Shown here piece by piece: positions 1 to 64,000 of a stretch of DNA of 64,000 bases. The notes beneath the pieces are model-generated. The model did no database searches. It was not told where the DNA came from and saw only the letters and a list, made by a program, of their open reading frames with translations. Numbering within the stretch: the stretch's first letter is position 1; each line of letters opens with the position of its first letter. Origin of the DNA: Sulfuricurvum sp. Its GTDB lineage: Bacteria; Campylobacterota; Campylobacteria; Campylobacterales; Sulfurimonadaceae. The translations under genes and the position numbers were made by a program. The stretch spans positions 1 through 64,000 of the forward strand of contig NZ_JAQUHV010000006.1 in NCBI RefSeq assembly GCF_028681615.1. The letters run 5' to 3'.

Positions 1-62
1 GAAAATGTCGCAAAAAACCATAGAACGACGGATGCATCAACCTAAGTGAAGTTCAAAAATAA

Positions 63-989
<927 letters not shown>

Positions 990-1000
990 GTAACTGAACG

Positions 1001-1049
1001 GTTCCTCTTTTGAGGAATCTTCAATGGCTGTCATAGAAGTTTCTATGAC
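1001..1049 (+). promoter_or_regulatory. Two stem-loops after nifH
   Basis: Two short hairpins lie directly after the nifH stop. The first has a TTCCTC/GAGGAA stem with a TTTT loop (1001-1018). The second is a nearly perfect GTCATAGAA/TTCTATGAC inverted repeat (1030-1049). Neither is followed by a run of T, so a role in mRNA processing or 3' stabilisation of the nifH message is more likely than full termination. This would fit the need for more NifH than NifDK, but it is inference. Confidence 0.55.
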
Positions 1050-1100
1050 GTTTAACATCTTGTTAATAATGAAAAGAAAACAACAGAAAAAGGAGATTAG

Positions 1101-1460
1101 ATGTTTGTATTAGGTTTTCACTTCCCAGCTGATATGGGGAATATTATTCCGGACGAAAAAGTTATCGAAAAATTGGCTGATGTTGATATCAGTGACGTTA
1201 AAGAGATCAAACTTTTGATGGGTACAAAAGATAAAGATAAAGAATGGATCAGCTACACAAACAAAGATACATTCTTGTTCAAAGCTATGGTTCACTATTT
1301 CAAAGAAGAGAACCCAGATAAAACTCAAAAATACATGATCTACATGAACCGTTACCAAATGTCTGCAATCTCTAAACGTGTAGATGCAGCTGATGATGAA
1401 ACAATGAAATTGTGTCATAACTTAGATTCGATGGAACAATTCCGTATCGAAGTCGCGTAA
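1101..1460 (+). CDS. Unrecognised 119-aa protein between nifH and nifD
   Basis: I do not recognise the family. It is a soluble, acidic protein without signal peptide or membrane segment, with a strong AAGGAG ribosome site at 1090-1095 and only 14 bases to the nifD start. The N-terminus is hydrophobic and beta-like (MFVLGFHFP). A charged KDKDKEW stretch and a helical C-terminal half with one cysteine in KLCHNLD follow. In methanogens and clostridia this position holds the PII-like NifI1/NifI2 proteins, but I see no PII T-loop or size pattern here. Position inside nifHDK argues for a role in assembly, protection or regulation of nitrogenase; this is guilt by association only. Confidence 0.85.
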
Positions 1461-1474
1461 GGAAGGGGTGTATT

Positions 1475-2941
1475 ATGGGTCCAGAAACACTAGAAGCTAA
1501 ACAAAAAGCGGCCATTGAAGAGATCTTAAAAGCGTATCCTGAGAAAGCGGCAAAAAACCGTGAAAAACACTTAGGCGTTGGTTCTCCAAATGACGAAAAT
1601 CAAAAAACGTGCGGAGATGTCCGTTCAAACAAAAAAACCGTTCCGGGTGTAATGAGCCAACGTGGTTGTGCTTATGCAGGTTCTAAAGGGGTTGTATGGG
1701 GTCCTGTTAAAGACATGATTCACATCTCTCACGGTCCTATCGGATGCGGTCAATACAGCCGTGCAGGTCGTCGTAACTATTATATCGGTGTAACCGGTGT
1801 AGATACATTCGTTACTATGAACTTTAGTACGGATTTCCAAGAAAACAACATCGTTTTCGGTGGAGATAAAAAATTGGGTATCGCTATTGATGAAATCAAT
1901 AACCTTTTCCCATTGAATAACGGTATCACTGTTCAATCAGAATGTCCGATCGGTTTGATCGGGGATGATATCGGTGCTGTTGCGAAAGTAAAAGCAAAAG
2001 AGCTTGACAAAACAATCGTTCCTGTTAACTGTGAAGGTTTCCGTGGGGTTTCTCAATCATTGGGTCACCACATTGCAAATGACACGGTTCGTGACTATGT
2101 TTTCGATGCAAAAGTAAATGTTAATACAAGCGATGTTGAAGCTACTGATTATGACGTAGCAATCATCGGTGACTATAATATCGGTGGTGACGCATGGTCA
2201 AGCCGTATCCTTTTGGAAGAAATGGGCCTTCGTGTTGTTGCACAATGGTCAGGAGATGCGACTCTTAAAGAGATGGCATTGACTCCAAAAGTTAAATTGA
2301 ACTTGCTTCACTGCTACCGTTCAATGAACTATATCAGCCGACATATGGAAAAAGAGTACGGGATACCTTGGATTGAATATAACTTCTTCGGACCGTCACA
2401 AACCATCAAATCTCTCCGCAAAATCGCGGCGTTCTTTGACGAAAGTGTACAAGCTAAATGTGAAGAAGTTATCGCTAAATATCAACCGATGATCGATGCG
2501 GTTATCGCAAAATATAAACCACGTCTTGAAGGCAAACAAGTAATGTTGTTCGTAGGTGGTCTCCGCCCTCGTCACGTTATCGGTGCTTACGAAGATTTGG
2601 GTATGGAAGTAATCGGAACCGGTTATGAGTTCGCTCATGATGACGACTACAAACGTACAAAAGAAGAAATTTTCCGCTCAACCGTTATCTATGATGACGT
2701 CAACGAGTATGAACTTGAAGCATTTGTTAAAAAACTTCAACCTGACCTAGTAGCTTCTGGGATCAAAGAGAAGTATGTATTCCAAAAAATGGGTCTTCCA
2801 TACCGTCAAATGCACTCATGGGATTACAGCGGACCTTACCACGGGTACGATGGATTCGCTATTTTCGCCCAGGATATGGATCTTGCGATCAACTCTCCTG
2901 TATGGGCACATTCAAAAGCACCATGGGAGAAAGAAGGCTGA
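1475..2941 (+). CDS. nifD: Nitrogenase MoFe protein alpha subunit NifD
   Basis: Alpha subunit of dinitrogenase, which binds FeMo-cofactor and shares the P-cluster with NifK. P-cluster ligands are Cys65 ([10 protein letters not shown]), Cys91 (GPIGCGQYS) and Cys157 ([11 protein letters not shown]). The cofactor is held by Cys280 ([11 protein letters not shown]) and His447 ([12 protein letters not shown]). Gln194 and His198 in GVSQSLGHH match the substrate-site residues Gln191/His195 of the Azotobacter protein. The length of 488 aa is normal. These residues indicate the molybdenum enzyme rather than VnfD or AnfD. The stop codon sits in the loop of a perfect hairpin. Confidence 0.98.
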
Positions 2942-2950
2942 AGCCTTCTT
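2931..2950 (+). promoter_or_regulatory. Hairpin enclosing the nifD stop codon
   Basis: AAGAAGGC and GCCTTCTT form a perfect 8-bp stem whose TGAA loop contains the nifD TGA stop. It is not followed by a classical T tract (CCCTGC follows). It could slow the terminating ribosome, protect the nifD 3' end, or set the nifD to nifK ratio. Confidence 0.5.
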
Positions 2951-3096
2951 CCCTGCACTGAGCGAGCTTAGTCCGGCTCAGCTGCTTTATTAATACACAC
3001 TGAGTTGGCTCTCGCAGCAGGCCCTTGCGCTTTTGGCGCTTTGAAAATTCCTTGCCTCGTATGAGGCAGAAAATTGTCTATACCAAGGAAAACACA
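2951..3096 (+). promoter_or_regulatory. Stem-loop-rich nifD-nifK spacer
   Basis: This spacer holds several inverted repeats: CTGAGC...GCTCAG near 2956-2982, GCGC-TTTTG-GCGC near 3027-3040, and a perfect TGCCTC-GTAT-GAGGCA hairpin at 3053-3068. No -10/-35 or -24/-12 promoter is obvious. A spacer this long and structured between two genes made in equal amounts is unusual; processing or translational control is possible. Confidence 0.4.
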
Positions 3097-4641
3097 ATGC
3101 AAGAAGTAGAAAAAATCGTAAACGGGAAAGACCTGTTTAAACGACCTGAGTACCAAGATGTACTTAAAAACAAAAAACAATTTGAGTCGTCCATGCTCGC
3201 AATCAACCCTGCGAAAGTTGAAGAGGTTGCTGAGTGGACTAAATCATGGGATTACCGTGAGAAAAACCTTGCTCGTGAAGCAATTACCGTTAACCCTGCG
3301 AAAGCATGTCAACCACTTGGTGCGGTTATGGTTGCTCTCGGGTTTGAAGGTACTATGCCTTATGTTCATGGTTCACATGGATGTGTAGCATATTTCCGTT
3401 CATACTTTACACGTCACTTCAAAGAGCCAACACCATGTGTTTCTGACTCTATGACAGAAGATGCAGCGGTATTCGGTGGATTGGTGAACATGAAAGAGGG
3501 TCTTAAAAACTGTGCTGCAGTTTATAAACCTAAAATGATCGCAGTTTCTACTACTTGTATGGCTGAAGTTATCGGTGACGACTTGATGGCGTTCATCATT
3601 GCTGCTAAAGAAGAAGATAAAGGTGAATATTTACCGGCAGAATATCCGATTCCATATGCACACACTCCTTCATTCGTAGGAAGCCACATCACTGGTTACG
3701 ATAACATGATGCACGGTATCATGTCTCAACTTACTGAAGGTCAAAAAGGCGAAACAAAACAACGTATCAATATCATCCCTGGTTTTGAAACGTATATCGG
3801 AAGCCTTCGTTCAGTAAAAAGCATCGTAGAAGCATTCGGTACAGACTATATCATGTTGGGTGACCACTCTGATCAATGGGATATGCCGGCTGGTCAATAC
3901 GAAATGTTCCAAGGCGGAACAAAAATCGAAGACGCAAAAGATTGTATCAATTCAAGTGCAACCATTTCTCTTCAAAAATATGCAACGTCTAAAACTATGA
4001 AAATGGTAGAAAAACGTTGGAAACATGCTGGTGGAACAAGCAACCCAATCGGTCTTAAAGGGACTGATGAGTTTGTTATGAAACTTGCAGAATTGACAGG
4101 TACAGAAGTTCCTGCAAAACTTAAAGTAGAGCGCGGCCGTTTGGTTGATGCTATGCAAGACAGCTATCCGTATATGCACGGTAAAAAATTCGCTATCTGG
4201 GGTGATCCTGACTTCCTTCTCGGTGTTGTTTCATTCTTGTTAGAGATGGGTGCTGAGCCGACTCATGTTCTTTGCCACAATGCACCGAACGGTTGGGAAG
4301 ATGAAATGAGAGCATTGCTCGATACATCTCCGGCTAAAGACAGCCTCCATGTATGGGCTGGTAAAGACTTGTGGGCAATGCGTTCACTTCTCTTCACTGA
4401 ACCTGTTGATTTCATGATCGGTAACAGCTATGGTAAAGAGTTGATGCGTGATACTGGTACTCCGTTGATCTACATCGGATTCCCAATCTTTGACCGTCAT
4501 CACCTACACCGTTACTCTATCAGCGGATACGACGGAGCGTTGAACCTTCTTACTTGGATCACGAACAAAGTTCTTGACCAATTGGATGAAGATACTAAAG
4601 GTATCGCAACAACCGACTACTTCTTCGACCTCATTCGCTAA
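3097..4641 (+). CDS. nifK: Nitrogenase MoFe protein beta subunit NifK
   Basis: Beta subunit of dinitrogenase. P-cluster cysteines are Cys71 (KACQPLG), Cys96 (SHGCVAYFRSYF) and Cys154 (STTCMAEVIGDD). Ser in HTPSFVGSHITGY matches the redox-linked P-cluster serine region. The frame opens earlier at 3025, but I place the start at ATG 3097, giving 514 aa: it follows AAGGAA at 3085-3090 and begins with a typical NifK N-terminal helix. The 24 residues before it would be encoded by the structured spacer and look non-coding. The C-terminus is complete and two hairpins follow. Confidence 0.97.
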   Translation: MQEVEKIVNGKDLFKRPEYQDVLKNKKQFESSMLAINPAKVEEVAEWTKSWDYREKNLAREAITVNPAKACQPLGAVMVALGFEGTMPYVHGSHGCVAYFRSYFTRHFKEPTPCVSDSMTEDAAVFGGLVNMKEGLKNCAAVYKPKMIAVSTTCMAEVIGDDLMAFIIAAKEEDKGEYLPAEYPIPYAHTPSFVGSHITGYDNMMHGIMSQLTEGQKGETKQRINIIPGFETYIGSLRSVKSIVEAFGTDYIMLGDHSDQWDMPAGQYEMFQGGTKIEDAKDCINSSATISLQKYATSKTMKMVEKRWKHAGGTSNPIGLKGTDEFVMKLAELTGTEVPAKLKVERGRLVDAMQDSYPYMHGKKFAIWGDPDFLLGVVSFLLEMGAEPTHVLCHNAPNGWEDEMRALLDTSPAKDSLHVWAGKDLWAMRSLLFTEPVDFMIGNSYGKELMRDTGTPLIYIGFPIFDRHHLHRYSISGYDGALNLLTWITNKVLDQLDEDTKGIATTDYFFDLIR

Positions 4642-4644
4642 ACC

Positions 4645-4708
4645 TTTGTCCCCTTGCGGGACAAACTTCATTGTTTCTCGTCATTTTCCCCTTATCGGGG
4701 ATTTTTTT
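4645..4708 (+). terminator. Double stem-loop terminator after nifK
   Basis: A perfect TTTGTCCC/GGGACAAA hairpin (4645-4665) is followed by TCCCC/GGGGA with a TTATC loop and seven Ts (4687-4708). The second is a standard Rho-independent terminator; the first may protect the nifK 3' end. Confidence 0.8.
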
Positions 4709-4754
4709 GGTTGAGTTTTTTACGAAAGACTTAGTCAAACAAATAGGATGATTT

Positions 4755-4943
4755 ATGGCCGGTGTACAGGATAAACTAAAAGCAGAACTTATGGTCGAAA
4801 TCTATGCCAGTATCGACCGTATCTACGATTCAATCGAACAGCATTTCGATCTCGATGAGACACGACGAAGTAATGTTATAAAAAGCCTCAATACTCTTAA
4901 AGACGAACTGTATTTCGTTGTTCAAACGACACCGCTCTCATAG
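4755..4943 (+). CDS. Small helical protein downstream of nifK (unknown)
   Basis: A 62-aa protein predicted to be almost all helix, without cysteines, signal peptide or membrane segment. It has the ribosome site ATAGGATG before the ATG and lies between the nifK terminator and a second terminator, so it may be its own short transcript. I do not recognise the family. It lacks the features of NifT or of CowN that I know, although CowN genes occupy similar places. Coding is likely because the codon pattern is normal and start and stop are well framed by signals. Confidence 0.7.
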   Translation: MAGVQDKLKAELMVEIYASIDRIYDSIEQHFDLDETRRSNVIKSLNTLKDELYFVVQTTPLS

Positions 4944-4946
4944 AAA

Positions 4947-4980
4947 AATGAAACACACTTTCTATCTAGTGTGATTCATT
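4947..4980. terminator. Stem-loop between convergent genes
   Basis: AATGAAACACACT and AGTGTGATTCATT pair over 13 bp with one mismatch and an 8-base loop. It sits between the end of the 62-aa gene (+) and the end of the outer-membrane gene (-), and has A-rich and T-rich flanks, so it can serve both strands. Confidence 0.65.
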
Positions 4981-4985
4981 ACTTC

Positions 4986-5795
4986 TCAATAATGGTATTT
5001 TAGCCCGATTATAAATGAATGGTCGCTTGCTGAATCGCTCAGACCGTAGCCGTAATCGCCTCCGATTGACCAATGTGTAGTGATGTTTTGCATGTATCCT
5101 GCATGAATGCTCTGAATACTTTCAATATCTTGATAGATCGTATCATATTGGTTATATGAGAGGCTAATCGTTGATTTAGGGGTTAACTGATATCCTAATC
5201 CTGCCTGAAACATTTGCGTATTTTGATAGGTTGCTTGTATCACATTCGTATCATTGACCCATGTATAGCTGTATCCACCGAACAGATATTTTGTAGAATC
5301 GATTGCGTACTGCAAATTTAATAATACGCTATAGTCAACAGCCTCATTACCGTAACCGCTTTTATAGGTTGGTATAACAACGCCGATACCGGGATAGAGT
5401 GTGAGTTTTTCAGTCGGTGTGACTCGATAAAAAACATTTATCAGTGTGTCATTCCATCCGTTTGCCGTTGTGTCGGTTGAATTGGAACTGTAGTAGGATG
5501 TCAATCCTTGAAGAATCCAGTTTTTTAGATAGATATCCGCCTCAAATGACGTTGTCCATGTATCGCTATTTTGCAGTGAAGCGTAGTTTATTTTTGAATA
5601 TTCTTCAGCAAGAATGAGATCATAATGGATTGTGTTTTGCGTACTTTGTATCGCACATCCGTCACGATCGACCAAATCACTAAATAATGTTTGCGGACAT
5701 TTGTCATAAATGTCTTCTACACCGTCCATATCACTGTCTGTGTACCCTAATAGCGAAGTACTCATTAATAGAAAAACAAGATAACTCCGTTTCAT
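4986..5795 (-). CDS. Outer-membrane beta-barrel protein with TSP3-like repeat
   Basis: Signal peptide (residues 1-17), then an Asp-rich calcium-type thrombospondin type-3 repeat (DSDMDGVEDIYDKCP, then LVDRDGCAI) at about residues 20-49, followed by about 220 residues of alternating strands rich in Tyr, Ser and Thr. The protein ends in an aromatic residue (LKYHY), as outer-membrane barrels do. The substrate is unknown. Its start codon overlaps the stop of the 106-aa gene by one base (TAATG), so the two are translationally coupled. It is the last gene of the two-component operon and probably one of its targets. Confidence 0.8.
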   Translation of the reverse strand: MKRSYLVFLLMSTSLLGYTDSDMDGVEDIYDKCPQTLFSDLVDRDGCAIQSTQNTIHYDLILAEEYSKINYASLQNSDTWTTSFEADIYLKNWILQGLTSYYSSNSTDTTANGWNDTLINVFYRVTPTEKLTLYPGIGVVIPTYKSGYGNEAVDYSVLLNLQYAIDSTKYLFGGYSYTWVNDTNVIQATYQNTQMFQAGLGYQLTPKSTISLSYNQYDTIYQDIESIQSIHAGYMQNITTHWSIGGDYGYGLSDSASDHSFIIGLKYHY

Positions 5796-6115
5796 TAATG
5801 TCCTTGCTGTTTTGGAACGGAATTGATATTTTTATTGTGCAACGGAATCACACCAGTTCCGGCTACACCGTTTCCTTGAGAGAAGCCGTTTTGAAACTTC
5901 CCGCTTCCACCCATAGAGTTCTTAAGCGTTTCTAACGCATTAGAACGCTCTTCTTCATTCATTGAAGCAATCTTAATTTTAAGAGCATTCATTAATTCTA
6001 CTCTCTCCTGCGGATTGGCATGTTTGATCGCTTCGATTTGATCGTTGAGCGATTGCGCGGCGTCGAGTGTTATTACCGCTATGAACACGGATAAAAAAGA
6101 GAGTTTTGTGATCAT
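5795..6115 (-). CDS. Small secreted Met/Glu-rich protein (unknown)
   Basis: 106 aa with a signal peptide (about 1-19), a charged helical middle (ERVELMNALKIKIASMNEE) and a Gly/Asn-rich tail. The helical part, with NPQERVELMNAL and MNEEERSNAL, resembles the secreted 92-aa protein at 7907-8185 in style. Both carry the same candidate regulator site upstream, so I infer both are periplasmic effectors of the adjacent two-component system. Spy/CpxP-like metal or stress proteins are an analogy only; no LTXXQ motif is present. Confidence 0.75.
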   Translation of the reverse strand: MITKLSFLSVFIAVITLDAAQSLNDQIEAIKHANPQERVELMNALKIKIASMNEEERSNALETLKNSMGGSGKFQNGFSQGNGVAGTGVIPLHNKNINSVPKQQGH

Positions 6116-6135
6116 AAGAATCCTTTTTTTATGTA

Positions 6136-6167
6136 AGTATGGTGTAAAAACATTAGCGAACCGTTAG
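6136..6167 (-). promoter_or_regulatory. Direct-repeat promoter for the 106-aa/OMP pair
   Basis: On the minus strand: CTAACGG-TTCG-CTAATGT-N8-CATACT. Two 7-base half sites with an 11-bp period lie 8 bases before a -10 element, overlapping the end of the kinase gene. The same arrangement and the same TTCG spacer occur at 8214-8245. An 11-bp direct repeat in place of the -35 is typical of OmpR/PhoB-family activation; the adjacent regulator at 7195-7827 is the obvious candidate. Confidence 0.6.
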
Positions 6168-7208
6168 CGCTGCAAGGTGCAGGGTAAAGAGGCTTCCTGT
6201 ACCGGGATGGCTTTCTACCTCTATGGAAATTTTGAGCATATCGCAGAACTTTTTTACAATATGCAGACCAATGCCCATACCACGATCATTTTCTTTGTAA
6301 AAACGTTCAAAAATCTTTTCAGGATGGTCAATCCCTTTTCCTGTATCTTGTATCAAAAGTGACGCATTACTCCTATTCACGCCAATAGTAACTGTGCCGT
6401 AATGAATGTTGTATTTAGCGGCATTGCTAAACAGATTATCGATTATCCGCATAAAAGCGTCTCGATTCGTATCGAGTAGGAGCGTTTCTTGATTCAGCGA
6501 GAACGTGATATCGGGATAAAGCTTTTGAAAGGTCATTAGTCTCTCTTCCAACAGAGTATGAAGGTCGAAATGTTCACGCTTCTCATCATGTTCTTCAAGA
6601 TATCCGCGTAAATTATCCCCTAATGATACGATTGTATCGATGCTCTGTGTGATTCGCGCTATCTTTTTTTCATCCTTTTGTGCGATGCTTAACCGGCTGA
6701 CATTTAAACGAAGCGCCGCTAGAGGGGTATTTAGATCATGCAAAATATCACGACTGAACTCTTCGGTCAAACGCAGTGCCCGGCGCAGGGGATGAAGAGC
6801 AAAAAGGGAGAAGAAGGCTGAAATAAGTGAGATGATGGCAAGAGCCCATAGATAATGACCTATTACAAGGTTTTGTGATTGTCGCAGCAGTTTTTGATAA
6901 TGACTCTGTGACAAACTGAGTTTTAGGGCGTAGGTATCGTTTTTTGGTAAGGAGAAGAGGGCATACAGCTCTTGGTTTGATTCACTGAGTTGGTAGAGTT
7001 TCTTTGACTCCAGTGGGACAAAATCAAATTCGTATTGGGTACATTTGAGATCGTAACTGCACAAACGCATTTCGTTGTAGACTTTTTCATGAATGTCGTG
7101 TTTCAGTTTGAAATATTCAAAATACTCCAGTACTCCGCTCAATAAGGCGAGAGAGAGAAAAAATACTCCGAAACTTTTTAGAAACGATTCGCGTTCAGCT
7201 TTTCTCAA
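6153..7208 (-). CDS. Membrane sensor histidine kinase
   Basis: 351 aa. Two membrane helices (about 12-33 and 115-138) enclose an 80-residue periplasmic sensor with two cysteines. The H-box FSRDILHDLNTPLAALRL has the phosphoacceptor His157. The ATPase part has an N-box (DNLFSNAAKYN), G1 (DTGKGID), F-box (FERFYKEND) and G2 (GMGIGLHIVKKFCD). There is no clear HAMP domain. It overlaps the response regulator gene by 14 bases, a typical kinase/regulator pair. The signal is unknown. Confidence 0.92.
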   Translation of the reverse strand: MRKAERESFLKSFGVFFLSLALLSGVLEYFEYFKLKHDIHEKVYNEMRLCSYDLKCTQYEFDFVPLESKKLYQLSESNQELYALFSLPKNDTYALKLSLSQSHYQKLLRQSQNLVIGHYLWALAIISLISAFFSLFALHPLRRALRLTEEFSRDILHDLNTPLAALRLNVSRLSIAQKDEKKIARITQSIDTIVSLGDNLRGYLEEHDEKREHFDLHTLLEERLMTFQKLYPDITFSLNQETLLLDTNRDAFMRIIDNLFSNAAKYNIHYGTVTIGVNRSNASLLIQDTGKGIDHPEKIFERFYKENDRGMGIGLHIVKKFCDMLKISIEVESHPGTGSLFTLHLAALTVR

Positions 7209-7827
7209 TACGGTATCCTATTCCCCGGACATTCTCGATGTTCCATCCGGTAGTATGTTTGAGTTTATTGATTGCAACACGTAATGCACTCTGACTCGGA
7301 TGTTCCATTAGATCCAATAGACTTTCTTTGGTGATAGTACGGCCGATATTGGTTATAAAAAGGCGTAAGAAGGGTAACTGAACATCACCGAGCGATAAAA
7401 GTTTACCGTTTCGTTTGACATCATGATTGATTGGATTATAGGTGATCTCTCCATATTCCACATCGTGCTTCATCTGTCCGAATCGGGCTTCAATCCGAAC
7501 TAAAAGTTCTTCCGGATAAAAGGGTTTTTTTAGATAATCGTTTGCACCCACACTAAAGCCTTTTGTGATGGCTGCAATATCGCTCATTGCGCTGATAAAT
7601 ATTGTAGGTGTTTGATCGTCTGCACTACGGAGGCTTTCTACAAGATCGAAACCGTTGATTTGTGGGACATTGATATCGAAGATGTAGAGATCATATCGGG
7701 TATTGAAGGCAGCTTCCGCTGCCTCTTCACCATCGGAAACCCAGTCTGTCGCATATCCTGCTTCACTCAGCATTTCATGTAGAGTTTCACCTAAAACTGT
7801 ATCGTCTTCCAATAAGAGGATAGTCAA
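7195..7827 (-). CDS. OmpR-family response regulator
   Basis: 210 aa. The receiver domain (1-115) has the acidic pocket EDD at 7-9, phosphoacceptor Asp51 (YIFDINVPQINGF) and the conserved Lys in LKKPFYPEELLVR. A winged-helix DNA-binding domain follows (about 120-208). A TATAAT -10 element lies upstream on the minus strand near 7855-7860. It is the first gene of the operon with the kinase, and is likely to bind the CTAACGG-type repeats at 6136-6167 and 8214-8245. Confidence 0.93.
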   Translation of the reverse strand: MTILLLEDDTVLGETLHEMLSEAGYATDWVSDGEEAAEAAFNTRYDLYIFDINVPQINGFDLVESLRSADDQTPTIFISAMSDIAAITKGFSVGANDYLKKPFYPEELLVRIEARFGQMKHDVEYGEITYNPINHDVKRNGKLLSLGDVQLPFLRLFITNIGRTITKESLLDLMEHPSQSALRVAINKLKHTTGWNIENVRGIGYRIEKS

Positions 7828-7906
7828 TGAAACTCCTTTTAACGGTATGAATAATTATATCAGAGTTGTTTATGCAAGATACTCAACAGACCCTTAGCTT
7901 TTCAAC

Positions 7907-8185
7907 TTATCGCATTCTTTGGCGCTGCATAGCTCCGCTTTGACCTATTGATGATCTGCTTCCATTTTGGTAATTAAATCTATTTTGAGTCATATCTCTT
8001 TGCATTATTTGACGCTCTTCCTGGTTCATTAATTGCATACGGTTTTGCATCTCAGCTTGATATGCTGCACGTTCTTCGATCGGTACTGATCCACGCATTG
8101 CTTTCATCTCTTCCATATTCATGGTTTTGTAATCTGTTGCAAATGCTGCAACGCTTAACAGTGCAATTAGACCTAATGTTTTCAT
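7907..8185 (-). CDS. Small secreted protein, DUF1104-like
   Basis: 92 aa with a cleavable signal peptide (MKTLGLIALLSVAAFA). The mature part DYKTMNMEEMKAMRGSVP, then ERAAYQAEMQNRMQLMNQEE, matches my memory of the Campylobacterota DUF1104 family of small periplasmic proteins, rich in Met, Gln and Arg. The function is not known. It is transcribed separately from the two-component operon but has the same direct-repeat promoter, which suggests co-regulation with the 106-aa protein. Confidence 0.75.
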   Translation of the reverse strand: MKTLGLIALLSVAAFATDYKTMNMEEMKAMRGSVPIEERAAYQAEMQNRMQLMNQEERQIMQRDMTQNRFNYQNGSRSSIGQSGAMQRQRMR

Positions 8186-8213
8186 GGGATACTCCTGTGT
8201 TTTAGATGCTGAA

Positions 8214-8245
8214 AGTATTACGTAGAACCGTTAGCGAAGTGTTAG
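8214..8245 (-). promoter_or_regulatory. Direct-repeat promoter for the DUF1104-like gene
   Basis: On the minus strand: CTAACAC-TTCG-CTAACGG-N8-AATACT. Same half-site length, same TTCG spacer, same 11-bp period and same 8-base distance to the -10 as at 6136-6167. Confidence 0.6.
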
Positions 8246-8394
8246 TACGAAGAACGAGAAATACAAAGTACTCTTAATAATATGTAAGAGTTTTTTTGTG
8301 ATATATTTGTTTCATTTATACACAGTGTCGAAATATTTTGTAAGTTTTAGTCAAAAAAAATCATGATTCGTGTCATAAAGTTTTATGATGGAAC

Positions 8395-9747
8395 GTGAAA
8401 TCAATTAAAGGTTTGGTTGTGTTTCAGATGAAAAAAATGACTCTATTGCAGCGAACAGTAGTATGGCTGATCGCAATAGCTATGTTTTTTTTTCTTCTTC
8501 TGCTCTCTATCATATGGGAATTAAAACAGTCCGTACTTCAAGGATATGACCCCTCTCTTACGTTAATAGTGATGTATTTCATCGGTGTTTCTATTGTTAT
8601 CGGATTGATTATAAAAGTATTTCGATCCTTTTCAAAACCAATCACCGAATTGACAGAAAATGCTTTGAAAATAGCGGATGGCGATTACAATGTCCATTTT
8701 AATATTGAAAACTACGACGTTGAATGGCAGTTTTTAATGGGTATATTCAACCAAATGTCTGCAGAAACACAGCGTAAAATTGAACAGCTCAATAATCAAA
8801 ATGAAATCTTGTTTACCTATAAAGAGCAGATTGAAGAACTCAATCAACGTCTCGCCAAAAAGATTAAAATCAAATCAAAACAACTTCAAGGCTATCTCGA
8901 CATTATCGATAATTATGTTATTACCTCTCAAACCGATATATACGGCACTATTACGTATGCTTCTGAGGCATTTTGTCAGATCAGCGGCTATACGAAAGAA
9001 GAACTTATCGGAGAAAATCACCGTATTATCCGTCATCCTGATATGCCCTCTGAGCTGTTTAGAGAGTTATGGGCAACAATCAGTTCAGGGAAAATTTGGC
9101 ATGGCGAGATTAAAAATCGTAAATCCGATGGCGGTGATTATTGGGTTGATACGACGATTACACCTAATATAGAAGAGGGTGAAATTACAGGTTATACAGC
9201 TGTCAGACATGATATTACGGATCAAAAGCTGATTGAAGAGATGGCGATTACCGATTCGATGACCGGTCTGTATAATCGTCGTTTTTATACAAAAATCATT
9301 GATGATGAGCTGGACCGTGTTAAACGGCATCACTCCAGTTTGGCATTAATGATGCTGGATGTGGATAATTTTAAACTTTACAACGACAGCTATGGACACC
9401 ATGCGGGAGATATCGTACTCAGTAAAATTGCCAACGTACTCAAATTTTATACATCGAGAGGCGGCGAATATGCATTTCGACTTGGAGGAGAAGAGTTCGG
9501 AGTTATTGTCAGCGACATGAATGAAGAAAAATACAGAACTTTGGCTGAACAGATTCGTACTTCGGTTGAAAAGTTGGCAATTTTACATGAAAAAAATGAT
9601 GCCGTTTCGTGTGTGAGCGTGTCGATAGGAATTGCACTGTACAATCCTGAGAGTTTAATGACGAGTGATGAACTCTATAAAGAGGCGGATACGCAACTTT
9701 ATCGTGCTAAAGAGAATGGGCGAAACCAAGTAATTTTAGGTGAGTAG
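8395..9747 (+). CDS. Membrane PAS-GGDEF diguanylate cyclase
   Basis: About 450 aa. Two membrane helices (about 20-40 and 55-75), a HAMP-like linker (FSKPITELTENALKIADGD), a coiled coil (120-165), a PAS domain with the Aer-like TYASEAFCQISGY, TKEELIGENHRIIRHPDMP and WHGEIKNRKSDG (about 165-285), and a C-terminal GGDEF domain with an intact GGEEF active site. It probably makes cyclic-di-GMP in response to redox or a ligand: the PAS resembles energy-sensing PAS of chemoreceptors. The GTG at 8395 gives the full frame; the ATG at 8428 (codon 12) is an equally good start. Confidence 0.92.
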   Translation: MKSIKGLVVFQMKKMTLLQRTVVWLIAIAMFFFLLLLSIIWELKQSVLQGYDPSLTLIVMYFIGVSIVIGLIIKVFRSFSKPITELTENALKIADGDYNVHFNIENYDVEWQFLMGIFNQMSAETQRKIEQLNNQNEILFTYKEQIEELNQRLAKKIKIKSKQLQGYLDIIDNYVITSQTDIYGTITYASEAFCQISGYTKEELIGENHRIIRHPDMPSELFRELWATISSGKIWHGEIKNRKSDGGDYWVDTTITPNIEEGEITGYTAVRHDITDQKLIEEMAITDSMTGLYNRRFYTKIIDDELDRVKRHHSSLALMMLDVDNFKLYNDSYGHHAGDIVLSKIANVLKFYTSRGGEYAFRLGGEEFGVIVSDMNEEKYRTLAEQIRTSVEKLAILHEKNDAVSCVSVSIGIALYNPESLMTSDELYKEADTQLYRAKENGRNQVILGE

Positions 9748-9758
9748 TTGTTAACACA

Positions 9759-12407
9759 TTACTCGGAATAGGAACTAAAGACAAATCTCTTTTCTTCGAA
9801 GAGTTTTAGACAGGTATCAACGATTAAAGGATCATACCATGTTCCCCGTCCACGTCGGATCTCTTCCAATGACGGTTCGATTCCTAATGACGCTCGATAC
9901 GGACGATGGGAGGACATGGCTTCGACGACGTCAGCAACGCAGATAATCTTTGCTCCTATTAGAATATCTTCCCCTTTTAATCCTTGCGGATAACCGGATC
10001 CATCGATTTTTTCATGGTGTTGTAAAATGGTATCGGCAATAGGCCAAGGAAATGTAACGTTTTTGAGAATATTGTATCCTTCCTGCGGATGGGTCTTGAT
10101 AAGCATAAATTCGATTTCGCTGAGTCTGCCGGGTTTGACTAGAATTTCTGCCGGAATATGTATTTTACCAAGATCATGGATGAGAGCGGCAAAATGGATA
10201 CCTTGGATTTCTTCTGTATTTAAACCGATTTCATGAGCGATGGCGGATGCAAGTTCTGCAACACGACGTTGATGACCGGCCGTGTAAGGATCTCTTGCTT
10301 CAACCGTTGCAGCAATAATCTGAATCGATTGTTCCAGACTTTGGCGTAAAACTTTTGCTTGTTGGTCGTGTGCAATGCGGGTACGTAGAGTGATTACCCC
10401 AAAGGCAAGATCGTTGGCCAGCTCTTCAAGCAGATGAATTTCATGTTCATCGAAAGCGTTCTCTTCGGAAGAATAGATACACAATGCACCGAATACTTTT
10501 TTCCCATCGGAAAGAGGAAGCGCAATATTTGACGTATAGCCTTCTAATAGCGTTGATTCTTTCCATGGTTTAAATCCGATAGCACACTGAATATCTCTGC
10601 AAACCTGTGTTACTCCGCTGCGTATCGCATGGGAAACAGGTAATTGACCGTATTCTGTATCACCCCATGTTATCTGTTTCGCCCACTCGTAATGATTCTC
10701 TTCCATACCTGAACTTGCCATCAGTGTAAGGCTTTTTTCAATATTATTATCGGCATAGACGACGATAGCGAGATTGTATCCGGCTTGTATTTTAATAATA
10801 TCGGTAACCTGTTGGAGAAGCTCCTGCTCATTTTGTGCACGAACAAGTGCCATATTCCCGGCAGAGAGTGTTCTTAGGGCACGGTTTGCATGGCTCAAGG
10901 CAGCCTGTGCTTTTTTGCGTTCGGTAATGTCCCGTGTAATGGTAAAGGTCATCGGTTCAGCATTGATCATTACTCCGCTAATACTGACTTCAGCATCGTA
11001 GAGGCTGCCATCTTTTCGGCGATGACGGGTTTCGATCGTGATATTGACACTGCCCATATCGGGAAATTTGTTTCGGACTTCTTCTTCATTCATTGTGGCT
11101 TCGAAATCCCATATATGCAAATCAAGTATCTCTTCGGGTGTATAGCCGATCATAGTGGCAAAACAGCGGTTGGCTTCAACTATTTTGAAATCTTGGTTAA
11201 TGACAGCGATACCGTCATGGGAGCTTTCCATCAGAATACGACGGCGAGTTACTTCGTCCCTCAAGGCTTGTTCGGCACGTTTTCGTTCAGTTATAACATC
11301 GAAGACGGCGACAAAATACCCCATTCTTGGGCTGTAGACAGAGAGAAAAAACCACATCTTAAGCGATTCGACATAAATTTCAAATTGCTCTGGGATGCCG
11401 CTTACAGCAACCCGTGCATATCGTTCGAAAAGTTCGGGATCAGATTGACGTATTCCGGGGATCACTTCGCTGACACGTTTTCCGACTACATTTTTGAGCC
11501 CGGTCTGCTGCTCGAATGCTTTGTTCACATTGAGATACAAAAAATCTACGGGGAGACCTTCTTCATAAATCATTTGGCAATAGGCAAAACCGTTGAGCAT
11601 TGCTTCAAACAGCGTACGATAACGCGCTTCACTTTCACGAAGATATTCTTCTGCATGTATCCGTGCGGTAATATCCCGGTCTATTCCGCGATACCCTAAA
11701 AATGCACCTTGTTCATTAAAATAGGGAAGCCCGCTGGTTTCGAGAATTTTAAATGTGCCGTCTTTACAGCGATTAGTATTTTGAAGTGCATTCAACGGGG
11801 CGTGGTCAGCAATGATTTTTAGAAATTCACCGCTGATTCGTTCTATTTCTTCGCGAGGCATGAATTCAAAAGGGGATTTACCCAGTACTTCTTCAGGAGA
11901 GTATCCCAGTAGATCTTTTACACGTGGGCTGACATAGGTATAAAACCCGTCTGCATTAATTTCCCATATCCAATCGCTGGTTGACTCCACGAGCGAACGA
12001 AATTTCTCCTCACTTTCACGGAGCGCCTGTTCGATTTTCCGTTGTTCGGTGATGTCTTTGAGAATATGCAATGAATAAAGGTAGTTGCCATTATCATCTT
12101 TTATTATAACGCCGCGAGAAAAGAAAAGACGCTCATTAACTTGGACCTCTTCTTCGCTTCCATCCTCAGAAGTACATTCCAACGCTTCCAAACAATGATG
12201 CATTGGGCCATCATTTTTAGGAAAGAGTTCATAATAGGGACGACCTATAATCTCTTGAAACGGTAGTCCTGCATGTTCTCGGTATGCACGGTTACAGCGC
12301 AAAACGCGAAATGTTCTATCGTGCATAAATATCGGATACTCTATGGCATCCAATGCATCGACCCATTCAGTCAGTGCTTTTTCGATTTGTCCATCATCCA
12401 TTATCAC
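9759..12407 (-). CDS. PAS(x4)-GAF-HD-GYP phosphodiesterase
   Basis: 882 aa, soluble. Four PAS/PAC units (about 10-125, 130-255, 260-380, 385-510), a GAF domain (530-680) and an HD-GYP domain (690-870). HD-GYP signatures are intact: HDLGKIHIPAEIL, and HHEKIDGSGYPQG with the GYP triad. This predicts hydrolysis of cyclic-di-GMP to GMP. The GAF plus HD-GYP half is very close to that of the next gene, so the two arose by tandem duplication with change in the PAS part. It ends 11 bases after the convergent diguanylate cyclase. Confidence 0.93.
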   Translation of the reverse strand: MIMDDGQIEKALTEWVDALDAIEYPIFMHDRTFRVLRCNRAYREHAGLPFQEIIGRPYYELFPKNDGPMHHCLEALECTSEDGSEEEVQVNERLFFSRGVIIKDDNGNYLYSLHILKDITEQRKIEQALRESEEKFRSLVESTSDWIWEINADGFYTYVSPRVKDLLGYSPEEVLGKSPFEFMPREEIERISGEFLKIIADHAPLNALQNTNRCKDGTFKILETSGLPYFNEQGAFLGYRGIDRDITARIHAEEYLRESEARYRTLFEAMLNGFAYCQMIYEEGLPVDFLYLNVNKAFEQQTGLKNVVGKRVSEVIPGIRQSDPELFERYARVAVSGIPEQFEIYVESLKMWFFLSVYSPRMGYFVAVFDVITERKRAEQALRDEVTRRRILMESSHDGIAVINQDFKIVEANRCFATMIGYTPEEILDLHIWDFEATMNEEEVRNKFPDMGSVNITIETRHRRKDGSLYDAEVSISGVMINAEPMTFTITRDITERKKAQAALSHANRALRTLSAGNMALVRAQNEQELLQQVTDIIKIQAGYNLAIVVYADNNIEKSLTLMASSGMEENHYEWAKQITWGDTEYGQLPVSHAIRSGVTQVCRDIQCAIGFKPWKESTLLEGYTSNIALPLSDGKKVFGALCIYSSEENAFDEHEIHLLEELANDLAFGVITLRTRIAHDQQAKVLRQSLEQSIQIIAATVEARDPYTAGHQRRVAELASAIAHEIGLNTEEIQGIHFAALIHDLGKIHIPAEILVKPGRLSEIEFMLIKTHPQEGYNILKNVTFPWPIADTILQHHEKIDGSGYPQGLKGEDILIGAKIICVADVVEAMSSHRPYRASLGIEPSLEEIRRGRGTWYDPLIVDTCLKLFEEKRFVFSSYSE

Positions 12408-12518
12408 TATCCTGCTCTAGAAATCTATACTCATTCTTTAACTTATTGTACAACTATTATGACAATATCATCACATTTTAACTCATTAAGTTATGAATAG
12501 TTTTTCTGAAATATTTTT

Positions 12519-12540
12519 ATATTAAAAAATATTTTAATAT
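12519..12540. repeat. AT-rich inverted repeat
   Basis: Perfect 9-bp arms ATATTAAAA/TTTTAATAT with a 4-base loop, between the two HD-GYP genes. It could be a weak terminator of 12615-14981 or an operator of 9759-12407. Its AT-only composition makes chance likely. Confidence 0.3.
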
Positions 12541-12614
12541 AGCTTTATTTTATAATTAAGTGGATATCAAATTTTATTGATATTGAAGGGGGAATCCAAG
12601 AGTCATGAAGTCTG

Positions 12615-14981
12615 TTAACGGTCTAAACTGAAGAAAAATTTTTTTTCTTCAAAGAGTTTTAGACAGGCATCGACAACGGTTGTATCATACCATATTCCCC
12701 GTCCGCGTCTGATCTCATCCAGAGCCGGTTCAATCCCTAAGGATGCACGATACGGACGGTGTGATGACATGGCTTCGACGACGTCGGCAACGCAGATGAT
12801 CTTTGCCTCTATGAGTATCTCTTCGTCTTTTAATCCTTGCGGGTAACCGGACCCGTCGATTTTTTCATGATGCTGTAAAATGATATCGGCGATGGGCCAT
12901 GGAAATTTGACATCCTTGAGGATATTGTATCCTTCCTGAGGATGAGTCTGGATCAGCATGAATTCGATATTGTTGAGTCTGCCCGGTTTGGAGAGAATTT
13001 CTGCAGGGATATGGATTTTTCCTAAATCATGAATGATAGCGGCGAGTTGTATTCCGTGAATCTGTTCTTCGCTCAGATTCATCTCCTGTGCAATGGCGAT
13101 TGCCAACTCACTGACACGATTCTGATGTCCGGCAGTGTAGGGGTCTCGTGCCTCTACTGTAGCGGCAATCGTTTGGATGGACTGTTCCAGACTTTCTCGA
13201 AGCAGAGTCACATGCTGTTCATGAAGGACACGGGCTCGTAAATTGATGATTCCGTAAGCGAGATCGCTGGCAAGTTCTTCGAGGAGCTTGATCTCTTCTT
13301 CATCAAATGCATTTTCTTCACTGGAATAAATACAAAGGGCTCCGAAGGTTTTTTTTCCATTTGTGAGAGGAAGTGCGATATTGGAAACATAACCTTGAGA
13401 AAGGGCCGTGTCCTTCCAAAATTGCAATCCGATCGAACACGCAATATTTCGACAGACTTGTGTCACTCCGCTTCGAATTGCGAGGGATACCGGTAATTGA
13501 CCGTTTGGCGTGTCATCCCATGTTACATCGTTTGCCCAATTATGATTATCTGCTTTCATGCCTGCGGCAGCGACAGGAGTAAGGCTTTTTTGGGTATTTT
13601 CATCGGCATAGACAACCACGGCAAGGTTATACCCCGCTTGTTTAACGATAATATCGGTAACGTTTTGGAGTAATTCGCTTTCGTTTTTTGCCCGTACTAA
13701 TGCCATATTTCCTGCAGAAAGTGTTTTGAGGGCTCGGTTGGCACGTTTTATGGATATCTCAGATTGCTTGCGTTCGGTGATATCCCTGTCAATCCCGCGA
13801 TAACCTGCGAACGCACCGTTCTGATCATAAAAAGGGACTCCGCTTGTTTCCAATATTTTAATCGTTCCGTCTTTACAGACATTGGTATTTTCCAAGGTCC
13901 GAATCGGCGCTTGTTGGATGAGCATTTTTGTAAACCCTTCGCTTAGGCGCTGTGATTCATCCGGAAGCATAAAATCAAAAGGGGATTTCCCCAATACTTC
14001 TTCAGGTGTATATTGGAGTAATGTCTCAACTCTCGGACTGGCATACGTATAGCGTCCGTTTTGATCGACTTCCCATATCCAGTCGATGGAAGATTCGACG
14101 AGGGAACGGAATTTTTCTTCGCTTTGTCGTAAGAGTTCCTGACTTTTTTTCCGTTCCGAGATATCACGGATGATGCCTATCGCATTTAAACGACCTGAGA
14201 TCTTAACGGCTGAGAGGGAAAGTTCGATCGGAAATTCCGTTCCGTCCTTTTTTAAAGCTGCTAGTTCAAGGGTCTTTCCGACTGCAGGGCCTTCTCCCGT
14301 TTTTTGGAAATGACTGAAACCGATATAATGAGCAGCGAGAAAACGTTCGGGTGTGAGCAGGTCATGAAGTGATTGTCCGATTGCTTCTTGCATCGTATAA
14401 CCAAACATTTTTTCGGCGGCTTCATTCCAATACGATATTTTCCCTTCATCATCCATCATGAGAATAGCGTCTTGAGCGGAAGTCGTTATGCTGCGAAATT
14501 TTTCTTCACTGTCATTGAGGACCTGTTTCGTTTGCATGTGTTCCGTAATATCTTCGAGAAGGTGTACGGAATGGAGGTATTGGCCATTTTTGTCTTTTAA
14601 TGGGTAAAACCGAGAACGGAAAAAAGTTTCGCCAACTTGAATCTCTTTTTCATCTCCATCAGTATAGGATTGCTCTAAAACCTGCAATGGTGCAAGGTTT
14701 TTTGGAAATATTTCAAAATAGGGACGTCCGATGATCTGGTTGAATGGGAGTCCGGCTAGTTTTTGATAGGCTCGATTGCAGCGGAGAATTCGAAAGTTTT
14801 TATCGTACATGAATATAGGATCGCCTACCACATCCAAAGCGGCTAACCACTCTTTATGGGCTTCTTCGATTTGTCTGCATGTCTCCGTCTCCTGAAGGAT
14901 ACGGCGTTCTTCAGATTCAGCCAATGCCCGTTGCGTTGCCGCAAGTTCTTTCTGTAGCTTTTCAATGGTATCGTTCATCAT
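12615..14981 (-). CDS. PAS(x3)-GAF-HD-GYP phosphodiesterase
   Basis: 788 aa, soluble. A short N-terminal coiled coil (1-40), three PAS/PAC units (about 42-155, 158-285, 288-415), GAF (430-580) and HD-GYP (600-780). HDLGKIHIPAEIL and HHEKIDGSGYPQG are intact. It is a paralogue of 9759-12407: the PAS with DWIWEV..GRYTYASPRV, the GAF and the HD-GYP parts align almost without gaps, while the number and type of the other PAS domains differ. It lies 33 bases after the GGDEF gene at 15015 and is likely co-transcribed with it, pairing a cyclase with a phosphodiesterase. Confidence 0.93.
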   Translation of the reverse strand: MMNDTIEKLQKELAATQRALAESEERRILQETETCRQIEEAHKEWLAALDVVGDPIFMYDKNFRILRCNRAYQKLAGLPFNQIIGRPYFEIFPKNLAPLQVLEQSYTDGDEKEIQVGETFFRSRFYPLKDKNGQYLHSVHLLEDITEHMQTKQVLNDSEEKFRSITTSAQDAILMMDDEGKISYWNEAAEKMFGYTMQEAIGQSLHDLLTPERFLAAHYIGFSHFQKTGEGPAVGKTLELAALKKDGTEFPIELSLSAVKISGRLNAIGIIRDISERKKSQELLRQSEEKFRSLVESSIDWIWEVDQNGRYTYASPRVETLLQYTPEEVLGKSPFDFMLPDESQRLSEGFTKMLIQQAPIRTLENTNVCKDGTIKILETSGVPFYDQNGAFAGYRGIDRDITERKQSEISIKRANRALKTLSAGNMALVRAKNESELLQNVTDIIVKQAGYNLAVVVYADENTQKSLTPVAAAGMKADNHNWANDVTWDDTPNGQLPVSLAIRSGVTQVCRNIACSIGLQFWKDTALSQGYVSNIALPLTNGKKTFGALCIYSSEENAFDEEEIKLLEELASDLAYGIINLRARVLHEQHVTLLRESLEQSIQTIAATVEARDPYTAGHQNRVSELAIAIAQEMNLSEEQIHGIQLAAIIHDLGKIHIPAEILSKPGRLNNIEFMLIQTHPQEGYNILKDVKFPWPIADIILQHHEKIDGSGYPQGLKDEEILIEAKIICVADVVEAMSSHRPYRASLGIEPALDEIRRGRGIWYDTTVVDACLKLFEEKKFFFSLDR

Positions 14982-15014
14982 TTAGCTCCAGTCAAGGTCG
15001 TAAGAGTTGAAGGG

Positions 15015-15785
15015 TTATTTATTATTCTTATGTTTATACATGGATTTATCTGCACTTCCGATAACACTCGAAATATCTGCACCCCGGGTAAATGGGGCCA
15101 ACCCGTAAGCGAAACTGATTTTAAACGATTGATCTTCCACTTTGAAATGGATTTTTTCATAATAACGGAGGAGCTTTTCCATTTTTTCTTCGATTTCAGG
15201 TGTATTGATATGGGTATCAAAGATAACGATAAATTCATCTCCTCCATAACGGACGACCCGACCTCCGGTCTCTTTGAGTTTAACTGTAAGATGAATGAGA
15301 ACCTTATCTCCGATGACATGTCCGTAGGTATCGTTAATCTCTTTGAATTTATTTAAATCGATAAGTACGATCGTACCGCTTTCTCTCAAAGATAAGTGGT
15401 TATGATCAAGAACGGTGTCTTCAAACCATTTTCGATTATAACTTTTAGTAAGACCGTCCTCGTATACGATTTTTTGCAGCTCTTGAATCTCTTTTTGAAG
15501 TTTTTTTGTTTCGGATAAAACGGTAGCTAAAATAGCTTTGTTCTCGGTTTCTATGGCTTTAATTGCCTGGTCGGCACAATCGGCGAGGGTGATAACATGA
15601 CGTACGATTTTTTCATCCAACATTTCACGTGTCAATAGTTCATCGGGTTTGAGTTCAACATCACGCGAATGTGCCGATTCTTGATAGAGTTTTCCATACA
15701 GGGCTGGAAATACAATTTTTAGATCTTTAATTGCTTCTTTGACTTCATTGGTTATTTCTATATGTTCTTGGTGCAAATTTTTCAT
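15015..15785 (-). CDS. Soluble GGDEF diguanylate cyclase
   Basis: 256 aa. A helical N-terminal half (1-110) with a coiled coil before a GGDEF domain (about 115-250) carrying an intact YGGDEF motif and the substrate region DGLTKSYNRKWFE. No sensor domain is recognisable in the N-terminus. It is the first gene of a likely operon with the HD-GYP gene at 12615-14981. A TATAAT -10 element is present on the minus strand at 15827-15832. Confidence 0.9.
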   Translation of the reverse strand: MKNLHQEHIEITNEVKEAIKDLKIVFPALYGKLYQESAHSRDVELKPDELLTREMLDEKIVRHVITLADCADQAIKAIETENKAILATVLSETKKLQKEIQELQKIVYEDGLTKSYNRKWFEDTVLDHNHLSLRESGTIVLIDLNKFKEINDTYGHVIGDKVLIHLTVKLKETGGRVVRYGGDEFIVIFDTHINTPEIEEKMEKLLRYYEKIHFKVEDQSFKISFAYGLAPFTRGADISSVIGSADKSMYKHKNNK

Positions 15786-15910
15786 CTTTTCTCATCGACA
15801 TGTATCTAGTCAAGTTACTTCAAAACATTATACTGTGTTTCAGAGGGTTTAAATCTTTTCAATACCGAATAATTACAGATTAAGCATTAAATATAATAAT
15901 GAATTTTATA

Positions 15911-18274
15911 TTAGAGATCTTTGTAATGCAAAAGCAATGGTTTGATTTCAGAGGAAGGGATGGGTTTGTAATAATAGTACCCTTGTATCGAATCAATATC
16001 ATTTTCGCGTAGAAACGTGAGTTCTTCAGCGGTTTCAACCCCCTCGGCAAGTACTTCCATTTTTAGCCCTTTGGCAAGTGCAATTATGGTTTTGACAATG
16101 GTTTGGTTTTTCGCTTCCGTGAGTATATTACGGATAAAGGAGATATCGATTTTGAGTTTGTCAATCGGAAGGTTTTTTAAGTATGAGAGGGAGGAATACC
16201 CTGTACCGAAATCATCAATCGAGATATTAAACCCTTTTGCTTTGATGACATCCAAAAGGGCTATCATTTTTTCAGGGTTTTCGAGAATAGAGGTTTCGGT
16301 AATTTCAAGTTCTATTAATGAAGGGTCGCACTCTGTTTCTTGAAGGATGCGATCAAGCGTTGCAAGAAAGTCGATATGGGTAAGCTGACGTGCCGAGACA
16401 TTGATAGCTACTCGTCCAAACGACAGCCCTTCTTTTGCCCATTGTGAAGCAATCTGACATCCTTGTATCAAAACATATTCACCCAGTTGCAGGATTAATC
16501 CGCTCTCCTCGGCAATCGGAATAAAGACGGCAGGTGATATTGTTTCTTCCGGTGTCTTCCAGCGTAACAGTGCTTCAACACCGATGATATTTTCCGTATG
16601 AACATCAATCTGGGGTTGAAAATAGAGTTCCAGCTCATTGCTTTGCAACGCTTTTTTGAGTTGTGTTGCGAGCGTGGTACGGTAAAGCGCATTTTCGGTA
16701 AAGACAATATCGTAGAAGCTATAGGTATTTCTTCCCATATTTTTTGCGTTGTACATTGCCGCATCAGCTTTTTGAAGGAGCTCTTCGGCACAACATCCAT
16801 CAGTCGGATACATCGCGATACCGATACTGGCAGTTATATACATATCTATCTCTTCGATATGAAACGGATTATTGAGTATATCGATGAGGTTGAACATGGT
16901 ATTATGTATGATATTTTTATCTTGATGACATGATAAAAGGATAACAAACTCATCTCCACCGGTACGGGAAATAAAGGTGTCAGGTGGAAAAAGTTCCTGC
17001 AATAAATGTGTAATACGGATTAAAAGTTCATCTCCGAATCGATGGCCATAGGAGTCATTGACCTCCTTAAACCCATCCAAATCGAGGAAGAGAAGCGCAA
17101 ACGGATGACTCTCTGTCCCTGATGTTTGAAGTTGAAGTGTTTCGATCAAACTCGTGCGGTTAGGGAGATCGGTGAGTGGATCATGGTGTGCCATATAGTC
17201 GAAATGTTCTTTGGCGTCGATAATTGCCTGTTCATATTGCTTGGCTGCCGTGATATTGCGATAGATTCCGAAAATACCGAATAACTCACCGTTTTCGGTA
17301 CTAAGCAGCCCTGTTGTGACCCAATAAACGGGTCTGGTTCCGTTGGGCATAAGCATCATTTTTTCATGTTCACTCACAGATTTGTTTTCCAAGAGTTCGT
17401 TGTCTATTTTGTTAATGATGTCTGCTATTTCAGATGGGAAAATTTCATCGGCAGTTTTGCCTAATGCGTTAGCAACCGCAACACCTGAAAGGTGGGCAGC
17501 GGCTTCATTAAATACGATGTATCGTCTGTCTAGCCCTTTGATTACAATCGCATCGGGAGAACTGTTGATCAGTGAATTCAAGAGGGCGTTTTGCTGTTCC
17601 AGGCGGGCTTGAACCATCTTTTGTTCAGTGATGTCACGGGAAATACCAAAAAGACCGAATGTCTTTCTACCTTCAGTAAACAGAGGCCCTTTCGTAACCC
17701 AAAAGCTTTTTTGTATTCCGCCGGAGGTTATCAAATCTTCTTCATGATTATGGATTGCGCCTCCTAAGAGCGTTAAACGATCCATTTCCCGTATTTTTTC
17801 TGCTGCTTCAGTAGAAAAAAGGAGTTCATCCGTTTTACCGATAACTTTCTCCGGTGCAATATTTACAAGTTCGCCTGCGCCGGTATTAAACAATATGTAT
17901 TTGCCTTCCATGTCTTTTGCAAAGATCGCATCCTGAGAACTGTTGAGAATCGTACTCAGAAGGATATCTTGCTGTGCAAGTTTCTCATGAGCCGCTGTTT
18001 GCTCGTTGATTCGTCGCGTAAATTGGATAAATCCCTTGTGTAGCAATCGATAGATTAAAATGAAGAGAAGTGAGGCGGTTAATACGATGAAAAACCAACC
18101 TTTATAATTTTGAAGAAGCGTGAGTTTATGGGGATTTTCCGCCGATAGTAATTCTACCACACTATCCGAAAAATAGATCCATATGAATCCGAAAAGGAGA
18201 TAATAAACAGAGATTTTCAAAGCACTCTTTACGCTTTGTGAATCTTTTGACTCCATTCTATCCCTTTTATTCAA
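15911..18274 (-). CDS. Membrane PAS-PAS-GGDEF-EAL protein
   Basis: 787 aa. Two membrane helices (about 18-40 and 58-80), two PAS domains (about 95-215 and 218-345), GGDEF (355-525) with an intact RTGGDEF motif, and EAL (535-780) with GVEALLRW, DDFGTGYSSLSYL and GVET elements. Both catalytic motifs look intact, so it may make or break cyclic-di-GMP depending on signal. Its GGDEF-EAL half is highly similar to that of 18323-21382, including QGYYYYKPIP near the end. The EAL and GGDEF halves were probably duplicated as a block. Confidence 0.92.
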   Translation of the reverse strand: MNKRDRMESKDSQSVKSALKISVYYLLFGFIWIYFSDSVVELLSAENPHKLTLLQNYKGWFFIVLTASLLFILIYRLLHKGFIQFTRRINEQTAAHEKLAQQDILLSTILNSSQDAIFAKDMEGKYILFNTGAGELVNIAPEKVIGKTDELLFSTEAAEKIREMDRLTLLGGAIHNHEEDLITSGGIQKSFWVTKGPLFTEGRKTFGLFGISRDITEQKMVQARLEQQNALLNSLINSSPDAIVIKGLDRRYIVFNEAAAHLSGVAVANALGKTADEIFPSEIADIINKIDNELLENKSVSEHEKMMLMPNGTRPVYWVTTGLLSTENGELFGIFGIYRNITAAKQYEQAIIDAKEHFDYMAHHDPLTDLPNRTSLIETLQLQTSGTESHPFALLFLDLDGFKEVNDSYGHRFGDELLIRITHLLQELFPPDTFISRTGGDEFVILLSCHQDKNIIHNTMFNLIDILNNPFHIEEIDMYITASIGIAMYPTDGCCAEELLQKADAAMYNAKNMGRNTYSFYDIVFTENALYRTTLATQLKKALQSNELELYFQPQIDVHTENIIGVEALLRWKTPEETISPAVFIPIAEESGLILQLGEYVLIQGCQIASQWAKEGLSFGRVAINVSARQLTHIDFLATLDRILQETECDPSLIELEITETSILENPEKMIALLDVIKAKGFNISIDDFGTGYSSLSYLKNLPIDKLKIDISFIRNILTEAKNQTIVKTIIALAKGLKMEVLAEGVETAEELTFLRENDIDSIQGYYYYKPIPSSEIKPLLLHYKDL

Positions 18275-18322
18275 AGATCAATCATTATACCATAGAGAAA
18301 AGGATGTTTTTGATTGTACACT

Positions 18323-21300
18323 TTAGTGTTGTAATATCGACTCTACCTCTTTTTGTGGAATCGGTTTATAATAATAATACCCTTGTATCGAACCAATACC
18401 GTGTAACTGTAAAAATGCAAGTTCATCAGCCGTTTCCACCCCTTCTGCCAGAGGTGTCATTCCCAACCCTTTTGCCAAAGCAATAATGGTTTTAACGATA
18501 GTTTGATTTTTAGGCTCATGTGTGATATTCCGGATAAAGGATATATCGATTTTCAGTTTATCAATCGGAAGATTTTTTAAATATGAGAGAGAAGAATATC
18601 CCGTGCCAAAATCATCGAGTGAAATTGTAAAGCCTTTACTTTTAATAACAGTAAGAAGTGCAATCATTTTTTCGGGATTTTCTAGAATAGAGCTTTCCGT
18701 AATCTCGAGTTCTATCCATGATGGATCACATTGTGTTTCATGAATAATGTGTTCGAGTGTCGAAAGAAAATCAAGATGAACGAGTTGACGTGCTGAAACA
18801 TTAATGGCGATGCGTCCGTTCAACAATTTGCTTTGTGCCCATTTTGAGGCAATGAGACATCCTTGGCGAAGGACGAATTCTCCTATCTCTTGAATAAGCC
18901 CCATCTCTTCGGCGATAGGGATAAAGATTGCAGGTGAAATCGGTCCATCCGGGGAAAACCAGCGCAATAATGTCTCAACACCGATGATTTCACTCGTATA
19001 GGCATCCACTTGCGGCTGAAAATATAGTTCTAAGCCTCCTGCTGCAAGAGCTTTTTTGAGATTGGTAGCAATCGTCGTCCGATACAATGCATTTTCGGTC
19101 AGAACGGTATTGTATAGGCTAAAGGTGTTTTTCCCCATTTTTTTAGCGTTGTACATTGCTGCATCGGCATGTTGGAGTAAATCTTCCGGAGTCAGAGCAT
19201 CATTCGGATACATCGCGATCCCGACGCTGGCAGTAATGTAAACATCTGTTTCGTTAATATGAAAAGGGTAGTTTAAAATATTGACCAATTTAGTCATGAT
19301 GGATTGTATAAGTTTCTGATCTTTTTGACAATGTAAAAGAATAACGAATTCGTCTCCTCCTGTACGGACGATAAAGGTTTCCGAGGGGAATATTTCTTGG
19401 AGTAATGATTTAAAATGGATTAAAAGAGTATCCCCGAAACGATGTCCGTAGGAATCATTGATTTCCTTAAATCCGTCCAGATCGAGGAAAAAGAGGGCGA
19501 ACGGGTGATCTTCCATTCCTGATGTCTTCAATTGAAGTTTTTCAATAAGGCTGAGGCGGTTTGGAAGGCCGGTCAAAGGGTCATGATGCGCGATATGATC
19601 GTATCGTTCTTTTTCTTCGATGAGGCGGTCATTGTACATTTTTTGCTCGGTAATATCGACAAACGTAACGACGGATCCAATGACAGTCTCGTCTTGAATG
19701 ATTGGAGAAACTGTGACGAAAACCGGAAAGACTGTTCCATCACTACGAATAAATGTCTCCTCTACATGCGCGGCATGTCCTTCGCTGACAGCTTCCGATA
19801 TCGGACATTGGTTCTGATCGTACGTTACTCCGTTTTGATGGCGAAAATGGAAAAGGCTATGCGGTAGATTTCCCACAATGTCGTCACTTTTAAGGCCGAG
19901 CATATTGAGCCCTGCGGCATTAATATAGGTGCAGATACCCTGTGTATCAACCGCGTAAACCCCTTCGGCAATATTTTCAAAAATCGTATTGTGCTGAAGG
20001 AGGGTTAAATCGGCTTCTTTACGTTTGGTGATATCACGAGCAGATGCAAAGATATAGTAGTGATCGTTGATCATAATCCCTTGTGAATGGATCTCAACAT
20101 CAATTTCAGAACCGTCTTTACGCGTATGTTTTGTCTCAAATTTAGCTTTTTGCATTTTGAGATGCTGCATCATCTCTTTGATTTTATCAGGATTAAAATG
20201 GTGATCCCAGTCGAATACGCTCAGTTGAGCGGCTTCATCATGTGTGTATCCTAACATTTCTGCAAAAGAATCACTGAAGAGTAAAAGCTTTCCATCCAGA
20301 TCGTGGACATGAATACCGTCTGAAGCTGTGGAGAGAATTGTTTCGATTTGATCTTTCTGTTTTTTGATTTGATGTATTTGTCGTCGAAATACCCATGACA
20401 TTGTTACTGCACCCAAAACGATTATCATCAGGATACCCATAATAATAAAGACATTTTGATGAATCAAGTCCGTAAGGGTAAGCGGTTTTGATTCAAAGGG
20501 ATACGCGTGCAGTTTCTGCATAAGCTCACGGACACTTTTATAAGAAAGAGGGATTCCGAATTCATGGAAATCTTTCGATGCATCGGTATGGATACTGTAA
20601 AGTGCAACCGTAAAAGCTTTGACATCCTCATTTGAAGGATGCGTGGTTGAAGCAACCGCCCATTCGGGATAGAGCGGGGTTGAGTGCAGGTATGGGAAAC
20701 CGTTGTTAATTTGAGGTGCTATGACACGAAACTCATTGAGTTTGATTTTCCCTTTATCCGCCATTTCTTCCAGATATCCGGTACGGACAAAGGCAACATC
20801 GGCTTGGCCGGATCGAAGTGTCTCTATGACTTTGTCGGTCGGCTGACCGGTATAGAGCATATGGCAATCGTGGAGGATATCAACTCCGGCTTTGGCAAGG
20901 ACTTCTTGCTGCATAAGCATTGCCGCAGTCCCTTCTTTATGCGTTGTAACGATTGTTTTTCCTCGAACATCGGACAAGGTTTGAATATCATTTCTCTTTG
21001 ACAGGGTAATGATTACTCCGCCGTAGCGGATCAAATGCTGACCATCCGCGGTTGTTTGCCGAATAATTGAGGCTATGTTGGTTATACCGAACTTGTACTC
21101 CATCTCAATGAAAGCCGCAGGATGGACAATAACGAAATCAAGTGTATTGTTTTGGACGAGCTTTTCGATCTCTTCTAATGAACCTGAGGTTAGGTTCACA
21201 TCGAGTTGTGGATTAAATGCATGAATTTCATCCACTAATGGATGCCAAATCTGTTGATTTTCATCGATAGGGCGAAATGAGACGATACCTACATTTAAAA

Positions 21301-21382
21301 TGTGATGGGAAGAAGGTGAAGATGCACTTGACGCTGACCCGTTCATTAATATCAGGGCAATTATAAAAAGGATGCGTCTCAT
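18323..21382 (-). CDS. PhnD-like sensor PAS-PAS-GGDEF-EAL protein
   Basis: 1019 aa. Signal peptide, a periplasmic PhnD/phosphonate-type binding domain (about 25-285; NVGIVSFRPIDENQQIWHPL, VIVHPAAFIEMEYKFG), a membrane helix (about 312-335), two PAS domains (345-460 and 465-580), GGDEF (590-755, intact RTGGDEF) and EAL (765-1015). In the EAL signature the sequence is GVETLLRW, ETL instead of EAL; the metal-binding Glu is kept. It is a one-component sensor that links a small periplasmic ligand to cyclic-di-GMP. The ligand is unknown. Confidence 0.92.
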   Translation of the reverse strand: MRRILFIIALILMNGSASSASSPSSHHILNVGIVSFRPIDENQQIWHPLVDEIHAFNPQLDVNLTSGSLEEIEKLVQNNTLDFVIVHPAAFIEMEYKFGITNIASIIRQTTADGQHLIRYGGVIITLSKRNDIQTLSDVRGKTIVTTHKEGTAAMLMQQEVLAKAGVDILHDCHMLYTGQPTDKVIETLRSGQADVAFVRTGYLEEMADKGKIKLNEFRVIAPQINNGFPYLHSTPLYPEWAVASTTHPSNEDVKAFTVALYSIHTDASKDFHEFGIPLSYKSVRELMQKLHAYPFESKPLTLTDLIHQNVFIIMGILMIIVLGAVTMSWVFRRQIHQIKKQKDQIETILSTASDGIHVHDLDGKLLLFSDSFAEMLGYTHDEAAQLSVFDWDHHFNPDKIKEMMQHLKMQKAKFETKHTRKDGSEIDVEIHSQGIMINDHYYIFASARDITKRKEADLTLLQHNTIFENIAEGVYAVDTQGICTYINAAGLNMLGLKSDDIVGNLPHSLFHFRHQNGVTYDQNQCPISEAVSEGHAAHVEETFIRSDGTVFPVFVTVSPIIQDETVIGSVVTFVDITEQKMYNDRLIEEKERYDHIAHHDPLTGLPNRLSLIEKLQLKTSGMEDHPFALFFLDLDGFKEINDSYGHRFGDTLLIHFKSLLQEIFPSETFIVRTGGDEFVILLHCQKDQKLIQSIMTKLVNILNYPFHINETDVYITASVGIAMYPNDALTPEDLLQHADAAMYNAKKMGKNTFSLYNTVLTENALYRTTIATNLKKALAAGGLELYFQPQVDAYTSEIIGVETLLRWFSPDGPISPAIFIPIAEEMGLIQEIGEFVLRQGCLIASKWAQSKLLNGRIAINVSARQLVHLDFLSTLEHIIHETQCDPSWIELEITESSILENPEKMIALLTVIKSKGFTISLDDFGTGYSSLSYLKNLPIDKLKIDISFIRNITHEPKNQTIVKTIIALAKGLGMTPLAEGVETADELAFLQLHGIGSIQGYYYYKPIPQKEVESILQH

Positions 21383-21482
21383 TAAGATCCAAATTGTAAA
21401 TATCGTTCATTTTAACATTGATTTGATTAAATGGCAGTTTAAAATTTATTTTTCTTATATCGGTTTCACTATTGTCCCGTTC

Positions 21483-21498
21483 TGGAACACTCTATGCA
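21483..21498 (+). promoter_or_regulatory. Sigma-54 (-24/-12) promoter
   Basis: TGGAACACTCTATGCA matches TGGCACGNNNNTTGCW with the required GG-N10-GC spacing, 35 bases before the start of the 74-aa gene. In this phylum sigma-54 serves flagellar genes and, in diazotrophs, NifA targets. I found no clear TGT-N10-ACA NifA site just upstream. Confidence 0.6.
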
Positions 21499-21532
21499 GA
21501 GACTTTTTTAATCAACTAAAAAGGATTGTTAT

Positions 21533-21757
21533 ATGGAACACCACGTCGTTATCGAAAAATTGTGCAGCTGCGCAAAAAAAGAGGGATTATCCCAAATCGC
21601 TACCTTTGAAGGGAAAGATGCTGCATTTGAAGCGGCTGAAATACAAATGGCGCACATGAACGGGAGCTTTTGTGGTAAACATACATTTCAGTTAGTCGAA
21701 GTGAACGACAATTTTGTCATCGGAATGGTTGGCGGCGGTTGCGGCTGTAAACATTAG
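21533..21757 (+). CDS. Small Cys-rich protein, first of tandem pair (unknown)
   Basis: 74 aa, cytoplasmic. It has a CxC pair at Cys11/Cys13 (EKLCSCAKKEG), Cys47 in NGSFCGKH, and a C-terminal CxC at Cys70/Cys72 in GGGCGCKH. Such spaced cysteines could bind metal or an Fe-S cluster. The ribosome site AAAAGGA precedes the ATG. It is a paralogue of the next gene, sharing HHVVxEKLCxCA, xSFCGxH and VEVxDNxVI. The sigma-54-like promoter upstream suggests control by an enhancer-binding protein. I do not know the family. Confidence 0.8.
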   Translation: MEHHVVIEKLCSCAKKEGLSQIATFEGKDAAFEAAEIQMAHMNGSFCGKHTFQLVEVNDNFVIGMVGGGCGCKH

Positions 21758-21766
21758 TTGTTGCTA

Positions 21767-21782
21767 TGGCACTAAAGCTTGC
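21767..21782 (+). promoter_or_regulatory. Degenerate sigma-54-like site before second small gene
   Basis: TGGCAC-TAAAGC-TTGC has both consensus halves, but the GG to GC spacing is 11 instead of 10, which usually inactivates such promoters. It lies 49 bases before the second start, against 50 for the first site, so the promoter was probably copied with the gene. Confidence 0.35.
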
Positions 21783-21815
21783 CTCATTCGAGACAGAATT
21801 ATAGAAGGAATAATT

Positions 21816-22028
21816 ATGGATCATCATGTTGTTGTAGAAAAATTGTGCAAATGTGCAATTCGAAAAAATATGCCTCAAATAAAAACGTTAGATGATAAAG
21901 AAAATGCGATGCGAATCGCACGTGCATGGGCGCAGGAGATGAATGAAAGCTTTTGCGGGCAGCATGCATTCGGTGTCGTGGAGGTGGATGATAACTATGT
22001 TATCACCGTCGGTGAGGGGAGTTATTAA
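21816..22028 (+). CDS. Small Cys-containing protein, second of tandem pair (unknown)
   Basis: 70 aa, paralogue of 21533-21757. It keeps Cys11/Cys13 (EKLCKCAIRK) and Cys47 (ESFCGQH) but has lost the C-terminal CxC, ending VGEGSY instead. Start chosen at ATG 21816 after AGAAGGAA. A terminator follows. The retained three cysteines are then the likely functional core of this small family. Confidence 0.8.
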   Translation: MDHHVVVEKLCKCAIRKNMPQIKTLDDKENAMRIARAWAQEMNESFCGQHAFGVVEVDDNYVITVGEGSY

Positions 22029-22054
22029 GTCTCTTCAAATGTTATGTCTAGAAG

Positions 22055-22082
22055 AAGCAGTTCTATTGAGATTGCTTTTTTA
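22055..22082 (+). terminator. Terminator after tandem small genes
   Basis: AGCAGTT/GATTGCT stem (two G-T pairs) followed by a run of six Ts. Confidence 0.55.
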
Positions 22083-22201
22083 ACTAAAAAAAACTCTCAT
22101 TAGTTTAAAATGATTACAGAAAGATAACATTACAGTAATAGATTCGTAATGCGTATTCTCTACTATTTTGGTGTAATGAAACACCAAATAAAGGGACTCC
22201 C

Positions 22202-24490
22202 ATGCATTTACGGACTTATTCTCTTGCTGCAGCAACGGCTGTTTTAGGCGCATCGATTTTTGTTGGATGCGGCGGCTCATCTTCTTCTACCACTGCAAGT
22301 GTTCAAACCGGAACATTTATCGATAGTGCTGTCAAAGGGCTCTATTATGTCAGCGGTTCTACGACCGGTACTACAGATGAGAACGGTACGTTCAAATACG
22401 AATCAGGCAAAACTGTCAAATTCTATCTTGGACAAAACGGTGCTCTTTTAGGTGAGACAAACGGGTCGACTCTCGTAACTCCACTTGACCTTAGTGATGA
22501 TGGAATCGATGGTACAAAAACAACCAATATGCTTCTCCTTCTTCAATCTTTGGATAATGACGGCAATGCCACAAATGGTATTGTAATCGATACTATAAAA
22601 GCTTCAAAAATCAAATCGCTCGATTTATCGGATGATGCGAATGTATCAAACTCTTTGACTGCTGCCGGAGCAACAGTTAAGACGTCTAATGAAGTTAAAT
22701 CTCATTTCCGTGAATCTTTAGCGGAACTTTCAACTAAAGGTACCGTCCCTGCTACTGCTACGGTAGAGAGTACGGAGTTTATCGGAATGGAAGCTCCGAC
22801 AACAGCGGATAAAATGGATCATATCTATTCAGAAGCGTATGTGGCTGTCAAATACAGCGACGGAACACGCATCATCCGTCCTATCGAGTATAAAACGCTT
22901 ATGAACACGGGTGATGTGATCGGCGGAACAACGGTTGGTGCGATTTTGGATGTAAACGGTAACCCAATTATGGATACGAGTACGGCAACGGCAACTCCGT
23001 TTGTTTCAGATACTCCGGACGGTCAAAGTGTCATGCAAATCGGAAACACGATTCAAATGGTTTCACAATTTGAATACGTAACTTCGGATGCCGGCGGTGC
23101 AAGCCGATACGGCGTTTTACCGGCTATGATGAATCTTAGCCAGCTCGCGCAAGACACGAACGGTAATTTGAGTGTAACGTCAATCAAAAACATCGATACC
23201 AGCAGCGTCGGCGGATTATGGATTACGTGTGCGGCTAGTATGACTCCATGGACGACTCACCTCGGAAGTGAAGAGTATGAGCCGAATGCCTATAAAGTTG
23301 AATTAGGAACAGGATCCGGTACGGATGCACTGGATGGACCAAATGCCTACTTCGGCAACACTACGACAGCAAATGTGTATAACTATGGATTTATCCATGA
23401 GACTTCAGTAACAGCCGCAGGGGCAACAACCACTGCAAAACATTACAGCATGGGACGTTTCTCTCATGAGCTGGCGGAAGTTATGCCGGATAACAAAACG
23501 GTTTATTTCGGAGATGACGGCGATTACACTATGCTCTTTATGTACGTCGCCGATACTGCGGGTAATTTGAGTGCAGGAACGCTGTATGCGGCAAAATGGA
23601 ATCAAATCAGTGATTCAACCGATCGTGCTGTTAAAGCAAATCTAACATGGATCAAACTCGGTCATGCTACCGATGCGGCGGTAAAAGCACTTATCGATAA
23701 TAAAACAAAATTCAGCGATATTTTTGATACAGCAGGCGCTGCAACCGCCGGATACACAAAAATCAAAACCTATAAAGGGACGGAATACCTCAAGGTTAAA
23801 TCCGGAATGGAATTCGCAGCAGCTTTCCTTGAATCCCGTCGTTATGGAGCACTTTTGGGGGCAACCAGCGAGTTTAACAAAATGGAAGGTGTAACCGTCA
23901 ATGCCAAAGACAAAAAAGTCTATATGGCAATTTCATACATGGAAAAAGGGATGGCGACAAGCGCATCTGATCCTGTAGATGATATCCATGTTCCTGTTGA
24001 AAAAGCGGGTGCGGTGTTTGAACTTTCATTAACCAGCGGACAAAAAGATACACAAAATGCAGCCATCTCCAGTGATTATGTTGCTGCTAGCATGAATGCA
24101 ATGCCTGTGTTGACTGGATTGACGATTGCTAAAGACGCATTCGGTAATACCGGTGATGTGAATAAAATCGCAAATCCGGATAATCTCAAATACTCAGAAA
24201 AAATGAGAACGCTCTTTGTCGGTGAAGACAGCGGTTTACATGTTAACAACTATGTTTGGGCATACAACGTCGATACGAAAAAACTTTCTCGTATCCTTTC
24301 TACGACTGTCGGAGCTGAAGCTACAGGTCTACAAGCTATCGATAATCTCAATGGACACGGGTATGTGATGTCGAGTATTCAACATCCTGGTGATTGGACA
24401 ACTACCAATGCAACGGTACAACAAGCACTTGATGCCGTCGATAAGAAAAAAGCGGCTATCGGATACATGAAACTGCCTGTTATCCGCTAA
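22202..24490 (+). CDS. PhoX-like (DUF839) lipoprotein
   Basis: 762 aa with a lipoprotein signal (lipid Cys23 in IFVGCGGSSSS). Residues 35-175 form a domain common in gammaproteobacterial surface lipoproteins (DSAVKGLYYVSGS, DENGTFKYESG). The remainder has features of the PhoX/DUF839 calcium-dependent phosphatase family: GGLWITCAASMTPWTTHLGS, FSHELAEVMPDNKTVYFGDD and NPDNLKYSEKMRTLFVGEDS. PhoX enzymes are normally Tat-exported; here export is by a Sec lipoprotein signal, so the activity is uncertain. It lies upstream of a di-haem peroxidase with a terminator between them. Confidence 0.75.
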   Translation: MHLRTYSLAAATAVLGASIFVGCGGSSSSTTASVQTGTFIDSAVKGLYYVSGSTTGTTDENGTFKYESGKTVKFYLGQNGALLGETNGSTLVTPLDLSDDGIDGTKTTNMLLLLQSLDNDGNATNGIVIDTIKASKIKSLDLSDDANVSNSLTAAGATVKTSNEVKSHFRESLAELSTKGTVPATATVESTEFIGMEAPTTADKMDHIYSEAYVAVKYSDGTRIIRPIEYKTLMNTGDVIGGTTVGAILDVNGNPIMDTSTATATPFVSDTPDGQSVMQIGNTIQMVSQFEYVTSDAGGASRYGVLPAMMNLSQLAQDTNGNLSVTSIKNIDTSSVGGLWITCAASMTPWTTHLGSEEYEPNAYKVELGTGSGTDALDGPNAYFGNTTTANVYNYGFIHETSVTAAGATTTAKHYSMGRFSHELAEVMPDNKTVYFGDDGDYTMLFMYVADTAGNLSAGTLYAAKWNQISDSTDRAVKANLTWIKLGHATDAAVKALIDNKTKFSDIFDTAGAATAGYTKIKTYKGTEYLKVKSGMEFAAAFLESRRYGALLGATSEFNKMEGVTVNAKDKKVYMAISYMEKGMATSASDPVDDIHVPVEKAGAVFELSLTSGQKDTQNAAISSDYVAASMNAMPVLTGLTIAKDAFGNTGDVNKIANPDNLKYSEKMRTLFVGEDSGLHVNNYVWAYNVDTKKLSRILSTTVGAEATGLQAIDNLNGHGYVMSSIQHPGDWTTTNATVQQALDAVDKKKAAIGYMKLPVIR

Positions 24491-24498
24491 AGGATAAT

Positions 24499-24522
24499 GT
24501 CCCTTTCGGGGGACTCTTTTTT
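24499..24522 (+). terminator. Terminator after PhoX-like gene
   Basis: GTCCC/GGGAC stem with a TTTCGG loop, followed by TCTTTTTT. Confidence 0.75.
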
Positions 24523-24554
24523 GACCAATAATCCTTCGTCGATTTTTGGTCAAA
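24520..24554 (+). promoter_or_regulatory. Inverted repeat upstream of di-haem peroxidase
   Basis: TTTGACCAA and TTGGTCAAA form perfect 9-bp arms, 17 bases apart, ending 15 bases before the ATG of the peroxidase and just before its AGAGGA ribosome site. It could be a regulator's operator or an RNA hairpin near the ribosome site. Confidence 0.4.
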
Positions 24555-24569
24555 GAAGAGGAATCAAAA

Positions 24570-25739
24570 ATGAAACAGATGAAACAACGGTATATAATAG
24601 GAACATTGAGTGCCATCGCATTTTGTATTATCGTAGGGTGCAAAAGCGATGCAACATCGGATACAAACACCACAACGACGACGCAAGAGGTAAAAATTAC
24701 CGAAGCCGAAAAAATTGCTTTGGGCAAGGCAATCTTTTTTGATACGAATCTCTCCGATCCTGTAGGTCAATCGTGTGCGTCATGCCATTCGCCTGAGGCG
24801 GGATTTGCGAATCCAAATCACTCATTTCCGACATCGGAGGGTGCGGTTGCCGGATTATTCGCGGATCGCAATGCCCCTACTATCGCTTATTCACAGTATT
24901 CGCCCGAATTTTATTATGACGGGACCGGGTATGTCGGAGGGCAATTTTTAGACGGGCGTGCAGCGACATTGGAACTGCAAGCAGGCGGACCGCCTCTCAA
25001 TCCTGTCGAAATGCACAATGCTTCAAAAGAGAGCTATATCAGCAAAATTGCACAAGCTCCTTATGCCGATGAATTTAAACGGATATACGGACAGAGCATT
25101 TTTGCTGATGAAAACAAAACGTATGCGGCTATCGGCGACGCGCTTGCAACGTATGAACGGACATCCCAACTCTCAAAATTTACCTCAAAATTCGATGCTT
25201 TCCAAAAAGGAGACGCGAATCTAACGGCTCAAGAGAAATTGGGGTTGGACCTTTTTATCGGCAAAGCCAAATGTTTTGTATGTCATCCTGTGGCTAATGA
25301 AGATTTGACGACGGTGCCGGCACTCTTTACCGAGTATGATTATGAAAATATCGGTGTTCCGAAAAATCCGAATAATAAATTTTATACCCTTTCAAGCGAG
25401 TACAATCCGGACGGAGCAAACTATGTTGATATAGGGTTGGCACGCAATCCGCAGGTAATTGCAGATGGGCGCGTAGCGCAAAGCAGAGGAAAATTCAAAA
25501 CTCCGACGCTTCGTAATGTGGAGCTAACCGGACCGTACATGCATAACGGTGTATTTACGACACTGAAACAAGTGGTCTCTTTTTACAATACCCGTGATTC
25601 GGACCCTGCAAGGTGGGGAACTCCTGAAGTAGCTGAAAACGTCAATAAAGATTTTATCGGTGATCTCAAATTGACAAATGAGGAAGAAGATGCCATTGTT
25701 GCTTTTTTAATGACATTGACGGATGGATATACACATTGA
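24570..25739 (+). CDS. Di-haem cytochrome c peroxidase / MauG-family lipoprotein
   Basis: 389 aa. Lipoprotein signal with Cys24 (FCIIVGCKS). Two haem-binding sites: CASCH at 69-73 and CFVCH near residue 240. The core motifs LGKAIFFDTNLSD, LDGRAATLELQA and FKTPTLRNVELTGPYMHNG are typical of bacterial di-haem peroxidases and MauG. It probably reduces hydrogen peroxide in the periplasm or oxidises a partner protein. I start at ATG 24570, which follows AGAGGAA and gives a proper lipoprotein signal; the frame itself opens at 24546. Confidence 0.9.
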   Translation: MKQMKQRYIIGTLSAIAFCIIVGCKSDATSDTNTTTTTQEVKITEAEKIALGKAIFFDTNLSDPVGQSCASCHSPEAGFANPNHSFPTSEGAVAGLFADRNAPTIAYSQYSPEFYYDGTGYVGGQFLDGRAATLELQAGGPPLNPVEMHNASKESYISKIAQAPYADEFKRIYGQSIFADENKTYAAIGDALATYERTSQLSKFTSKFDAFQKGDANLTAQEKLGLDLFIGKAKCFVCHPVANEDLTTVPALFTEYDYENIGVPKNPNNKFYTLSSEYNPDGANYVDIGLARNPQVIADGRVAQSRGKFKTPTLRNVELTGPYMHNGVFTTLKQVVSFYNTRDSDPARWGTPEVAENVNKDFIGDLKLTNEEEDAIVAFLMTLTDGYTH

Positions 25740-25794
25740 TTTGATGAATTTTGATTAATTTATATAGAAGGGCTGAATCGGTAAAATGAGTTTT

Positions 25795-25800
25795 TATAAT
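25795..25800 (+). promoter_or_regulatory. Probable -10 of the type II secretion operon
   Basis: TATAAT 30 bases upstream of the first gene in an AT-rich spacer. No convincing -35. Confidence 0.35.
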
Positions 25801-25829
25801 TAATAAAAATAATAAATAGTGAAGGGTTT

Positions 25830-26747
25830 ATGGGGATGAAACGTCGCGGTGCCGTATTACTGATGACACTGCTTCTGATTGCGATTATGAGTGGGGGTAT
25901 CGCACTTTTACTTTCTCAAAGTGATCAATTGCTGCGTCTGTCCGAACGGAGTCGAATTGATGCGGAAATCAGTAAAATTTCGAGTGATCTCAAACGGCTT
26001 CTACCCGGAATGCTTTCTAAAATCGGCTCTGCGCATGACTTGGAATACGCGATGATTTTACCGCTGTCAAGCCGTTCGACGGACGGACGATTTACTTTGG
26101 ATGCTTCGTTGCATTCGTCTTTAGGACGCTTCAATATTAACAAAGTATGCGATGCGAGCGGCAAGCAGATAGAACCGTATTCCACTCTTTTATCGGCCAT
26201 TTTCACGCACTATCCCATAGCAGCACCGGATACATTTATTAACATTCTTTACGATACAATTGATACTGATTTGGCGGAGCGCCAAGCGGGAAGTGAAGTC
26301 GCGGCAGTTTTTTCGGATTTCCATAACGGGTCGATTGAAAACTTTGCCCAGTTTAGACAGATTATCGCGCGTTATCTTGCATTGACAAAAGATCGTCAGA
26401 TTCTTGCAATCCCGTGGGAACGGATTATCGGTTTTGAAGGAGAGAAAATAGACATTAACTACGCTTCGCCGGAACTTGTTGCTCTTATCGTTCCGGAAAT
26501 GGATACTGAAACGCTTCATCGTATAACGGACCTTAGAACGGTTCCGTTTGAGAGCAAAGAACAAGTTGTTGCCGCTGCGGCACAGCTCTCACCTGTGTAT
26601 GATACGTGGTTTATGACGTATAGTGCAGGGAACTCTTATCCTCTGATCGGAAAGGTAGCCATGGAAATGGACGGTACACGAAGCGAGTTTGAATTTCATA
26701 TCGATACGCTCAACCGCATGTTGAATCGTTTGGAGATTATTCAATGA
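25830..26747 (+). CDS. gspK: Type II secretion minor pseudopilin GspK
   Basis: 305 aa. Starts with a short basic leader and the pseudopilin helix KRRGAVLLMTLLLIAIMSGGIALLL; as in other GspK proteins there is no Glu at +5. A large globular domain follows, with the SAM-like and helix-hairpin region including INYASPELVALIVPEM and TDLRTVPFESKEQV, as GspK has. GspK caps the pseudopilus tip with GspI and GspJ. It overlaps the next gene by 4 bases. The alternative start at 25836 differs by two residues only. Confidence 0.82.
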   Translation: MGMKRRGAVLLMTLLLIAIMSGGIALLLSQSDQLLRLSERSRIDAEISKISSDLKRLLPGMLSKIGSAHDLEYAMILPLSSRSTDGRFTLDASLHSSLGRFNINKVCDASGKQIEPYSTLLSAIFTHYPIAAPDTFINILYDTIDTDLAERQAGSEVAAVFSDFHNGSIENFAQFRQIIARYLALTKDRQILAIPWERIIGFEGEKIDINYASPELVALIVPEMDTETLHRITDLRTVPFESKEQVVAAAAQLSPVYDTWFMTYSAGNSYPLIGKVAMEMDGTRSEFEFHIDTLNRMLNRLEIIQ

Positions 26748-27868
26748 ACGTAGTACAGTCGATAGCCGATCGTTTGATCCGTACTGTACGCTGTTTCGGA
26801 AAACGGCGTTACGGTTATCTGGACCATTCTATCTGCCATATACCCTCTGGCAACGATCCACTGGTCCTGATCCTCTCTCCCGACCTTTATCGTATCTGCA
26901 TTGCTTCACTCCCTGTTGCTACTCCTAAAGAAGCCGTCCGGTATGCTCCCTCTTATTTCGATGTAAGCGATGAACGGACCCGTTACGAAGCCTTTCAACT
27001 AGAGCAAGGGCGATACCTCCTAAGCGCTTTTGACCCGGAACTGATTCGTATACGACTGGAACAAGCAGGAGTTAATCCCGCATCGGTTGAACGTTTTATG
27101 CTCGCGCAGGAAGCTTTCGGTCTTGATCTTCTTCCCGTCTCTTTGAAAAACGGTTCTGTTTTGGCATTAAATGACGGAGTCGTCGTACGATTGGCATCAA
27201 AATATATAAGCGAACCGACAAAGTACGATTTAGAGGGATCCCTTAAAAACCTTGCACCGTGTTTGTCCGGTTTTAAAGCTGAAATGTACAAAGGGGGAGA
27301 TGTCACACAAAAAACGCTCACCTTTACAGCCTCCCTTTCACTCATTATCCTAATCAACCTTCTGATACAAGGGGGATATTCGTACCGTGAAGCGGCAAAG
27401 ATTATAGATGAGCAAGAAGAGATGAAAATCGAAAAACATCTTCCGGCAACGCAAATGGAGTTGGATGCACTTGCTTCGTCTTGGGAGAAAAAAGAAGCGG
27501 AACAGATGAAATTGCGTAAAATAGCTGCCGCTTTTTCGACGTTGACCTTGGAAAACAACAATACCGATTTGCCGAGTGCAGTACCTGTAGGGACACCTGC
27601 ACCGGTCACAAACGGGATTGTTCTCGTACCCGGTTCAAAACCGGGAGATCGTAATCTTCTGCTGGTTCCCGGTAGTTCCAATACGGTGTCGGGAACAGCA
27701 GTGGGTGAGTATGTAACGTCATTCTCGTATGAAAACGGAACCGTGCATTTTAAAATTGCCACACCTTCACCTCAAAATGCGGAAAAAGTACGCGACAGTG
27801 TGGCAAAAACTCTAAAAACCAATGCCGTGACGATCAAAGAGAACTCCTTAGAAGGGAGCATTCAATGA
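26744..27868 (+). CDS. gspL: GspL-like inner-membrane assembly protein
   Basis: 374 aa. A cytoplasmic actin-like domain of about 190 residues (SPDLYRICIASLPVAT, FDPELIRIRLEQAGV), one membrane helix near residues 195-215 (LTFTASLSLIILINLLIQGG), then a coiled coil and a periplasmic ferredoxin-like tail (FSYENGTVHFKIATPSP). This layout is that of GspL/PilMN-type proteins, which tether the GspE ATPase to the inner membrane. Assignment relies on layout and operon position rather than strong sequence motifs. Confidence 0.7.
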   Translation: MNVVQSIADRLIRTVRCFGKRRYGYLDHSICHIPSGNDPLVLILSPDLYRICIASLPVATPKEAVRYAPSYFDVSDERTRYEAFQLEQGRYLLSAFDPELIRIRLEQAGVNPASVERFMLAQEAFGLDLLPVSLKNGSVLALNDGVVVRLASKYISEPTKYDLEGSLKNLAPCLSGFKAEMYKGGDVTQKTLTFTASLSLIILINLLIQGGYSYREAAKIIDEQEEMKIEKHLPATQMELDALASSWEKKEAEQMKLRKIAAAFSTLTLENNNTDLPSAVPVGTPAPVTNGIVLVPGSKPGDRNLLLVPGSSNTVSGTAVGEYVTSFSYENGTVHFKIATPSPQNAEKVRDSVAKTLKTNAVTIKENSLEGSIQ

Positions 27869-28263
27869 AAACCCAATTTGATCCTGCCACCCTCGTAGTC
27901 GGAGTATCGTTTGTTGCGATCACCATTGCAGCAGGATGGATGATGCACGAGCACTCGGTTTTGAATGAAGCGGCTGCTCAGCGTGATGCAAGTGTCCAGA
28001 CATTTGAGCGGTTGTCATCGCTTAAAACACGTTGGGAAAATTCACCGGAAATCAAACAAAAGACCGATTTTTTGCTAACGCATCCTGCATTGATCCGTCA
28101 GGAAAAGAGACAAAAGAGTCTGTTCTTGGAATACGGCGATCTCTCCGGCAATGAGTTTGACCGAATCGCTTCTACTCTTTTAAATGCTCCATTTGTGATC
28201 AAAAAACTCGTGCTGTCTCGGAATGGAAATAGCGGAACTATCAGTGTGGAGATTGAACAATGA
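27865..28263 (+). CDS. gspM: GspM-like inner-membrane protein
   Basis: 132 aa. One N-terminal membrane helix (about 10-28), a short coiled coil and a small periplasmic domain ending KLVLSRNGNSGTISVEIEQ, the strand pattern of the GspM/PilO ferredoxin-like fold. Overlaps gspL and the next gene by 4 bases each. Called by size, topology and place between L and N. Confidence 0.65.
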   Translation: MKTQFDPATLVVGVSFVAITIAAGWMMHEHSVLNEAAAQRDASVQTFERLSSLKTRWENSPEIKQKTDFLLTHPALIRQEKRQKSLFLEYGDLSGNEFDRIASTLLNAPFVIKKLVLSRNGNSGTISVEIEQ

Positions 28264-28775
28264 AGAAAATTCTTTCATTTTGTGCTCTTTTACTGCTGGG
28301 AATTATTATCTTCTTGCCGAAATCAAATATCTATTATTCAGCGGAAGAGGCTTTTTCAACTGAGCATTTGTATTTGAGCGGGGAGAAGATACATGACCGC
28401 TTCCTTTATCTGGATGTACGGGATGCGTCGCTGTTATTGGACTCAATGCCGATCGGAACAATCGATCACATCCGTATTATTCCGCTGATCTTTTTTAATC
28501 GTGCAACGATTACGTCCTTGAATTTCAGCGGAGAATTCGCCTCGTTGTTTCCCGAAGGGATCGAGTATTTGACGTTTACCTACAGTCTGTTACATCCATT
28601 GACTGTCGTTATAGAAGGGGAGGGGGGATTCGGTCCCGTTCACGGAGAGATTGATTTGAAAAACGAGCGGCTGGAAGTGATCTTTGAACCTTCTCAAGTT
28701 ATGCGCGCTTATCCGCTTTTACTGGCGAAATTACATAAATCGGACAAAGGGCTGGTCTATGAAACCTCTTTTTAA
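28260..28775 (+). CDS. gspN: GspN-like protein
   Basis: 171 aa with an N-terminal signal or anchor (ILSFCALLLLGIIIFLP) and an all-beta periplasmic body (GTIDHIRIIPLIFFNRATIT, VVIEGEGGFGPVHGEIDL). The pattern of repeated beta strands fits the GspN/AsmA-like fold found in some T2SS operons. It is shorter than most GspN proteins (about 250 aa). Overlaps the gspC-like start by 17 bases. Confidence 0.6.
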   Translation: MKKILSFCALLLLGIIIFLPKSNIYYSAEEAFSTEHLYLSGEKIHDRFLYLDVRDASLLLDSMPIGTIDHIRIIPLIFFNRATITSLNFSGEFASLFPEGIEYLTFTYSLLHPLTVVIEGEGGFGPVHGEIDLKNERLEVIFEPSQVMRAYPLLLAKLHKSDKGLVYETSF

Positions 28776-29571
28776 TGATCATACTCTAAGTCGTCTAAAC
28801 CGTACGGCCTTACCGATAGTGATTGCTTTAAGTATATCAACCGCTCTCCTGCCGTTTTTAAAACCGACTTCGATTGAACATCCTCGGAGCGAAATCATCC
28901 CCTTTTTCGAGCCATACCATCTCGGGCAGCTTTTTGCCCTCCGTTTTGACGGTAACGCTGCAGTGATGAAAAAAGTGATTCAAGATGTTCTTACACCTGT
29001 TCTACACCGTTTAAATGCTATTTATATGGATGGTTCGCACTCCTTTGTCGCAGTAAATGATCATACGGCAACGACGTTTGTCGATAAGGGTGCAATGTAT
29101 AAAAATCTTTATCGTCTTGTCAGTGTGACACCGCAACAGGCCGTATTTAGTGCATACGGCCAACGTATGGTATTGCGATTGGGAGAAGAAGGGCATCTCA
29201 ATCTTAAAGAGTCGGTTACATCATACGTTCCGGATGAAACCGCTATCGCCTCAAATTTTGCAATTCCTCGTTCTACGATCGATCGTTATACGGAAAATAT
29301 GGGTGAAACCTGGAAAAATATTACGATCAACGAAGTGGTTCAGCAAGGTAAAATTATAGGTTTCAGAGTTGATGAAATCGCATTGGGTACACCGTTCGCA
29401 CTATTGGGCCTTCAAAAAGGGGATATTATCACCGGTGTGGATAACAAACCGCTTGACTCCTATGCAGCCGTATTTGCGGCATATCAGGTAGGATTACGCC
29501 ACTCTGCCATTAAAATTACTGTTTTACGTAACAATCAGCTAAAGGATCTTGAATATGAAATCAGCCGTTAA
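28759..29571 (+). CDS. gspC: GspC-like protein with PDZ domain
   Basis: 270 aa from ATG 28759. One membrane helix (about 15-35), a linker, a homology region of beta strands (LYRLVSVTPQQAVFSAYGQ) and a C-terminal PDZ domain (about 185-270; GTPFALLGLQKGDIITGVDNK). GspC links the inner-membrane platform to the GspD secretin and takes part in substrate choice. The frame opens upstream at 28684 but that start would add 25 residues inside gspN; the ATG at 28759 directly precedes a proper anchor sequence. Confidence 0.8.
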   Translation: MKPLFNDHTLSRLNRTALPIVIALSISTALLPFLKPTSIEHPRSEIIPFFEPYHLGQLFALRFDGNAAVMKKVIQDVLTPVLHRLNAIYMDGSHSFVAVNDHTATTFVDKGAMYKNLYRLVSVTPQQAVFSAYGQRMVLRLGEEGHLNLKESVTSYVPDETAIASNFAIPRSTIDRYTENMGETWKNITINEVVQQGKIIGFRVDEIALGTPFALLGLQKGDIITGVDNKPLDSYAAVFAAYQVGLRHSAIKITVLRNNQLKDLEYEISR

Positions 29572-31153
29572 TCTTTTAATCGTTTTTCTTTTTGCCCTCA
29601 GCCCTGTGTATGCTGATAATACGCCGAAGAGTGAGAAAGCCAGTATTGCCATTGACGGTATGGAACTTGGAGACTTTATCAAATTGGTAGCGAGACTCAG
29701 TCATAAAAATATTTTCGTTACCGAAGATATTGGGGGAAAAATCAGTTATGCCGGAAATCATCCGATTCACCGCGAAGATCTTTTCACTCTCCTTCAAACG
29801 ACACTGGAAGCGCGCGGAATGACGATGATCGATTCCGGTGCCGGATATTATTCGATCGTAAAAAGTGCTGATGCCGCTTCGATGAACGTCCCGTTTTTAG
29901 CTAAAAGCGATATCCCGCAGCTGCAAACGGAAATACTCCATCTAAAATACGCTATGGCGGAACCTATGGCGGTAAAAGTAAAAAATTATTCCAGTAAGAA
30001 CGGGAAAGTCGTCCCTTCAAAAGAGTCTAACTCTCTAATCGTCACCGATCTTCCTGCGAATATTAAGACGATGCGAAAGCTGATAGATGCCATGGATATA
30101 CGAGATGAAACAACGGCAAACTATACCCATCTCATCCAGCTAAAAAATGCCGATGCAAAAAATCTCGTGACCACTCTGAACACCGTTATCGCTAAAATGA
30201 CCCTGTCTCCAGGGCAGCAGCCGCCGAGTATTGCCAGTGATGATTCGACGAATTCATTGATTATTATCAGCAGTGACGATCTCTTCAAAACACTGTTGCC
30301 AACCATTCAGGGGCTTGACGGTGATCGTCAGCAAGTTTATGTCAAAGCAAGAATTATCGAAATCAGTGAAAGCAAAGCACAAGAAGTCGGATTCAAATAC
30401 GGACTCTCCGGTGGATCGTTCGGTTCAGGGGGAATATTCTCATTCAACTCGTCTCTTGGGGATGGGAAAACGGGCGCCATCAATCTCGATTCATTGCTGC
30501 TAAAATCCATCACTATTCCAACCCTAAGCTCAGGGATTGCATTGGGTGCCAGCATCTCATTGCTCAACAGCAACGGTGCGGCAGATATACTCTCAGAACC
30601 CTCTATTTTATGTATCGACAACCAAGAATCGTCAATCTATGTAGGTAAAACCGAATCAATCAGCACGGGAACGACTTTAACGGGAACAGGGCTGACACAA
30701 TCGAGTTATACGCGTCAGGATATCGGGTTGACGCTCAAAATAAAACCTCGACTTTCGAATGACAATAAAGTGCTTTTGGCCGTTGAAACCAAGCTCGAAG
30801 ATATTGATGCTACCAATACCAATCTGCAATTGCCGAGTACCACTAAACGAGAAGTGAAAACATCCGCCATCGTTAACAACGGAGAGAGTGTCATAATCGG
30901 TGGATTGATCAAAGATAAATATGACAGCAGCAATTCGAAAGTCCCTTTCTTCGGCGACTTGCCGATTCTTGGGAATCTTTTCAAAGACAAAGCCACATCG
31001 CATGACAAAATTAATTTGGTCATCATCTTAACTCCTTATATTCTGGATAAAAGTACCGATTTGGCGACCCTTCGAACGCAGCTGGATGAGTTGGATAAAA
31101 TCCAACAGCAGTATATTGACGATGTCGTAAAAAATGTTAAGGAACAGCATTAA
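29555..31153 (+). CDS. gspD: Type II secretion secretin GspD (short form)
   Basis: 532 aa from ATG 29555 (AAGGA ribosome site at 29542-29546; a TTG at 29549 is the alternative). Signal peptide (to about residue 20), N0 domain (28-105), N1 (120-190), N2 (195-265), then the secretin barrel with VKARIIEISESKAQEVGFKY, the SEPSILCIDNQ region and the conserved VPFFGDLPILGNLFK. It has one N domain fewer than the classical 650-aa GspD (no N3), which would give a shorter periplasmic channel. No pilotin gene is visible. Confidence 0.92.
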   Translation: MKSAVNLLIVFLFALSPVYADNTPKSEKASIAIDGMELGDFIKLVARLSHKNIFVTEDIGGKISYAGNHPIHREDLFTLLQTTLEARGMTMIDSGAGYYSIVKSADAASMNVPFLAKSDIPQLQTEILHLKYAMAEPMAVKVKNYSSKNGKVVPSKESNSLIVTDLPANIKTMRKLIDAMDIRDETTANYTHLIQLKNADAKNLVTTLNTVIAKMTLSPGQQPPSIASDDSTNSLIIISSDDLFKTLLPTIQGLDGDRQQVYVKARIIEISESKAQEVGFKYGLSGGSFGSGGIFSFNSSLGDGKTGAINLDSLLLKSITIPTLSSGIALGASISLLNSNGAADILSEPSILCIDNQESSIYVGKTESISTGTTLTGTGLTQSSYTRQDIGLTLKIKPRLSNDNKVLLAVETKLEDIDATNTNLQLPSTTKREVKTSAIVNNGESVIIGGLIKDKYDSSNSKVPFFGDLPILGNLFKDKATSHDKINLVIILTPYILDKSTDLATLRTQLDELDKIQQQYIDDVVKNVKEQH

Positions 31154-31154
31154 A

Positions 31155-32663
31155 ATGGTTCAAATTCCTCTTTTTTCCGAGGTCAATGCCATCGCGTTTA
31201 CTCCAGAGGGTATTGACCCATTTGAGACAATACGTGAAGGTTTGCTTTTTGCCCAGATCAACGAGCAGCACTATGCCATCCTCTCCTCACGTGATACGGC
31301 TACGGCTCTCTCGTCGTATAACAGGCTTTCATTGGATCTTCCGCTTGCCCATTTGGACGAGCAAACGTATGAGACGTTATACCTAAAATTTTTAGAGCTT
31401 AAAACTGATAGTGAACTGACTCAGAGTGTTTCTCAGGAAGAGCCGTACGAGGATGAACTTTCCCTGATCGATTTCCTGAAAAACTCGTCTGATCTGCTTA
31501 CCAGCGAAGAATCTGCACCGATCATAAAATTTGTCAATACCATTTTTTATCAGGCTCTGAAACGGCGGGCCAGCGATATCCATATCGAAACACATGAGAA
31601 AAAAGGGGAAGTACGTTTTCGTATCGACGGCGTCCTTTCAAAGCATATCGATCTGGATAAAGCGATAATCAGTTTGGTCATCAGCCGGATTAAAGTCATC
31701 TCCAACCTTGATATCGCAGAAAAACGTCTTCCCCAAGACGGCCGTACACAGATTAAAATTGCCGGAAAATCGTTAGATGTGCGTGTATCGGTTTTGCCCA
31801 CCTATCACGGCGAACGGGTTGTTATGCGTTTGCTCATGCATGCCGCATCCATTCCCGGATTGGAAGAGCTCGGATTTAATCATTCTACGACGGAACGTTT
31901 TTATGAACTGCTCAAATTCTCACACGGCATCATTCTAGTGACCGGACCGACCGGAAGCGGAAAATCGACAACGCTTCACTCTTTTCTTCAGCGTCTTTCA
32001 GGCCCTGAGAAAAATGTAATGTCGATCGAGGATCCGGTCGAATATGATGCCGCTCACGTTAGTCAGATAGCGGTGAATTCGAAGATCGGCTTGACGTTTG
32101 CCGAAGGGCTGCGCTCCATCTTGCGTCAAGACCCTGATATTATCCTTGTCGGTGAGATAAGAGACGGAGAAACGGCTCAAATCGCGATTCAGGCGGCAAT
32201 GACAGGTCATCTCGTTTTCTCGACGCTTCATACGAATAATGCGACATCGGCGGTTACCCGTCTTGTGGACATGGGTGTGGATAAGTTTATGGTGACCTCC
32301 ACACTTTTAGGGGTATTGGCACAGCGGCTGGTGCGTAAGGTCTGTACGGAGTGTCATGAGCTTCACACGATCGATCCGGTTGATGCAAGTGATCTTGATT
32401 TACCGACTGAAACAATCATAGCAAAAAGTGTCGGTTGTCCTACATGCGGTGGGACAGGATATCGGGGCCGTATCGCCGTAGGTGAATTGCTGATGATGGA
32501 TGAAAATGTTCAAACTTTGATGAAACAGTGTGAAAATGACGTAGAACTTCGTACGGCGATGAAAGGATCTATGGCATTTTTAGCCGATCAGCTAAAAGAC
32601 CTTTTGATTTCACATGAGACGACGTTGGAAGAGATACTCCGCGTCGGTGTTAAAGAGATTTAA
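31155..32663 (+). CDS. gspE: Type II secretion ATPase GspE
   Basis: 502 aa from ATG 31155, one base after the gspD stop. An N1E-like domain is followed by the ATPase core: Walker A GPTGSGKSTT, Asp box (VMSIEDPVEYDA), Walker B ILVGEIRDGETA and His box (TGHLVFSTLHTN). A tetracysteine zinc motif, CTECHELH then CPTCGG, lies in the C-terminal part as in GspE. It powers pseudopilus assembly. Confidence 0.96.
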   Translation: MVQIPLFSEVNAIAFTPEGIDPFETIREGLLFAQINEQHYAILSSRDTATALSSYNRLSLDLPLAHLDEQTYETLYLKFLELKTDSELTQSVSQEEPYEDELSLIDFLKNSSDLLTSEESAPIIKFVNTIFYQALKRRASDIHIETHEKKGEVRFRIDGVLSKHIDLDKAIISLVISRIKVISNLDIAEKRLPQDGRTQIKIAGKSLDVRVSVLPTYHGERVVMRLLMHAASIPGLEELGFNHSTTERFYELLKFSHGIILVTGPTGSGKSTTLHSFLQRLSGPEKNVMSIEDPVEYDAAHVSQIAVNSKIGLTFAEGLRSILRQDPDIILVGEIRDGETAQIAIQAAMTGHLVFSTLHTNNATSAVTRLVDMGVDKFMVTSTLLGVLAQRLVRKVCTECHELHTIDPVDASDLDLPTETIIAKSVGCPTCGGTGYRGRIAVGELLMMDENVQTLMKQCENDVELRTAMKGSMAFLADQLKDLLISHETTLEEILRVGVKEI

Positions 32664-33880
32664 TGGAATTCGTCTACAAAGGGCTCAATCCTGATGGTGC
32701 CCAGATCAGCGGAACTTTGGAATCGGCTTCGTTGGATGAAGCCAAGCGCCAGCTCAGAGCACAGGGGATCATCTACTCCTCTTTAGATGCTCAGAGCGGA
32801 TCACTGGTCGATTTGTTCGGGATACTCGGTACTAGAGCGATCCCCTCATCGCTTTTGACCCGTATCAGTCGTGATCTGGCCGTTTATCTACGTGCAGGTG
32901 TACCGTTGATACGGGCACTTTCATTGCAGGAGCGCCAATATCGAAATGAACCTAAAACGGAACGATTTTTTGCCTCTTTGATCACCTTGCTGGATGAGGG
33001 TAAAAGCTTATCAGCCGCTCTTGAGTCCCAAAATATCTATACGATTCCCTCTTTTTATCTGGGGACGCTCCGTGCCAGTGAAGATCGCGGTGTTTTGGCA
33101 GCAGTACTCAGTGAACTTGCCTCGTATATCCAAGTCGGCGAGCAAATCCGTGCCCAGCTCACCAAGGCATTTATTTATCCCGGTTTTATCGTCGCCGTTT
33201 CGATCCTCACTGTTTCGTTTATGCTCAGTTCGGTCGTTCCGAAACTCTCAGCAATTTTTGAAACGATGGGACAAGAATTACCTGCCTTGACGCGCGGTGT
33301 ATTGTCCCTCTCATCGTTTTTTTCCGCCTCATGGCCATGGATACTTCTTCTCATTGGAATGATCACGCTCATGGTCACTTCTGCATTGAAAAATCGTCCT
33401 GCATTCCGTTATCAGGTTGACCGTATTTTATTGTCGATACCGGTTGTCGGGAACATTATCCAAACGAGTGATTTGGCACGCTTCAGTGCCGTTGCATCGC
33501 TTTTGATTCGCTCCGGCATTCCCATCGTAAAGGCCATATCTCTTGCCGGAGGGACACTTTCATCTTCGGTGTTAAAAGCGCAGTTTGCGTATGGAGCCGA
33601 GCGGATCGTTGAGGGGGGGCGGCTTTCTACGTCACTTGCTGCTGCGGAACATGTTGAATTGGATGAAGCATTTATCGGTGCATTGGCTGTCGGTGAAGAG
33701 ACGAGCGAATTGCCGAGTATGCTGGAGAGTCTTTCCGAACTGTATATGGAACGTAACCGTGAGATGATCGGATTGTTTCTCTCACTGCTGGAACCGACAT
33801 TGATCTTAGTGGTGGGAGGGATCATCGGTGTCATCGTCACGGCGATGCTATTGCCGATTTTTTCTTTGAGTTTGGGGTAG
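32663..33880 (+). CDS. gspF: Type II secretion platform protein GspF
   Basis: 405 aa with two cytoplasmic four-helix T2SSF repeats (about 65-190 and 270-390) and three membrane helices (170-195, 225-245, 375-400). RISRDLAVYLRAGVPLIRAL and FSAVASLLIRSGIPIVKAI are the paired repeat signatures. It starts on the last base of the gspE stop (TAATG). GspF forms the inner-membrane base with GspE, L and M. Confidence 0.95.
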   Translation: MEFVYKGLNPDGAQISGTLESASLDEAKRQLRAQGIIYSSLDAQSGSLVDLFGILGTRAIPSSLLTRISRDLAVYLRAGVPLIRALSLQERQYRNEPKTERFFASLITLLDEGKSLSAALESQNIYTIPSFYLGTLRASEDRGVLAAVLSELASYIQVGEQIRAQLTKAFIYPGFIVAVSILTVSFMLSSVVPKLSAIFETMGQELPALTRGVLSLSSFFSASWPWILLLIGMITLMVTSALKNRPAFRYQVDRILLSIPVVGNIIQTSDLARFSAVASLLIRSGIPIVKAISLAGGTLSSSVLKAQFAYGAERIVEGGRLSTSLAAAEHVELDEAFIGALAVGEETSELPSMLESLSELYMERNREMIGLFLSLLEPTLILVVGGIIGVIVTAMLLPIFSLSLG

Positions 33881-33900
33881 TCTAATGTTATTTGTTTCAG

Positions 33901-33906
33901 TATAAT
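33901..33906 (+). promoter_or_regulatory. Possible internal -10 before the inserted OMP gene
   Basis: TATAAT 21 bases after the gspF stop in a short AT-rich spacer, followed by AAAAAGGAG. It suggests that the inserted gene, and possibly gspG-J, can be transcribed separately. Confidence 0.35.
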
Positions 33907-33926
33907 TAAGTTAACAAAAAAGGAGA

Positions 33927-34706
33927 ATGTTCATAATGCTAAAATACGCTTTGCTCATGTCTATTTTTGTTATAAGTGCATGTGCAGATAATACAGAGTT
34001 AAGTCTAAGTATTAATATGATGAAGATGGATTATCGAGAATATGATTGGGGTAAACTCATCGATTCTGAAAAAACAAGTGCACTTCCTGGATTTGGGATT
34101 CAATATAAAAAACAGTTAAATAAACGAGGATTGAGTAATCGCAGTTATTTCGATATTGATTATTCACAATACTATGGAAATACAGATTATGTAGGATTTA
34201 ATCTTGGGAGCGGTGGTGGACACTATGGTGATGTTGTCACCATCACAAAAAATACAATTTCTGATGGGAGTTTCGGTTATTCCGAAGAGAAATTATTTAA
34301 TAATTATCTCGTATTTATGCGTCTTGGCATTGGGTATCGGTATTGGGAAAGAGCTTTGTCAGATGGGCATACGGAAGAGTATACCTGGCCTTATGGAACT
34401 GTTAAAATGGGTATGTCCGGCGAATTAACATCGGTAGATACTCTCGGTATCGCAGCGGAATATCATTATGCCATTTCTCCAAAGATGAAATCAAATAGTT
34501 ATGGAGTATTTGATTTAGGGCGAACCGACGGCTTTTCGGTTGTTGTTCCGTGGGAGCATACATTGACCTCCTCGTGGGCAATTAAATTTACCTATATGTA
34601 TCAAACATGGAACATTTCTCAATCGAATACAAATTTCGGCTATTACGAGCCTGCTTCAGAGTCGAAATTTCATTCGATAAATGCTGCATTGGTGTATTGT
34701 TATTAG
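33927..34706 (+). CDS. Outer-membrane beta-barrel protein inside the T2SS operon
   Basis: 259 aa, signal peptide to about residue 20 (VISACADN), then alternating beta strands rich in Tyr, Ser and Gly up to the terminal LVYCY, as in an 8-12-stranded outer-membrane barrel. It separates gspF from gspG. Its base use looks more AT-rich than that of the flanking gsp genes, and it has its own ribosome site (AAAAAGGAG) and -10, so it may have been inserted. The start could be ATG 33927 or 33936. No family recognised; it could be a pilotin-like helper or an unrelated cargo. Confidence 0.8.
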   Translation: MFIMLKYALLMSIFVISACADNTELSLSINMMKMDYREYDWGKLIDSEKTSALPGFGIQYKKQLNKRGLSNRSYFDIDYSQYYGNTDYVGFNLGSGGGHYGDVVTITKNTISDGSFGYSEEKLFNNYLVFMRLGIGYRYWERALSDGHTEEYTWPYGTVKMGMSGELTSVDTLGIAAEYHYAISPKMKSNSYGVFDLGRTDGFSVVVPWEHTLTSSWAIKFTYMYQTWNISQSNTNFGYYEPASESKFHSINAALVYCY

Positions 34707-34753
34707 TATGTAGCATTGTATTGTTTAGCAAATTTTAACACAAGGTATTTAGG

Positions 34754-35185
34754 ATGAAAAATAGTCGAAAACGAAATGCATTTACTTTGATAGAGATCAT
34801 GGTTGTTATAATTATTCTTGGATTGTTAGCGGCTTTTGTCATTCCGAATATTACGGGTAAAAGCGAAGAGGCAAAACAAAAATTGGTGTGTGTCCAAATG
34901 AAGAGCCTCTCCGAAGGGCTAAAAATGTTTAAAATCGATAACGGTTCGTATCCGACTACAGAAGAGGGGATCGCGGCATTGATTACCAACCCTTCGAGCG
35001 ATACGTATCCTTCCTACAGTAAAAACGGTTATTTGGAAGGGAAAAATCTTCCGAAAGATCCTTGGAATCACCCTTATATCTATTTGAACGACGGGACAAC
35101 GTTCGATCTCGTCTCTTTAGGTGCGGACGGAAAAGAAGGGGGAAGTGATGACGGGAAGGATCAAAAGCTTTCTGAATGTCGCTAA
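34754..35185 (+). CDS. gspG: Major pseudopilin GspG
   Basis: 143 aa. The prepilin leader and N-terminal helix RNAFTLIEIMVVIIILGLL have Glu at +5 but Ala, not Gly, at -1 of the cleavage site. The C-terminal part has the GspG pattern GSYPTTEEGIAAL, LPKDPWNHPYIY and the calcium loop LGADGKEGGSDDG. It forms the pseudopilus shaft. Its gene overlaps gspH by 10 bases. Confidence 0.95.
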   Translation: MKNSRKRNAFTLIEIMVVIIILGLLAAFVIPNITGKSEEAKQKLVCVQMKSLSEGLKMFKIDNGSYPTTEEGIAALITNPSSDTYPSYSKNGYLEGKNLPKDPWNHPYIYLNDGTTFDLVSLGADGKEGGSDDGKDQKLSECR

Positions 35186-35721
35186 TAGCAGTTCGCAAAG
35201 GATTTACACTTATTGAACTTATTATCGTTATTGCTATCATGGGAATGGTAGCGGCGTTAGTAAGTTCGCGTTTAACACACATTGCCGATCACTGCTCGGC
35301 ACTCACTCCGCCCAGTATAAAAAATTATCTCAGTGCCTTTAATTCAAACAAACGGCTTGAACTGTTTTGTTATGACAATTGCACGCAATGCGATTTGTGG
35401 GAAGGGGATAAAAAAGTTCGCTCTTCTCTCAATATGGAAAGCAACGGATCTCTCAGAGTCCGACAATTTGATCGTTTCGGACATTTGGTGTATGCCGATC
35501 CCGTCATTCACGCAGAAGGTACTGCAATGAGAGACGGGTGCTTTGAATTTTTCCTTTATCCGGATGGTGTTTCCAGTTCTCTTATTCTCGAATCACAAAC
35601 GACGTTTATTGCCTATAGCCCTTTGTCTGATTCGGTGATACAAGGAGATGAGGATCAGGTACGTACTTCTTTGTATGACTCTTCACTTATGAATAAGGAC
35701 AGCTATTATGGGAACCGCTAG
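35176..35721 (+). CDS. gspH: Pseudopilin GspH-like
   Basis: 181 aa with the cleavage site and helix RKGFTLIELIIVIAIMGMV (Gly at -1, Glu at +5). The body contains four cysteines, including the pair in FCYDNCTQCDLW, and little else I can assign. Called GspH from its place between GspG and GspI. Confidence 0.75.
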   Translation: MSLIAVRKGFTLIELIIVIAIMGMVAALVSSRLTHIADHCSALTPPSIKNYLSAFNSNKRLELFCYDNCTQCDLWEGDKKVRSSLNMESNGSLRVRQFDRFGHLVYADPVIHAEGTAMRDGCFEFFLYPDGVSSSLILESQTTFIAYSPLSDSVIQGDEDQVRTSLYDSSLMNKDSYYGNR

Positions 35722-36148
35722 AAAGGGATTTTCCATAATCGAAGTATTGGTGGCGGTTGTTATCACTTCTATTGCAGGGATGGCGTTAATGGAATCGGCT
35801 GCTCAGGGAAGACGTGCTTATGATACGGCTGTGAAACATCAAAAAGATTCTGAATTAGCGGCATTGATAGCCCTCTCTTCGAATACGATGGGTGGAGCAG
35901 GGGAAAGCGATTTGGCAACGCTTATGTCAACACGCTATCTTATTGATAACGTGCGTATCACTGAAAAGTTAAAACCGTATCATTTTGTGTTAAAAACAGA
36001 GCGTTCCCATATCTGGGATGTTCAGGGGGAAGGGAATGAAACGCAAAGAGCAGTTGCACTGATCTCAGCCAATGCAATCGAGCAGACAATGATCGAAACG
36101 GATGGAGTCCGGACCACTTTGTACGGATTAAGCGGAGAGGGATGGTAA
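35708..36148 (+). CDS. gspI: Pseudopilin GspI-like
   Basis: 146 aa; ARKGFSIIEVLVAVVITSIAG gives a normal prepilin site. Short body with conserved-looking ALMESAAQGRRAYD, as in GspI. Overlaps gspH by 14 bases and gspJ by one. Confidence 0.75.
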   Translation: MGTARKGFSIIEVLVAVVITSIAGMALMESAAQGRRAYDTAVKHQKDSELAALIALSSNTMGGAGESDLATLMSTRYLIDNVRITEKLKPYHFVLKTERSHIWDVQGEGNETQRAVALISANAIEQTMIETDGVRTTLYGLSGEGW

Positions 36149-36642
36149 TGCGGCGCGGATTTACGTTGATTGAATTATTGGTTGCCATCATACTCTTTAG
36201 TCTGATTGCTGCTTTTTTGTACGGAGGAATCGATCAAGTCCGTCTCATGCGTCTTTTTTATTCGGAAAAAGGGAAAGAATTCAAACATCATGAGAGAGTC
36301 CGATCTCTTTTGTATCGCGATTTGGCGCAAGCGGAAAAAATGACAATTATTGAAGGTGACAGTGATCACAGTATTGTTGTGTTACAGCCTGAACGACATT
36401 CGCTTTATGGAATCGTCCTTCCGAATGTAGTATGGCTGGTGATACGGAAAAACAATACCTTGACCCGTATTGAATCGGCGGAGAGTATTCAAATTCCATT
36501 AGACCCGACAAAGTTTTATGGGATGCATAGCAATAGTGTTGCATCCGGATGTACGACATTCCGGGTCTATGAATCATCAGCAGGACGATTTGCCTCTCTA
36601 ATGTGCGAAAATGATGAAATAATGGTTGAATCCCCCCGTTAA
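36148..36642 (+). CDS. gspJ: Pseudopilin GspJ-like
   Basis: 164 aa from ATG 36148 (TAATG overlap with gspI; ATG 36142 adds two residues). MRRGFTLIELLVAIILFSL is a canonical prepilin N-terminus. A beta-rich body follows with two cysteines. Last gene of the operon; no prepilin peptidase GspO is in the window, so it must be encoded elsewhere. Confidence 0.78.
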   Translation: MRRGFTLIELLVAIILFSLIAAFLYGGIDQVRLMRLFYSEKGKEFKHHERVRSLLYRDLAQAEKMTIIEGDSDHSIVVLQPERHSLYGIVLPNVVWLVIRKNNTLTRIESAESIQIPLDPTKFYGMHSNSVASGCTTFRVYESSAGRFASLMCENDEIMVESPR

Positions 36643-36663
36643 CAGTTTATATAAAACTTTTGA

Positions 36664-36669
36664 TATAAT
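36664..36669 (+). promoter_or_regulatory. -10 element before response regulator
   Basis: TATAAT in TTTTGATATAATTTT, 26 bases before the ATG. Confidence 0.4.
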
Positions 36670-36694
36670 TTTTTTTGATGTTAGAAGGGATTAG

Positions 36695-37357
36695 ATGTAC
36701 ATACTGATTATTGATGACAATGAAGAATTACTATATGCACTTGAGCATCTTTTAAAAGGTACTAATTACCATGTAGATGTTGCCAAAACACTTCAGGAAG
36801 GTGAACTCAGTATCTCTCAAAAAAAATATGATCTGATTCTTTTAGACTGGATGCTACCTGACGGCAGCGGAATCGATCTGTTGTCACGAATGCGTCGTGA
36901 AAATGTACGGACTCCTATCTTGTTTTTTTCTTCAAAAAAAGAGGTGGAGGATAAGGTTGAAGCACTGGATTGCGGAGCCGATGATTATCTGGAAAAACCA
37001 TTTTCCAACATAGAATTGTTGGCTAGAATCAGAGCCTTATTACGGCGAGAGAGTGTCCAAAAACAAACACAACTCCAGATCGGTGAACTAACCATCGATT
37101 TTTCGTCCCGAAGTGTACTGGCTCTCAACGAACCGGTAAAGCTCTCAAGCAAGGAATTTGAGCTGTTGGAGTTGCTCGTTTTGAATGCAAATACGGTTTT
37201 GACACGGTATCAGATCTCGGAACATTTGAGTCGTGATTTTGATCATCTCACCGCAAGTAATATCGTAGATGCCCATATTAAAAATCTTCGTAAAAAACTC
37301 AATGCCGATGATCTAATTCAGACAGTACGGGGTGTCGGATATATGATTGCAAAGTAA
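36695..37357 (+). CDS. OmpR-family response regulator
   Basis: 220 aa. Receiver with acidic pair at 7-8, phosphoacceptor Asp51 (LILLDWMLPDGSG) and Lys in LEKPFSNIELLAR; winged-helix output domain at about 125-218 (LSSKEFELLELLVLN, VDAHIKNLRKKL). It has no kinase downstream. Instead it ends 2 bases from the end of a convergent kinase gene, its likely partner. Confidence 0.93.
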   Translation: MYILIIDDNEELLYALEHLLKGTNYHVDVAKTLQEGELSISQKKYDLILLDWMLPDGSGIDLLSRMRRENVRTPILFFSSKKEVEDKVEALDCGADDYLEKPFSNIELLARIRALLRRESVQKQTQLQIGELTIDFSSRSVLALNEPVKLSSKEFELLELLVLNANTVLTRYQISEHLSRDFDHLTASNIVDAHIKNLRKKLNADDLIQTVRGVGYMIAK

Positions 37358-37359
37358 CT

Positions 37360-39051
37360 TTAAAAGCTGCGAAAATGGAATATGGCATTAGTCCCTTTTC
37401 CTTCCCCTAAGCTGTTAATAAACAAATCTCCTTTGAGTAATAAAGCAATCCGTTTACTGATAGCGAGTCCTAAACCACTTCCCTCTAATCCGCTTTGACG
37501 TTGTGAACGGACTTGATAAAATTCATCAAATAAGTTATCCAGTGCTTCATGGGCGATACCGCATCCGGTGTCTTTTACCTCTAAAACATACAAATCTTTT
37601 ATATATTGAATTTGTACCTGAATATACCCCTTTTCCGTGTATTTGATTGCGTTTGAAAGTAGGTTTATTACAACTTGTCCAAGCAGACGCGCGTCACTCA
37701 TTAGTACCGTCTCTATCGGTTCAAATATAGTAGTGATATAGAGCCCTTTGTCTTCTGCTAATGGAGTTACCAATTCCAATGCATCTTCAATGAGAGTAAT
37801 TGGATTGCATGGTGCAATATGCGGCTCCATTTTCCCCGATTCTACTTTGGCTAAATCTAAAATGTTATTGATTACCCCTAAGAGATAATGGGAAGAATTT
37901 TCGATTTTCCCTAAGGTCTCCCGCATCGATTCCGGTGTCTCGGGCTGTATCATCATATATTGCGTCAAACTAAGTATAGAACCAAGAGGAGTACGAAGTT
38001 CGTGTGACATTGAGGATAGAAATGAAGACTTGGCTTGCAATGCGGCTTGTGTCTTGCCCAGTAATTCGATACGTTCCATACTGAGGCGTGTGGTGGACAT
38101 CAATGTATTAAAGGAATGAGCCATCATTCCGATTTCATCACCTCCCGTCTCTGTGACGGTTTGGGAATAGTCACCGGTCATTGCAATGCTTTTAGCGGTA
38201 TTGGAAAGTTCACGCAGGGGTTTTACAATACGCAATACTATGATCCAGACCAAGAAACCGATAAGGGCAAGACCGATTCCGAATGCACTTAAAAAAAGTG
38301 TCTGAAAATGGTAAAGCAGTGAAAGGGTCTCATTTTTTGGCATGGCATAATGAAACTCCCATCCTTCCAAAACTCCATCCAAAGTGATGGTGTCATGTAG
38401 ATAGGAATTCATAGCCAGGATTGGTGAATTATTTTTGTACAGAAAGGATAATGAAGAAGGCGGGGTAATCCATCGATAGAAATTTTGATCACTTTTTAAT
38501 CGTAAAGCAAAATTTTTCATAGGATAGGACATGACTAAATAGCCTAAAAACTCTTTCGTATTAAAAGAACCGTATGCCGGTGTAAATAAATAGAGATTGT
38601 CTCCAAGAAAAAAATAGGATTTATGGTGTTTTAGGGCATATTTGATCGAGTGTACCCCTTTAAATGTGGTATTAATCAGACTTGATTTTGAGGAAGCATG
38701 TATCGTAAAATCGGGACTAACCATAAATAATGAGATGGATTCTCCCAAGTCGTCGGCCTTTTGTTCCAATAAGCTTGTGATACGCCGGTCCATATCCTGA
38801 ACAACCATATCATCCATTACTTCGAGATGGGATAAGAAAAGAATCTCTTTTTGTAAGCGTTCAATATGGCTTTTTAAATCATTTGCGACCGACACGGACT
38901 GCGTATGGAGGATATCCTGTTCTTTGTTTAGCATTAACTCCGACTCGTATCCCCATAAATAGGAGAGTAACGCAATAATAATAATGGCGATACCCCCGAA
39001 AAGGGTGATAAAAAGCTTATAGACGATCGGTAAATTATTCCATCGGCGCAT
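37360..39051 (-). CDS. dCache-type membrane sensor histidine kinase
   Basis: 563 aa. Membrane helices at about 10-33 and 250-275 enclose a 215-residue periplasmic sensor that looks like a double-Cache (PDC) fold (ISLFMVSPDFTIHASSKSS, YLFTPAYGSFNTKEFLGY). HAMP follows at 275-330, then the H-box with His350 (SSMSHELRTPLGSIL) and an ATPase with N-box (NLLSNAIKYTEKG), G1 (DTGCGI) and G2 (GSGLGLAISKRI). It is the last gene of a four-gene minus-strand run that also encodes a PstS-like protein and a porin. Confidence 0.93.
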   Translation of the reverse strand: MRRWNNLPIVYKLFITLFGGIAIIIIALLSYLWGYESELMLNKEQDILHTQSVSVANDLKSHIERLQKEILFLSHLEVMDDMVVQDMDRRITSLLEQKADDLGESISLFMVSPDFTIHASSKSSLINTTFKGVHSIKYALKHHKSYFFLGDNLYLFTPAYGSFNTKEFLGYLVMSYPMKNFALRLKSDQNFYRWITPPSSLSFLYKNNSPILAMNSYLHDTITLDGVLEGWEFHYAMPKNETLSLLYHFQTLFLSAFGIGLALIGFLVWIIVLRIVKPLRELSNTAKSIAMTGDYSQTVTETGGDEIGMMAHSFNTLMSTTRLSMERIELLGKTQAALQAKSSFLSSMSHELRTPLGSILSLTQYMMIQPETPESMRETLGKIENSSHYLLGVINNILDLAKVESGKMEPHIAPCNPITLIEDALELVTPLAEDKGLYITTIFEPIETVLMSDARLLGQVVINLLSNAIKYTEKGYIQVQIQYIKDLYVLEVKDTGCGIAHEALDNLFDEFYQVRSQRQSGLEGSGLGLAISKRIALLLKGDLFINSLGEGKGTNAIFHFRSF

Positions 39052-39054
39052 GGG

Positions 39055-39474
39055 TTACTCTTTTGCTCGAAAGAGTATTTTTAGATGATATTTTTGGGCA
39101 ATTTCCTCATCTACGTAACCTATACTGTTGTCAACTTTTGACAAAAATTCTGCAACACTCTCCTGACTTTTAAATACTTTTGGAGTACGGTGACCGAGAT
39201 AATGGGCTTGGAGCCAATATTGGGCCAAAGTCTCTTTGTTTTCATTAAGAATATTTTGCTCGAATTTACTGCGCAAGGGATTGTCAATTCCCAAATTAAG
39301 GGGGATTACTTTATTGTTGTTTAACCGAAATTGTTTTCCTATATAAATGCCCCGAATTTCATCGATATTGATTGCATTGACACCGAAATTTTCTCCCGAT
39401 GCAATCACGAGGGGGTCTGCACTCAACAAGGTTAACCCATTGCAAATGATTAAAATAAAAAGTATCTGTTTCAT
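39055..39474 (-). CDS. Small PstS-like periplasmic protein
   Basis: 139 aa with signal peptide (to about 19). LVIASGENFGVNAINIDEIRG, then IYIGKQFRLNNN and PLNLG resemble the N-terminal lobe of phosphate-binding proteins in shortened form, as found in stand-alone PstS-like proteins next to sensor kinases. It lies 3 bases from the kinase and likely acts as its ligand-binding partner or sensory accessory; the ligand is unknown. Confidence 0.7.
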   Translation of the reverse strand: MKQILFILIICNGLTLLSADPLVIASGENFGVNAINIDEIRGIYIGKQFRLNNNKVIPLNLGIDNPLRSKFEQNILNENKETLAQYWLQAHYLGHRTPKVFKSQESVAEFLSKVDNSIGYVDEEIAQKYHLKILFRAKE

Positions 39475-39477
39475 GGC

Positions 39478-40482
39478 TTAAAAAAGAACCGAAAGAGAAA
39501 ATAGCCAACGGTTCAAGTCACTTTCTTGGTGTGCTTCATATTCCCCTTTGAGGGCAATATTGCTCAGCGGTCTGTAGGTATATCCTACAACCATGTTCCC
39601 ATCATGTTTTTGTGTAAGAGGGGCTTTTTCAATCTCTGCACGGAGAATGGCATCGTGTTTAGTGATGATATGCCAGACTCCCTGTGCATAGATATCGTAC
39701 GATAACTCTTCCCTTTGGACATCCTGTCTCAGGATAGATTCGAGGAGAAAGTCCCCTTCTTTTTTTTCGACTTTAAGAGCCCCGAGAAGATACATTGCCT
39801 CTTGCATCGGCTCAAACCGAAAATAGCCCCCGCCGAAACGCCATGTAGACTCATGATCGACGATATCGCATGCAAGTGCGTAATGGCGATCTACATTGAT
39901 ATTGTTATAGTCGATATCGAGATCATGGTTATTTTGAAGGGTTAGTGAAACACGATCGATCGTATTAGATACTTGACGAACTTCATAATTTATACCTGTC
40001 GATAGTTTTGGAAAAAAATCATTGACAAGATGGGGACTTGAAGTGGTATCACGGAGTACATTGATCGGCATTTGATTCCAAAATCCGATATCGGAATTAA
40101 ATTTCCCTAACCGTATCCTCTTATCATCGCTAAAGTAATAATCACCGAAAAGCCGTTCTATATAGAATGTTGCATTACTGCTTTCATCCCGACGGTCTCC
40201 GACCTCTTTTTTGTAGATGTCCGAAGCTTCAAATTCAGCTAAAAAATCAAAATGGTCGTATTCACCATACGCTAAAACTGCCATATCATCAATATCTACA
40301 TAGCGTGTATGTCGATTTGCCTCATACATAGATGAGATATAGCCCCCTATAATTATAGGGGAATTTCCCAATTGTAATCCGTCACCGAATGTATAATCAT
40401 CAGCTTGCAAAAATGTACAGCTTAAAACAGACAGCAAGAATATTTTTGCACTTTTTTTCATGACACTATTATACACTTTCAT
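39478..40482 (-). CDS. Outer-membrane porin-like protein
   Basis: 334 aa, signal peptide ending near QADD, then a barrel-like sequence with IRLGKFNSDIGFWNQMP and a final FSLSVLF. It resembles porins in phosphate-selective or alginate-type families in overall style, but I cannot name the family. Its ATG at 40482 overlaps the stop of the transglycosylase gene (TAATG); an inner ATG at 40461 also fits the signal peptide. Co-transcribed with a PstS-like protein and a kinase, so an import/sensing unit is plausible. Confidence 0.75.
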   Translation of the reverse strand: MKVYNSVMKKSAKIFLLSVLSCTFLQADDYTFGDGLQLGNSPIIIGGYISSMYEANRHTRYVDIDDMAVLAYGEYDHFDFLAEFEASDIYKKEVGDRRDESSNATFYIERLFGDYYFSDDKRIRLGKFNSDIGFWNQMPINVLRDTTSSPHLVNDFFPKLSTGINYEVRQVSNTIDRVSLTLQNNHDLDIDYNNINVDRHYALACDIVDHESTWRFGGGYFRFEPMQEAMYLLGALKVEKKEGDFLLESILRQDVQREELSYDIYAQGVWHIITKHDAILRAEIEKAPLTQKHDGNMVVGYTYRPLSNIALKGEYEAHQESDLNRWLFSLSVLF

Positions 40483-40910
40483 TATAATTCTTTAAAAGAT
40501 GCTGCGAGCCGGTTAAGCCATTTCTCTTTGTAGACCGGGGTTGCAGAATGGTAGCGCCCAACCGCTTGAAGATTAAATCCGTGTTCTTTGATATGTTCTG
40601 AAAGCAACCAGCTTCCGGCATAAATATTTACCTTCGGATCAAGGATATTTTGTTCGTTGATTCCCCATTGCGAAAGTCTGCGCAGATGGGAGGAATTGAT
40701 TTGCATTAATCCGTAATCCACCGTTCCGTTGGCATTTTTGTTGATGGCTTTTGGGTTAATGCCGCTTTCGATGGTTGCAATTTTTTTGAGCAGCAAAGGA
40801 GGGATGTTGTAATGTTGTCCTGCTTCATCGAAATAACAATCATACACTGTCGTTTCTGCATAACTGTCGGTAAAAATGAAAAGAAGCAAACTTAAAAAAT
40901 ATTTTTTCAT
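40482..40910 (-). CDS. Lytic transglycosylase (SLT domain)
   Basis: 142 aa with a signal peptide (to about 18). The SLT fold shows the catalytic Glu in IATIESGINPKAINKN, then YGLMQINSSHLRR and NIYAGSWLLSEHI. Similar small enzymes (IagB/PilT-like) open gaps in peptidoglycan for secretion systems or appendages. First gene of the minus-strand run with the porin, the PstS-like protein and the kinase; a nearby type II system could use it. Confidence 0.88.
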   Translation of the reverse strand: MKKYFLSLLLFIFTDSYAETTVYDCYFDEAGQHYNIPPLLLKKIATIESGINPKAINKNANGTVDYGLMQINSSHLRRLSQWGINEQNILDPKVNIYAGSWLLSEHIKEHGFNLQAVGRYHSATPVYKEKWLNRLAASFKEL

Positions 40911-40985
40911 AATATTAAGTGTAGCGCAGAGGAAGTAAGTGATACCTGAAAAGAGGGATGACCCCAGCCTCTACAGGGCTGCAAG

Positions 40986-41171
40986 TCATGCTTTGATGTC
41001 GAGATTCTGTCCCAGACCCGTCAGATCGGCACCGGAAACATTATTTGGTTGAGAAGAGGAAGGTGAAATGCTTTCCAGCGCTTTCATCACCTGCTGCCCT
41101 TGTACTTCCATCGCTTTTTTCATTGCATAAATCTGAGGCAATGTTCCGATTCCCGAATTAATTGAATCCAT
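40986..41171 (-). CDS. Small putative motility protein, YjfB-like
   Basis: 61 aa, no signal peptide. The centre AMKKAMEVQGQQVMKALESI resembles the YjfB family of small putative motility proteins. A clear GGAGGG ribosome site precedes it on the minus strand (in the bases just above 41171). The function is unknown even in the family. Confidence 0.65.
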   Translation of the reverse strand: MDSINSGIGTLPQIYAMKKAMEVQGQQVMKALESISPSSSQPNNVSGADLTGLGQNLDIKA

Positions 41172-41235
41172 ATTTTCCCTCCTTTTTGGAGTAATAACTA
41201 TATCGACAAATAGGGAACTGTTCTAAAGTGAATTA

Positions 41236-42501
41236 TTACAACTCACTGCCGCCTCTTACGATATCCATACCGTATTTTTCCCTCATTTGCGTTAGAGCAT
41301 CGGTGAGGCTTCTCATCTTGGTGTCATTATCATATTCTAGAATATTAAATGTTTTCGGATCATGATGGATAAATTTTGTGGCACTCATAGATATATAGCG
41401 TATGGGAATATGCGGGTACAAGTCAAGCTCTTTAAATTTTTCGTGAGCAAAATGTTGAATGAAGGGTTCGTTGAACAGCCTGTACGTCGTGTATTGTTTC
41501 TTGGAACTTCCCCAGTTTTCATATCCGAGAGAGAACGCATACGTTGTTGGATTGACCCCAAGTTTCATAATGGTATGACTCCAATGTCGCACCATTACAC
41601 AGATACGTCTAAAGAGCTCTTTGCGTTCTTTTACCGGATGATCCATAGATCGGGACATTCCGATCCCTTTGCGGCTTCTACTGGGAGATACGGATTCGTT
41701 ATCCCTACCCGTTAATCTGGCATAGAGATCTTGTCCCGCTCTTCCCCATGAAGTGATCAGGGTTTCTGATTTCCATGCATCTCCAACGGTTTTAATACCG
41801 TAGTGGTTCATCTTGGCTGAAAATGCTTTTCCGACACCGGGGAATTCATCGATAGGAATCGGTTTGACAAATGCTTCGATCTCTTTTTTGGGAACTACGC
41901 GTACCCCATAGGGCTTAGCGGTAGAGGTCGCGAGTTTGGCAATCCATTTGGACGTACTTGCTCCTATTGATACAGGAAGCTTGAACTCTTTGGAAATTTG
42001 TTCTTGAAGATACTTAATGAAATTTTCGGTTTCATTTTCTTCTATCCAACCTCGTAAATCCCCAAACATCTCATCAATACTGTATTGCTCCATAACCGGA
42101 ACGACGGTAGCCAAATACTCCATTAGCTCATGACTGAGCGTATGATATAACAGATGATTCGGAGGAACAAGTATAAGGTCAGGGCAGAGCCGTAACGCTT
42201 CATAAATGCTCATTCCCGTTTTTACCCCGAAGGCTCTGGCTTCATAGCTTGCGGTCGTTACGATACCGCGTATTTTATCCCCATCATTGAAATAATGGCT
42301 GGAATCATGCGGTGCATGAAAGAGTGAGGGGACAAAAGCACCGGAGTTGAGGGTAACGAGTTTTTTTGCCTGAGCGGGCTTCTTATCAAAAATAAAAGGA
42401 TCGCCCCTTCCGCCGACAACGAGCCGTTTACCGATGAGTGAAGGGTTGCGGAGCCGTTCACAAGAAGCAAAAAAGCAGTCTAAATCTAAATGAATTATCA
42501 T
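41236..42501 (-). CDS. dinB: Y-family DNA polymerase (Pol IV/DinB-like)
   Basis: 421 aa from the ATG at 42501; the frame opens 7 residues earlier but MIIHLDLDCFFASCERL is the usual start. Catalytic acids are visible in HLDLDCFFA and YSIDEMFGDL. The thumb helix-hairpin-helix is DEFPGVGKAFSAKMNHYGI, followed by the little-finger domain with SRSRKGIGMSRSMDHPV. It performs translesion synthesis. An UmuC-type identity is possible; there is no umuD partner. Confidence 0.9.
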   Translation of the reverse strand: MIIHLDLDCFFASCERLRNPSLIGKRLVVGGRGDPFIFDKKPAQAKKLVTLNSGAFVPSLFHAPHDSSHYFNDGDKIRGIVTTASYEARAFGVKTGMSIYEALRLCPDLILVPPNHLLYHTLSHELMEYLATVVPVMEQYSIDEMFGDLRGWIEENETENFIKYLQEQISKEFKLPVSIGASTSKWIAKLATSTAKPYGVRVVPKKEIEAFVKPIPIDEFPGVGKAFSAKMNHYGIKTVGDAWKSETLITSWGRAGQDLYARLTGRDNESVSPSRSRKGIGMSRSMDHPVKERKELFRRICVMVRHWSHTIMKLGVNPTTYAFSLGYENWGSSKKQYTTYRLFNEPFIQHFAHEKFKELDLYPHIPIRYISMSATKFIHHDPKTFNILEYDNDTKMRSLTDALTQMREKYGMDIVRGGSEL

Positions 42502-42633
42502 AATGACGAGATGATATGACAATTTTTAGAATAATTTTGAATTTATGACAGTATGAAAGACGACTCTAATGATTCGAGTAAAAATAAATGGAGATTAGAT
42601 TTTTTAATTTTTATCTAGCTGATATTTATCTTA

Positions 42634-43125
42634 TCAATGGTGTTTTGGTGCGTCAAAAAAGAGCAAATTCGCTGAGTGGAATTCGATGCTCTTCCAACTA
42701 TTTCCTCTTAATCGCATCGCTACAACGCCGCAAGTCGGAACGTTGTCTATTTCTGCATCGCACAGGGCATTGACACATTCGGTCATCTCAGGATTATGTC
42801 CAAAGAGTATGAGTGTTTCGCATGTGTCCGGAACGCTTCGAATCACTTTGAAGACGGTTTCTATATCACTCTCATAAAGAGAAGAATCATATGTGATTGC
42901 AGCTTCCGGAAAAGAGAGTTTTCGGGCAATTTCGATAGCGGTGGCTTGGGCTCGTAGTGCAGGGCTGGAGAGGATTAAATCGGGATGAATATTTTTTTGA
43001 GCCAAGATTGTCCCCATCAGGGGAGCATCTTTTAACCCGCGTGCATTTAATTCTCTATCAAAATCATGTAGAAAAGGATTGCTCCAGTCAGATTTGGCAT
43101 GGCGGATCAGAATGAGTGTTTTCAT
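42634..43125 (-). CDS. sixA: Phosphohistidine phosphatase SixA-like
   Basis: 163 aa histidine phosphatase fold. The RHG-type motif LIRHAKSDWSNP at the N-terminus, LSSPALRAQATA with the second conserved Arg, and LFGHNPEMTECVNAL with the second His are all present. SixA removes phosphate from phosphohistidine proteins such as HPt domains or PTSNtr. Confidence 0.88.
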   Translation of the reverse strand: MKTLILIRHAKSDWSNPFLHDFDRELNARGLKDAPLMGTILAQKNIHPDLILSSPALRAQATAIEIARKLSFPEAAITYDSSLYESDIETVFKVIRSVPDTCETLILFGHNPEMTECVNALCDAEIDNVPTCGVVAMRLRGNSWKSIEFHSANLLFFDAPKHH

Positions 43126-43141
43126 TATAAGTTCCTAGAAT

Positions 43142-43540
43142 TTAAAAGCTCAATCCGAGCTCATGTAAAAGAGCTTGCTTCTCTTTTTCCGGGTTGTAGA
43201 AAAAGCGGTCTTTGATATCATCTTCCAAAATGGCGATATCGTCGAAAAGTTCCGCATCATCTTTCTCGGGGAAATAAAGGTTTACTTCGTTTGCCACTGA
43301 ATCAAGTATCTCTTCTGAGACCTCTTCATCATCTAACAATCCGATGCGATTGGTATGGTCGATGGTAGCGATAGCTCGGAGGAGATAGAGTTTTTCGCAT
43401 CGATCATCATCCGGTTCATTATAGATCCATGTGTTGATTTGATTAATCTCAGCACGGTAGAGGATACTTGAATCTTTGATAATTTGTTTTCGTTGTGCGG
43501 ATAGTGCCACTTTGTATCCTCCTAAAGATAGTTCAATCAT
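43142..43540 (-). CDS. Conserved-looking acidic protein (unknown)
   Basis: 132 aa, very acidic C-terminal half (EKDDAELFDDIAILEDDIKD), no signal peptide or membrane segment. I do not recognise a family. It starts MIELSLGGYKVALSAQRKQII and is 16 bases from sixA on the same strand, probably one transcript. Confidence 0.75.
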   Translation of the reverse strand: MIELSLGGYKVALSAQRKQIIKDSSILYRAEINQINTWIYNEPDDDRCEKLYLLRAIATIDHTNRIGLLDDEEVSEEILDSVANEVNLYFPEKDDAELFDDIAILEDDIKDRFFYNPEKEKQALLHELGLSF

Positions 43541-43622
43541 GTTTATCGAAGTTTAAAAAGGATTGTACACTGTTTTTGGCACAAAATGGAAATAGTAAAT
43601 GTTTTGTGACAAAATAAATTAT

Positions 43623-43865
43623 TTAGAATAGAGCAAGTTTTTGCTGACGGGTCATTTTTTTAATAGCGTGTTCACGTTTTAATGCCGTGCTTTTGTCACG
43701 GCAAGATTCTTGATAGACAACGACAACGGGACGGCGGTATCGGGTATATTTTGCCCCTTTGTCTGATGTATTGTGTTCTATGAGACGTTTTTCCAGATCG
43801 CTAGTGATACCGGTATATAAAGTATCATCGTTGCATTTAAGAATGTATAGGATGTAAGGAATCAT
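43623..43865 (-). CDS. GIY-YIG domain protein (UPF0213-like)
   Basis: 80 aa from ATG 43865. A complete small GIY-YIG nuclease domain: YILYILKCNDDTLYTGIT, DLEKRLIEHN, YTRYRRPVVVVYQE and the Glu in ALKREHAIKKM. The frame is open to 43964, but residues before MIPYIL are the out-of-frame shadow of pgaD. It overlaps the pgaD end by 29 bases. Stand-alone versions are probably DNA repair nucleases. Confidence 0.85.
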   Translation of the reverse strand: MIPYILYILKCNDDTLYTGITSDLEKRLIEHNTSDKGAKYTRYRRPVVVVYQESCRDKSTALKREHAIKKMTRQQKLALF

Positions 43866-44301
43866 GGGTGCTCGCAATGTGATTATCAAGACGGATAATA
43901 TGACCATGATCATCATGGAAAACCGTAACCAGTTGGTTGTTCGTACATTGCTGTAATTCTTCACTGTTTACATTAAAATAACCTGCATAATCATCCGAAT
44001 GATAAATTAAATGTTCACTCGGGGCTTGGTGTCTGTTTAGTCGTGAGAGGATAAACAGTACTATCGGTGTTCCGATAAGCATATAGAGTGCATGCCAAAC
44101 AGTGACACTGTGGATCTCACCGAAAATCCAGTCGGATAGTTCATCAGCAGGGGCACCTAATGTAATGATTCGATAAAATACGTGAAATACCGGCTTCCAT
44201 AAATAGATAAATCCTATCCAAAGTAAAACGGTTATGATGTCCCATATGATTCGTTTGGTTTTGGGTAGCTCTCGGCGTTTATTAATAATTAATGTTTCCA
44301 T
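43837..44301 (-). CDS. pgaD: PgaD-like subunit of PNAG synthase
   Basis: 154 aa from ATG 44301. Two membrane helices (about 20-40 and 70-95) and a cytoplasmic tail, the layout of PgaD, which with PgaC forms the cyclic-di-GMP-activated poly-beta-1,6-GlcNAc synthase. Only 4 bases from pgaC. Sequence similarity in this family is low, so the call rests on topology and operon. The tail is longer than in Escherichia coli PgaD. Confidence 0.8.
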   Translation of the reverse strand: METLIINKRRELPKTKRIIWDIITVLLWIGFIYLWKPVFHVFYRIITLGAPADELSDWIFGEIHSVTVWHALYMLIGTPIVLFILSRLNRHQAPSEHLIYHSDDYAGYFNVNSEELQQCTNNQLVTVFHDDHGHIIRLDNHIASTHDSLHPIHS

Positions 44302-44305
44302 TTCA

Positions 44306-45634
44306 TCACCCCTTTTTGATCTGTTGATGCGCACCGCGGTCAGGGCTAACCCATCTGGCTCGGCCTTTTGTACCGAATAGCACTTTCGGAAGAGCGGTGA
44401 CCGCCGTAAACAGATTCAGCAGCCAAAAGGCAAACGGATACCAAACCATCCAAAAATAATTTTTTCCCAAACCTTGATCATAATGGCCGTCCAGCCATTT
44501 ACTTACACCGAACTGTACCAAACAAGCACCGATTAAAATAGCACTACTGTCGTCTGGTAAAATAGGTGATTGTTGAGGCATTAAATAGGTGATAGGAACC
44601 AATAGGCTAATAAACCAGACCAAAAACACCAATACCATACTATACGCCCACAACGTGCTTAGTATTAGCTCTACCATGAGTCCCCAGAGATGCGTTTGTT
44701 TAGGCATAAATAAAACTTTGAAGTTTTTAAGCATAACTTGTACACCGCCCATAGCCCAACGTAGACGCTGTTTCCATAATCCTTTCAAGGTTTCTGGCAT
44801 CAAAATCCAAACTAAAGCACGAGGTTCAAACCGTACATCCCACCCGTTACGTTGTAGTTTCCAGGTTATATCGATATCTTCGGTTAGCATATCCGGACTC
44901 CAATAGCCTACCTCATGAACGGCAGCTTTTCTAAAGCCTGTAATAACCCCTGATACGGTAAAAATACGTCCGAAACTGCGTTGTGCACGCTTGATCATCC
45001 CGACGATGGAAGAAAATTCACCCACCTGGATTTTTCCCAATAACGTCGTGCGATTGCGAATTCTCGGATTACCCGTTACGGCGGCAACTTCCGGATATCT
45101 GATAAAGTGCTTAATCATCCAATAGGCACAATGTTTATCAATCAAGGCATCGCCGTCAATCCCTATCAAATATTCATATTTTGCCAACAGTGCACCGGCT
45201 TGCAGTCCTAATGCTTTCCCTTGATTTTCGGCCAAATTAACGACTTTTAATTTTGGATTTGTTTTCGCCAAATCGAGTAGGATCTCTAGAGTATTGTCTT
45301 TACTGCCATCATTGATCGCGATAACTTCAAACTCCGGATAGTCGATATTCAGAGCGTACGAAATCGTTTCGACAGCATTTTCCCCTTCATTGTAACATGG
45401 GATCAATATGCTGACTCCAGGCCAACTTTCATTGGCTCTAAGTGGAGGAATACTGTATTTGGAATAGGGTCGTTCATTTTTAAAATAAAAAAAGATAGCC
45501 CCTACTATCCATAAACTGGACATAAAAAGTGGATAATAAAAGACATACCCCAGCACTGTGTGCCATAGTAAATGTAAGAATATTGTTAGTGTCATCAAAA
45601 ATAAATCCTTCTTAGTTGTTTGGTGCCATTTCAA
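44306..45634 (-). CDS. pgaC: Poly-beta-1,6-N-acetylglucosamine synthase PgaC
   Basis: 442 aa processive family 2 glycosyltransferase. Membrane helices at about 10-50 and, in the C-terminal half, at 310-345 and 380-420. Active-site motifs: IPCYNEGENA, NDGSKDNT, the DxD in GIDGDALID, MLTEDIDITW, and QRLRWAMGG (the QxxRW motif). It polymerises UDP-GlcNAc and moves the chain across the inner membrane. Overlaps pgaB by 23 bases. Confidence 0.95.
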   Translation of the reverse strand: MKWHQTTKKDLFLMTLTIFLHLLWHTVLGYVFYYPLFMSSLWIVGAIFFYFKNERPYSKYSIPPLRANESWPGVSILIPCYNEGENAVETISYALNIDYPEFEVIAINDGSKDNTLEILLDLAKTNPKLKVVNLAENQGKALGLQAGALLAKYEYLIGIDGDALIDKHCAYWMIKHFIRYPEVAAVTGNPRIRNRTTLLGKIQVGEFSSIVGMIKRAQRSFGRIFTVSGVITGFRKAAVHEVGYWSPDMLTEDIDITWKLQRNGWDVRFEPRALVWILMPETLKGLWKQRLRWAMGGVQVMLKNFKVLFMPKQTHLWGLMVELILSTLWAYSMVLVFLVWFISLLVPITYLMPQQSPILPDDSSAILIGACLVQFGVSKWLDGHYDQGLGKNYFWMVWYPFAFWLLNLFTAVTALPKVLFGTKGRARWVSPDRGAHQQIKKG

Positions 45635-47657
45635 ATGAAGTTAACGAATGCATACGTATCGGTTTTTGTGCAAAATCTGCTCTTATCTTATCGGCATCCG
45701 GATTGTTAGTGAACACATTGTCTGGATAATAGGCAATATGATGAACACCCAAGCCGTATAAATATCCTATAGTATCGTGCAATTCTCGAGGTGAAATTGG
45801 CTCATTATCTTTTCGCCAATTGACCGTTTGCAATTCCATTACGGTACGTTCCATTCCACACTGCACTTGTTTGACATTTTTAACGATACTGTCATAAAAC
45901 TCTTTTTCATTATCGGCTTGCTCCATATATGGCATCGCCATAATAGCGGTATAGTCGTATTTTTTGATGGATTGAGCCAAACTTTGTGCGTACCATTCCT
46001 GTGCGTCTTTGTGCAATGCAACTTGGGCATAGAGATTACGCGCCGCTTTGAGCCCCGGTTGTTCATTTCTGACTATTTGTGCCAATTCCATGGCAAAATC
46101 ATCTAAATAGTCGGTTTTGAGTTGAGTCCATTTTTCAAATTGTTTTCTATCCGCTCGGATTGCGCTGACACTGTCTGACAATCCCCATTTTTTATATTGC
46201 TTATGAGCAAACTGACTGTCGTCTTCAAAATCTGACAAAGTGACGTCATCATGAAATAAGATACCGTCAATATAGGTTGATTTTGCCAAATCTTCATAAA
46301 TCTCTTTGATGACCTTTCGAGCTTTAGGAGAAAAAGGGGACAATCTCGGATACCCCATGTTGAGATGGGTCGGATCCACCTGCAATGTTACTACCGTATC
46401 GTTGACCGCCGGATTGTTTTTCGGCAATTCCCATGCAATCATCGGCATCCAGGCGTAAATACGTTTGACCTGTGTTCGTGTAGCAATTTGCCAAGCAACC
46501 CGATTGAATAGATCGGCACGCATCGGAATATTACGATTTGGAAAATAGACATAGTCTGCAGCACCGTTGGCGTCAGGATCGGCAAAAGCCTGCAAATAAA
46601 CTGTATTAATACCCAAATTTTTGATCCGGTCGAGCAAGGCTCCCAAATTCTTTTCCCGTTGGGCAGGATCCGGATCATAGATGTAATCCAGATCGATATG
46701 GGCAGCTTTTGTCGTACGGTCATCATCCGCCAAATTCGCATTTCGCGATAGCATATTGTGCTCTAAATCTTTAAGGGTCATCTTCCCCTCAACCAAGATA
46801 CGTCGAAGTCCCCACAATGGTGTAATACGTGTATTACTGCCATCATCCAATGTTAATCCGATAGGCATTCCTAATTTTTCGGCAATTTTGCGCGCCTCAA
46901 TATTGTAATGCCCATACGGCCAAACCATGACTCGCGGCTTTTGCCCCGTATATTGTTCTAAATAAATGTTGTTTTCCAACAAGTCATTATAGACACGCTT
47001 TTGATAGCTTTTTTCGTCTTCGTAGGTTTTTGTATCCTTAAACCATAGGCGAGTCGTAATCGCCGGTTCCATATTTCCCTGCGGATTTCCTTGCAGCCCT
47101 TCGTGAAACTGATAACTATGGCTGGCTACCTCTGCCAGGCCGCTGTGTATCATTGCTCTAATCTCTTTTTGGCTTAAAAATTTGTCACGTGCAATTGTTT
47201 TACCGCTGAAATCTACTGTTTTTTTGCCGTTGAGCCAACTGCCGACCAATGCGATTACGAAAGGGATTTTGTGCTTTTTCAAAATAGGGTAGGCATTATC
47301 ATAAACGGATTGATAACCGTCATCAAAGGTAATTAAAACCGCTTTGTTAGGGAGCGCTTTTCCATATTTGCGATAATTGATAATATCGTCGATGTTGACA
47401 AAATGATAACCGTTTTCGATCAACCAATTCATTTGCTGATCAAAATTGGATGGAGGTACTGCATATGTCGAATCTAATGTTTCACTTTTGTCCGCAATTT
47501 CATGATAACTGAGGATTGTAAACTCGTTGACATTTTGATCTCTACTGCATATATTAGGCAGTTCGTTTGCTATAACAAAACTGTGCGCAATACCTATTAA
47601 AAGCAAAAGTATTTTTACTATTGTTGATTTAACCATGATTTGGATGCTTTCTTTCAT
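45612..47657 (-). CDS. pgaB: PNAG deacetylase / hydrolase PgaB
   Basis: 681 aa. Signal sequence, then a polysaccharide deacetylase domain (about 45-300) with LSYHEIADKS, ITFDDGYQSVYD and ASHSYQFHEG supplying the metal and catalytic residues, then the PgaB-specific glycoside hydrolase domain (about 315-660; HIDLDYIYDPDPAQ, GILFHDDVTLSDFE). It partly deacetylates the polymer and trims it in the periplasm. There is no lipobox, unlike E. coli PgaB. First gene of pgaBCD; pgaA, the outer-membrane exporter, is not next to it. A second start at ATG 47636 is possible. Confidence 0.94.
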   Translation of the reverse strand: MKESIQIMVKSTIVKILLLLIGIAHSFVIANELPNICSRDQNVNEFTILSYHEIADKSETLDSTYAVPPSNFDQQMNWLIENGYHFVNIDDIINYRKYGKALPNKAVLITFDDGYQSVYDNAYPILKKHKIPFVIALVGSWLNGKKTVDFSGKTIARDKFLSQKEIRAMIHSGLAEVASHSYQFHEGLQGNPQGNMEPAITTRLWFKDTKTYEDEKSYQKRVYNDLLENNIYLEQYTGQKPRVMVWPYGHYNIEARKIAEKLGMPIGLTLDDGSNTRITPLWGLRRILVEGKMTLKDLEHNMLSRNANLADDDRTTKAAHIDLDYIYDPDPAQREKNLGALLDRIKNLGINTVYLQAFADPDANGAADYVYFPNRNIPMRADLFNRVAWQIATRTQVKRIYAWMPMIAWELPKNNPAVNDTVVTLQVDPTHLNMGYPRLSPFSPKARKVIKEIYEDLAKSTYIDGILFHDDVTLSDFEDDSQFAHKQYKKWGLSDSVSAIRADRKQFEKWTQLKTDYLDDFAMELAQIVRNEQPGLKAARNLYAQVALHKDAQEWYAQSLAQSIKKYDYTAIMAMPYMEQADNEKEFYDSIVKNVKQVQCGMERTVMELQTVNWRKDNEPISPRELHDTIGYLYGLGVHHIAYYPDNVFTNNPDADKIRADFAQKPIRMHSLTSFEMAPNN

Positions 47658-47796
47658 TGTATTCTAATACTCAACTGTAGAATCATATTACGAATCTACA
47701 TTTCTGTATACTAATAGTATAACCACTCAAGTGTGAAGTTAGTGTGATTTTTCGCTTGGATCTTTATCAGATAGGGCTGTTGTTTTTAAAAGTACG

Positions 47797-47828
47797 GCTA
47801 TTTCACCGCTATTTACATTCTATATACT
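47797..47828 (+). promoter_or_regulatory. Island promoter 1 (porin 47915)
   Basis: GCTATTT-CACC-GCTATTT-N8-TATACT. One of seven copies of the same arrangement found in this window: two 7-base direct repeats with an 11-bp period, 8 bases before a -10 element. Confidence 0.85.
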
Positions 47829-47914
47829 TTCCGGAAGATTCGAATTGTATTAATAATAACTATACACATAGATATTGTTTTTATAATAAAAATCAATAGT
47901 TATAAGGAGTTGAT

Positions 47915-49189
47915 ATGAAAAAAGCAGTAGGAATCAGCCTAGTTGCAGCAGTATTGCTGGGAGTAAACGCATTTGCGATCGAAAATGTAAAAGTAAACGG
48001 TGACGCAAAACTGTACTACTATACGGATGATAAGAATTCGGGTGATCTTTTTAGTAAAACGAATAGTGCGGCAGATACCGCTCTTCGTCTTGGTGTGACC
48101 GGAGACCTTGCGAAATCTATTTCTTTCGGTGTGACAGGGTATGCGATAAGCACCCTTGGACTTGAAAACAATCTTGTAAGCAAAGCATGGTCAAGCGGCC
48201 ACACCGTTACCAATCCTGCCCGTCCGAATGTTGCTGACGAAGCATGGTTAGGTGAAGCGTGGATTGCCGGAACATATGGTAAAACCACTCTTAAAGCCGG
48301 GCGAATGCTGCTCGATTCCCCGCTTTCATTTAGTGAAACGTGGTCTATTGCTCCGAATACCTATGAGGCTGTTGTTCTTATCAATCAAGACATTCCGGAT
48401 ACAACCGTAGTCGGTGTATATGCAGGACATAGTAATGGTGTAAATTCGGTAGGGTATACAGACGGTTCTCTTCCTACGCCAAATAATACATCAGGTAATG
48501 GACTGGATGGTGTTTTGGGTGACGGCGCTAAATTCGGTGTTCATGGAGCGAATGGAGCGAATGTAGCCGGTATTATCAATAACTCGTTCAAACCGCTCAC
48601 TGCACAAGCATGGTACTGGAATGCTGTTAGCGCTGCGGATGCTTTCTGGCTCCAAGCAGATGTTGATTTCGAAGGTTTAAAATTGGGTGCAGAATATGCA
48701 GAAATTAGCCCAAAAGGCGAATATGCGGGTGTCCATGATTCTCAAGCCTATGCATTGAAAGTAGGGTATGAAGGGATCGAAAATCTAAAACTCTCTGCTG
48801 CCTATTCCGACGTAGATAAAAACAGTGTCTTTAAAGTTGCCAACCTTGCGACCAATAATACCGTTGCCGCACAATCGAAATTGTATACGGAAGCATTTTG
48901 GAACTATGGATATGTTGGGGCTCCTAATGCGAAAACCGTGAATGTAACGGCTGAATATACTGCATCTATTGCGAAATTCGGTGCATATTACACCAATGTC
49001 AATAATGCTTATTTCGCTACTCTCGCTACACCGCGTGTCGGAGTTGATATGCAGGAGATTGCATTGAGTGCTACAAAATCTTTCGGGGCATTGGACACTA
49101 CTGTGGCATACGTCTCTACGGATGCGGATGATCAGAATAACGGTTCACAATCCAATTCTCTTCAAGTCTATTTGACTTTTAACTTCTAA
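47915..49189 (+). CDS. Opr-family outer-membrane porin
   Basis: 424 aa, signal peptide (MKKAVGISLVAAVLLGVNAFA), then beta-barrel strands. EAWIAGTYGKTTLKAGRMLLDSP, then APNTYEAVVL is the signature of Campylobacterota Opr/OprD-like porins, and the end LQVYLTFNF is a typical barrel C-terminus. It is transcribed from a GCTATTT-type promoter, so it belongs to the PQQ alcohol dehydrogenase regulon; I infer uptake of the alcohol, a metal complex or a small acid. Related in family, but not closely, to 49458-50645. Confidence 0.9.
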   Translation: MKKAVGISLVAAVLLGVNAFAIENVKVNGDAKLYYYTDDKNSGDLFSKTNSAADTALRLGVTGDLAKSISFGVTGYAISTLGLENNLVSKAWSSGHTVTNPARPNVADEAWLGEAWIAGTYGKTTLKAGRMLLDSPLSFSETWSIAPNTYEAVVLINQDIPDTTVVGVYAGHSNGVNSVGYTDGSLPTPNNTSGNGLDGVLGDGAKFGVHGANGANVAGIINNSFKPLTAQAWYWNAVSAADAFWLQADVDFEGLKLGAEYAEISPKGEYAGVHDSQAYALKVGYEGIENLKLSAAYSDVDKNSVFKVANLATNNTVAAQSKLYTEAFWNYGYVGAPNAKTVNVTAEYTASIAKFGAYYTNVNNAYFATLATPRVGVDMQEIALSATKSFGALDTTVAYVSTDADDQNNGSQSNSLQVYLTFNF

Positions 49190-49205
49190 TTATCGTTAGA
49201 TAGCT

Positions 49206-49236
49206 TTCATCCTTACGGGGATGAATCCTCCTTTTT
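49206..49236 (+). terminator. Terminator after first porin
   Basis: Perfect 7-bp stem TTCATCC/GGATGAA, then TCCTCCTTTTT. Confidence 0.75.
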
Positions 49237-49300
49237 ATGAAAAGTTTTGAACCTGTAGTGGAGTTTCGTCGACGTCAATAAGGTGATGATAATAAAAAGG

Positions 49301-49340
49301 GGAGAAAGTCCGGATGCCTTCGGGTATCCCGTCTTTCTTC
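49301..49340 (+). ncRNA. Long UUCG-capped hairpin between the porins
   Basis: GGAGAAAG-TCC-GGATGCC-TTCG-GGTATCC-CGT-CTTTCTTC. The inner stem is 7 bp with a TTCG tetraloop and the outer stem 8 bp, with a 3x3 internal loop that itself has one C-G pair. No T tract follows, so it is not a simple terminator. It lies after the first porin's terminator and before the second porin's promoter. It could be a small RNA or part of a read-through mRNA element; the function is unknown. Confidence 0.5.
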
Positions 49341-49391
49341 AGTATCAATGCATGGTAATAAAAAATATACAGCGAGTTCCACCATTAGACG

Positions 49392-49423
49392 GCTATTTCA
49401 GAGCTATTTTCATTCTATATACT
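49392..49423 (+). promoter_or_regulatory. Island promoter 2 (porin 49458)
   Basis: GCTATTT-CAGA-GCTATTT-N8-TATACT, 35 bases before the ATG. From the first repeat through the -10 it is nearly identical to promoter 1 (47797-47828). Confidence 0.85.
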
Positions 49424-49457
49424 ATCTTAAAATATACACCCTGTTGGGAAAATTTAC

Positions 49458-50645
49458 ATGAAAAAAACAGTTGTATTGAGTTTTGCTGCACTAGCGGTAT
49501 TACATGCTTCAAGTACAGATGATGTATTGGAAGATGGAACAATTAGCGGAGAGATCCGAAGCGCATACATTAGTCAAAATAATAAAGTGGATACCGATAC
49601 CTACGGAACCTCAATCGGAGGTATTTTGAAATATGAAACGGCTCCTAGGAATGACATAAAACTCGGTGCAGGAGTATATATGTCCCAAAAACTTCCTTTC
49701 GCAACCGGAGATTTTGATGAGGGAAAAGCAAATCCTGATTTATTCGGTAATCATACCCATTCCTATGCCTATATCGGTGAAGCTTATATGGATTACGCTG
49801 TCGATGGTGTGTCCGTACGTATCGGTCGTCAATTAATCGATACTCCGTTTGCAGAGGAGGAAGATATTAGAATGCATCCCAATACGTTTGAAGCGGCGAT
49901 TGCAACTTATAAAGGGATTGAGGACATGACGTTTGTCGGTGGGTATATTTCACGGTGGGCTGGTTATGACTCCGGAGACGATATCTCAAAATTCAAGAAA
50001 CTGGCTCCAGGAAGTAACGGAGCGATCATGATTGGAATGAGCAACGAAAGCTTGGATGATCTGGAACTGAGCGGATGGTATTATGGAATTGATAAACTGA
50101 GTGATATTTTCTATGGGGATGCGACGTATACTTTAGAATTCGCTGAAGCGGGCAGTCTGGAACTGATTGGGCAATTGGGACGGTTTAATGCCCAAAACAA
50201 CAGCAACGCCGAGGGAAATATTTATGGGATTGGAGCCAATTTGAATATCGGTATTCTGACCCTCGGTGCAGAGTATAACAAAGCTTCAAACCCTTCAGGC
50301 AAACACATCATCAGCGGTTTCGGAAACGGTCCATATGTTGTAGATACCGAAGAAGTGAATCTGGATGATTTCGAGGATGTAAACGTCTATCAGTTCAATG
50401 CAGAGTTGGAAATGGAAGGGTTGGGAACGCTTACCGCCAGCTACTCAAACTTTAAAAGTGCTCCACAACATCTGGAAGTAGACGAAATCAATCTAATTGC
50501 ACTGTATAAGATTACCGACGCGGTTGGAGCGGAAATAAATTACGTTATCGTAAACGATAAAAATAAAAACACTGCCAATAACGGCATAGAGAATTATGAC
50601 GGCGGCTATGACCGCCTTATGATTCGTTTGAAATATACATTTTAA
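49458..50645 (+). CDS. Opr-family outer-membrane porin
   Basis: 395 aa, signal peptide (MKKTVVLSFAALAVLHASS), barrel strands, the family motif AYMDYAVDGVSVRIGRQLID, then MHPNTFEAAIATYKG, and a terminal LMIRLKYTF. Same family as 47915-49189 with a clearly different sequence and a longer acidic loop near VDTEEVNLDDFEDVN. Co-regulated through promoter 2. No TonB-dependent (LutH-like) receptor is present in the window, so the two porins may be the outer-membrane route of the system. Confidence 0.9.
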   Translation: MKKTVVLSFAALAVLHASSTDDVLEDGTISGEIRSAYISQNNKVDTDTYGTSIGGILKYETAPRNDIKLGAGVYMSQKLPFATGDFDEGKANPDLFGNHTHSYAYIGEAYMDYAVDGVSVRIGRQLIDTPFAEEEDIRMHPNTFEAAIATYKGIEDMTFVGGYISRWAGYDSGDDISKFKKLAPGSNGAIMIGMSNESLDDLELSGWYYGIDKLSDIFYGDATYTLEFAEAGSLELIGQLGRFNAQNNSNAEGNIYGIGANLNIGILTLGAEYNKASNPSGKHIISGFGNGPYVVDTEEVNLDDFEDVNVYQFNAELEMEGLGTLTASYSNFKSAPQHLEVDEINLIALYKITDAVGAEINYVIVNDKNKNTANNGIENYDGGYDRLMIRLKYTF

Positions 50646-50665
50646 GTATCTGCCGGAGAAGAACG

Positions 50666-50688
50666 GACAGGCTGTTTTGGCAGTTGTC
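50666..50688. terminator. Stem-loop between convergent porin and SoxYZ-like genes
   Basis: GACAGGCTG and CAGTTGTC pair with one bulge around a TTTTGG loop. It lies between the two convergent stop codons. T tracts are poor, so the call is weak. Confidence 0.35.
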
Positions 50689-50690
50689 GG

Positions 50691-51443
50691 TTACTCTGCG
50701 AATTTTGTCTGAATGTGATACTCGTTTGCGTCCGTATCTTCCATATCGATCGTGTAATTGCCGTTTCCGAAGGATGTATACAGAGTTAAGACCGGATTTT
50801 GGCTGATGGCCGAGGTCATATCCATACTGCCGATCAGCTCTTTGTTGCTATAGAGATTAAGATGTTTGATGTAGAAAGGGGCGGTGCCGAACATCAGACC
50901 GGTTTCCATCGGGTGATAAATAGAGAAGTTGATCGCATAGGAATCGTCTTGGCGTACCGTATGGCTTTTTGATTTCCCCTGAAGAAGGGCAAATTTTTTA
51001 TTGTCTTCGGGAGAAGCCGACGCACATCCGCCTCCCGGGCTTTTGATGTTTTTGCTTCCGATATGCCAGAGCCCTTTATCGTCTTGGACAAGGACTCGGA
51101 TCGGTGTCTCCTGTGCGACACGGATGTTAAATGAAAAGATCGGTTTGAGTCGTAATACGTCGACATCCATGATTTCGGGAATATAATTAAGATCGGCAAA
51201 TACAACCATTCGCTTCGGATTTTTGATTTTGGAAGCATCGATAGAGACCGGGACTTGGGAAGGGTTATCGGCAAACTTCGGGACAGTGATCGTGATGTTT
51301 TCATCATCAAAAAAATAGGTTTGGGTATGAAGCGTATCATGGACAAGGTCGTCAAAGGTGGGCGAATAAATCGGATTCTGTGCTAGTGTGCTTGCGCTCA
51401 GCAGAAGAAAAAGCAGGGCATATTTACGGAAGAGAGTAGCCAT
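50691..51443 (-). CDS. Quinoprotein dehydrogenase-associated SoxYZ-like carrier
   Basis: 250 aa, signal peptide (to about 21). A SoxY-like domain (about 25-150) ends in SPGGGCASAS, where Cys140 stands for the swinging-arm cysteine of SoxY (GGCGG), followed by a SoxZ-like beta-sandwich (160-250; MFGTAPFYIKHLNLYSNKE). SoxY and SoxZ are fused into one chain. Such fused carriers occur next to PQQ dehydrogenases, where their cargo is unknown. Third gene of the minus operon with PedF-like cytochrome and XoxJ. The metallohydrolase often found with this carrier is not in the window. Confidence 0.85.
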   Translation of the reverse strand: MATLFRKYALLFLLLSASTLAQNPIYSPTFDDLVHDTLHTQTYFFDDENITITVPKFADNPSQVPVSIDASKIKNPKRMVVFADLNYIPEIMDVDVLRLKPIFSFNIRVAQETPIRVLVQDDKGLWHIGSKNIKSPGGGCASASPEDNKKFALLQGKSKSHTVRQDDSYAINFSIYHPMETGLMFGTAPFYIKHLNLYSNKELIGSMDMTSAISQNPVLTLYTSFGNGNYTIDMEDTDANEYHIQTKFAE

Positions 51444-51453
51444 TTTGTTTCCT

Positions 51454-52323
51454 TTAAGGGCTGATCGAGATGGGTATATTGTATGTCACATGATACTGAT
51501 CGAATATACTCTTCAACGTGTTGTCTTGATAGAGTTGTGAAATTACACCGTCAATGTGGTTGCTTAATTCGTGAGCATCCATCCGAACAGCGATACCGAG
51601 ATCCCATTTGGATTTTATCCCTAATATTTCCTTGGTCATAAAATATTTGTCTTGATTTTTTTCATAGTCAAGCAAAAATTCAAGTTGTGATTGTAATCCG
51701 GCAATAGCATCGATTTTTCCGTCTTGAAAATCTTTGACGGCATCTTGGAATCTGGCATAGCGTTTGACATTTTTGCGCAATAATCCTCCGTTATGCATCG
51801 AGAGGTATTTGTCAGGAAGTGTGTCTAATTCTACACCGACGGTGTTGTAGGCAAATATTCCCATCGTATTGATCGACGGTATTGTCTCTTTATGAGTTAC
51901 GATAACCCATCTTTCCGAATGATAAGGTGATTTGATGACCACCATATCGGTTCTGAGCGCACCCGTACTGACATCGGTTTCACGCATGTAATTGTAGTCA
52001 TAGGGAATTCTCATCATGACATCTGCGCGGGTTTTATGGACAGGATTTCCTTTCCATACGACATTTCTAAGATCACCGTCCATATCCTCGCCCGCATCGG
52101 TGAAGTACCATTTGGGTTTGACATTGAGAGATTCGGCGATACGTTTGCCGATCTCAATATCGATTCCCTTGGCTTCACCGTTGCTGTCTATATACGAATA
52201 CGGGGGAAAATCATTGTATACGGCAATGACGATCTCTCCAGCGGCTTGTATATCCTCAATACTCCGTGCATGAGAGCAAAGAGAGAGGAAAAAGATACTG
52301 ATGATGATCGTTAGAAACTTCAT
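51454..52323 (-). CDS. xoxJ: XoxJ/MoxJ-type periplasmic binding protein
   Basis: 289 aa with signal peptide (to about 19). Solute-binding fold of the amino-acid type: IVIAVYNDFPPYSYIDSNGE, KGIDIEIGKRIAESLNV, and the quinoprotein-associated ADVMMRIPYDYNYMRE. These proteins accompany lanthanide methanol/ethanol dehydrogenases and are thought to help activate the enzyme rather than to import a nutrient; no cognate permease is next to it. Two bases downstream of the cytochrome gene. Confidence 0.85.
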   Translation of the reverse strand: MKFLTIIISIFFLSLCSHARSIEDIQAAGEIVIAVYNDFPPYSYIDSNGEAKGIDIEIGKRIAESLNVKPKWYFTDAGEDMDGDLRNVVWKGNPVHKTRADVMMRIPYDYNYMRETDVSTGALRTDMVVIKSPYHSERWVIVTHKETIPSINTMGIFAYNTVGVELDTLPDKYLSMHNGGLLRKNVKRYARFQDAVKDFQDGKIDAIAGLQSQLEFLLDYEKNQDKYFMTKEILGIKSKWDLGIAVRMDAHELSNHIDGVISQLYQDNTLKSIFDQYHVTYNIPISISP

Positions 52324-52325
52324 TG

Positions 52326-52739
52326 TTAATGGTCGATTTTAACAGAAAATAAATATGAGCGGATTGCCCACATACCCTCTTGGCTGATGACTCCTTCAAA
52401 TGGAGGCATATACACATTACCGTTACGTACCGCACCTCCGCGGATACGCTCCATAAACCATGCGTCTCCTTCTACTCCCGGATCAAGATAACGAAGATCC
52501 GGGGCAACACCGCCTGATACTACTTCCAATCCGTGACAACGGGCACAGTTTTCAGCATACGCATGTTTTCCGATCTCAATAGCTGTCTCATTTCCGACAT
52601 ACGGATTGGACTCCAACCAAGCTTTTCCCAGCGGTGCCAGCCCTTTGGTATCTACCGGCTGAGGTGTGACGTTTCCGTGACTAAATACTAGTGTTGCCGA
52701 TAGCAATGCTACCGCTCCAAGTGTATGCAATTTCTTCAT
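52326..52739 (-). CDS. pedF: Cytochrome c-550 PedF-like
   Basis: 137 aa from ATG 52739 (AGGAG ribosome site just upstream; TTG 52745 is the alternative). Signal peptide (to about 20), then SHGNVTPQPVDTKGLAPLG, haem site CARCH at 65-69, GGVAPDLRYLD and a probable axial Met111 (VYMPPF). The pattern is that of PedF, the electron acceptor of PQQ-dependent ethanol dehydrogenases. First gene of a minus-strand operon with xoxJ and the SoxYZ-like gene, under promoter 3. It is the only cytochrome c in the island. Confidence 0.9.
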   Translation of the reverse strand: MKKLHTLGAVALLSATLVFSHGNVTPQPVDTKGLAPLGKAWLESNPYVGNETAIEIGKHAYAENCARCHGLEVVSGGVAPDLRYLDPGVEGDAWFMERIRGGAVRNGNVYMPPFEGVISQEGMWAIRSYLFSVKIDH

Positions 52740-52771
52740 ACTCAACTCCTTTTTTCGTTTGTGATTTGGAA

Positions 52772-52803
52772 ATTATAGAGTATGAAAATAGCCTGATAAT
52801 AGC
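52772..52803 (-). promoter_or_regulatory. Island promoter 3 (pedF-xoxJ-SoxYZ operon)
   Basis: On the minus strand: GCTATTA-TCAG-GCTATTT-N8-TATAAT. Divergent from promoter 4, which starts 21 bases away. Confidence 0.85.
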
Positions 52804-52824
52804 GGTTAAAAGGAAATTTTTAAC

Positions 52825-52856
52825 GCTATTTTCAAGCTATATATGTGTATTAGAAT
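52825..52856 (+). promoter_or_regulatory. Island promoter 4 (ABC operon 52894-55709)
   Basis: GCTATTT-TCAA-GCTATAT-N8-TAGAAT. The -10 lies downstream of the ATG at 52843, which therefore cannot be the start; transcription should begin near 52863. Confidence 0.8.
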
Positions 52857-52893
52857 ACATCGGAATATGAGTTTAAATCAGGAGAATTTATCG

Positions 52894-53865
52894 ATGAAAA
52901 TCTTTGTAGCATTATTCGTTTTTCTTACATTATTATACGGAAGCAGCAATCAGCTGAATGTTGGAGTTTTGGCATACGGAACGGTCAATTGGGAATTGAT
53001 GACGATAAAATCACTGGAACTGGATAAAAAATACGGATTTGACCTTCAAATTAAAGAATTGGCATCCAAAGATGGTGTTGCAGTCGCTTTTCAAGCCGAA
53101 AGCGTTGATGTCATCGTCAACGATTGGGTCTGGGTCAACCGACAAAATTATCCTCATTTTTTGCTCTATTTCTATCCGTATTCTACAGGAACCGGAGGAA
53201 TTTATACCAATAATTCCCGTTATCGTACTCTTGGTGATTTAAAAGGGAAAAAATTGGGTGTCGCCGGAGGACCGATGGATAAAAGCTGGTTACTCTACAG
53301 AGCGTATGCGCAACAGAAACTGGGGATTGATCTCTCAAGCTATGCAGAGATTGTATTTGCCGCACCGCCGATTCTGAATGCTAAATTATCGGATGGTAGT
53401 TTGGATGCGGTACTCAATTTCTGGCACTATAACGTATTGCTGGATGAAAAAGGGATGACCCCCATTTCGTCTGTCCGGGGAGTTTTAGGAAGTTTTGGTA
53501 TTAACAATCAAGATATACCTTTTACAGGATGGGTATTCAAACGATCGTTTGCGGCAGAAAACAAAAAGACGATCAACGCTTTTTTACAAGCATCACTGGA
53601 AGCGAATGCGATACTCAAACAAAATGATGCGGCATGGAATGCGTTACGGCCTTTCATGCACGTCAAAGACGATGCGGCTTTTGAAGCGTTAAAAAAAGGG
53701 TATCGCGAGGGAATCCCGGAAAAGTTTACCTCTGAAGAGATCAAAGGGATTGAACAGGTATATGCACTCTTGGAAAAAACCGGCGGGAAAAGTCTCGTAG
53801 GAGAATCCAAAAAATTTGATAAAACGATGTTTTGGCCCTATAAACCTAACTCGGCAGGGCGATAA
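52894..53865 (+). CDS. NitT/TauT-like ABC substrate-binding protein
   Basis: 323 aa from ATG 52894, after AGGAG at 52880-52884. The frame opens at 52843, but that codon is upstream of the predicted transcription start. Signal peptide (to about 17), then a NMT1/THI5-like fold: LNVGVLAYGTVNWELMTIKS, VDVIVNDWVWVNR, LGDLKGKKLGVAGGPMDK. In this family the protein delivers sulfonates, nitrate, thiamine precursors or similar compounds to a permease. The ligand here is unknown; co-regulation with the PQQ enzyme suggests a cofactor, metal complex or alcohol-derived acid. Confidence 0.85.
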   Translation: MKIFVALFVFLTLLYGSSNQLNVGVLAYGTVNWELMTIKSLELDKKYGFDLQIKELASKDGVAVAFQAESVDVIVNDWVWVNRQNYPHFLLYFYPYSTGTGGIYTNNSRYRTLGDLKGKKLGVAGGPMDKSWLLYRAYAQQKLGIDLSSYAEIVFAAPPILNAKLSDGSLDAVLNFWHYNVLLDEKGMTPISSVRGVLGSFGINNQDIPFTGWVFKRSFAAENKKTINAFLQASLEANAILKQNDAAWNALRPFMHVKDDAAFEALKKGYREGIPEKFTSEEIKGIEQVYALLEKTGGKSLVGESKKFDKTMFWPYKPNSAGR

Positions 53866-53867
53866 CG

Positions 53868-54608
53868 ATGAACACTCTTTTGTATCTGCGTATAGGGTCT
53901 GTTTTTTTCCTGATTGCTCTTTGGCAGATAACGGCATTGCTGGCTGATTCTTCTATGTTTCCGGCGCCATTAGCCGTCTTAAACAGCCTGATCGGGCATA
54001 TTTCAAACGGGGAACTTCTGCACCATTTGGGTATTACTTTATATCGTGTCACAATGATCTTTCTTATCGCCATGCCTGTCGGAATAGCCTTCGGTCTGCT
54101 GATGGGAAATTTCAAAAAAATCGATGCGGCTTTGGATACGCTCCTCGTGCTCGGACTGAATATGCCGGCATTGGTTGTGATTATGCTCTGCTATATCTGG
54201 TTTGGGTTAAGCGATGTTGCAGCGATTTTGGCCGTTGTGATTAATAAAGTTCCGATGGTGATCGTCACTATACGAGAAGGGGTGAAAGCGATTGATAAAA
54301 AATTGCTGGAGGTCGCCTACGTCTATAAAGTATCACGTTACCGATTGCTGTTCACCTTTTATATCCCGCAACTTTACCCGTATATCATAGCAAGTGCCCG
54401 AAACGGTCTCTCACTGATCTGGAAAATTGTGTTGGTTGTGGAACTGTTGGGCAGAAGTGACGGAATCGGATTTCAGCTCTCCATGTTTTTTCAGTTTTTT
54501 GATATCACATCGATTCTGGCATATTCATTTTCCTTCATCGTTATCATCATCGGTATCGAAAATTTTATTTTCCGACCGATTGAAGTCCGAATAGCGAAAT
54601 GGAGATAA
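53868..54608 (+). CDS. ABC transporter permease (NitT/TauT type)
   Basis: 246 aa with about six membrane helices and the BPD-type EAA loop (LLEVAYVYKVSRYRLLFTFYIPQLYPYI, of which EVAYVYK..LFTFYIPQL is the coupling region). Two bases after the binding protein gene and one before the ATPase gene. Inner-membrane pore of the importer. Confidence 0.88.
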   Translation: MNTLLYLRIGSVFFLIALWQITALLADSSMFPAPLAVLNSLIGHISNGELLHHLGITLYRVTMIFLIAMPVGIAFGLLMGNFKKIDAALDTLLVLGLNMPALVVIMLCYIWFGLSDVAAILAVVINKVPMVIVTIREGVKAIDKKLLEVAYVYKVSRYRLLFTFYIPQLYPYIIASARNGLSLIWKIVLVVELLGRSDGIGFQLSMFFQFFDITSILAYSFSFIVIIIGIENFIFRPIEVRIAKWR

Positions 54609-54609
54609 G

Positions 54610-55314
54610 ATGCTGAGTATTGATATTCAAAGCAAAGAATACAGTGGGAAAAAGATCCTTCAGAATCTACGCTTCAGACTTGAAGAGGGGACTTTTCTCT
54701 CCATAATCGGCCCTTCAGGATGCGGTAAAACGACACTCCTCAAACTTATTTCATCATTGGATAGTGATTTTGAAGGTTCGATCGAGACGGGTGCAGACTC
54801 AATCGGAATGATGTTTCAAGAACCCAGACTTTTACCGTGGCTTACCGTCAGAGAAAACATTGCCGTCGTAGACAAAATCGGTGTCCCTGATGAGATCCAA
54901 AAACTTTTGACGATGGTGGGATTGGAGTATACGATGGATATGTATCCTAAAAATCTCTCAGGTGGGATGGCGCGAAGAGTATCACTCGTGCGAGCTTTTA
55001 TCAACAGACCCAAGCTTATTTTGCTGGATGAACCGTTTGTCTCCTTAGATAAACCGACGTCACTGGCACTTCAAAATGATTTGATGCTCTTTTGCAAGAG
55101 TTTCAATCCTGCCGTGATATTGGTCACACATGATCTGGACGAAGCCATTTCCCTTTCGCAAAAAATCCTCTTTTTGGGGGGTGAAGTCACCGAAGAAGTG
55201 ATGACTCACGTGAATGATCATTACGGTTTTGAGATACTTGATCCATCGCAGGTCCAAATGATAAAAGAGAATATTCTATCTATGTATCCCACAATATTAG
55301 AAGGTAAATCATGA
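54610..55314 (+). CDS. ABC transporter ATP-binding protein (NitT/TauT type)
   Basis: 234 aa. Walker A GPSGCGKTTLLK, Q-loop MMFQEPRLLPW, signature LSGGMARRVSLVRAF, Walker B LILLDEPFVSLD and the H-loop VTHDLDEA. The PRLLPW Q-loop is typical of the nitrate/taurine subgroup. Overlaps the next gene by 4 bases. Confidence 0.92.
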   Translation: MLSIDIQSKEYSGKKILQNLRFRLEEGTFLSIIGPSGCGKTTLLKLISSLDSDFEGSIETGADSIGMMFQEPRLLPWLTVRENIAVVDKIGVPDEIQKLLTMVGLEYTMDMYPKNLSGGMARRVSLVRAFINRPKLILLDEPFVSLDKPTSLALQNDLMLFCKSFNPAVILVTHDLDEAISLSQKILFLGGEVTEEVMTHVNDHYGFEILDPSQVQMIKENILSMYPTILEGKS

Positions 55315-55709
55315 AAAAAACACTCCTATTCCTATCGATGCTTTCGCTCATTCATGCGGAAGAGCTTAAAATGCAGATTTATAAACCGGTAACAAGTTTA
55401 TGTCCTGCTTCATGGGTATCCGATGTGGAACTGACAATCGCAAAACCGGAGGTGACGTCTTTGACGGATGTGAAAAGTCTCAAAAGCAGTCTGGGCATTC
55501 CACGAGAACTGTATTCTTGTAATACCTCTATTCTCGGGGAGTATATTTTTGAGGGGAATGTCCCGACTGAGGCTATTAAAAAGTTTATGAATGAGAAACC
55601 TGCGGGTGCGGTCGGGCTGAGTCTTCCGGCAAGCCAAAATGATGAAGCGGTAAAAAAAGTCTTTATCATGTATGGTGACAAAACGTATAAACTATACGGA
55701 ACGTATTAA
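55311..55709 (+). CDS. DUF411-like periplasmic protein with degenerate metal motif
   Basis: 132 aa, signal peptide (to about 16). The body follows the DUF411 pattern (a family with a CGCC motif linked to copper and metal handling): SLKSSLGIPRELYSCNTSILG, then EYIFEGNVPTEAIKKFM and AVGLSLPA match LGVP..L.SCHTA, Y.IEGHVP and GLAVPGMP. The N-terminal CxCC motif is reduced to SLCPASW, leaving Cys31, and SCHT is SCNT (Cys70). The normal copper site is therefore lost and another ligand or role is likely. Last gene of the ABC operon; its stop overlaps that of the convergent DUF302 gene by 4 bases. Confidence 0.75.
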   Translation: MKKTLLFLSMLSLIHAEELKMQIYKPVTSLCPASWVSDVELTIAKPEVTSLTDVKSLKSSLGIPRELYSCNTSILGEYIFEGNVPTEAIKKFMNEKPAGAVGLSLPASQNDEAVKKVFIMYGDKTYKLYGTY

Positions 55710-56173
55710 TCCAAAGCGGATGTGATGATCTTTTCGATTATCGCATCCATACTTTTTGGATCCACCTGATCATTCAGTTTCGGTGCTTTTAGAAAAGACA
55801 CCGTCACCTCAGAGTTCTCTTTCACCTGAAAAACAACTAACTTCAATGGACAATACAGAAGCGTATCGATGCTTTTATTCATTAGTTGATAGCTGACTGA
55901 CGGTTTGCAAAAGCCAATGCTGATTCCATTATGTAGTTTTGATTGTTGATCTAAATTTTTCGATACCGCTTCTAAGGCTTTTGCGATATTGATTTCGTAT
56001 ACGATGTTAAATCCATTGACTTGAAGCTCATTGCCAATACGTAATTGCAGCTCTTCAAACGATATATCGCTGACTCGATAGGAAATAAATTCAGGCGTCT
56101 CGATGCGAATAGTTTCTGCATTGAGCACTCCTGCGAAGACGAGACAGAAGAGAACGATTATTTTCGTTTGCAT
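55706..56173 (-). CDS. DUF302 periplasmic protein
   Basis: 155 aa, signal peptide (to about 19). The DUF302 core is recognisable: GFNIVYEINIAKALEAV, then SIGFCKPSVSYQLMNKS, TLLYCPLKLVVFQ. These proteins are periplasmic or membrane bound and of unknown function. It overlaps the upstream binding-protein gene by 16 bases, so both are made from promoter 5. Confidence 0.8.
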   Translation of the reverse strand: MQTKIIVLFCLVFAGVLNAETIRIETPEFISYRVSDISFEELQLRIGNELQVNGFNIVYEINIAKALEAVSKNLDQQSKLHNGISIGFCKPSVSYQLMNKSIDTLLYCPLKLVVFQVKENSEVTVSFLKAPKLNDQVDPKSMDAIIEKIITSALD

Positions 56174-57321
56174 TTCATCTCAGATGCTGCGATACCCAGT
56201 GTATCTAAATCGGTTACCGGATCCAGGAACCCTACCTGTGGCGAGGTTGAGATCAGAGCATTAGGCTGAACCAGAGAAATCGGCATTCTGAGTTGCCCGT
56301 TGTAGCTTCGGTAAGAGAGTTTTCGTCCCATATACGCGGCCAGTTCAAATTCGTTGGAACGGATATAGGCAAGATTCGTTTTGAGGTCACTCGTATTCGT
56401 ATGCATTATGGAGGTTACAATCGTCCGTACGGCTACCCAAGCGGCAAAATCTTCAGACTCCATACCGCGCGATGCATATTTTTTAAAGCGATCTTGCATC
56501 TGTGCCGCACCCCACTGCTCGATACTCTTGTGCCATTCTACGGGAGTGAGACCTTGGGTTCCGGCTACAGGACGCGGGAGCCATGAATTGAAATAGACAA
56601 CTTCGCCAAAATCCCCGTAATAATCGGCAGTGAGAATCACATCATAATCTTCACCTTGCGTAAATACCGGCAGTTCATCTTCTGCTTTTCTGCGAATATC
56701 GCTGTTGTTGTCCCACACTTTCTCTTGTACGATTTTGGCACCGAATTTTTTGGCAGCTCTTTTAATTGCATAGACGATATTTTTGTCTTTAGCTGTTTTT
56801 CCTTCGATTAAAAATATTTTTTTGAAATTTCGTTTCACCAAAAATTGCATTAGCCCGTCATACAGCATCGTATCATCGGCAATGGTATGTAAAAGGTTCG
56901 GATTGCAGTAGAACATTCGCAGGCGAGGATTGCTCAACCCGGCGTTGATCATCAAAACCTTTTGGCTTTTCGGGTTAGCGAGAAGTTTCACGAAAAGGGG
57001 ATACTGAACGTTTAAAATAACATACGCTCCCCCTTGGTCCACATACTGTTCAAAAGCTTTTAGCAGAACTGTTTCATCTCCCGAAACTTCCGTTTGCAAT
57101 GCATAGTGCTGATTCATGAATCGGGCTGTTTTTTCGCTGTCTTCTACGGCTATCTTGGCCCCTTCCAAGCCCAAATTATCCGGTTTTTCCATAACGTTTG
57201 AGAGAACCGGAGGGTGTTTTACCTTTTGGTCTAAATAAAGTATTTTTACTGATAGATCTGAAGCACTGAGCGAAATGGTACAGAGGAGTGTTGTTATCAG
57301 TATTCGACATAGAGTTTGCAT
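56158..57321 (-). CDS. pedA1: PQQ-system ABC substrate-binding protein (PedA1-like)
   Basis: 387 aa, signal peptide (to about 20). Periplasmic branched-chain-amino-acid-type binding fold: LGLEGAKIAVEDSEKTARF, VLMINAGLSNPRLR, GEDYDVILTADYYGDFGEVV, and SWLPRPVAGTQGLTP. It matches the family found with PQQ-dependent alcohol dehydrogenase systems (PedA1 of Pseudomonas putida, LutA-like), whose transporter has been linked to lanthanide uptake. Divergent from its presumed partners pedA2BC, with a shared operator region. Confidence 0.82.
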   Translation of the reverse strand: MQTLCRILITTLLCTISLSASDLSVKILYLDQKVKHPPVLSNVMEKPDNLGLEGAKIAVEDSEKTARFMNQHYALQTEVSGDETVLLKAFEQYVDQGGAYVILNVQYPLFVKLLANPKSQKVLMINAGLSNPRLRMFYCNPNLLHTIADDTMLYDGLMQFLVKRNFKKIFLIEGKTAKDKNIVYAIKRAAKKFGAKIVQEKVWDNNSDIRRKAEDELPVFTQGEDYDVILTADYYGDFGEVVYFNSWLPRPVAGTQGLTPVEWHKSIEQWGAAQMQDRFKKYASRGMESEDFAAWVAVRTIVTSIMHTNTSDLKTNLAYIRSNEFELAAYMGRKLSYRSYNGQLRMPISLVQPNALISTSPQVGFLDPVTDLDTLGIAASEMKCKRK

Positions 57322-57351
57322 CGTATCCCTCGTATAAATGGTGTCCTGACA

Positions 57352-57384
57352 ATTATAGGAAAAGTAAATAGCGTGTATATAGCT
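57352..57384 (-). promoter_or_regulatory. Island promoter 5 (pedA1-like/DUF302)
   Basis: On the minus strand: GCTATAT-ACAC-GCTATTT-N9-TATAAT. The spacing to the -10 is 9 instead of 8. Its upstream half site shares a GC dinucleotide with the first half site of promoter 6. Confidence 0.8.
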
Positions 57385-57414
57385 ATTTTCGAGCTATTTA
57401 CTTTTTGTATAATT
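57383..57414 (+). promoter_or_regulatory. Island promoter 6 (pedA2BC)
   Basis: GCTATTT-TCGA-GCTATTT-N8-TATAAT, back to back with promoter 5. Confidence 0.85.
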
Positions 57415-57441
57415 TTTTCAGCTCACCCATAAGGGATTTTT

Positions 57442-58404
57442 ATGAAACGAACAGCACTTTCTGTGATGTTATTGCTTGGCACTTTGGTCCAAGCCGATAC
57501 GGTTTTTATATCGAATGAAAAAGACAATACTATTTCTGTTATTGACTCAAAAACCCAAAAAATCATTGATACGATACGTGTAGGGCAGAGACCTCGAGGT
57601 ATCGTCCTGGATAAGTCCAACACACAACTGTATGTATGTGCCAGTGATGACGATACGGTACAAATTCTGGATTTAAAAAGTAAGAAGGTCATCGCGAACC
57701 TTCCATCCGGAGAAGATCCGGAACAGTTTGCCTTGCATCCTGAGGGTAAGGAGCTTTATATCGCCAATGAAAACAATGCAATGGTCACAGTTGTCGATAC
57801 GCAAAAAAGAACGGTGTTAAAACAGATTCAAGTCGGATTGGAGCCTGAAGGTATGGCCGTGAGCCCTGATGGCAAACTCGCTATCGCAACAACGGAAACC
57901 TCCAATTTTCTCCACTGGATCGATACTAAAACCAAAAAAATCATTCACACAACGCTCGTCGACCAAAGACCGCGGTATATACAGTTCAGTAAAAACGGCG
58001 ACAAAGTTTGGGCTTCTTCAGAGATAGGGGGGACGGTTATGGTCGTCGATACCGCTACAAAAAAAAGTATTGCCAGAATAGGCTTTGCCATTCCGGGCAT
58101 TTTTAAAGATCAGATTCAGCCCGTCGGTATCCGACTTACCAGTGATGGCAAATACGCTTTTGTCGCCCTTGGGCCTGCAAACCATGTCGCCATTATTGAT
58201 ACCAAAACCTATAAAGTCATTAAATATCTCTTGGTCGGCAAACGCGTTTGGCAAATGGCCTTTGCGGAGAATGAACGTCAACTCTATACGACCAATGGGA
58301 TTAGCGGGGATGTCTCCGTCATTGATGTAAATGACCTGAAAGTACTTAAAAGTATCAAAGTGGGCCGTTATCCTTGGGGTGTAGCGGTTATTCCGACAAA
58401 TTAA
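57442..58404 (+). CDS. pedA2: PQQ-system YVTN beta-propeller protein (PedA2-like)
   Basis: 320 aa, signal peptide (to about 18). Seven or so YVTN-type repeats: NEKDNTISVIDSKTQKIID, VGQRPRGIVLDKSNTQLYV, VGLEPEGMAVSPDGK and VGRYPWGVAVIPTN at the end. It belongs to the beta-propeller family encoded with the ABC system of PQQ alcohol dehydrogenases. Periplasmic; it may bind the substrate or the metal complex. One base before the ATPase gene. Confidence 0.88.
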   Translation: MKRTALSVMLLLGTLVQADTVFISNEKDNTISVIDSKTQKIIDTIRVGQRPRGIVLDKSNTQLYVCASDDDTVQILDLKSKKVIANLPSGEDPEQFALHPEGKELYIANENNAMVTVVDTQKRTVLKQIQVGLEPEGMAVSPDGKLAIATTETSNFLHWIDTKTKKIIHTTLVDQRPRYIQFSKNGDKVWASSEIGGTVMVVDTATKKSIARIGFAIPGIFKDQIQPVGIRLTSDGKYAFVALGPANHVAIIDTKTYKVIKYLLVGKRVWQMAFAENERQLYTTNGISGDVSVIDVNDLKVLKSIKVGRYPWGVAVIPTN

Positions 58405-58405
58405 C

Positions 58406-59140
58406 ATGAAAACAATTTTAGAGCTCGAAAACGTTTCGCACAAATACGATAAAGCAATGGTACTTGACAATGTTTCCTTTTCCATCGAAGAAGCCTCATT
58501 CTTTGTCCTTTTGGGTCTGAACGGTGCCGGTAAATCAACCATATTTTCTCTTCTAACCCGACTTTTGAGCCTTCAATCCGGATCGATAAAGATCAATGGA
58601 TATTCAATACAAAATTACACTAAAGCACTTAAAGATATCGGTATCGTTTTTCAGGAACCGACACTGGATCTGGATTTGACCGTGCGACAGAATCTTTATT
58701 ATTACGGCGCATTGAAAGGGTTGAGTTTTAAAGAGACGATTGACACCATCAAAGAAGAGCTGACGAATCTGGAACTGGATGAAAAATTGGACACAAAGGT
58801 CCAAAAATTAAACGGCGGGCACAGACGACGGATTGAAATCGTACGCTCACTCATCAATAAGCCAAAACTGCTTTTATTGGATGAAGCAACGGTGGGGCTG
58901 GATTTAAAAAGCCGCTTTGATATTCTGGATTATTTACGCCGAAAAGTTCAAAAGGGCGATATCTCCGTTCTATGGATTACCCATCTGTTTGATGAGGTGC
59001 AAAAGAGCGACAGTCTCGCGATCATCCACAAAGGGGAAATCCTCGCAACAGGAACGGCAGAGACGATTATCGCCGAGCACCAGCAAACGGATTTGACTCA
59101 AACATTCAGATATTTGACAAGGGAGTATCCCGATGCGTAA
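58406..59140 (+). CDS. pedB: PQQ-system ABC ATPase (PedB-like)
   Basis: 244 aa. Walker A GLNGAGKSTIF, Q-loop IVFQEPTLDLDLTV, a non-standard signature LNGGHRRRIEIVRS (Asn in place of Ser of LSGG), Walker B LLLLDEATVGLD and the H-loop WITHLFDE. Asn occurs here in other ABC-2 ATPases, so it is likely active. Overlaps the permease by 8 bases. Confidence 0.88.
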   Translation: MKTILELENVSHKYDKAMVLDNVSFSIEEASFFVLLGLNGAGKSTIFSLLTRLLSLQSGSIKINGYSIQNYTKALKDIGIVFQEPTLDLDLTVRQNLYYYGALKGLSFKETIDTIKEELTNLELDEKLDTKVQKLNGGHRRRIEIVRSLINKPKLLLLDEATVGLDLKSRFDILDYLRRKVQKGDISVLWITHLFDEVQKSDSLAIIHKGEILATGTAETIIAEHQQTDLTQTFRYLTREYPDA

Positions 59141-59918
59141 ATATGTATATTGTGCCAAAGGGATCATTTACAAAGAGCTATTACGCTTTTTAAAAGAAAA
59201 AAGCCGATTTTTTTCGGCACTTGTTCGACCTTTGTTATGGCTTTTTATCTTTTCGGCCGGTTTTACTTCTGCACTCGGTTTGGCAATTACCCCTCCCTAT
59301 GAATCTTACATAACGTATGAAACGTATATCGTTCCGGGTCTGGTAGGGATGATCTTGCTTTTCAATGGAATGCAAAGCTCTCTCACCATGATTATTGATA
59401 AAGAGATGGGAAGTATGAAAATATTACTGACGTCTTATATAAATCGGAATTTTTTGCTGTTTTGTAAAATGTTCGCTACGGCTATCGTCTCCACAATACA
59501 GGCAGTGACTTTTTTGATCGTCGCTTATTTGTATGGAGTGGAGTTAAGTGTCGCCGGTATTTTGCTTGCGATACCGGTTATTTTATTTACATCGATTATC
59601 CTCAATGCATTCGCTCTCTTTATATCATCCGTGATAAAACAACTGGAAAATTTTGCGGCTATCATGAACTTTGTTATTTTCCCGATGTTCTTTTTGAGCT
59701 CTGCACTTTATCCATTATGGAAGATAAAAGACTCTTCACTTTTCTTATACACCGTGTGTACATTTAACCCTTTTACGTATATTGTTGAATCCATCCGCTT
59801 TACACTCTATTTAAAATTCGATCCATCGGCCTTTTATATTATATTTTTCTATTTTATTGTGGCGTTGAGCCTCGCATTTATGGGGTATAAGTCAAAAAAG
59901 ATTTTGAAAAAAAGTTGA
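59133..59918 (+). CDS. pedC: PQQ-system ABC-2 type permease (PedC-like)
   Basis: 261 aa with six membrane helices and the ABC-2 pattern FSRFFSALVRPLLWLFIFSAG-like start, IVPGLVGMILLFNGM, and FVIFPMFFLSSALYPLW. It matches PedC of the PQQ-dependent alcohol dehydrogenase systems. ABC-2 permeases usually export; the Pseudomonas system is nevertheless linked to lanthanide uptake efficiency, so the direction is open. Confidence 0.86.
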   Translation: MRKYVYCAKGIIYKELLRFLKEKSRFFSALVRPLLWLFIFSAGFTSALGLAITPPYESYITYETYIVPGLVGMILLFNGMQSSLTMIIDKEMGSMKILLTSYINRNFLLFCKMFATAIVSTIQAVTFLIVAYLYGVELSVAGILLAIPVILFTSIILNAFALFISSVIKQLENFAAIMNFVIFPMFFLSSALYPLWKIKDSSLFLYTVCTFNPFTYIVESIRFTLYLKFDPSAFYIIFFYFIVALSLAFMGYKSKKILKKS

Positions 59919-59929
59919 AATTTTACATC

Positions 59930-59961
59930 GCTAAATTCAGGCTATTTTTCTTATGTATACT
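59930..59961 (+). promoter_or_regulatory. Island promoter 7 (dehydrogenase-pqqABCDE)
   Basis: GCTAAAT-TCAG-GCTATTT-N8-TATACT, 12 bases after the pedC stop. It gives the dehydrogenase and pqq genes their own start inside the plus-strand run. Confidence 0.85.
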
Positions 59962-60018
59962 TTTGGCAATGACAGATTTTCCCAAATTTGTTGCTAAATT
60001 AAAATTGAAGGAGAAAGA

Positions 60019-61809
60019 ATGACAAAGAGTAAAATGCTAACTTCAAAGATAGCAGTGACACTTGCTGCCTTTCTTATTGGTTGTGCTGCTCAAGGCACAG
60101 GTCTTGCGAATAAAGGTGGGGTGAAAGCTTCATTTGAACCGGTAACATATAATGATATTCTCAACGATGATAAAACTGTAGGGGATGTTGTAACGTACGG
60201 TTTAGGACAAAAGGGACAACGTTACTCAACGTTGAAACAAATCAATAAAAAAAGCATTAAAGATCTTGTTCCGGTATGGAATTTCAGCTTCGGCGGTGAA
60301 AAAATGCGCGGGCAGGAGTCTCAACCGTTGGTTAAAGACGGTGTTATGTATGTGACGGGATCGTATTCGCGTTTATACGCTCTGGATATCGCAACGGGAC
60401 GGGAAATCTGGAATTACGAAGCAAAACTTCCGGATAATATTTTGCCGTGCTGTGACGTTATCAACAGAGGGGCGGCATTGATCGACAACCTCGTTATTTT
60501 CGGTACGCTTGACGCTAAACTTGTGGCACTTGATCGAGCTACAGGAAAAGTAGTATGGAAAAAAACCATTGCAGATTATAAAGACGGCTATTCATTTACG
60601 GCAGCACCGTTGATCGTTAAAGGTCTTGTTGTAACCGGTGTATCGGGTGGGGAATTCGGTATTGTCGGTAAAGTTGAAGCCCGTGATCCAAAAACCGGAG
60701 AGATTGTGTGGAGCAGACCAACGGTTGAAGGACACATGGGATACCTTAACGGTAAAGAAAATGGTATCAGCGGAACCTTAAACGCAACTTGGGAAGGCGA
60801 TCAGTGGCAACACGGCGGTGCCGCACCATGGAACGGCGTAACATACGATCCTGACACGGATCTTATCTATGTACCGACAGGAAATCCATCTCCGTGGAAT
60901 TCTCATGAACGTGCCGGAAACAACCTGTATTCTGCGTGCAGAATGGCAATCAACCCTGATACCGGTAAAATCGTCTGGTATTACCAAACCACTCCGAATG
61001 ACGGATGGGATTTTGACGGTATGTCAGAACTTGTATTGTTTGACTACAAAGATGCTTCCGGAAAAACAGTCAAAGCCGGTGCAACTGCCGACAAAAACGG
61101 TTTCTTCTACGTTCTCAACCGTGAAAACGGTAAATTCATCAGTGCTTCTCCATTTGTTGATGGCATTACATGGGCAAAAGGGATTGATAAAGACGGGAAA
61201 CCGATCGTAAATCCTGAAAACCGTCCAGGTGAACCTGTAAACGGCGAAAAAGGAAAAACGGTCTTTACCGTTCCGTCATTCCTAGGCGGTAAAAACTGGA
61301 ATCCGATGGCGTACTCTCAACGTACAGGACTTTTCTATGTCCCTGCGAACGAATGGGGTATGGATATGTGGAATCAACCGGTTACTTACAAAAAAGGTGC
61401 CGCATATATGGGTGCCGGTTTCACGATCAAACCTGTACATGAAGATCATATTGGTGCACTCAAAGCGATCGATCCTAAAACCGGAAAAATCAAATGGAAA
61501 CATGAAAATGTTGCACCATTATGGGGTGGAGTACTCGCAACTGCGGGCGGTGTCGTCTTTACCGGTACACCGGAGGGTGAACTTCTCGGTCTCGATGACG
61601 AAACAGGTAAAGTGCTTTACTCATTCCAAGTGGGTTCAGGAATCGTCGGGTCACCGATCACTTGGGAACAAGACGGCGAACAATACGTTGCTGTAGTATC
61701 TGGATGGGGCGGAGCCGTACCATTGTGGGGTGGAGAAGTTGCGAAATCAATCAAACACATTTCACAAGGCGGAATGGTTCACGTCTTCAAATTACATAAA
61801 AATAAATAA
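60019..61809 (+). CDS. exaF: Lanthanide-type PQQ-dependent alcohol dehydrogenase (lipoprotein)
   Basis: 596 aa eight-bladed quinoprotein. The PQQ pocket has the vicinal disulfide Cys144-Cys145 (LPCCDV). Metal ligands are Glu212 (SGGEFGIVG) and Asn289 (TGNPSPWN); the catalytic base is Asp331 in GWDFDG. Asp333, two residues on, is the extra Asp that marks lanthanide-dependent enzymes (XoxF, ExaF, PedH); calcium enzymes have Ala, Ser or Thr there. The PedF/PedABC context favours an ExaF/PedH-type ethanol or broad-alcohol enzyme, though XoxF-like methanol use cannot be excluded. The N-terminus ends in AFLIGCAAQ, a lipobox with lipid Cys22, unusual for a family that is normally soluble in the periplasm. 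AGGAG ribosome site at 60009-60013. Confidence 0.92.
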
Positions 61810-61820
61810 AGGAGTTTACA

Positions 61821-61895
61821 ATGAAATGGGAAAAACCGTCATTTACGGATAACCGCTTCGGTTTTGAAGTAACCATGTACATCTGCCACGAGTAA
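61821..61895 (+). CDS. pqqA: PQQ precursor peptide PqqA
   Basis: 24-aa peptide: MKWEKPSFTDNRFG, then FEVTMYICHE. It carries the Glu16-x3-Tyr20 pair that is cross-linked by PqqE and becomes PQQ. Eleven bases after the dehydrogenase stop, with an AAGGAG ribosome site. Followed by a stem-loop that may raise its level over the other pqq genes. Confidence 0.95.
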   Translation: MKWEKPSFTDNRFGFEVTMYICHE

Positions 61896-61913
61896 TCGTA
61901 GTAGCTCTAAGTG

Positions 61914-61938
61914 CACTCAACGTCAAATGCGTTGGGTG
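61914..61938 (+). terminator. Stem-loop between pqqA and pqqB
   Basis: CACTCAACG and CGTTGGGTG pair over 9 bp (one G-T) around a 7-base loop, followed by a weak TTTCT tract. Probably a partial terminator or processing site that makes pqqA more abundant than pqqBCDE. Confidence 0.6.
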
Positions 61939-61999
61939 TTTCTAGTATGAATTGAGATTATGTCGCATAGTTTCAGTTAATAATAGCAAAGGATCGGAT

Positions 62000-62914
62000 G
62001 TGAAAATTAAGATTTTAGGTTCCAGCGCCGGTGGAGGACTCCCCCAATTTAACTGCAATTGTGACAATTGCAAAGGGTATCGTGCGGGAAAACCATCTAT
62101 TAGACGTCGAACACAATCTTCGATAACGATAAGTGAAGACGGAGAGAACTGGGTGCTGTTCAATACCTCGCCGGATATTTTGGAACAAATCCATAATTCG
62201 CCGTTTTTACACCCTCAGCAGCGCAGAGAAACCAAGATCAAAGCGATCGTTTTTATCGATGCCCAGATTGATCATACAACGGGACTTTTGATGCTTAGAG
62301 AAGGGTGTCCGCACGAAGTCTATTGTACCAAAGAGGTGCATGAAGAACTCAATACTTCATTCCCACTTTTCACGATGCTCACTCATTGGGACGGCGGCGG
62401 GACTCATTATCATGAGGTGGCGACGGACGGGACGAGCTTTGAGATCCCTGTAATGCCAAACTATAGCTTCAAAGCGGTTCCGCTGATCTCGAATGCTCCT
62501 CCGTATTCCAAATATCGGGATAAGCCCAGAGCAGGGGACAACATCGGGATGGTTGTGATCAACAAACAAACCGGAAAACGTCTTTTTTATCTTCCGGGAC
62601 TCGGTGTGCTGCAACAGGCAATCATTGATGAGATGCGTATCGCTGATGTCTTATTGGTTGACGGAACTCTCTGGACGAATGATGAAATGATTCAAAACGG
62701 CTTCTCTAGCAAACTCGGGACGGATATGGGCCATGTCCCCTTAAGCGGGGAAGGAGGGCTTATTGAGACGTTAGATACACTGGAAAAACCGAGAAAGATA
62801 TTAATTCATATCAATAATACCAATCCGATATTGGATGAAACAACCCAAGAATACCGTGAGCTGATACGCCACAACATTGAGATCTCCTATGACGGCATGC
62901 ATATCGAGATTTAA
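62000..62914 (+). CDS. pqqB: PQQ biosynthesis hydroxylase PqqB
   Basis: 304 aa from a GTG start at 62000 after AAAGGA (61988-61993). The frame extends up to an ATG at 61952, but the product then has 16 extra residues that do not belong to the family; MKIKILGSSAGGGLPQFNC is the normal PqqB N-terminus. The metallo-beta-lactamase fold has a zinc cluster with Cys19, Cys21 and Cys24 (NCNCDNC). The active-site part includes DAQIDHTTGLL and DGTLWTNDE, then DMGHVPLSGEGG. It hydroxylates the Glu-Tyr intermediate. Confidence 0.95.
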   Translation: MKIKILGSSAGGGLPQFNCNCDNCKGYRAGKPSIRRRTQSSITISEDGENWVLFNTSPDILEQIHNSPFLHPQQRRETKIKAIVFIDAQIDHTTGLLMLREGCPHEVYCTKEVHEELNTSFPLFTMLTHWDGGGTHYHEVATDGTSFEIPVMPNYSFKAVPLISNAPPYSKYRDKPRAGDNIGMVVINKQTGKRLFYLPGLGVLQQAIIDEMRIADVLLVDGTLWTNDEMIQNGFSSKLGTDMGHVPLSGEGGLIETLDTLEKPRKILIHINNTNPILDETTQEYRELIRHNIEISYDGMHIEI

Positions 62915-62945
62915 TACCACGTGCAAATTAAACTAAAGGGAAAAA

Positions 62946-63689
62946 ATGAAGAGTCTACTCAGCAAAAAAGAATTTGAAGAAGCGCTAAGAGCAATGGGGA
63001 GCATGTACCATATCTACCATCCTTTCCACGTGCGAATGTATGAGGGCAAATGTACCAAAGAAGAGATTCAAGGATGGGTTGCAAACCGGTTTTATTATCA
63101 AACCATGATCCCGATCAAAGATGCGGCAATTATGTCCAATAATCCTCCGATTGAAGACAGACGCAAGTGGATCGACCGTATTAACGATCATGACAGTGTA
63201 GGGGGCGGAATCGAAGCATGGCTTGATCTCGGTACTGCCGTAGGGTTGGATAAAGAGGACCTTCTCAGTCACAAATATGTTTTGCCTTCTGTCCGATTTG
63301 CTGTCGATGCGTATGTCAACTTTGCCAAACATGCTCCATGGAAAGAGGCGGCAATGTCTTCATTGACCGAGATGTTTGCACCGGAAATCCATCAGCAGCG
63401 TCTAGACACGTGGCCAAAAAACTATCCCTGGATCGATCAAAACGGCCTGCGCTATTTTCAAAAAAGACTCACCGAAGCACGACGTGATGTACAGCACGGA
63501 TTGGCACTGACGCTCGAAGAGTTCAATACCGTTGAACTTCAGGAAAAAGCGTTCTCTATACTGCAGTTCAAACTGGATATTTTGTGGACGATGGTGGATG
63601 CCCTTTATTTGGCGTATGAGCTTAAAAGACCGCCGTATTTTAATATTAAGGATTGTCATGCAACGCGAAAAATTTCTTGCAGTGAATGA
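62946..63689 (+). CDS. pqqC: Pyrroloquinoline-quinone synthase PqqC
   Basis: 247 aa, all-helical oxidase that performs the last ring closure and eight-electron oxidation to PQQ without cofactor. Characteristic segments: [70 protein letters not shown] and [20 protein letters not shown]. Start ATG 62946 after TAAAGGGAAA. Its end overlaps pqqD by 32 bases. Confidence 0.96.
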
Positions 63690-63930
63690 TCACTTTCAAC
63701 TCCAGTACGAAGAGAAACAAAACTGCTATGTGTTGCTCTATCCGGAGGGGATGGTACAGTTGAGCTTCTCAGCGGGGGAGATCATGAGTTTATGCGACGG
63801 AACAAAATCCTGTGAGGACATTATCGGTGAATTGACACAGAAATTTTCGAATGACTCCATTGCAGCGGACATCGTTGAATTTCTTGATGAAGCAGTCTCC
63901 CGCGATTGGATCGTTTATCATGAAGCCTGA
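63658..63930 (+). CDS. pqqD: PqqA chaperone PqqD
   Basis: 90 aa from ATG 63658 inside the pqqC end; the longer open frame before it is a shadow of pqqC. PqqD-type winged-helix peptide-binding protein ([43 protein letters not shown]-like end). It delivers PqqA to PqqE. Overlaps pqqE by 11 bases. Confidence 0.93.
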
Positions 63931-64000
63931 TGCAAAAACACCCAAACCGCCGTTATGGATACTGTTGGAACTGACCCACAAATGCCCGCTAGAGTGTACG
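63920..64000 (+). CDS. pqqE: PqqE radical SAM enzyme, 5' fragment
   Basis: First 27 codons only; the gene leaves the window. PPLWILLELTHKCPLECT contains Cys22 and Cys26, the first two cysteines of the CxxxCxxC radical SAM motif, as in PqqE. It forms the Glu-Tyr carbon-carbon bond in PqqA. Confidence 0.93.
   Translation, partial: MKPDAKTPKPPLWILLELTHKCPLECT

Follow-up and report, generated by a model that had tools for sequence, protein, structure and literature searches.

What controls PQQ-dependent alcohol oxidation in this Sulfuricurvum genome? The question is raised by an island of genes around a PQQ alcohol dehydrogenase (ADH), whose promoters carry a short direct repeat in the window (the whole stretch of 64,000 nucleotides analysed here). 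A sequence-only reading had proposed that these promoters form one regulon under an OmpR/PhoB-type activator, which reads the 11-bp repeat at the place of the -35 element. Every comparative test that we ran supported this proposal.

Repeat architecture of the island promoters

Seven sites with one common architecture had been reported, and all were found in the window sequence. They are listed with the island genes; in the text, a site is designated by the first base of its first half-site.

47797..47828, + strand: predicted operator GCTATTT-CACC-GCTATTT, N8, -10 TATACT; porin A promoter; conserved in genomes G051, G074, G106 and G128
47915..49189, + strand: porin A (Porin_4/OprD-like)
49392..49423, + strand: predicted operator GCTATTT-CAGA-GCTATTT, N8, -10 TATACT; porin B promoter; conserved in G051, G070, G074 and G106
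49458..50645, + strand: porin B (OprD/Opr-like)
50691..52745, - strand: SoxYZ-like carrier, MoxJ-like binding protein, PedF cytochrome c550
52772..52803, - strand: predicted operator GCTATTA-TCAG-GCTATTT, N8, -10 TATAAT; promoter of the cytochrome c550 (PedF), MoxJ-like and SoxYZ-like genes
52825..52856, + strand: predicted operator GCTATTT-TCAA-GCTATAT, N8, -10 TAGAAT; promoter of the SsuA/NMT1-like ABC transporter operon
52894..55709, + strand: SsuA/NMT1-like binding protein, permease, ATPase, small protein
55706..57321, - strand: small secreted protein and PQQ-associated ABC substrate-binding protein (TIGR03863, above cut-off)
57352..57383, - strand: predicted operator GCTATAT-ACAC-GCTATTT, N8, -10 TATAAT; promoter of the PQQ-associated substrate-binding protein (TIGR03863)
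57382..57413, + strand: predicted operator GCTATTT-TCGA-GCTATTT, N8, -10 TATAAT; promoter of the YVTN beta-propeller and PedC-type ABC genes
57442..59918, + strand: PQQ-associated beta-propeller (TIGR03866), ABC ATPase (TIGR03864), PedC-type permease (TIGR03861)
59930..59961, + strand: predicted operator GCTAAAT-TCAG-GCTATTT, N8, -10 TATACT; promoter of the PQQ alcohol dehydrogenase, presumably pqqB onward
60019..61809, + strand: PQQ alcohol dehydrogenase (TIGR03075)
61952..63930, + strand: pqqB, pqqC, PqqD-like ORF (named by reading the translations)

Several details of the sequence-only reading required revision. The positions 47797, 49392, 52825 and 59930 on the + strand were right, whereas 57383 (+) becomes 57382. 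At 52772 (-) and 57352 (-) it is the far end of the -10 that was given, the first half-sites starting at 52803 and 57383. The proposed GCTATTT-N4-GCTATTT is exact at only three of the seven sites (47797, 49392 and 57382); a single mismatch occurs at 52803 (-), 52825 and 57383 (-), and 59930 (GCTAAAT) departs from it at two positions. GCTAWWT-N4-GCTAWWT is the better consensus. The distance to the -10, given as 8 bases in six cases and 9 in one, is 8 at all seven. The -10 fits the proposed TATAMT at six sites (TATAAT or TATACT) but not at 52825 (TAGAAT).

The window contains three exact 18-mers and six with at most one mismatch; 200 dinucleotide shuffles gave means of 0 and 0.04, with maxima of 0 and 1. 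When half-site pairs were scanned at spacings of 7-30, enrichment was observed only at 11 (five on the + strand, two on the - strand), and every other spacing gave at most two. The statement that the window holds no further pair stands up to one mismatch but not at two, where GATATTTTTGGGCAATTT at 39087 is the sole additional match away from the seven promoters. A conserved -35 element is absent at the predicted operator promoters, and the N8 gap to the -10 is constant in 39 sites. Because sites were partly picked by the GCTA pattern, the independent support in the base-frequency table comes only from the outer half-site, N8 and -10 positions.

The repeat was said to serve every transcription unit of the island, which is true for the units inside the window. 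The facing operators 57352..57383 (-) and 57382..57413 (+) overlap by 2 bp. A mechanical ORF start at 52843 falls within the 52825 operator, and the first gene behind it likely starts at ATG 52894. The genes at 57442..59918 are predicted to encode a PedA1A2BC-like transporter; the ABC ATPase scored 300.6 against TIGR03864 (cut-off 302.25). The nearest solved structure to the ADH is a quinoprotein ethanol dehydrogenase (6zcw), with whose identical motif WDFDG aligns. The second metal-site Asp (D-x-D) is thereby present, and the predicted metal-site motif suggests a PedH/ExaF-type lanthanide alcohol dehydrogenase. Transcription from the ADH promoter appears to extend into pqqB and the genes after it, and beyond the window the operon continues with pqqE, a leucyl-aminopeptidase-like gene, a FIST kinase and a response regulator.

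Sites in the genome and across Campylobacterota

The 2.66-Mb genome was scanned for GCTAWWT-N4-GCTAWWT-N8-TANNNT with one mismatch allowed, which gave nine matches against one for the reversed pattern. Two sites were thereby added to those of the window.

C6:73,424-73,455: site before a molybdenum aldehyde oxidoreductase
C1:115,360: site before an ExaC-like aldehyde dehydrogenase

Each of the nine sites belongs to genes for oxidising alcohols or aldehydes. The sequence-only reading had named a motif common at unrelated promoters as a refutation, and the scan found no site at any such promoter. The idea of one regulon is supported, but seven sites were too few: the regulon is larger and reaches other genera. 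At three mismatches the scan is at background (15 matches against 18 for the control); it was not used for targets and does not allow weaker sites to be named. Both G070 and G106 conserve a site that lies before a flavoprotein-soxYZ operon at C3:146,815, but it has no -10 at N8.

The ADH is present in only 5 of 200 family genomes, each with 8-10 motif matches, and the regulator gene at the end of the island operon occurs at no less than 95% identity in all four family ADH genomes with a readable region. G051 has seven sites, but its sequence beyond the ADH is masked with N and not readable for the regulator, and we therefore discarded the regulator's absence there as counterevidence. G128 and G078 carry sites, and neither the ADH nor the island regulator was seen in their draft assemblies. 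In G074, the gene that one site faces lies past the contig end. An ADH search of a plasmid collection returned Proteobacteria matches only.

Across the class, the FIST kinase was found in 10/10 readable ADH genomes versus 44/386 others (Fisher 1e-9, relatedness ignored). In Campylobacterota the FIST kinase/regulator pair is found repeatedly, in most cases opposite exaC-DUF779 and separated from it by GCTA repeats. Such repeats adjoin the pair at 30 of the 33 loci having upstream sequence, the three without being L176, L209 and L210; all 36 loci in the scan together hold 85 repeats versus 8 in shuffles. Among family genomes, exaC is preceded by the repeat in nine of nine with the pair and in none of five without it (Fisher 5e-4), although one of these five (G178) offers only 135 bp upstream. 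PQQ islands of another family carried the repeat in all eight examined (40 repeats versus 1.8 expected), at orthologous promoters although the gene order changed. Of 23 OmpR-family regulators in this genome, 21 remain when the island regulator and its 59% identical paralogue are set aside, and their loci contained only two stray GCTA pairs. The 11-bp repeats thus follow the regulator across genomes.

A candidate kinase/regulator pair

The regulator had been left unidentified; a candidate is now found in the pair at C6:66,587-69,147, 2.6 kb beyond the window end.

C6:66587-68491: FIST-domain histidine kinase, soluble, with an N-terminal FIST sensor domain
C6:68488-69147: OmpR/PhoB-family response regulator

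The regulator has a receiver domain (PF00072, 86.6 bits, cut-off 30.2) and a C-terminal winged-helix Trans_reg_C domain (PF00486, 36.1 bits, cut-off 26.2). Its phosphoacceptor D51 and K101 are invariant in 25 relatives, and the recognition helix DNATIRAExNRxK is nearly invariant across the clade. The predicted fold aligns over its full length (209-214 residues) with the PmrA-DNA and KdpE-DNA complexes (Z about 21), with a large rmsd from domain orientation. It is neither a PhoB/PhoR equivalog (TIGR02154, 86 bits versus a cut-off of 296.2) nor a LuxR-type regulator such as PedR2 or AgmR, the domain found being Trans_reg_C, not GerE. The kinase contains FIST_N (PF08495, 128 bits, cut-off 23.2), FIST_C (PF10442, 77.1 bits, cut-off 28.5) and HATPase_c (46 bits, cut-off 26.4); HisKA scored 21.3 bits, under the cut-off of 26.9, and the H-box HETNTPL is present. 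Its FIST part matches NosP weakly (NF041558, 68.2 bits versus 450), and the kinase may respond to NO or haem. The repeat was not found before the kinase gene, the pair's own promoter, and so no autoregulation is visible. Two other OmpR-family regulators in the window were rejected: that at 36,695-37,357, beside pseudopilin genes, has no adjoining GCTA repeat of this type, and that at 7,195-7,827 has a single nearby off-type pair (GCTAACG/GCTAATG).

In our view, this pair probably (roughly 0.86) drives one alcohol/aldehyde-oxidation regulon, with the repeats as its operators. Sequence comparison establishes the operator, its geometry, the genome-wide target set and the tie to the pair; we infer direct binding, activation over repression, phosphotransfer, the signal and any lanthanide response. 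The soluble kinase (FIST_N, FIST_C, HisKA, HATPase) would sense a signal in the cytoplasm, the likeliest being an alcohol, an aldehyde or a metabolic consequence of either, and phosphorylate Asp51 of the regulator. Two regulator molecules would then bind in a head-to-tail arrangement, each on its own GCTAWWT half-site, the 11-bp period being about one helical turn. With the second half-site ending 8 bp before the -10, the dimer would cover the -35 place and recruit sigma-70 polymerase as PhoB does. The targets switched on would be the two porins, the PedA1A2BC-type transporter, the PedF cytochrome, the PedH-like PQQ alcohol dehydrogenase with the PQQ synthesis genes, the molybdenum aldehyde oxidoreductase with its maturation factors, and the ExaC-like aldehyde dehydrogenase.

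The promoters might instead answer metal rather than alcohol, through a lanthanide switch equivalent to PedS2/PedR2. The PedH-like ADH with its WDFDG motif and the PedA1A2BC-like transporter in the regulon are in keeping with such a switch, which we nevertheless regard as unlikely: PedR2 is LuxR-type (PMC6115532) and the island regulator is OmpR-type, no second ADH to switch to was seen in this genome, and the pair adjoins exaC in genomes without the ADH, which argues for an alcohol or aldehyde signal. Nor does the regulon require a lanthanide signal: among the pair's targets, an aldehyde dehydrogenase is conserved best.

The operators could also be read by a paralogue, which would make the island part of an acetate regulon.

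C11:35437-36093: acetate-linked paralogue regulator, 59% identical
C11:35437-37310: paralogue system, with a membrane kinase lacking FIST; a porin and an ActP acetate symporter lie alongside

The paralogue is widespread in the family and shares with the island regulator its clade, a near-identical recognition helix and the 11-bp operator geometry, here before its own porin; in other members of the family, GCTATTT often forms its second half-site. In Sulfuricurvum (this genome, G096, G088 and G118), however, its half-sites are GCTACGT, not GCTAWWT, many paralogue-bearing genomes lack clustered GCTAWWT sites, and the repeat at exaC tracks the FIST pair, all of which makes this explanation very improbable. 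At 59% identity, the paralogue might cross-bind.

Equally improbable is that the regulator acts as a repressor, which would block the -35 region until alcohol or aldehyde appears. Repressors too can sit at an operator overlapping the -35 position, but the constant gap to the -10 without a conserved -35 is the pattern of PhoB-type activators, and activation from sites that overlap the -35 has been argued for PceP, whose geometry is the same (PMC7755780). That the sites are AT-rich promoter-like repeats without a common regulator, spread by region duplication, would suit their closeness in one AT-rich island; short of every match being chance, both the genome scan and the class scan refute this, since unlinked sites occur on other contigs and in other families and the flanks of orthologous sites have only 57-65% identity where half-sites and -10 elements keep 88-96%.

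Relation to known systems and significance

The 11-bp repeat does stand in the -35 place as proposed, but this architecture is not unprecedented. PceP/PceS (TCS2) controls the tetrachloroethene respiration regulon of Sulfurospirillum, and PceP binds CTATW repeats of 11-bp period over the -35, as shown by gel shift, with eight CREs in one gene region (PMC7755780). PceP and the island regulator are alike in being OmpR-family proteins of Campylobacterota with 11-bp repeats overlapping the -35 (PMC7755780). In G417, which carries a reductive-dehalogenase-like gene, N8 and TATCAT follow repeats that end in GCTATAA, a spacing as in the island. The likely PceP of G417, taken as such by its position beside the CTATA repeat and not by accession, is 24-30% identical to the island regulator and the paralogue and falls on a separate starred branch; with its different recognition helix, we rejected orthology to the island regulator. 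PceS is a membrane kinase with seven transmembrane helices and the signal PCE (PMC7755780), whereas the island kinase is soluble. The E. coli Pho box differs in its half-site (CTGTCAT), its phosphate signal and the membrane kinase PhoR (PMC4415409). By analogy, the island regulator probably works like PhoB or PceP, and it belongs to a different response-regulator clade.

In the available parts of the work on Pseudomonas ped/exa (PMC6115532, PMC12997753), PedS2/PedR2, AgmR and NosP-NahK likewise regulate or adjoin PQQ alcohol dehydrogenases, and the cluster also has an ABC transporter, a cytochrome and a porin. There, NosP is a protein of its own, encoded next to a soluble hybrid kinase, whereas FIST is part of the island kinase; PedR2 and AgmR are LuxR-type, and those parts describe no 11-bp repeat regulon. 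No described system of this sort was found among the open-access papers searched, where absence is weak evidence, nor any paper there on the control of PQQ/lanthanide-type alcohol oxidation in sulfur-oxidising Campylobacterota.

On the present sequence comparisons, a putative regulator, operator and target set can now be assigned to PQQ/lanthanide-type alcohol oxidation in Campylobacterota. To our knowledge, the ligands of FIST domains are mostly unknown; a FIST sensor kinase now stands beside a defined output, aldehyde/alcohol oxidation, and its ligand thus becomes searchable by a simple reporter. The GCTACGT and GCTAWWT regulators offer a ready system for how paralogues separate DNA specificities. 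We lean towards a wider reading, in which FIST kinases with one OmpR-type clade form a class-wide Campylobacterota system, FIST senses alcohol or aldehyde, and the GCTAWWTTCAG operator spread with acquired PQQ/lanthanide islands. If so, the operator, as iterated GCTAWWTTCAG units, would have multiplied as the islands for PQQ/lanthanide alcohol oxidation came in, and one pair would control the NAD-, molybdenum- and PQQ-dependent steps of a single pathway.

Operators in the window and the genome

The sequence-only reading proposed a regulon of seven promoters under an OmpR/PhoB-type activator in the PQQ alcohol dehydrogenase (ADH) island. All seven sites are present in the sequence and shuffling rules out chance: 18-mers with at most one mismatch number 6 in the window versus 0.04 expected from 200 dinucleotide shuffles of it, and no half-site spacing other than 11 bp is enriched. 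The repeats are not due to chance, and the earlier interpretation is largely right. In exact placement, the second half-site lies 8 bases from the -10 element in all seven operators, including the single one to which 9 bases had been assigned. The proposed half-site, GCTATTT, is found exactly twice in three of the seven sites. Because the others deviate from it at one or two of three outer bases, GCTAWWT is a better description.

Operators of the genome under study
47797, plus strand: window operator
49392, plus strand: window operator
52803, minus strand: window operator
52825, plus strand: window operator
57383, minus strand: window operator
57382, plus strand: window operator
59930, plus strand: window operator
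C6:73,424-73,455: upstream of [2Fe-2S] and molybdenum subunits of the aldehyde-oxidoreductase type, with XdhC- and MobA-like maturation genes
C1:115,360: upstream of a 498-residue aldehyde dehydrogenase and a small protein
C3:146815-146844 (L018 3816-3845): tenth, weaker candidate with an exact GCTATTT-N4-GCTATTT, upstream of a flavoprotein-soxYZ-Rieske-type operon

The window targets comprise two porins, a PedF-type cytochrome c550, MoxJ-like and SoxYZ-like proteins, an SsuA-like ABC operon, a PedA1A2BC-like set (PQQ-associated binding protein, beta-propeller, ATPase and PedC-type permease), and the ADH with pqq genes. The mechanically called first ORF of the SsuA-like operon (52843-53865) begins within the operator/-10 region; its true start is likely the ATG at 52894, with a signal peptide. 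Identical operators in G078 (L121 1-305) and G074 (L129 1-228) point toward an off-contig gene downstream of the SoxYZ-like gene. A gene resembling leucyl aminopeptidase (L016 4915-6477) separates pqqE from the FIST kinase; also found near other-family islands, it is a candidate for PqqA processing. The ADH is nearest to 6zcw, a quinoprotein ethanol dehydrogenase known as PedH of P. putida, and both contain a WDFDG motif. The D-x-D within this motif is the signature of lanthanide-type alcohol dehydrogenases, and the island ADH is a putative enzyme of this type.

In the 2.66 Mb draft genome, in which the window spans G000:C6:1-64000, the strict pattern GCTATTT-N4-GCTATTT-N8-TATA (up to two mismatches) gave 9 matches versus 2 for the reversed control, and the class consensus GCTAWWT-N4-GCTAWWT-N8-TANNNT (one mismatch) gave nine versus one. 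The latter nine are the seven window sites and those at C6:73,424-73,455 and C1:115,360. The C1 aldehyde dehydrogenase scores 829 bits against the acetaldehyde dehydrogenase ExaC model (cut-off 900), and the small protein after it is presumably of the type usually called DUF779. Thus, a scan that might have found the motif at unrelated promoters placed all strong sites at alcohol or aldehyde oxidation genes. The C3 candidate, which lacks a -10 element at the standard distance, is kept in two other Sulfuricurvum genomes and may connect alcohol oxidation to sulfur oxidation.

The FIST kinase and its response regulator

The genome has 23 OmpR-family regulator loci. The one in the island is paired with a FIST-domain kinase, 3' of pqqE and the aminopeptidase-like gene; a second pair is its paralogue.

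Kinase/regulator pairs
C6:66,587-68,491: FIST kinase, 634 residues; FIST_N, FIST_C and HATPase domains, H-box
C6:68,488-69,147: response regulator, 219 residues; receiver and Trans_reg_C domains
C11:33979-37310 (L111): paralogous pair; regulator at C11:35437 (59% identity), membrane-type kinase without FIST

The predicted fold of the response regulator aligns over its full length with the KdpE-DNA and PmrA-DNA complexes. Relatives that reach at least 95% identity to it come from Sulfuricurvum MAGs, which places the genome in Sulfuricurvum. Five comparative lines tie the motif to this regulator. First, five of the family's 200 genomes have the ADH, and these contain 8-10 motif matches each versus 0-3 for the reversed pattern; most other family genomes have 0-3, with G156 as an outlier (seven scattered two-mismatch matches). 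The regulator occurs at 95-100% identity in four of the five, and in the fifth (G051) Ns mask the sequence that follows the ADH. Second, the FIST kinase, matched at a loose cut-off in 54 of 397 class genomes (19 genera), is found in 10/10 class ADH genomes with a readable region versus 44/386 others (p = 1e-9, relatedness ignored). Third, full-length pairs typically lie opposite an exaC-DUF779 operon with one to four 11-bp GCTA units between them (e.g., GCTATATTCACGCTATATTCAAGCTAAATTCAGGCTATATTTCTCATGTAAGAT in L196); of the 33 loci for which upstream sequence exists, 30 have GCTA repeats adjoining the pair, and all 36 scanned pair loci together hold 85 repeats versus 8 in shuffles. An IorA-like gene, likewise of the aldehyde-oxidoreductase type, replaces exaC in three genomes of G417's genus. 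Fourth, in a natural deletion, the repeat upstream of exaC is present in 9/9 family genomes with the pair and 0/5 without it (p = 5e-4). Fifth, eight PQQ islands in another family (f7, Arcobacteraceae judging from tree neighbours with named records) have 40 repeats versus 1.8 expected, at PedF, SBP6, beta-propeller and ADH promoters; their proteins are mostly 45-80% identical, the gene order is rearranged and the consensus is shifted to GCTAAAYTCAGGCTATAA. These comparisons tie the regulon to a specific regulator, the OmpR-type partner of the FIST kinase.

The number of GCTA units differs among promoters, from two to six; the longest array found has six in tandem in a single promoter (L236 5799-5860, G527).

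Operator geometry and related regulators

In orthologous promoters, the outer half-site bases (88%) and the -10 element (96%) are more conserved than the flanks (57-65%). In all 39 aligned sites, the -10 stands at the same distance from the repeat. Two regulator molecules bound head to tail would occupy the -35 position, like PhoB at the Pho box, which consists of two 11-nucleotide units (PMC4415409). PceP of Sulfurospirillum offers the most direct precedent; it binds CTATA units that have an 11-bp period and overlap the -35 (PMC7755780). The likely PceP in G417 is 24-30% identical to the island regulator and located on a separate tree branch; therefore, the island system appears to work like PceP and PhoB but is neither. 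The likely pce promoter in G417 (L218 17135-17190) contains three CTATA units and GCTATAA-N8-TATCAT, with the N8 spacing of the island, an instance of half-site sharing between distant OmpR-type regulators of the phylum.

The paralogous pair adjoins a porin and an ActP acetate symporter. Its operator, GCTACGTTCTTGCTACGT followed by N8 and CATAAT, has the geometry of the island's with the half-site GCTACGT, two bases different. The recognition helices of both regulators are nearly identical, which fits the GCTA core common to both half-sites; they form a natural specificity pair. The island clade is placed in the regulator tree with L193 of f7, and not with the FIST regulator found in a different Sulfuricurvum (G118, L123). 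This placement suggests a transfer of the island, or of its regulator, from one family to another. A contig shared with L181 (Sulfurimonas sp. NORP87) carries a clade regulator and kinase with an exact repeat upstream of a TAXI-type TRAP transporter (L118 5269-9223); uptake of organic solutes may be a further process under the clade's control.

Possible signal and biological meaning

The conserved targets, exaC, the molybdenum aldehyde oxidoreductase and the PQQ-ADH, argue for an alcohol or aldehyde, or for something that follows from its oxidation, as the signal, which FIST would sense in the cytoplasm. The system may also respond to lanthanides, although such a response is not required. NO is another possible signal, because NosP-family FIST proteins are NO sensors and the ped cluster of Pseudomonas encodes one of them (PMC12997753), but the island kinase falls far under the NosP model cut-off. 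The genomic comparisons suggest that in Campylobacterota a FIST kinase and an OmpR-type regulator control the oxidation of alcohols and aldehydes by PQQ-, Mo- and NAD-dependent enzymes via 11-bp GCTA repeats.
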